From: a virus
Reading direction: 5' to 3' (one strand)
IMG/VR virus record: IMGVR_UViG_3300047556_000057
Coordinates: 1 to 21,677 of that record
DNA length: 21,677 bases
Part shown: positions 1 to 21,677 of the stretch, one piece after another
Layout of the letters: every line of letters begins with the position of its first letter
Position numbering within the stretch: the first letter of the stretch is position 1
Notes under the pieces: generated by a model
The model's database searches: none
What the model was told of the DNA's origin: nothing
The model's input: the letters and a program-made list of their open reading frames with translations, nothing else
Translations under genes and position numbers: made by a program

Positions 1-2
1 TT

Positions 3-878
3 GTAGGCGCATCTATGAGTATTCCTGATTACTACTTTAAACATAAGTTCCAAGTAGGCAAGGATGAGATTGTCAACGCTGCCAGTACAGGTAAAATTTC
101 GGCGGTTTCTGATCCTGTACAAACAGAATTGGAAGATGCTTTTGATGTACTTGTAAAGCGTATCAACAGCGTCTTATATACTGGTTCAGGTGTCGCCGAT
201 GCTACTAATTTTGGTGTAGTTGGATTAAATAACATTGTCGGTGCTAACCCCGCCACAGGTACTTATGCAAATATTAACCGAGCAACTTACACACGTTGGA
301 GAGCTACCCGGACACAGGGAGCAGCTCCCGGAACACCTGAAGCATTGACACAAGCTCGTCTTGATAGCGTCTTAACTACCCGTAGAACAAACGGGGCAAC
401 TTACCGGGGAAATCAAAACGGTAACTTAGTCATTGTCACCACTGATCCTATTGAGCGCACCGTTTTACGCACTTTATACGGTTCTATCGTTGCTAACCAA
501 AACAATGACTTTACATCGATGTCAAAGGACTTACAACCATATGTTAAGTATTTGGTGCAAGGTATTCCCGTTATTTCAGACGTTGATTGTCCCGCTAATA
601 CGGCATTCTTATTGGATCTTCGGCGTTTTGCTCTGTATAGCTTTGACCAAAGCAATGCAGACAGGAACAACGAGAAAATTCAATATATCCCCCTACGATA
701 TACGGATGAAACCGGAATGACTCCGGGTGAATCCACTCTCTGGGTACGTCTGGCTGATGTCAGTGATGAGCATCCAGATTTGTTATCTTTTGAACTAAGT
801 GTAGCTTGCCAGCTAGTTTGTTACGATCCTATTGTGGGTATCACAAAACTAGAGGATATCAAGAATTCTATCCCATAA
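3..878 (+). CDS. Major capsid protein, C-terminal part (5'-truncated by window edge)
   Basis: The reading frame is open from the first complete codon at position 3, and the first methionine (position 15) has no ribosome binding site, so the gene probably starts outside the window. The visible part is about 290 residues. It has the composition and spacing of a phage major capsid protein: a Gly/Asn-rich segment with FGVVGLNNIV, then a stretch around RATYTRW, a central LVIVTTDPIERTVL strand, and a late segment resembling GIPVISDVDCPANTAFLLDL, which matches the 'target-site' strand common near the end of HK97-fold capsids. Its place directly before neck, sheath and tube genes supports this. It is followed at once by a strong stem-loop terminator, which suits a highly expressed capsid gene. 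The family assignment comes from recognised sequence character and order only; another head protein cannot be excluded. Confidence 0.7.
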   Translation, partial: VGASMSIPDYYFKHKFQVGKDEIVNAASTGKISAVSDPVQTELEDAFDVLVKRINSVLYTGSGVADATNFGVVGLNNIVGANPATGTYANINRATYTRWRATRTQGAAPGTPEALTQARLDSVLTTRRTNGATYRGNQNGNLVIVTTDPIERTVLRTLYGSIVANQNNDFTSMSKDLQPYVKYLVQGIPVISDVDCPANTAFLLDLRRFALYSFDQSNADRNNEKIQYIPLRYTDETGMTPGESTLWVRLADVSDEHPDLLSFELSVACQLVCYDPIVGITKLEDIKNSIP

Positions 879-903
879 CGATATAGTAATATATTGTTAT
901 ATA

Positions 904-945
904 AAAATCCCCCGGAGTCATGTAAGATTCACTCCGGGGGATTTT
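904..945 (+). terminator. Stem-loop terminator after the capsid gene
   Basis: A perfect 15-bp stem pairs AAAATCCCCCGGAGT (904-918) with ACTCCGGGGGATTTT (931-945) across a 12-base loop. The right arm ends in a T run. It starts 26 bases after the capsid stop codon. The arms are copies of the dispersed TGACTCCGGGG motif. Confidence 0.85.
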
Positions 946-989
946 ATCTCATATAAAAAGTTATCCCGTATAAGAAAATATCCTATATA

Positions 990-1004
990 ATAAAGTCACT
1001 TTAC
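990..1004. repeat. Palindromic repeat, copy 1 (ATAAAGTCACTTTAC)
   Basis: First of five copies of a 15-17-bp palindrome with consensus AGTAAAG-TGA-CTTTACT. Here the outermost G is replaced by A. It lies 13 bp upstream of the predicted -35 box of the ParB-like gene, a position suited to a regulator-binding site. Confidence 0.7.
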
Positions 1005-1017
1005 TGACAAGTGAATA

Positions 1018-1046
1018 TTGCACATTTTTATATGAGATGTTATCCT
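1018..1046 (+). promoter_or_regulatory. Sigma-70-type promoter of the ParB-like gene
   Basis: A -35 box TTGCAC (1018-1023) and a -10 box TATCCT (1041-1046) are separated by 17 bp. A transcript would start near 1053, giving a leader of about 30 bases that contains the GAGG ribosome binding site at 1072. It lies between the capsid terminator and the gene, so the gene seems to have its own promoter. Confidence 0.5.
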
Positions 1047-1081
1047 TAGTGAATAGTAATATCACTAACAGAGGACAAAAA

Positions 1082-1939
1082 ATGTCTATTAATAACATCG
1101 AAGTAAAAATCATGTTAGTCACACCCGATCTAGCTGAACAGTTTTTGCATGGACAAAATGATAATAGAAAAGTGAACAAAACAGCTATAGACAAGTATGT
1201 GGGTGACATGATAAGCGGTTTATGGAAACCTTATGCACAACCTTTAATGTTTGACATAAACGATAAAATGATCGACGGACAACATAGATGTCATTCCGTG
1301 ATCAAATCTGGTATTCCCCAAACCTTTATAACTTTATGGAATATACCAACAGATATCATGCAAGTTTTAGACACGGGACTAAAAAGAAAAACTTCTCATG
1401 TTGGTCAGATACTAGGATTAGATGTAAATGATAAGATGACATCTACCGTCAATCATATGTTTTTACTAGACCAATCTAGTAAAATAGAATTGTCGTCATC
1501 TAAAATACTAGAACTTTTTGATAAATATGAGGACGGTGTGAGATTCGCTTGTAAATATAATAAGGGTTTAGCTCTATATACTAGTGCGATGCTGAGAGCA
1601 TTAATAGCTAAAGCGTATTACTATGAAAATCATAGTGATTTAGATAGATTCATGAGAGTTTTTTTGTCGGGTGTTCCAGAAACTAATGATGATATAGAGG
1701 CTTTACATATCAGAAACTATCATCTAAGTAAAAAAGCTGATGGTGTGGGATTTGGTCAATATTCACAAATAAAACCTTACTATCTTTTAGCTCAACAAGC
1801 ATTAATAGATTTTCTTTTAGGTAAAACTTCCGATAAGATAGAATTAAAGAAAAAAACAGATTATTACCCTCTACCCGATCAAACATCCATGGAATATAAA
1901 AAACGTCTAGAATACTTTGAATATAATCTTTTAAAATGA
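1082..1939 (+). CDS. ParB-like (ParB/Srx-fold) accessory phage protein
   Basis: This 285-residue protein carries the sequence IDGQHR at residues 64-69, the signature of the ParB N-terminal/sulfiredoxin-like fold, which in ParB proteins forms the CTP-binding box and in relatives a nuclease site. Before it come features typical of the family: residues to be processed (TPDLAEQFL), then a helix ending in GLWKP. The rest is helical and not recognised. The start at 1082 is chosen over an upstream ATG at 1037 because GAGG lies about 7 bases before it. The gene interrupts the head-to-neck gene order, has its own promoter, and is bracketed by stem-loops at 904-945 and 1974-2015. This is the layout of a phage moron, a gene carried for regulation, anti-defence or host takeover rather than for virion assembly. 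Its real function is unknown. Confidence 0.65.
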   Translation: MSINNIEVKIMLVTPDLAEQFLHGQNDNRKVNKTAIDKYVGDMISGLWKPYAQPLMFDINDKMIDGQHRCHSVIKSGIPQTFITLWNIPTDIMQVLDTGLKRKTSHVGQILGLDVNDKMTSTVNHMFLLDQSSKIELSSSKILELFDKYEDGVRFACKYNKGLALYTSAMLRALIAKAYYYENHSDLDRFMRVFLSGVPETNDDIEALHIRNYHLSKKADGVGFGQYSQIKPYYLLAQQALIDFLLGKTSDKIELKKKTDYYPLPDQTSMEYKKRLEYFEYNLLK

Positions 1940-1973
1940 AAGATTATCTCTTAATACAAATAGAATAAACGCA

Positions 1974-2015
1974 AACATGACTCCGGGGGTTTTCCGTATC
2001 ACCCGGAGTCATGTT
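1974..2015 (+). terminator. Stem-loop after the ParB-like gene
   Basis: A perfect 14-bp stem pairs AACATGACTCCGGG (1974-1987) with CCCGGAGTCATGTT (2002-2015), again built from two inverted copies of the dispersed motif. There is no clear T run after it. The right arm runs straight into TATAAT (2015-2020), so the same region may hold a promoter for the neck genes. Confidence 0.65.
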
Positions 2016-2055
2016 ATAATGATTACAGAATTATTTCTAAGTGATCTTGAGTTTC

Positions 2056-2072
2056 AGTAAAGTGACTTTACT
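2056..2072. repeat. Palindromic repeat, copy 2 (perfect 17-mer)
   Basis: AGTAAAG (2056-2062), TGA, CTTTACT (2066-2072) is a perfect dyad with 7-bp arms. It ends 6 bases before the start codon of the next gene. There it would form a hairpin in the mRNA over the usual ribosome binding site, or act as an operator. Confidence 0.75.
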
Positions 2073-2078
2073 ATAATT

Positions 2079-2564
2079 ATGCCATCAGCACAAAATCCTC
2101 TTACGCTTTTTTATAATCAGTTCATAGGTGATGTGCTACCCGGCACACCTTTAGAAGAGCAAGAAATACAGTTTATTGCTTATTGTATTGGTTTTCCCAG
2201 GAATCAACAAGATTTTAATTGGAGGATAACCGAGACGCAAAATTATGAAATGGAAGTGATCAGGCTTCGACAAATAGTGATTGAGATTTTGCGTTTAGAA
2301 CAGCTTCGGGAAGATTCTATAAGTAAGAACCAAGTGTCAAAAGTTGAGGATATTACCCTCAATATGAATTACACAGATAAAATACTTGATGAACTTTCGA
2401 GTAATGTTAAAATGCTTGCAAGAATGCTCAAGCTACCAGTTCTAGATAATCTCTATGTCTCAAGTGATGATGTCACAGGACGTTTAAATGATCTAGGGCA
2501 ACTTTTACCAATGTCTAGGGGCGGTTCACACGATTCTTATCTAACAGCTAGGACGGTTAGATGA
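2079..2564 (+). CDS. Putative head-tail connector (neck) protein
   Basis: This 161-residue protein is not recognised by sequence. It is mostly helical, with a charged central helix pair (about residues 55-125). Its position directly before an HK97 gp10-like gene is where phages usually encode the gp6-like adaptor or a related connector. Its stop codon overlaps the next start in an ATGA (2561-2564), so the two are translationally coupled. No Shine-Dalgarno sequence is evident; the palindromic repeat occupies that place. The role is inferred from gene order only. Confidence 0.5.
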   Translation: MPSAQNPLTLFYNQFIGDVLPGTPLEEQEIQFIAYCIGFPRNQQDFNWRITETQNYEMEVIRLRQIVIEILRLEQLREDSISKNQVSKVEDITLNMNYTDKILDELSSNVKMLARMLKLPVLDNLYVSSDDVTGRLNDLGQLLPMSRGGSHDSYLTARTVR

Positions 2565-2872
2565 TAAACGCTGTAACTTTTGAAGGTGATTTTTTTTATC
2601 AAAGAGAGCGTGATAGAGCTTTTCAAATATCATTAGATAAAACTATAGCTTTCGGTGTCGATGTTGCCGCTAGTTACACTCCTGTCAGGACAGGGAATTT
2701 AAAAAGTAGATGGGAAGGGGATGATGATAGTATTTTCAACGATGAGTATTACGCGAAATATGTGGATGATGGCACTAGTCGTTTTTCTGGTAGAAATATG
2801 ACACTTAAATCTGTTCCAGATGTGACAGAAGAATTTATAGATAATGTAATAGATGCTTTAGAAAATCTATGA
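2561..2872 (+). CDS. HK97 gp10-like neck/minor tail protein
   Basis: This 103-residue protein shows the two hallmarks of the HK97 gp10-like family: TPVRTGNLKSRW at residues 40-51 (family form TPvdTGrLrnSw) and YAKYVDDGT at 64-72 (family form YA.yvE.GT). In phages this family joins the connector to the tail terminator and is needed for head-tail completion. It overlaps the genes on both sides by ATGA, which ties it into one neck operon. The length is somewhat short for the family, but both motifs are intact. Confidence 0.8.
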   Translation: MINAVTFEGDFFYQRERDRAFQISLDKTIAFGVDVAASYTPVRTGNLKSRWEGDDDSIFNDEYYAKYVDDGTSRFSGRNMTLKSVPDVTEEFIDNVIDALENL

Positions 2873-3276
2873 GTTTATATAGTGAACTGATAAACCTTAA
2901 ACAAGAAGTGATAGGTATTAGAGAAGAATTAGGCGATCCAAGATTACGCCAATTGGTTTTTGAGTATCCTAACGAGTCTTCCCAATATTTTGTAGTTACA
3001 CCTAAACTTGTGGTATCTCAAGTACCAGATAGAATGATTGGGCTACCGTTAGATAGTCGCTCAAATATCATGATTAGTGCTGAAGACTTATATATTAAAA
3101 ACGTTTCTAGAAACGTACCTAAGGAGGCATTGAGAACTAGAGCGTGGCTAGATCCGGTCTATGACTCCGGGGGGATAATCACTTCAGGGTTGAACTGTAG
3201 AGCGCACGTTATAAATGACAAAGGAGGATTGAGTTACACTCTAATCCTCCGTAAAGAATATGATACAAGATCCTAA
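2869..3276 (+). CDS. Putative neck/tail-completion protein
   Basis: This 135-residue protein is not recognised. It begins with a helical stretch (residues 1-25) and continues as a beta-rich domain with SRSNIMISAEDLYIKNV, ending in a strand GLSYTLILRKEY. The start overlaps the preceding stop (ATGA), and it belongs to the neck operon; a head-closure or stopper role would fit but is not shown. One copy of the dispersed motif (3163-3171) is embedded in frame and encodes Asp-Ser-Gly-Gly. The end converges with a small opposite-strand gene, overlapping it by four bases. Confidence 0.5.
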   Translation: MSLYSELINLKQEVIGIREELGDPRLRQLVFEYPNESSQYFVVTPKLVVSQVPDRMIGLPLDSRSNIMISAEDLYIKNVSRNVPKEALRTRAWLDPVYDSGGIITSGLNCRAHVINDKGGLSYTLILRKEYDTRS

Positions 3277-3458
3277 ATTTTCCTGAGTATTGGAGGTGCG
3301 ACGTAGTGATCGCGTCTAGTTGCTGTGAATAACTCCCCTGAATCACTCTCGAAATATATGGAACTTTCATCTATGAAATTTATCGTGTAAAGTTGTGGTC
3401 TATTGTTAGTGTGTGTCACAGCTTCTAGAACATCACCGATTTGATAATTCTTAGACAT
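3273..3458 (-). CDS. Small protein of unknown function on the opposite strand
   Basis: This 61-residue protein begins MSKNYQIGDVLEAV. The start at 3458 is preferred to an upstream in-frame ATG at 3512 because AGGTGA lies 5 bases before it. The sequence is beta-strand rich, with alternating polar and aromatic residues (YTINFIDESSIYFES) and a basic C-terminus, like small SH3-barrel proteins that accompany phage or plasmid genes. It is the only minus-strand gene within the neck-to-hub block, which makes it a moron-like insertion. It could also be a spurious frame, but the ribosome binding site, compact length and clean convergent end argue for a real gene. Confidence 0.5.
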   Translation of the reverse strand: MSKNYQIGDVLEAVTHTNNRPQLYTINFIDESSIYFESDSGELFTATRRDHYVAPPILRKI

Positions 3459-3499
3459 GGGTATCACCTGAAGAGCAATAAATATATGATAGCAATTAT

Positions 3500-4201
3500 A
3501 TGGTAAAACCATCCTTAATAAGTTCTAAAATTGTTCAATACTTGAACAGTGTGATATGGTTGCAATCTAAAGGTATTCAAGATCCACTTAAAAATGATCC
3601 TATAGTTGCATCGAAATCATACCCATCAAACATAATTACTGAATATCCCCCAGAGTCACTTAAGATTTACTCTAAAGATTCTAGGGTGAATGATTATGCT
3701 GGGGTCAAGCGATTGTTATGTGTTTATATTTATCCTTTCAGTATTACATGGGTATTCAATAGGGAAATTTATAAAACTTATCACCAAATCCCCCGGAGTC
3801 AACTATCAAATTTGGTGACTCAAGGATTACAATATTTGCTCATATCACCTCAAGGGATAGACCTTGAAGTTTTAAATATAGATTTAACCGACTGTGAATT
3901 TAAAGTGAGACCATCGGAAGATGTGAACAAACAAGAAAATCTTAATAGTTGGTCTGTGATAGCAAAGTTTGCTTTTGAAGTAACTTTTATATCATCCCCG
4001 GATGAATTTACAAACACTGACTATGCGGACATACAGCCAAGTATTTATGACTTTTTGAGTGATCCTATAGTGCCTGAAAGTGAATTTGAATTACTAGGAT
4101 TGAATATAGAAGTCAATCACTCGGATTTACCTAGCGTGACTCCGGGGAATGAAAATTCGTATAGACTTGATGAGTTAATAGTTATACCCCCGGAGTCATG
4201 A
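3500..4201 (+). CDS. Putative tail terminator/tail completion protein
   Basis: This 233-residue protein is not recognised. It lies between the neck genes and the sheath, where contractile-tail phages encode the tail terminator. The middle third alternates strands and helices (VYIYPFSITWVFNREIY, then WSVIAKFAFEVTF), which fits a terminator-like alpha/beta fold, but this is inference. The gene is unusual in holding three exact copies and one near copy of the dispersed motif. They are read in different frames as Pro-Pro-Glu-Ser, Pro-Arg-Ser, Thr-Pro-Gly and Pro-Pro-Glu-Ser. The last copy includes the end of the gene, and its TCATGA supplies the stop codon. Confidence 0.45.
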   Translation: MVKPSLISSKIVQYLNSVIWLQSKGIQDPLKNDPIVASKSYPSNIITEYPPESLKIYSKDSRVNDYAGVKRLLCVYIYPFSITWVFNREIYKTYHQIPRSQLSNLVTQGLQYLLISPQGIDLEVLNIDLTDCEFKVRPSEDVNKQENLNSWSVIAKFAFEVTFISSPDEFTNTDYADIQPSIYDFLSDPIVPESEFELLGLNIEVNHSDLPSVTPGNENSYRLDELIVIPPES

Positions 4202-4205
4202 GAAA

Positions 4206-4424
4206 ATGATAGAAGGTTATCCCAACGAACAATCAACACTGAAAGAGTTTTGCGATTTTTATGGTTATAGAATTTACAACACAAGCTATAGAAAAAGTAG
4301 ATGTGATTTATATGATCATTTAACAGGTGAAAAAGTTTTAGTTAATGTTTATCGTATCAACGCTCATAGATGGTTGATACATAAATATCTTACCATTAAA
4401 CCTCATAAAGGAATAGTAAAGTGA
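4206..4424 (+). CDS. Small basic protein of unknown function
   Basis: This 72-residue protein starts 4 bases after the previous stop. It is rich in Tyr, Arg and Lys (GYRIYNTSYRKSRCDLYD) and carries a predicted beta segment EKVLVNVYRI. No family is recognised. The close spacing suggests translational coupling with the upstream gene. Its stop codon lies inside the third copy of the palindromic repeat (4416-4430). A chance frame is possible, given its size. Confidence 0.5.
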   Translation: MIEGYPNEQSTLKEFCDFYGYRIYNTSYRKSRCDLYDHLTGEKVLVNVYRINAHRWLIHKYLTIKPHKGIVK

Positions 4425-4430
4425 CTTTAC
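4416..4430. repeat. Palindromic repeat, copy 3 (perfect 15-mer)
   Basis: GTAAAG, TGA, CTTTAC forms a perfect dyad that overlaps the stop codon of the preceding small gene. It lies about 50 bp upstream of the predicted -10 box of the sheath gene. Confidence 0.75.
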
Positions 4431-4479
4431 CGTAATTAAAAATCACTATTAAGTGATTACATAAATATATAATGTATGT

Positions 4480-4485
4480 TATAAT
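4480..4485 (+). promoter_or_regulatory. -10 box (TATAAT) for the sheath gene
   Basis: A consensus TATAAT lies 35 bases before the sheath start codon in a 96-bp non-coding AT-rich gap. The -35 region is poor (TTACAT at 4457-4462, spacing 17). An activator might replace it, and the palindrome at 4416-4430 is a candidate site. Confidence 0.4.
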
Positions 4486-4520
4486 ACTTATAGTACCTTG
4501 CAAGTTACTATATTTTTTTT

Positions 4521-6047
4521 ATGGCTAATTTTCTTAATGGTGTGAATATCGGAACTCCCGGTGCTTATGCCTTTTACACAGCTACCCAATCAAGACCTGT
4601 AGATATACAACCTTTTAGAACTTGTTATCTAGTAGGTTTTAGTGGGACTGGTGCAACATCTACTAAAAATAAACCTACACGTGTATCATCGCTAGCGGAT
4701 TTTAGCAATATCTATGGTACATCTGCAAGCACAGATAATGTAAGATTATTTTTTGATAATTCTGAAGGATATGGAAATCTATATTTTGTTAACGTTGCGA
4801 TCCCTGTCCAGTATGATGTTGACATCTTAAACACTACAGCTGGATCATATCCCATCACTATTAATGGTGTCACTAAAACTTTAGTGGTGACTGGTACACC
4901 TACAATAACCGAAATCTGTAATAATTTTATTGCGTTAATAAATGCCGATGTAATTCTAAATAAAGAGGTTTCGGCATTTATCGATCCTGAAGATAATACT
5001 ATCGTTATTCTGAAAGCGAAAAACCCATTGCAAACATTGACCGTCAGTGAAAGTAATGCGTTAATGGCTGCTGTAGTTTCCACACCTCCATCACCTAGCT
5101 ATACAGACTACGTTTACACCATACAAAATGCTTTCGATCCTACTCTGGAAGCGGGTTTTGTGTGCGCTCCCGAAGCTTTTTCTTCATTCCTTAAAAGTGA
5201 TAGGTTAAGTGTTCAAGTTGCTCTAGAAAACCTAGCAAGCGGTTCTCGTTATCAATGGGTTGCGCTAATTGACCCGGGGACACACACAGAAATTACTAAT
5301 CCTGATAGAGCGATCGCGGAAGCCGCTACTTACACATCTGCACAGGGGCATAGTTGCTATTACTACCCTTATGTCGTGAATCTAACGAATGTTAAAATTC
5401 CGCCTAGTACAGGTATTGCCGGCTTGGCGTTGCTTAGATATGTTCGAGATGGTTTTGAAGAACCACCAGCAGGTGCTTTGTACCCTCTTAAAGGTGTGAA
5501 AGATGTTGCTTATCAAACCTCATGGTCTGAACAAAACGTTGCTAACCCTGAAGGTGTTAACATCATTCTAAATAAACCTAATTATGGGATTGTGGTTTGG
5601 GGAGCTAGAACACTGTCGGCAGATCCTCTATTAGTTTTTCTCAATACCAGAGTGATCTTAAACATCATCATCAATAGCCTTTATCGTGGTTTTGATTTTG
5701 AAATTTTCTCGGCTATTGGAGGAACTGGTGCGGTGTTAAACAATATCCAAAGAAAAGCGATTAACTTGCTCAATACTTTCTGGCAATCAGGGTTGCTATA
5801 CGGAGCATCACCACAAGAAGCTTATGCTGTTCTAGGTGACACATCAGTGCAAGTACCAGCTTTATTACAACAAGGTATAGCCAATTTATTTGTATGGGTT
5901 GTTCCAGCAACTTTATTGGAAAGATTGATGATTAATATCAAACAAACAGCTATAGGTGATCTTCAAATCACTGTTGCTAGTGACACAACAGCTTTACAAG
6001 ATTCTGTTAGCAGTGGTGAAGTTAGTGACAGTGTAACAGCACCATAA
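4521..6047 (+). CDS. Contractile tail sheath protein
   Basis: This 508-residue protein matches the tail sheath family from end to end. It has an N-terminal GTPGAY element, then RTCYLVGFSGTG followed by NKPTRVSSLADFSNIYG (the common 'tsvaafvG...P..vts..dF...fG' block), and an NLYFVNV strand. Further on are an FVCAPEAFSSFL segment, a central WVALIDP, the PPSTGIAGLALLRYVRDGFEEPPAG region, and the C-terminal VVWGARTLSADPLL with a VILNIIINSLYRGF helix. The sheath wraps the inner tube and contracts at infection, so this gene identifies the particle as myovirus-like. A HIP1 site lies in the gene (5310-5317). Upstream are a consensus -10 box and the palindromic repeat; no strong Shine-Dalgarno sequence is seen. 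Confidence 0.93.
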   Translation: MANFLNGVNIGTPGAYAFYTATQSRPVDIQPFRTCYLVGFSGTGATSTKNKPTRVSSLADFSNIYGTSASTDNVRLFFDNSEGYGNLYFVNVAIPVQYDVDILNTTAGSYPITINGVTKTLVVTGTPTITEICNNFIALINADVILNKEVSAFIDPEDNTIVILKAKNPLQTLTVSESNALMAAVVSTPPSPSYTDYVYTIQNAFDPTLEAGFVCAPEAFSSFLKSDRLSVQVALENLASGSRYQWVALIDPGTHTEITNPDRAIAEAATYTSAQGHSCYYYPYVVNLTNVKIPPSTGIAGLALLRYVRDGFEEPPAGALYPLKGVKDVAYQTSWSEQNVANPEGVNIILNKPNYGIVVWGARTLSADPLLVFLNTRVILNIIINSLYRGFDFEIFSAIGGTGAVLNNIQRKAINLLNTFWQSGLLYGASPQEAYAVLGDTSVQVPALLQQGIANLFVWVVPATLLERLMINIKQTAIGDLQITVASDTTALQDSVSSGEVSDSVTAP

Positions 6048-6048
6048 T

Positions 6049-6095
6049 TCCCCCCGGAGTCAACAGGCTATCTCTTGTCATGATTCCAGGGAATC
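6049..6095 (+). repeat. Degenerate stem-loop related to the one at 15251-15300
   Basis: The segment from TCCCCCCGGAGTCA through an 18-base loop to TGATTCCAGGGAAT is a decayed copy of the terminator at 15251-15300. The loops differ at only three positions, and these changes remove the HIP1 octamer present in the other copy. The weakened stem between sheath and tube could act as a partial attenuator. Confidence 0.65.
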
Positions 6096-6129
6096 TTAGT
6101 AAAAAAATTTTATTAGAAGGACTATAAAA

Positions 6130-6648
6130 ATGGCGGTCACAAGACAAAAACAACCTTTTTCTGTTAATAGTTATGGTGTAACACTAAATATCGGAAGTGC
6201 CATCAATTCGTCTTATTGGTCTAAGTGTAGTAAAATTGAAAAAACATATGAAACTTCTGATTATTCCGATGGTCAAACTAACATAATTTATAAATTACCA
6301 GGAGGTGTCAGATTTACCGATATCACATTGAGTAAACCTTTCACAGAAGATGATGCTGAACTTTTTACAGAATTACTTAAAGTCAATTCTGAAAGAAAAT
6401 TCATAGAAGCTTTTATACAACCGATGTATAGAGACGGTTATTATAGCCAAAACATAGGCGGCGTTGTTATAGCTCAATTCTGCGTAGTTGTTTCAGCATC
6501 ACTTATAAGTGAAATTGACACGGGCGGAAATTCTCCTACCATGTTGGAAACTGTTTTATCACCGGGTTATATTTCTTCCCAAGGTTCAACAATCTGGTGG
6601 AGAGAACCTGATTTACAGACAATTACCACGGGAACTAATGGTGCTTAG
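6130..6648 (+). CDS. Tail tube protein
   Basis: This 172-residue protein follows the sheath directly, as tube genes do in contractile-tail phages. Its size and pattern fit the T4 gp19/contractile-injection tube family: an N-terminal strand, a YETSDYSDGQTNIIYKLPGG segment (family form 'e....egG.n..v.klpg'), ITLSKPFTEDD, and a beta-rich C-terminal half. The tube is the conduit for DNA inside the sheath. AGAAGGA at 6115-6121 is a good ribosome binding site for this start. The last codons and the stop lie against the left end of the IscB element, so they probably specify the guide of its RNA. Confidence 0.85.
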   Translation: MAVTRQKQPFSVNSYGVTLNIGSAINSSYWSKCSKIEKTYETSDYSDGQTNIIYKLPGGVRFTDITLSKPFTEDDAELFTELLKVNSERKFIEAFIQPMYRDGYYSQNIGGVVIAQFCVVVSASLISEIDTGGNSPTMLETVLSPGYISSQGSTIWWREPDLQTITTGTNGA

Positions 6649-6649
6649 T

Positions 6650-6840
6650 CAGTAACTCAGCCCTAAAGGGACTGAGCTTGTAAGAGAAATCAAACAAGCT
6701 GTACTGACCAGTCTAAGTCTTAGCTGACTACGTTTTTTGAGTCATGACACCCTGTGGATGCGTAGCTAGTCCCCTGCTCTGTCATTTGCAATTAAACAGT
6801 TTTAAAGTCACTGAAACAGTGTTGCAAATCGAAAAAGCTC
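6650..6840 (+). ncRNA. Omega RNA of IscB
   Basis: IscB nucleases use an RNA encoded just upstream of their gene, with the guide at its 5' end. This 230-bp gap has several nested helices: AGCTTGT/ACAAGCT (6675-6681, 6694-6700), CAG(T)CTAA/TTAGCTG (6709-6726), ATGACA/TGTCAT (6744-6749, 6780-6785), and a three-way junction. The junction is closed by ATTTGCAA/TTGCAAAT (6784-6791, 6822-6829) and holds TTAAA/TTTAA (6792-6805) and CACTG/CAGTG (6809-6821). Such structure in an AT-rich gap is strong evidence for a folded RNA. The 5' limit and guide length are inferred from known IscB systems. Confidence 0.75.
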
Positions 6841-6885
6841 TTAAAACATTGACGAAGCTAACATTACCCAGAAATGGAGGGACTT

Positions 6886-8169
6886 ATGTCCAAAATATTT
6901 GTTTTAGATACAAACAAAAAACCATTAGACCCAATTCACCCAGCACAAGCTAGACAATTGTTACGAAACAAAAAAGCAGCAATCCTCAGAAGGTTTCCGT
7001 TCACAATCATTTTGAAAGAACCATCCCCTGATACACCACATCTCCTTTTGAGATTAAAGGTTGACCCTGGTGCAAAATATACAGGGGTTGCTTTGGTCAA
7101 CGATTCTACAGGAGAGGTTGTATTTGCTGCTGAGTTAAAGCATAGAGGTTTTGCAATTCGAGATGCTTTGACATCCAGGAGACAATTAAGAAGAAGTAGA
7201 CGTGCGAGAAAAACTCGTTACAGAAAACCACGATTTTTAAATAGAACACGTCCAGATGGATGGTTAGCACCTAGCCTACAAAGTCGCATTGAAAATATCA
7301 AAGCTTGGGTTGAAAAATTACGCAAACTTGCACCAATTGCAGCAATTAGCCAAGAGTTAGTTCGCTTTGATATGCAGCTAATGCGTAATTCAGATATTCA
7401 AGGTAAAGAGTATCAACAAGGTACTCTTGCTGGCTATGAAACTAGGGAATTTTTACTAGAAAAATGGGGTAGACAATGCGCTTATTGTGGTGTTAAAGAT
7501 GTTCCTTTACAGGTTGAACACATTCACCCGCGCTCTAAAGGGGGTAGTAATTCGATTACAAATCTGACTCTAAGTTGCGAAAAATGTAATACCAAAAAAG
7601 GGACTAAAGATATTAAAGACTACCTCAAAAAAGACCCATCTAAACTATCAAAAATCTTGGCACAAGCTAAAAGACCCTTAGCTGATGCAGCAGCAGTAAA
7701 CACAACCAGATTTGCATTACTGGAAGTTTTAAAGAAAACTGGACTACCTGTAGAAACGGGTTCAGGAGGTTTAACAAAGTATAATCGCAGTCAACAGAAA
7801 TTAGATAAAACTCATTGGCTTGATGCTGCTTGTGTTGGTACGTCAACGCCAATTCTCAAAATTAAAGGTATTAAGCCATTGTTAATTACAGCTAACGGTC
7901 ACGGTTCAAGACAGTCATGTAGGACTGATAGATTTGGTTTTGCTTCGCGGTATGTTCCAAGATTCAAATTTGTCAAAGGTTTTCAGACGGGCGACATCGT
8001 AAGAGCCGTTGTTACTAATGGTAAAAAAGTAGGCGAATATGTTGGAAGAATTGCAACTCGTTCGACAGGAAGTTTTAATATATCAACTAAGAATGGATTG
8101 GTTCAAGGAATTAGCTACAAAGCTTGTACGCACATACATAGAAAAGATGGATATAACTACTCAACTTAG
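6886..8169 (+). CDS. iscB: IscB RNA-guided nuclease
   Basis: This 427-residue protein has the full IscB domain order. An N-terminal PLMP-type segment reads PLDPIHPAQARQLL (residues 13-26). RuvC-I is LKVDPGAKYTGVAL with Asp60, followed by an Arg-rich bridge helix (about 98-118) and RuvC-II with Glu157 (ISQELVRFD). The inserted HNH domain has CAYC (198-201), EHIHPRSKGG (211-220) and CEKCN (231-235). RuvC-III has HWLDA with Asp313. A C-terminal target-interaction region has strands KTGD..VRAVVTNGKK. All expected catalytic residues are present, so the enzyme should be active. IscB, the ancestor of Cas9, cuts DNA matching its omega RNA guide next to a short motif. The start at 6886 is preferred over an ATG at 6874 because GGAGGG lies 4 bases before it. 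Confidence 0.93.
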   Translation: MSKIFVLDTNKKPLDPIHPAQARQLLRNKKAAILRRFPFTIILKEPSPDTPHLLLRLKVDPGAKYTGVALVNDSTGEVVFAAELKHRGFAIRDALTSRRQLRRSRRARKTRYRKPRFLNRTRPDGWLAPSLQSRIENIKAWVEKLRKLAPIAAISQELVRFDMQLMRNSDIQGKEYQQGTLAGYETREFLLEKWGRQCAYCGVKDVPLQVEHIHPRSKGGSNSITNLTLSCEKCNTKKGTKDIKDYLKKDPSKLSKILAQAKRPLADAAAVNTTRFALLEVLKKTGLPVETGSGGLTKYNRSQQKLDKTHWLDAACVGTSTPILKIKGIKPLLITANGHGSRQSCRTDRFGFASRYVPRFKFVKGFQTGDIVRAVVTNGKKVGEYVGRIATRSTGSFNISTKNGLVQGISYKACTHIHRKDGYNYST

Positions 8170-8252
8170 AAGATTCCATGCGACTAAAGTCGCCCGTGTC
8201 GCTTCCCTCTCAGGGCTAAAGCCACTGAGTTTCCCGCATACCGTGAGGTCTT

Positions 8253-8666
8253 ATGAAAATTAAAACACAACAAGATGTTTTTCCAATTGAACTAGAAGAT
8301 ACTAATATCACTGATCAAGAACCGGAAATAGTAGGACAAAGAGAAGTAGAAAACATCAAAGTCGATGAGGTATTGACCCCTAGTGGTAAGGAAGCAATTT
8401 CTTTTATATCACCTATTACTCAATATGAAATTATCATCCTTAAACCATCTACCAGGGACATGATAAACATCGAAAGAGATATGAAAAAATACCATAAAGA
8501 CGGAGGGAACTTTGAAAATGCAGTGGTAATGATTACACATCTACTTGTAGGTTACGGTGATAAACGAGGCGAAAAAATTTACAGTTTTAATAAAGTCATA
8601 GACACATTTAAACTGGAAGAGGTTATGCTGATAACTTCTATTTTAACTGAAGTTTTTTTCTCGTAG
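8253..8666 (+). CDS. Tail assembly chaperone, short form (gpG-like)
   Basis: This 137-residue acidic protein lies between the tube and tape measure genes, the fixed place of tail assembly chaperones. It starts after GAGG (8245-8248), which lies just beyond the right-end hairpin of the IscB element, so the insertion has spared or supplied its ribosome binding site. The body has a strand-helix region (ISFISPITQYEIIILKPSTRD) typical of the phage chaperones that coat the tape measure during assembly. It ends VFFS and stop, right after a slippery heptamer, so a share of ribosomes should extend it (see the G-T fusion). Confidence 0.8.
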   Translation: MKIKTQQDVFPIELEDTNITDQEPEIVGQREVENIKVDEVLTPSGKEAISFISPITQYEIIILKPSTRDMINIERDMKKYHKDGGNFENAVVMITHLLVGYGDKRGEKIYSFNKVIDTFKLEEVMLITSILTEVFFS

Positions 8667-8881
8667 GATACTGTGATGAACCAGACGTGATAATGGTTAA
8701 TGGCGATCCAGTAGAACTCAAAAGACTTGTGAAAAACATACTTTCTATATGTGGAGGTAATTACACTGAAACGTTTTATAGAATGATGTTAGAACCTCTT
8801 GAATCGATTAATTATTATATAGAAGTATTTAATGATTATCAAAAAGAGGTTTCAGAATCGATGAAAAAAAAATCTGAATGA
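8253..8881 (+). CDS. Tail assembly chaperone, long form by -1 frameshift (gpG-T-like)
   Basis: The heptamer T-TTT-TTC at 8654-8660 has the classic X-XXY-YYZ form in the frame of the short protein. A -1 slip there continues without a stop as LVGYCDEPDVIMVNGDP and runs to the stop at 8879-8881, giving a protein of about 209 residues. The extension has no good start of its own: a first methionine occurs at 8687-8692, but no Shine-Dalgarno sequence precedes it. In lambda and most long-tailed phages, G and G-T are made in a fixed ratio; the T part recruits the tube protein to the tape measure. A short stem AACCA/TGGTT (8679-8698) lies downstream, at a rather long distance from the slip site. Confidence 0.85.
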
Positions 8882-8913
8882 TGACTCCGGGGGGAGAAAT
8901 TCCCCGGAGTCAT
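8881..8913 (+). terminator. Stem-loop terminator after the chaperone genes
   Basis: ATGACTCCGGGG (8881-8892) pairs perfectly with CCCCGGAGTCAT (8902-8913) over a 9-base loop and is followed by TTTT. It overlaps the stop of the frameshifted chaperone and precedes the tape measure gene. It may lower tape measure transcription, since few copies are needed per virion. Confidence 0.8.
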
Positions 8914-8940
8914 TTTATAAAAATAATATGGTGAATTATT

Positions 8941-10959
8941 ATGGCTAATAGGAATATATCTATTAATCTCCAATTACTGACAGGCACTTTTAACAGTCAG
9001 ATGGATAATTTCATGAATGGTTTCAATAACCGTTTTAGAAATTTTAATCAGGATTTAACAAACTCTTTCTTTGGTTCTAACGGCGCATTTAGTATGTCGT
9101 TATGGGATCAAGCCTTTGATACTATCTATTATTTAGGTGTGAGAGCTTTTAGAGCTATTGGTGATGAAATAGGAAGAGCTATAGATTATCAAAACGACTT
9201 AATAAGTACAGCTTCTGCCTATCAAGGTTTATTGAATATATCTTTTGGTGAAGCTGAAAAACTAGCAAAACGATCTAACATAATTTTCCAATCTCAAAAC
9301 GCATCTTTACCTTTTCAACAATTAGGTTCACAGTTTCGAGCCGCTTATGGAGATGACATCTTAAGTGCATTATATGATAAAGATAATATTGATGGGTCGT
9401 TATCACGAACCGCCACCATGATAGGTAGATTACAAGTATTAATGGGCAGTATTAGCGGTGTAACAAATTATCAACGAGCATCATTTCTGAGCAATGCTTT
9501 AAGTAGTGACTATAAACATTTAAATAGGCTGGAAGTATTAAGAAACTCTCCTCAAATGTCACGCGCTTTCAATCAAGAAGTAGCTAACGTTGGTGGTGTT
9601 GACATATTCAATAAATTAGATAGGAATGAAAGAATAAAACTCTTGGAACGTGTAGCCAACGCTGCAATCAGTGAAGATGTTATAAGTGCTTATAGTAATA
9701 GTTTAGGCGGCATTTTTAGCCGGATCATGTTACAATTTTTCGGTGATATAGGAATATTTTCTTTTACAAGAGAAATATTTGGGGAAGCTGATAACAACGT
9801 CATATCATCTTTAACCGGATTGTTTAAAGAATTGTTCAATCCTAGAGGAATTTTTGGGTTATTTTTTCAGTTTTTAAAAGGTGTTGCGGACGGTTTTCTA
9901 ATCACTCTTAAAACAGCAATGGATGTTGCTGTAATCGTGCTGAAGCCATTAAATATGCTTGCTATGGTGTTATCACCTTTAGCACCACTTGTCTATGGCT
10001 TGAGTACAGCTTTGACTGTATTGGCGACTATAGGACTAGCAAAAGCAACAGCTTCAACAATTGCTAATATTGCTACTAATGGTGTAGGGGGAATTCTAGG
10101 CAGGGTAGGTTTAGGTTTTTTAGCACCGGGGGCAGGTGTTATTGGTAGTATGATAAATCCTGCTAACATCATGAAAGGGTTAGGGGGATTAATATCGTCT
10201 GGTTCTACTACAGTTGTTAATGGTTTCTTAGGTTTAGGAGCTGGCATAAAAGCCTTTAGCACTAGTTTAGTAGCATTAGCCGCCAATCCTGTGTTTTGGG
10301 TAGTAGCCGGGGTTGTAGGGGCGATTGCACTGGCAGGTTATACGATGTGGAAATACTGGAAGCCATTAGGAATGTTTTTTAATGGTTTCTGGGAAGGATT
10401 CCTGGAAGGATTAGAACCTGCCAGTTTAATGATGGACGGTTTCAATGAAGTCCTGGTGATGATAGGCAAATCGCTATCACCCATTGCTGACGGTTTTGAT
10501 TCAATTTTCAGTTCTATGAAACCTGTTCTAGATGCGATCGCCACATTCTTTAATTTGCAACAGGAGGAAGGAAGTAGAGAGAATTTTGATGCAGGTAAGG
10601 CTATAGGTAAAGGTGCAGGTAATATAGTCAAATTTGGTGTAGGAGGATTACTAACAAATCCACTAATAAATCCCTTTCACGCGTTTTTTAAATTCCCCTC
10701 TTTCGCTTCTGGAAATGATCCTTATGGTTTCATGGATGCTGTTAACCGGGAATCTAGAGCCATGCCGACAGGCTCTAAACTAGCACTAGCCAATAATAGT
10801 GAAATGATTATCCCCCGGAGTCAACAAGGGATAATGGGTAATAATTATAGTTTTAATCCCACAGTGATAGTAAACGGAAACAGCAATGCAAATATAGCAA
10901 ACGATGTCACAAACGCGTTAAATATTTGGTGGCAACAAGCTAAACTCGAAAACATCTAA
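8941..10959 (+). CDS. Tail tape measure protein
   Basis: This 672-residue protein is the longest in the tail block apart from the hub and directly follows the chaperone pair, as tape measures do. The first 300 residues are helical with many amphipathic repeats (DNFMNGFNNRFRNFNQDL). Two long hydrophobic stretches follow (about 325-375 and 430-475), as in tape measures that enter the host membrane. The C-terminal part has a low-complexity linker and a short conserved-looking end (NNSEMIIPRSQQG...NPTVIVNGN). The usual 1.5 angstrom per residue suggests a tail of roughly 100 nm. A HIP1 site (10534-10541) and one in-frame motif copy (10814-10822, read as Pro-Arg-Ser) lie inside. Confidence 0.9.
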   Translation: MANRNISINLQLLTGTFNSQMDNFMNGFNNRFRNFNQDLTNSFFGSNGAFSMSLWDQAFDTIYYLGVRAFRAIGDEIGRAIDYQNDLISTASAYQGLLNISFGEAEKLAKRSNIIFQSQNASLPFQQLGSQFRAAYGDDILSALYDKDNIDGSLSRTATMIGRLQVLMGSISGVTNYQRASFLSNALSSDYKHLNRLEVLRNSPQMSRAFNQEVANVGGVDIFNKLDRNERIKLLERVANAAISEDVISAYSNSLGGIFSRIMLQFFGDIGIFSFTREIFGEADNNVISSLTGLFKELFNPRGIFGLFFQFLKGVADGFLITLKTAMDVAVIVLKPLNMLAMVLSPLAPLVYGLSTALTVLATIGLAKATASTIANIATNGVGGILGRVGLGFLAPGAGVIGSMINPANIMKGLGGLISSGSTTVVNGFLGLGAGIKAFSTSLVALAANPVFWVVAGVVGAIALAGYTMWKYWKPLGMFFNGFWEGFLEGLEPASLMMDGFNEVLVMIGKSLSPIADGFDSIFSSMKPVLDAIATFFNLQQEEGSRENFDAGKAIGKGAGNIVKFGVGGLLTNPLINPFHAFFKFPSFASGNDPYGFMDAVNRESRAMPTGSKLALANNSEMIIPRSQQGIMGNNYSFNPTVIVNGNSNANIANDVTNALNIWWQQAKLENI

Positions 10960-10979
10960 GGATGACTCCGGGGGCATTA

Positions 10980-11090
10980 CCAGATTTCGTATCTGGGAAA
11001 CCAAAACTAAAAAGCGGAGAGGGACGGCTTTAGCCTCCCTCGTAGCAACAGTTTAGAATCCCCTCGGCTTTAGCCAGGGGAGAGGTCAAA
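10980..11090 (+). mobile_element. Relic right end of an IS605/TnpB-type element (omega RNA-like)
   Basis: Two strong hairpins with TTTA loops and a bulged C lie in this gap: GAGGGA(C)GGC-TTTA-GCCTCCCTC (11019-11041) and TCCCCT(C)GGC-TTTA-GCCAGGGGA (11059-11081). Between them is GTAGCAACAGTTTAGAA. A smaller hairpin CCAGAT/ATCTGG is at 10980-10996. From memory this resembles the right end of cyanobacterial tnpB elements, which doubles as the 3' scaffold of the TnpB omega RNA and ends near GGTCAAA. No tnpB gene or left end remains here, so it is a solo end or a miniature element. Confidence 0.6.
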
Positions 11091-11105
11091 ATAAAGTCAC
11101 TTTAC
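11091..11105. repeat. Palindromic repeat, copy 4 (ATAAAGTCACTTTAC)
   Basis: The same palindrome with A for the outer G, as in copy 1. It directly abuts the relic element end and lies 50 bp before the next start codon. A decayed motif copy (TCCCGAAGTCA, 11111-11121) follows it. Confidence 0.7.
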
Positions 11106-11155
11106 CGTGTTCCCGAAGTCATGTTAAAATTATTACATGAGTATTAAATTTTACT

Positions 11156-12019
11156 ATGTTTTATAGAAATAAAGCTGTTATAGATGGATTACCATCAATA
11201 AAAAGAACGGGATACCAATTTGCACAATTGGTAGAAGAAATTGACATAAATAATAGAACTAAAAGGACACCGGAGCAAAACAAAAACTTTTTATATGAAG
11301 GAGTTCCCGTTTACTCATTTTTAATGAATCCTGAATCTATTCAATGGTCATTACCAATTGAATATAGGGAGACTCAAATACCATACACAAACATGAATCA
11401 AGTGAATTTTGTTAGTGGCGGAAACATCGCTATGACAATCCCCGAAATGATTCTAGATTCACATGAAGAGAGTAAAAGTATAGAATTACTTCTAAATCGT
11501 TTAATAGAGTTAAGAGTACCTACAACTAAAAACGGGCTAGTATCTTATCCTAAACGTTTATATTTTAGATGGGGTTCGTATAGGTTCGGTGTGTGCGTGC
11601 TGACAAGCATACAAACAACTGTAACCAAAGTCATAGACGGAAAACCAAGTAAAGCCAGGGTGTCTATAACGCTTAAAGAAGTTCCCGCGATCACACCTAG
11701 TAGTGCAATAAACGAAGCCAAGAAAACTATATCTACCGCCACGGGTAAAATTCCCGGAGTCATTATCAATACTCCTACACCAACACTAAAGAAAGCTTTA
11801 AGCGGTAAGCAAATAGAAGACGGTAAAACAGCAGTTAATAAATATTTAGCTGTTAAAAAAACGTTGCTAGCTAAAAAAACTAGAGATGTTTTAAATGATC
11901 CTAAAGCGTCAATACAAATCAATAAAGATACTGGATCAGTTGATTTAATTAACTCTACTAATGGTAGTGTTATCAATTTAGGTATTTATAACGGTAATAT
12001 TTTTGTACCAGCTATTTAA
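11156..12019 (+). CDS. Tube-initiator-like baseplate protein (CIS_tube family)
   Basis: This 287-residue protein matches the contractile-injection tube-initiator type of protein. It has YSFLMNPESIQWSLP (family form 'f.FNPesl.w'), then a segment ending NFVSGGNIAMTIPEMILDSHEE (family form 'l.f.Gg....l...l.lD'), a helix SIELLLNRLIELRVP, and strands LYFRWGSYRFGVCVLTSIQTTV and ARVSITLKEV. These proteins link the tube to the hub at the baseplate. The following gene is LysM-like, the usual partner. The C-terminal third (about 185-287) is Lys-rich and not recognised. No Shine-Dalgarno sequence is seen, and an ATG at 11138 opens only a short out-of-frame stretch. Confidence 0.7.
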   Translation: MFYRNKAVIDGLPSIKRTGYQFAQLVEEIDINNRTKRTPEQNKNFLYEGVPVYSFLMNPESIQWSLPIEYRETQIPYTNMNQVNFVSGGNIAMTIPEMILDSHEESKSIELLLNRLIELRVPTTKNGLVSYPKRLYFRWGSYRFGVCVLTSIQTTVTKVIDGKPSKARVSITLKEVPAITPSSAINEAKKTISTATGKIPGVIINTPTPTLKKALSGKQIEDGKTAVNKYLAVKKTLLAKKTRDVLNDPKASIQINKDTGSVDLINSTNGSVINLGIYNGNIFVPAI

Positions 12020-12022
12020 ATT

Positions 12023-12559
12023 ATGACAACGCAAGAATTTATGTCGGGTGAAACTTTTGAAGGTACAGAGTATTGGGGTGAGATTTTACCAGGGGAAGAT
12101 TTTAACAAGAATGATCCTAGAATAAAACCTAATACGACAGATTCCATTTTAACTAGAGGTAATCAAAAAATAATAGAACAATTGCAGAAAGGTGATTATT
12201 ATAATGTCGAATATCAACAAGGTAAAACTCTCAATAAATTAGCAACAGAATATTTAGGTGATAGTTTTGCATGGCAGATAGTTGCAGAAGTTAATGAGAT
12301 AGATCCTCAAAAACCTATAGACATCAATAAACTTTCTAAAAGTGGTTTAAAAATACCTGATCAAAAAATATTACAAGAAAAAGCTGTTAAGTACATAGTT
12401 AACTCGCCTCAAGGTAAACAAATAATAAAAGATGTTAAAGGATCAATTTTAGATTTTGCTGGAATAGGAGAAAACTCACAAGATGAATTTTCTAAAGGTA
12501 TTAGAGAATGTGTTAATAAGATCATAAATTTCAAATTTGATGACACTAAAACGAAATAA
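12023..12559 (+). CDS. LysM-like baseplate protein
   Basis: This 178-residue protein carries a LysM-like segment at about residues 58-113: YYNVEYQQGKTLNKLATEYLGDSFAWQIVAEVNEID, ending in GLKIPD. Tail LysM-like proteins (P2 gpX, T4 gp53) sit at the baseplate centre and hold the hub and tube together. It starts 3 bases after the previous stop and ends 12 bases before the hub start, so the three genes probably form one translational unit. The C-terminal 60 residues are helical, with a single Cys, and are not recognised. Confidence 0.7.
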   Translation: MTTQEFMSGETFEGTEYWGEILPGEDFNKNDPRIKPNTTDSILTRGNQKIIEQLQKGDYYNVEYQQGKTLNKLATEYLGDSFAWQIVAEVNEIDPQKPIDINKLSKSGLKIPDQKILQEKAVKYIVNSPQGKQIIKDVKGSILDFAGIGENSQDEFSKGIRECVNKIINFKFDDTKTK

Positions 12560-12571
12560 AACAGTTTTAAT

Positions 12572-15250
12572 ATGACTCAAGATCCATATATAAGTATCAA
12601 TATTGGCAATGATACTTTCACCACAGGTAAAGAATTGGTTGGTGCTAATGTAACGATAGGTGAAGGTAAAAAGCAAAACTATTGTGTTTTCAGTATTTAT
12701 GATCCGAACGGATACTATGCGGATAAGTATATATCAGCTAGCTACGTGACAAACGGAATAGAATTACCAAATGAATTTTACGAAACAACAACAGAAAATA
12801 GTAATAATGTTGTCACAGATATTGACGCAGGAGGGGGAACAGTATCTAAAGGGGGGATTTTTACACCAGAAATAAGAGCATTTTTAGATACCGTTGCTTG
12901 GAAAGAAGTTGCCCCTGGAACTGAAACGTCACTACAAGGTTATTACTCAATATCCCTAGAAAATGGTAAATTTCTATCTGTTGCCGAAACTGAAGCAGGA
13001 TATCCTCCTTATGGCAGGAGGTATATAGGAAGATATCAATCAAATGATATAGGATACAACGAAGCTAAACAAAAATATTCTCAAATAAATAATTTTACAC
13101 CAGCTAACCAAGACTTAATCGGTTATTACAAATTAGAAGTTAAAAGAGGTGTTTTACCGTATATTAAGACTGGTGATATTAAAGAAGCTTTACACATATC
13201 AGCTAAAGAATGGGCTGCAATCCCTCGCAAAGACAACCCGCTCGGTTATTACGGACAAGCAAAACATGGACTGTCTCTAGACGCTTTTGTCGATTATTAC
13301 AACACACGTTTAAACTTTTACAAATCACAAGAAAGTGCGGTAGAATTATCCCCTCAAACCCCAAAGGCTGACTCCGGGGGGATAGTCACGCCGAACCAGA
13401 CATTGGTGAAAAGTGTGCTAAGTAATAGCGCACAGGTTAGTTTTTATGGTTTTAACGATGGTTTCGGCGGAAAAAAAACAGCAAACGGAGAAATATTTGA
13501 TCCTAATGATTTCACTGCCGCTCATAAGACTTTACCATTCGGGACTTTAGTAAAAGCGACATGGTTAACCAATAATAAATCAGTCATTGTCAGGATTAAT
13601 GATCGCGGGCCATATTCAGGTAGTAGGCAGTTAGATTTATCTTATGGTGCGGCAAGATCACTTTCAGATGAAACAAATAACGCCATAGACGCTGGCATAC
13701 TGAATTGTAAATTGGAAATCATGAGCGAGGGTAGAACCGGATCGGTTTCAAAAGAGACCGCCAAAGAATCGACAGCCGAATCAATCGCGATCGCTAAAAA
13801 CTCCACACCTCTTATTAAAGTACCCGAAGTTTCCGCAAAAGGTACTCAAATCACTGTAGAAATGACCGTGGATCGCACCGGAGTAGTGGTATTCAGTTTT
13901 TTACATACCGGTACACGTCACGATCAAATTTCAAGAACTACCGAATTTACTGGTCAATCAATTGCATGGGTTCTTAACCGTCGCATAAAAAATACCCGTT
14001 ACACCGGAGTCACCCTAAAAGGTTTAGCTAACATTATTGCTCGCCGTTACAATTTAGAATTGTCCATGGACGGTGAAGGTGAATATATAGATTCACTTTC
14101 ACAAGTAGGTCTAACAGACTGGCAAATGTTAGAAAGAATAGCTACGAAGCAAGGATATGGGTTGCGAACAGTAGGTAAATTATTGCAGATATACAAAAAA
14201 ACTGTTCTGGGTTCACAGGGTGGTTATACGATCGCAATTGGGGAAAATATCAGATCACTACAAGTAGTTGATATAGCCCAAACAGACGCGCAAGGAAGTT
14301 CTAATAAAATTGAGCATCATGGGGGGAGAATTTCTACACTGATTGATGCTGACTCCGGTGCGTTAATCAAAAATGGTCAAGACAATAAACGAGACGCTGG
14401 TAATGACACGAAAACTTATACTGTTGGCGTTGATGTAGTTTCAACTTCCCAGTCAGGTAGAATCTACGAGAACCCACGACCGGACAATCTTTCGGTCAAG
14501 GAATATCAAATAGAAGTTTCCCTATACACCACTCAGAGTGATCTGGAGAATTTGACACCTGACACACCGCTATTTATTGCTGAATCACTACCTTTCATTA
14601 GTAATAAATCTTGGTTTATTGAATCCGTAAATCATGCTTGGAATGAAGGTATAATATCAAGCGGATTAAAATGTTATGTTCCGGTAGCACCTAAAGCTGT
14701 AAATTTAGGTGGTGAAAACAACAGTAATTTATCCCAAACTGATTTTGAAACACTTAATCAGTTTGGAGTGGGTAATGTGGGTGTTTATAAAATAGTCGAT
14801 TCTAACGGGAACGCTGTAACGTCTTTCGATACCCTCAAAGAACATTGGCGTGGTACGGGAAACTACACCGACTATAGACCAGCACCAAGCAACACTAAAA
14901 CGGGTCGTGTCAGTTTCATGAAGGGTAGACCATCACAACTTGTCTACGATATTATCTTATCCAAAAATGGTAATCAAAACGTTCCCGTCCCATCCCCAAT
15001 TAGCGGTAAAATAACTGCTGTCGGTGGTGCTAACGGTATGGTTAAAATACAAAATGGTGAGACTGAAGTCAAATTGTTGCACCTAAGCAATATAAAAGTA
15101 AAAGTTGATGACACGGTTTATCGGGGAGCTTCTGTTGGCACTCAAGCAAGCGTTGGCCCAACTAGCACCGGAGTACATTTACATATAGAAGCCCCGGAAT
15201 TAGTTATACGCCAATACATAGAATCTTTACTATCAGGTCAATTTAATTAA
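12572..15250 (+). CDS. Tail hub (gpD-like) fused to lysozyme-like, RlpA-like and M23-like domains
   Basis: This 892-residue protein appears to be a hub interrupted by cell-wall domains. Residues 1-65 look like the start of a gpD-type hub. Residues 95-255 resemble lambda-endolysin-type (GH104-like) lysozymes: IRAFLDTVAWKE, RRYIGRYQ, then NFTPANQDLIGYYKL. Residues 285-385 are an RlpA-like double-psi barrel: VSFYGFNDGFGGKKTANGE, FTAAHKTLPFGTLVK, SVIVRINDRGPY, RQLDLS. The hub resumes at about 425-705 (TGVTLKGLANIIARRYNLEL, DWQMLERIATKQGYGLR). Residues 780-892 are an M23/LytM-like domain with PSPISGKITAV and GVHLHIEAP. The hub trimer caps the tube; the added domains would open the peptidoglycan during infection. 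The M23-like domain keeps the final His-x-His, but the usual first metal His is not visible before VYDI. Confidence 0.8.
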   Translation: MTQDPYISINIGNDTFTTGKELVGANVTIGEGKKQNYCVFSIYDPNGYYADKYISASYVTNGIELPNEFYETTTENSNNVVTDIDAGGGTVSKGGIFTPEIRAFLDTVAWKEVAPGTETSLQGYYSISLENGKFLSVAETEAGYPPYGRRYIGRYQSNDIGYNEAKQKYSQINNFTPANQDLIGYYKLEVKRGVLPYIKTGDIKEALHISAKEWAAIPRKDNPLGYYGQAKHGLSLDAFVDYYNTRLNFYKSQESAVELSPQTPKADSGGIVTPNQTLVKSVLSNSAQVSFYGFNDGFGGKKTANGEIFDPNDFTAAHKTLPFGTLVKATWLTNNKSVIVRINDRGPYSGSRQLDLSYGAARSLSDETNNAIDAGILNCKLEIMSEGRTGSVSKETAKESTAESIAIAKNSTPLIKVPEVSAKGTQITVEMTVDRTGVVVFSFLHTGTRHDQISRTTEFTGQSIAWVLNRRIKNTRYTGVTLKGLANIIARRYNLELSMDGEGEYIDSLSQVGLTDWQMLERIATKQGYGLRTVGKLLQIYKKTVLGSQGGYTIAIGENIRSLQVVDIAQTDAQGSSNKIEHHGGRISTLIDADSGALIKNGQDNKRDAGNDTKTYTVGVDVVSTSQSGRIYENPRPDNLSVKEYQIEVSLYTTQSDLENLTPDTPLFIAESLPFISNKSWFIESVNHAWNEGIISSGLKCYVPVAPKAVNLGGENNSNLSQTDFETLNQFGVGNVGVYKIVDSNGNAVTSFDTLKEHWRGTGNYTDYRPAPSNTKTGRVSFMKGRPSQLVYDIILSKNGNQNVPVPSPISGKITAVGGANGMVKIQNGETEVKLLHLSNIKVKVDDTVYRGASVGTQASVGPTSTGVHLHIEAPELVIRQYIESLLSGQFN

Positions 15251-15300
15251 AAATCCCCCGGAGTCAACAGGCGATCGCTAGTCATGACTCCGGGGGATTT
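15251..15300. terminator. Bidirectional terminator between hub and ribonucleotide reductase genes
   Basis: AAATCCCCCGGAGTCA (15251-15266) pairs over 16 bp with TGACTCCGGGGGATTT (15285-15300). The 18-base loop holds a HIP1 octamer (15271-15278). The two flanking genes converge on it. Reading the minus strand, a TTTTTAATT tract follows, so it should work well for the reductase; the plus side has a shorter T run. Confidence 0.85.
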
Positions 15301-15302
15301 AT

Positions 15303-15319
15303 AGTAAAGCCACTTTACT
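15303..15319. repeat. Palindromic repeat, copy 5
   Basis: AGTAAAG, CCA, CTTTACT: the 7-bp arms are perfect but the centre is CCA instead of TGA/TCA. This is the only copy not upstream of a gene start. It sits 5 bases past the end of the reductase gene (minus strand), beside the shared terminator. Confidence 0.7.
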
Positions 15320-15323
15320 GCAA

Positions 15324-18300
15324 CTATGGTTTCCTTTCTGGCATCATACATTTATCCGAGTCGCAAGCCGCGCTCCCTTGCGCGAAAGCTTCCATTTCAT
15401 GTAAATCATGTTGACTTAGTAATTCTAAAAAGTCTTGTCCTTTTCTCCTAGATATCGCCTCAGAAACCATTTTGTCATAAACCTCTTTCGATATAGGCTC
15501 AAATGGTAGCCGAGGGAAAGTTTCCAGGGAATCGAATCTAGCTAAAACAGCAGCAGAAACATAACCTTCATCGTTATGTATAGATTTGTAAAGAAGCTTT
15601 GCTAAAGTCTCAATTTCATGCTCTCTTATTTCTAATGTAGCAGATGCGTTATGAGTGACGTAGAATTTCTGTACTTGCATATAGAAACTGTACTGAGCTT
15701 CGATTGAAAACTTGGATATGTCGATTTGATCACACCCTTCCAAGTTAGCCCAAGGCATTTCTACCGGGATTTCGACTAACCATTCGGTGCATCTAGGGTC
15801 AAACGGATCTTCTAAAAGTTGACCGTTTTCGTCTTTATCCGATTGACTGGGTACAATATTATACCCGTAATCCTTAAGTGCTAACGCGATCGCATCATCT
15901 TTACCGAAAGTTATTCTACGAATATATCTAGCTGCTTTTGGAGGATGCCATCCGGGGCTAGCACCTGTTAATAAAGATTTGCTGTTATGTGATTTTAAAC
16001 AACCTTGCCAATACCAAGAATCATTATCATCTGAACCGTCTACAGCAAAATCATAACTATAATCAAGTGTTGTCTCAAAATCTACGCTAACGATTTTATA
16101 AGGGTCAAACTTAAATCTACGTTTAAGTTTCGGTAAAGGTCTTACCGAACATTTAAAACTGTTAAGATTTAAATATTCAATTGCGTAAGATGTCGATACC
16201 ATTCTACTTAAACATAAACCGTGCATATCTTTTTCAGCCTGCATATTTTCCCCTTTGGTATTATGGAAAATTGAAAAAGATAAACCTACAGCTTCCCCTA
16301 TTTGTTGTAAATTTCTGAGAAACTTTTCACTTGCCGAATCTATAGACAAACTACCAGCCTTTTTTACACAACCGTCAGTGTCTATTAATCCACAGAAGAA
16401 AGACAATATACTATCTCTAGATGATGTTCTAATCGCGTAGGGTATACGATCTAATTCTTTACTTTTTGATTTTTTAGACAAGTTATTCATTATCAACCAA
16501 TCGAATAACTGTTTAGAACCAAAAGTCAATTCTTTTTTTTGTCCGCGAGAATCATCCGAAATAATACCTCTGATACCGAAAAGTTTTAATCCCAAATCAC
16601 TTAATCTGTTTAGAATTTCTTCGTGTCCGTGAGAAAATCTAACTCTTGTGCTAGAAGGTGATAGACAACCATTACCAAACAAACAACCTAGAAAATATGC
16701 TAAATCAGGTGAGATTGTAGAAGGTGTTTTGATAGTCTGAGTTAGAACACCACGAGAATGCCCTTTTTCTAAAGCTCTAAACTCTCTAGTATAATCACCA
16801 TAATTCAAAGGAATTAAAGACGTTTCGGAATCTTTATTGTATTCACCCAAAGAATAATCAATTTTCATTCCTGGTTGCATATCGGATGCGTAAACCCATT
16901 GACCATTTATTGATAGTCTATGGTTTTGTGTCATCCTCAAAATTCTACCATTAGATAAAGTAACTTTAACTAAGTTGAGAGGTTGATTAGCAATAACCTT
17001 ATTGGTGCTAATACCATTTCTTACAGATAAGTCGATACCATCATGTTCTCCCGAACCAGGGTTCACAATTTCATCTGCGTAAATTAGACCCTGATCAAAA
17101 ACTCTTAAGGCTGTTTTATCCAGACATCCGGCTGGTTGCAACGTTGTGCAACGGTTTGGAACTTTCAAGCCCTGTTTATGGCAATAATCTTGTACGGTGT
17201 CAACTACAATATCTTTCCAAAAAGATAAACATTCAATCTCTTCAATTGCAAAATAATTAGCTTTCGGGTGATTGTCGGATCTTCCCTGTTCCCACCATTG
17301 CAACCATTCCGCGCCAAACTTTTTAACAAAGAAGTCGAACACCCCCGTAAATGATACGCCAACAATAGGATCTACCTTTCTGGCGTATTGATACCTTTCA
17401 ATGGGGAACTCGTGGTGTAGGAGCGCACAGACCGCGATCGCCGCAGATTTGAAAGCTTTTACTTGTTCTTCTATATCACCTGGGTCTATCTGGTTTAAGT
17501 GTACTTCACCGAGATTGCACAAATTATTGCGCATTACTATCTCGCCGCAAGGATTCAAGCCATACCTACCCATACGATCATCAAGTAGTTTCTCATCTGC
17601 CCCGGAGTCACTCGAAAGTAACGCCAAATAATCCCGGGCTGACTCCGGGGAAGAAACATATAATTCTATAAAACGCCTACGTCTAGCGTCACTGATAAGC
17701 AAATCGGCGTTTGCTCTCGCGATCGCTTCCGGTGCAAATTGGATTGCCCCTTCACCACTGTAATATTGCTTCGTACAAGCGTCTAATAACTCTTTGTAGG
17801 TAGGTTTGGTGTGGTAGACTCTGGTGTGGTTCGCCATCCGTAAAGCGTCGCGCTCAGGATCTATTGACCATTTACCAGATTCATCTTGCATCCAGAGATT
17901 GTCTTTGGAGTTAGCAGCTTCATGATCTTCTTTTGAAAACTGATGTATAGACGCGCTATTATGTGTTAAATAACCATCACAATAAAAACAGTGAGTTTCT
18001 TCTACCTCGATATCATAAGTTTGTATGTGGTCATAACTCCCCAATGCTTTAACAGTCACAGGAATATCTAATGTTATATCAGACTCGGCTATGTAACTTT
18101 CATAATTGGCATCATGGGAAATAGATGTGTTGAAACCCATTTCTCTTATTTCACTATAAGAGTGCTGTTTCAATAACATATTTTTGGGTATCGTAAAATC
18201 AAAATTTTTGTTGCCTATTTTCAACTCTCCTTTTACTGAATGTATAGAGATAATGTTGTTATAGGAATCTTTTAAAGCTGGTAGTGTCAGATTATATTTT

Positions 18301-19967
18301 GCTTGCCAATTTGATTTTTGGGGTTGAGTTATACTCAACCTACCAGCTATACCCAAACTAGATAAAACCGCCCCTACTTCCCTAATGAAAGTCGGATATA
18401 CGGATGTAACTAAATGTGGCGGTCTATTGTTTAATGCTTTATCACTATCCATCAATCCCGCTAAATAAGAAGCTCGAATTTCAACAGATCCTTGAAGTAT
18501 AAAATCTGGTACTGATAAGGTGACTTTCGGTTTTTTGATGTTGTGATAGAAATACTCAGCCAATCTTATAGAAGAGCAAACTGATCTAGCCGTATTTTCA
18601 CCTTTAACTATACCGTGTTTAGCAGTAAGACCAAACATATTTAAAACGGAATCTATCTTGTTTTGTATTTTTTGTGCTAATTCCGGTTGGGAACTATTCA
18701 TAGACCATTCAACACGACCATATGGTTTATCGTATTTATTACGACCAATAGCTATATAACCGTTACCATGTGTGTAGCCTATTAACCATGATATTTCGGG
18801 TGTTAGTTCTGGAACAACAAAGGTTTTAGCTGTACGACTTTGAATAGGTCTGGTTTCAGTAAAGTCAGGTGGTAAATAAGTAACTGTACCAGGTAAAATC
18901 TGTTTATTATGTAATAGTCTGTCTCCTGGTAAGATATCCTGAATTTTTTTCCAAATATAGCCACCTTTAGCGTCAGATAATACAGCTAGTCTGTGATTTA
19001 AAGTTGCTCTAGGATAAGTAGAATTAGTTTCAATTTCGTAGACATCTTGAAATCCCTGATCAAATTTATTTGTGACTTTCCTGAAACCTAAAGGTGTTTG
19101 TACTAAATCACCTACTTGTACATCACGGATGGGAACTAAACCTTTTGATGTATGAACTAAAGCATTTTCTGGAAGACAACGACGAATGTTTCCAGCAACT
19201 ACTGCTGAAGCGGCTTCGTCTGCCAACAAACAACACTCGACAGATGTCAAACGACGACCAAGAGCTTTATCTAGAATCTTACCAACTCTCACAAACATTT
19301 CACCAAGTTTGATGGGATTAGCCACGCCACCAAAACCTTTTAATCTCTCACCTTTGGGTCTAACTCCCCGTACATCGACATTTACACCGGAAAGTTTTAC
19401 TAAATCGGTAGCGGCTAAATGAATTAAAGTAGTATAAGCTGTTACCCACCCATCACGACTATCACCTACAACTATAGTTGCTGTGGTGTCACCGAAATGT
19501 AACTCGGTTTTATCTCTGCGTTCCCATTCCGGTAAATCTCCAGGTTTGCCAATAATGGTAGTATTTAATCGATTCTTGATAACTGGTAACTTTTCAATAT
19601 GAAAATTTTCCATAATTGATCCTGTTCCACATCCTTGCATTGCAAGATTCATTAAGTAACCAAACGCTTCTACGGTATCAATATCAGTAGAAGAGCAATT
19701 ATAAGTACCAAAAAAATTCTCAGGATTTTTAGCCCAATCTGTTCCCCCTACCCATAACCAGCGACCACTAGGCATAGTTATAAGTTTCGTTTGCATTTCT
19801 TTTAATAACTCAGCTTCTACTAAGGAAAGTTTCCCTAGTTCAACTAAAGCGTTAACTGTGCGCTCCGTGGTTGCTTTCCAATCTTCTCTACGACCGTTTG
19901 GTAATCTACGACTATATGAACGATAAAATACGGCGGGTGCGGTTGGTGCATCGAAATTAAATGACAT
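15324..19967 (-). CDS. nrdJ: Class II (adenosylcobalamin-dependent) ribonucleotide reductase with two inteins
   Basis: The 1547-residue precursor splits into exteins of 263, 277 and 219 residues, which join to 759 residues, close to the monomeric Lactobacillus leichmannii enzyme (739). It reduces ribonucleotides to deoxyribonucleotides for DNA synthesis, using a B12 radical. Active-site features are present: an N-terminal Cys91 (FGTYNCSS), the radical-site motif NPCGEI (Cys807, Glu809) followed by LCNLGE (Cys817), the substrate loop TTLQPAG/SKSLLTGASPG, and a C-terminal CxxxxC pair (Cys1535, Cys1540) for reduction by thioredoxin. The gene lies on the opposite strand to the virion genes, with its own promoter and long leader. 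Such genes are common in cyanobacteria and their phages. Intein boundaries are given separately. AAAGGA lies upstream of the start, at a rather long distance. Confidence 0.93.
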   Translation of the reverse strand: MSFNFDAPTAPAVFYRSYSRRLPNGRREDWKATTERTVNALVELGKLSLVEAELLKEMQTKLITMPSGRWLWVGGTDWAKNPENFFGTYNCSSTDIDTVEAFGYLMNLAMQGCGTGSIMENFHIEKLPVIKNRLNTTIIGKPGDLPEWERRDKTELHFGDTTATIVVGDSRDGWVTAYTTLIHLAATDLVKLSGVNVDVRGVRPKGERLKGFGGVANPIKLGEMFVRVGKILDKALGRRLTSVECCLLADEAASAVVAGNIRRCLPENALVHTSKGLVPIRDVQVGDLVQTPLGFRKVTNKFDQGFQDVYEIETNSTYPRATLNHRLAVLSDAKGGYIWKKIQDILPGDRLLHNKQILPGTVTYLPPDFTETRPIQSRTAKTFVVPELTPEISWLIGYTHGNGYIAIGRNKYDKPYGRVEWSMNSSQPELAQKIQNKIDSVLNMFGLTAKHGIVKGENTARSVCSSIRLAEYFYHNIKKPKVTLSVPDFILQGSVEIRASYLAGLMDSDKALNNRPPHLVTSVYPTFIREVGAVLSSLGIAGRLSITQPQKSNWQAKYNLTLPALKDSYNNIISIHSVKGELKIGNKNFDFTIPKNMLLKQHSYSEIREMGFNTSISHDANYESYIAESDITLDIPVTVKALGSYDHIQTYDIEVEETHCFYCDGYLTHNSASIHQFSKEDHEAANSKDNLWMQDESGKWSIDPERDALRMANHTRVYHTKPTYKELLDACTKQYYSGEGAIQFAPEAIARANADLLISDARRRRFIELYVSSPESARDYLALLSSDSGADEKLLDDRMGRYGLNPCGEIVMRNNLCNLGEVHLNQIDPGDIEEQVKAFKSAAIAVCALLHHEFPIERYQYARKVDPIVGVSFTGVFDFFVKKFGAEWLQWWEQGRSDNHPKANYFAIEEIECLSFWKDIVVDTVQDYCHKQGLKVPNRCTTLQPAGCLDKTALRVFDQGLIYADEIVNPGSGEHDGIDLSVRNGISTNKVIANQPLNLVKVTLSNGRILRMTQNHRLSINGQWVYASDMQPGMKIDYSLGEYNKDSETSLIPLNYGDYTREFRALEKGHSRGVLTQTIKTPSTISPDLAYFLGCLFGNGCLSPSSTRVRFSHGHEEILNRLSDLGLKLFGIRGIISDDSRGQKKELTFGSKQLFDWLIMNNLSKKSKSKELDRIPYAIRTSSRDSILSFFCGLIDTDGCVKKAGSLSIDSASEKFLRNLQQIGEAVGLSFSIFHNTKGENMQAEKDMHGLCLSRMVSTSYAIEYLNLNSFKCSVRPLPKLKRRFKFDPYKIVSVDFETTLDYSYDFAVDGSDDNDSWYWQGCLKSHNSKSLLTGASPGWHPPKAARYIRRITFGKDDAIALALKDYGYNIVPSQSDKDENGQLLEDPFDPRCTEWLVEIPVEMPWANLEGCDQIDISKFSIEAQYSFYMQVQKFYVTHNASATLEIREHEIETLAKLLYKSIHNDEGYVSAAVLARFDSLETFPRLPFEPISKEVYDKMVSEAISRRKGQDFLELLSQHDLHEMEAFAQGSAACDSDKCMMPERKP
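15984..17126 (-). other. Intein 2 in nrdJ (381 residues)
   Basis: It covers precursor residues 948-1328. It starts with Cys948 (CLDKTALRVF), has a block B MTQNHRLS with Thr and His, and ends in CLKSHN before Ser1329. It is inserted between PAG and SKSLLTG, in the substrate-binding loop, so the enzyme cannot work before splicing. A LAGLIDADG homing endonuclease domain lies inside: YFLGCLFGNGCL and FFCGLIDTDGCV. The first motif has GNG where GDG is usual. Confidence 0.9.
17958..19178 (-). other. Intein 1 in nrdJ (407 residues)
   Basis: It covers precursor residues 264-670. It starts with Cys264 (CLPENALVHTSKGLVPI), has a block B TLNHRLAV, and ends in CDGYLTHN before Ser671. The insertion point splits NIRR from SASIHQF, a conserved part of the barrel. 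Its LAGLIDADG endonuclease motifs read SWLIGYTHGNGYI and YLAGLMDSDKAL. As in intein 2, the first motif has Asn for the usual Asp. Confidence 0.9.
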
Positions 19968-20085
19968 AAAATCTGTTTATCCTTTGTTATTTGATATATC
20001 ATTTTATTGATGATCAGGAAATCACCATTGAATCATTATTAATTATGTGTTAAATTATTAATGTTGGTGTTTTTGTTCTTTTCAT

Positions 20086-20143
20086 CAACCCCAAATGATA
20101 ATAAACGCGAGTCTGGTTAAGCAGGTTTGCGTTTTTTGGGTTG
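20086..20143 (-). promoter_or_regulatory. Structured 5' leader of the nrdJ transcript
   Basis: Read on the minus strand, CAACCC and GGGTTG (20138-20143 with 20086-20091) can form an outer helix around AAACGC/GCGTTT (20129-20134 with 20103-20108). It begins right at the predicted transcript start, and the whole leader is about 180 bases. No cobalamin-riboswitch B12 box was seen. On the plus strand the inner hairpin is followed by a T run and might instead act as a terminator. Confidence 0.45.
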
Positions 20144-20150
20144 TGTATAT

Positions 20151-20179
20151 ATTATATATTAATCACTTTTGATATGCAA
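20151..20179 (-). promoter_or_regulatory. Sigma-70-type promoter of nrdJ
   Basis: On the minus strand, TTGCAT (20174-20179) and TATAAT (20151-20156) are 17 bp apart, close to consensus. The site lies between the terminator of the upstream minus-strand operon and the structured leader of nrdJ. Confidence 0.65.
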
Positions 20180-20180
20180 C

Positions 20181-20215
20181 AAAAAACCCGAAGTCATGTA
20201 AAATTGACTCCGGGG
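20181..20215 (-). terminator. Terminator after the small Cys-protein operon
   Basis: On the minus strand, CCCGGAGTCA (20205-20214) pairs with TGACTTCGGG (20187-20196), with one G-U pair, over an 8-base loop, followed by six T (20181-20186). The stem lies 18 bp past the end of the upstream gene. The G-U pair shows that this stem is kept as RNA of the minus strand. Confidence 0.85.
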
Positions 20216-20232
20216 AGATAAACTTTTTCCTA

Positions 20233-20493
20233 CTATTGTGAATTCCTATCTAGTACGTTTGTGCGTTTTCGATAAGTGACTAAAAAGCAACTTTTAGATT
20301 CACTATAAAAACGATAAATAGGTTGTCCCCAAGGTGATTTTAGGTTGCGCCTAACATACTCTTGTCTAGCTATTATCTGGCATTCTCTGTAATTTCTTGT
20401 AACAGCTAGGAAGCTTTCTTCTCGATAAACACCTAATGGTAATGCTGGAGCGGGTTCAATGGCGATTAGAGATGCTACTAATAGTTCAATCAT
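20233..20493 (-). CDS. Small Cys-containing protein, second gene of a pair
   Basis: This 86-residue protein starts at 20493 (MIELLVASLIAIEPAPALPLG), chosen because GGAG lies 6 bases before it; the frame also runs further upstream. Its N-terminus is hydrophobic and may be a weak signal peptide. It resembles the gene before it: both have a Cys followed by AR, a G-x-P or R-x-P turn, an aromatic strand and a C-terminal SC-xx-VT-x-R. They look like diverged tandem copies, with one disulfide expected in an oxidising compartment. It starts 2 bases after the upstream stop, so the two are coupled. No function is recognised. Confidence 0.65.
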   Translation of the reverse strand: MIELLVASLIAIEPAPALPLGVYREESFLAVTRNYRECQIIARQEYVRRNLKSPWGQPIYRFYSESKSCFLVTYRKRTNVLDRNSQ

Positions 20494-20495
20494 TG

Positions 20496-20816
20496 TTATC
20501 TCCAAGTGACCGCGTAACAACTACGACTATTTTTTCTACCGCCAATATAGAAATGGGTTTTACCATTTCTATATGGTGTTCTGTTTCCTAGTTGAAGAAA
20601 AAGCCATCTAGCCGCTTTTGAAGAACAGTTTTGGAGGTTTTTATCCACCAGATAGAAACTCGAACCTTTCCAGTAATTGCGCTGTTCCTGTGTAGGTGCG
20701 TTTATTTCCGGGTTTGTAAACAAATCTAAATCTTTATTAAGTGCGATCGCTGATGATCCTGTAATCACCATACTTGCACTTAAAAGTGACGCAGATATTA
20801 CTTTTAATGCTTTCAT
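20496..20816 (-). CDS. Small secreted Cys-containing protein, first gene of a pair
   Basis: This 106-residue protein starts MKALKVISASLLSASMVITGSSAIA, a clear Sec signal peptide: positive start, hydrophobic core and an AIA cleavage site near residue 25. The mature part has two Cys (LQNCSSKAARW and NSRSCYAVTWR) and an aromatic strand THFYIGG, and probably forms a disulfide outside the cytoplasm. An in-frame TTG 12 bases upstream could also start it. It is expressed from a promoter with a consensus -10 at 20843-20848. Function is unknown; cyanobacterial genomes have many small secreted proteins of this kind, so this may be a host or moron gene. Confidence 0.7.
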   Translation of the reverse strand: MKALKVISASLLSASMVITGSSAIALNKDLDLFTNPEINAPTQEQRNYWKGSSFYLVDKNLQNCSSKAARWLFLQLGNRTPYRNGKTHFYIGGRKNSRSCYAVTWR

Positions 20817-20820
20817 GTTT

Positions 20821-20855
20821 TTAACCAAATCTGGTTAAAATGATTATAACCAAAT
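20821..20855 (-). promoter_or_regulatory. -10 box and operator-like dyad before the small secreted pair
   Basis: TATAAT (minus strand, 20843-20848) is a consensus -10 box. The dyad TTAACC-N6-GGTTAA (20821-20838) covers the likely transcript start, and AACCAAAT is repeated directly at 20823-20830 and 20848-20855. This is the layout of a repressor site. The -35 region is weak. Confidence 0.45.
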
Positions 20856-20900
20856 AAGATTTAAATAAACATCAGTAAAAACAGTAACAGATGTCAAGAT

Positions 20901-20934
20901 AAAAAAAACCGAAGTCAATCTGGAATGACTCCGG
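20901..20934 (-). terminator. Terminator after the coiled-coil gene
   Basis: On the minus strand, CCGGAGTCA (20926-20934) pairs with TGACTTCGG (20909-20917), with one G-U pair, over an 8-base loop, followed by eight T (20901-20908). It has the same form as the terminator at 20181-20215. Confidence 0.85.
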
Positions 20935-20970
20935 GGGGAAAATAGAAAGGTGGGAAGGATAACTTTTAAG

Positions 20971-21303
20971 TTATTCAGCAGGTGCGTCAGGAATGATTCC
21001 CATGACTTTTACACTGATTCTATCCAGTGCTTCGATGATTGCGGGCAGTTCAGCCGCGTCAGGAACACTTGCTAGTAATTCGCTTAGGCGTTCCACTTCA
21101 GCTTGTAGCGCGGTAGATAATTCGGTCAATGCAGAAACTTGTACTAGTACAGCTTCACCTTGAACCATTTCAGCGTCTACTTTGGTTTCAAGTTCGACAA
21201 CCTTATCGAATAATTCGGACATGGTTTTATTTAACTCCTGTAGTCGGTCTAGAATCGCCTCCAAGGTCTTTGGAGAGTCGATGTGTATATTGAATACAAA
21301 CAT
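20971..21303 (-). CDS. Coiled-coil protein of unknown function
   Basis: This 110-residue protein begins MFVFNIHIDSPKTLEAILDRLQELNK. From about residue 12 to 85 it keeps a heptad pattern of Leu, Val and Met (LEAILDRLQELNKTMSELFDKVVELETKVDAEM), so it should form a long coiled coil, with a Pro/Ala-rich end. No Cys and no signal peptide are present. An in-frame ATG at 21327 is possible but has no ribosome binding site; AAGAG lies upstream of the chosen start. A hairpin GATGCTC-TTAC-GAGCATC (21311-21328) covers the upstream region and could control translation. Phages often carry such small coiled-coil proteins near lysis or DNA-handling genes, but nothing here fixes the role. Confidence 0.6.
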   Translation of the reverse strand: MFVFNIHIDSPKTLEAILDRLQELNKTMSELFDKVVELETKVDAEMVQGEAVLVQVSALTELSTALQAEVERLSELLASVPDAAELPAIIEALDRISVKVMGIIPDAPAE

Positions 21304-21416
21304 TAGGAAAGATGCTCTTACGAGCATCTGTAACTAACAGAGGAAAACTTATTAGGCTATCCTTTGTAATCTTACCATGCCGGGGAAACGATCACGTGTA
21401 AAATACCCATTTCTAG

Positions 21417-21431
21417 ACTAAACGGTTTAGT
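21417..21431. promoter_or_regulatory. Palindromic operator-like site
   Basis: ACTAAAC-G-GTTTAGT is a perfect 15-bp dyad in a non-coding stretch, upstream of the coiled-coil gene and beside the GATAACAAAA cluster. A dimeric regulator site is plausible. Confidence 0.4.
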
Positions 21432-21459
21432 TTTAATGACACTTTTCTGACTCCGGGGC

Positions 21460-21610
21460 GATAACAAAACCCTAAGATCCTCAAACGTAGTCTAGGCATG
21501 GTTTTCACGCTCTGATAACAAAATTTTGTTATCGATAACATTTTTGTTATCAGTTTGTTATCGGCTAGAAGTCGCTCCCAGACTGACTCCGGGGGATTTG
21601 ATAACAAAAA
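21460..21610. promoter_or_regulatory. Cluster of GATAACAAAA operator/iteron-like sites
   Basis: The decamer or its core occurs seven times in 150 bp. It forms a perfect 20-bp palindrome GATAACAAAATTTTGTTATC (21514-21533), a second dyad GATAACA-TTTT-TGTTATC (21534-21551), a single inverted copy TTTGTTATC (21554-21562), and single direct copies at 21460-21469 and 21600-21609. The region from 21304 to the window end (about 370 bp) has no supported gene. It holds this cluster, the dyad at 21417-21431 and two copies of the TGACTCCGGGG motif. It could be a regulator switch or a replication origin. Confidence 0.65.
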
Positions 21611-21677
21611 TAACTCTTTTGATCGCACTTTTTCACTATATAGGGATAATTTTATATATATTAAATGTGTATAAGCG

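Follow-up and report, generated by a model that had tools for sequence, protein, structure and literature searches.

The right-hand end of a viral genome fragment in IMG/VR carries a dense group of GATAACA sites in a region without genes, and the question that this locus raises is what these sites are for. The fragment (record IMGVR_UViG_3300047556_000057, whose 21,677 nucleotides are the window analysed here) begins partway through the gene for the major head protein and breaks off within the array element. Its structural genes match those of the Nostoc/Anabaena myophages A-1, N1, YongM, YongM2, Elbi and Dfl-JY23, with a hub protein 51-52% identical to those of these phages. Based on these matches, we assign the window to an uncultured relative of the Nostoc/Anabaena myophages A-1 and N-1. 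Among plasmids, the hub protein had matches that were only partial and mostly of the RlpA type.

A preliminary description, made from the letters of the DNA alone, had reported seven copies of one site, including a perfect 20-bp palindrome and an adjoining dyad, next to a second dyad, ACTAAAC-G-GTTTAGT. The palindrome and both dyads are present, and the density of sites is real, with seven GATAACA in 21417-21609, far above shuffled sequence. The count of seven holds for GATAACA but not for the full 10-mer GATAACAAAA, which has five exact copies (21460+, 21514+, 21524-, 21542- and 21600+); a sixth site has one mismatch (21553-), and the seventh is the bare core GATAACA at 21534+. The exact 10-mer is absent from the rest of the 21.7-kb record. 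Within 200 bp GATAACA occurs seven times; when the window was shuffled 200 times with dinucleotides preserved, no more than three fell within such a span. The terminal 778 bp contain seven copies, compared with at most two in 1000 shuffles of those 778 bp. No other 7-mer is as clustered anywhere in the window. A check for random recurrence found GATAACA arrays again only as modules near operon starts.

The array does sit at a border of transcription units, as had been described. The gene-free stretch reaches from the start of an 83-aa gene (21222; a longer possible start lies at 21327) to the end of the record, and its only open frame, of 87 codons, is without supporting evidence. The sites form mostly inverted pairs on alternating strands, not a ladder of direct iterons. 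The features of this end of the window are as follows.

20971-21222, minus strand: 83-aa gene reading away from the arm, a weak relative of A-1 gene A1L_29 (phrog_30686)
21413-21677: the portion of the repeated element that the record contains, namely one arm and part of an AT-rich core (blastn against contigs G001 and G002, and alignment)
21417-21431: dyad ACTAAAC-G-GTTTAGT, ACTAAACGGTTTAGT, the outer edge of the arm
21448-21458, plus strand: TGACTCCGGGG, a motif iterated genome-wide, beside the first GATAACA site
21460-21469, plus strand: GATAACAAAA site
21514-21533: perfect 20-bp palindrome GATAACAAAATTTTGTTATC, comprising two sites
21527-21540: 14-bp palindrome TGTTATCGATAACA, overlapping GATAACAAAATTTTGTTATC and kept in the G001 and G002 arms
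21542-21551, minus strand: GATAACAAAA site
21553-21562, minus strand: GATAACAAAC site, one mismatch
21584-21594, plus strand: second copy of TGACTCCGGGG
21600-21609, plus strand: GATAACAAAA site
21610-21677: beginning of the AT-rich core; ~100 bp up to the record end are identical to G001
21666-21674, minus strand: TTATACACA within the core, which fits the DnaA-box consensus TTWTNCACA, a weak motif with several occurrences elsewhere

No Rfam family or tRNA matched the array region, and the 83-aa neighbour protein had no relatives in IMG/VR in a tblastn-confirmed search. Likewise, the terminal 778 bp had no blastn match among phage records, as phages do not share the sequence of the repeat.

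The palindrome GATAACAAAATTTTGTTATC is found in the two IMG/VR contigs G001 (15,805 bp) and G002 (29,755 bp). Its matches in Clostridia, Bacteroidales and Saprospiraceae contigs, and most of the 71 matches to an 18-bp pattern, come without arrays and were taken as chance. Positions 16734-29755 of G002 equal positions 1-13022 of the window (100.000% over 13,022 bp), and the two records therefore form one 38.4-kb stretch. The left end of G002 repeats the window arm in inverted orientation (86% identity over 160 bp), with thymidylate kinase next to it. Inverted arms therefore bound this stretch: relative to the structural/terminase segment, the window arm lies towards hub and RNR, and the G002 arm towards thymidylate kinase. 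The window arm also matches G001 834-560 (blastn, 90.5% over 275 columns), and the G001 and G002 arms are 96% identical over 155. When the three arms are aligned, homology ends at or just past the ACTAAAC dyad, which occurs exactly once in each of them and was not found in A-1, N1, YongM, Elbi or Dfl-JY23.

G001 holds a fuller element, with an array at 403-452, a core at ~490-630, a second array at 631-777 and the dyad at 816-830, after which come a gene without assigned function and the genes for a helicase and a B-family polymerase (polB). The AT-rich core thus lies between inverted site arrays (G001 403-777), of which the window shows one half. In G001 the core reaches 89% AT over 80 bp, a value attained by 0.008% of the tested 80-bp windows. 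A small array of four GATAACA lies near the other end of this contig (15707-15746). G001 and the window are separate records that share no sequence outside the element; from gene content and shared motifs we infer that G001 probably comes from the same genome. Three arms of the same type, together with the shorter half in G001, suggest at least three copies of the element across these unjoined contigs, compared with two in the isolates described below. When arm sequence, spike and primase served as queries for additional contigs, none emerged beyond those described, and the helicase search gave, besides G001 itself, only matches of at most 25% identity over part of the protein.

The ends of G001 (1-14 and 15792-15805) are identical (ATTTTAAGCATATT) and lie beside TTTAAGCG-rich DNA. 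Repetitive DNA may share such ends by chance, or the molecule may be circular; 14 bp is too short for us to accept G001 as circular. The overlap would also fit an assembly artefact, in which the array at the contig end is a hairpin or a chimeric join, as would a record that stops within an inverted-repeat element, a frequent break point of short-read assemblies. We find this explanation scarcely credible, since the arm stands in three public records with different flanks and the PCR-closed isolates (Elbi, A-1 and N-1) have matching elements at the same loci.

These isolate elements were identified by comparing five genomes (A-1, N1, YongM, Elbi and Dfl-JY23), and then YongM2, with themselves. 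In all six, the longest inverted repeat (426-724 bp) occupies the locus equivalent to the array element and shares its architecture:

A-1: 20506-21222 and 53848-53133, 98.7% identical
N1: 19656-20378 and 49999-49276, 98.3%
YongM: 35951-36467 and 65429-64913, 100%
Elbi: 21808-22424 and 52973-52357, 99.7%
Dfl-JY23: 29890-30315 and 68914-68491, 96.2%
YongM2: 36238-36710 and 66888-66416, 99.8%

The isolate repeats are AT-rich, modestly so in N1 and YongM2, and contain clustered GTTACA/TGTAAC (A-1 group) or ACAAGAC (N1). They lie near primase, spike and thymidylate kinase genes, with primase adjoining one copy in every isolate (in A-1 behind a transposase gene). We therefore hold with high confidence that the GATAACA array is an arm of such an inverted-repeat element. 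In the 2016 A-1 record (KU234533.1), one repeat contains a 431-bp partial tandem duplication (34498-35352), which is missing from the 2023 record.

In an alignment, repeat copies are 96.7-100% identical within one genome, whereas between genomes they are 39-79% identical. A-1 and YongM2, which are ~85% alike overall, have repeats only 79% alike, with each phage's own pair at 99-100%. Since the copies are near-identical within and divergent between genomes, the two copies in each genome appear to correct each other, that is, to undergo concerted evolution.

Repeats of this kind have been reported before. Patel et al. (2021) described a 29,932-bp inversion in Elbi flanked by 504-bp inverted repeats, and noted that A-1 and N-1 have repeats at corresponding genome positions without substantial mutual similarity (PMC8297451). 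The element of the window phage resembles these in its inverted copies and their relative positions; opposite orientations of the segment are seen among the isolates, whereas the contigs of the window phage stop within the element. It differs in its motif, GATAACA, in a further and fuller copy at the helicase/polymerase operon, and in the agreement of its visible arms (86-96%, from partial views only, compared with 96-100% between isolate copies). Patel et al. reported the repeats and one inversion; what is new is the description of the arrays and of concerted evolution, and the extension to the lineage of the window. In the open-licence papers that we searched, we found no mention of site arrays within the repeats, no interpretation of the within-genome identity as concerted evolution, and no function for the repeats.

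The segment between the repeats measures 28-38 kb and carries primase, helicase, polymerase, tail fibres and spike. Taking A-1 as reference, YongM, YongM2, Elbi and Dfl-JY23 carry it in the opposite orientation, the strand switching at the repeats, whereas N1 shows the A-1 arrangement. Both A-1 records agree in segment order. Repeats longer than the read length are unresolvable by short reads alone, and a recorded orientation may be arbitrary. At least the segment orders of A-1, N-1 and Elbi are credible, since PCR was used to close A-1 and N-1 from three contigs (PMC4916379), and PCR with Sanger reads to close Elbi (PMC8297451). The array of the window is accordingly an arm of what, by comparison with the isolates, appears to be an inverted repeat bounding an invertible segment, which lay beyond the view of the preliminary description. 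The element would also explain why assemblies of such phages, the window included, break at these points.

Inverted repeats likewise bound the flipping C and G segments of P1 and Mu, which are ~3-4 kb long and in which a dedicated invertase swaps tail-fibre ends; the cyanophage segment is 28-38 kb long and has no recognised invertase. If the element served chiefly for recombination, to flip the segment as happens in such invertible phage segments, the flips between relatives exactly at the repeats and the homogenised copies within genomes would be accounted for. However, any long repeats would flip likewise by homologous recombination, and the repeats are non-coding, so flipping swaps no gene ends. 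Furthermore, the window and the contigs have no recognised invertase or integrase, and A-1/N-1 lack an integrase according to Chenard et al. (PMC4916379). A dedicated inversion site is less likely for want of a recognised invertase, and we consider this explanation improbable.

We propose instead that the inverted-repeat element is a duplicated origin combined with a divergent control region, an explanation to which we assign a probability of roughly 0.5. Each element is probably a non-coding module of ~0.4-0.5 kb, consisting of an array of inverted GATAACA sites, an AT-rich core and a second array, with inverted copies at the junctions between the structural/terminase segment and the replication/tail-fibre segment. 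A phage protein would bind the array, the AT-rich core would melt, and replication would begin at each copy, with divergent promoters tied to the same site. The copies would be kept alike by homologous recombination, which would sometimes also flip the segment.

Taking the inverted-repeat anatomy as given, we judge origin function an even proposition. It is favoured because the arrays face the core, AT content is extreme in most genomes, primase is adjacent in the isolates and a skew minimum lies near one copy there. The detrended GC-skew minimum falls inside or within ~2 kb of one copy in all six isolates, which is weak evidence, since skew follows gene orientation. The DnaA-box-like TTATACACA in the core points the same way. 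An origin with iterons, one of the readings offered in the preliminary description, came nearer than its alternative of a lysogeny switch: as in the iteron origins of plasmids and phages, clustered short sites lie by AT-rich DNA with a DnaA-box-like motif. Here, unlike in those origins, the sites are mostly inverted pairs around the core and no initiator gene adjoins, no Rep-like gene being recognised beside any arm. None of the three contigs yielded a homologue of the A-1 primase, FtsK, exonuclease or LuxR-type regulator.

Control of transcription is nearly as plausible a role as origin function, and both may coexist. Genes beside all three arms (window, G001 and G002) run away from the element, and the ACTAAAC dyad, once per arm at the outer edge, lies 30-60 bp from plausible -10 sequences identified by eye. 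The array motifs, moreover, differ between phages in the manner of operator specificities of heteroimmune phages. These observations would suit an element that is a duplicated control region only, where a regulator binds the arrays and the dyad to time the diverging operons and replication starts elsewhere. Against this, predicted promoters are no more numerous in the element than in shuffled sequence, and an operator alone leaves the AT-rich core between two arrays unexplained. In addition, the LuxR-type gene that neighbours the element in relatives reads towards the element, and none was found on the window, G001 or G002. We regard control without origin function as possible but doubtful.

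The first description had also raised a lysogeny switch. A lysogeny (immunity) operator cluster would account for dense palindromic sites at a gene-free border, and a prophage-like relative in Nostoc PCC 7524 (PMC4916379) and a transcriptional-regulator/antirepressor-like gene at G001 14100-14828 are in keeping with it. Nevertheless, we consider it very unlikely: searches of the flanks on the window, G001 and G002 found no repressor, integrase or adjacent regulator, the isolates are described as lytic, and every isolate has the same architecture at two places. The operator-or-origin reading therefore stands in kind, as a candidate cis-acting protein-binding array, and falls as a lysogeny switch.

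For a duplicated origin with divergent control, the closest likeness is oriS of herpes simplex virus, which lies in the inverted repeats flanking the short segment. There, too, inverted sites surround an AT-rich core, inverted repeats bound an invertible segment and divergent promoters stand beside them. The virus is unrelated, however, and the cyanophage element has many more sites per array, is a candidate origin only and has no known origin-binding protein. Tentatively, and with rather low confidence, these lytic cyanophages might share a herpesvirus-like layout, with a duplicated origin in recombining inverted repeats, a genome existing as flipping isomers, and initiator-site sequences that change fast between phages and stay the same within a genome. 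If the repeats are origins, they would offer a small system in culture for testing the mutual dependence of inverted repeats, origins and genome isomerisation, which has been studied mostly in herpesviruses. Fast motif change combined with strict within-genome identity would make each phage its own specificity class, and co-variation of the array motif could identify the binding protein.

Multi-copy motifs in A-1/N-1 were noted by Chenard et al. (2016), who suggested stoperators (PMC4916379). Like mycobacteriophage stoperators, the GATAACA/GATAACAAA sites are a multi-copy, phage-specific DNA motif; unlike them, they are concentrated in array modules at few loci rather than dispersed. The dispersed analogue in the window phage is the dyad AAAGTSACTTTA (window 992, 2059, 4418 and 11093, with further sites in G001/G002). 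It corresponds to AGAGTSACTCT of the A-1 group, a sequence that agrees with the A-1 motif for which Chenard et al. proposed a promoter or stoperator role (PMC4916379). Another motif, CCCCGGAGTCA, is extremely over-represented, with 59 copies in ~54 kb of the window phage against 0.005 expected (window positions include 718, 1978, 8882, 20926, 21448 and 21584; it also occurs in G001 and G002). A-1, YongM, Elbi, Dfl-JY23 and YongM2 have 73-84 copies each, and N1 instead has 78 copies of CCCCGGAATCA. Neighbouring CCCCGGAGTCA copies are more often opposite than alike in orientation; terminator-like hairpins arise from some pairs, and more than half of the A-1 copies lie inside genes.

Several further features were observed elsewhere in this phage. 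At window 6648-8169, a HEARO (omega) RNA (153 bits) is followed directly by an IscB-like RRXRR/HNH gene, the pair sitting between the tail tube and tail chaperone genes. A 300-aa protein with a ParB-like DGQHR motif, identified by eye (window 1037-1939; phrog_5931), is inserted after the major head gene and is absent from A-1 and N1. The class II ribonucleotide reductase gene at window 15324-19967, absent at that place in A-1 and N1, is apparently split by two inteins, with intein splicing and homing-endonuclease stretches. Two long frames of G002 (3307-5211 and 5516-7702; 634 and 728 aa) match the A-1 neck-fibre and dCTP deaminase genes over only ~130 residues each, and may therefore contain further inteins or insertions.
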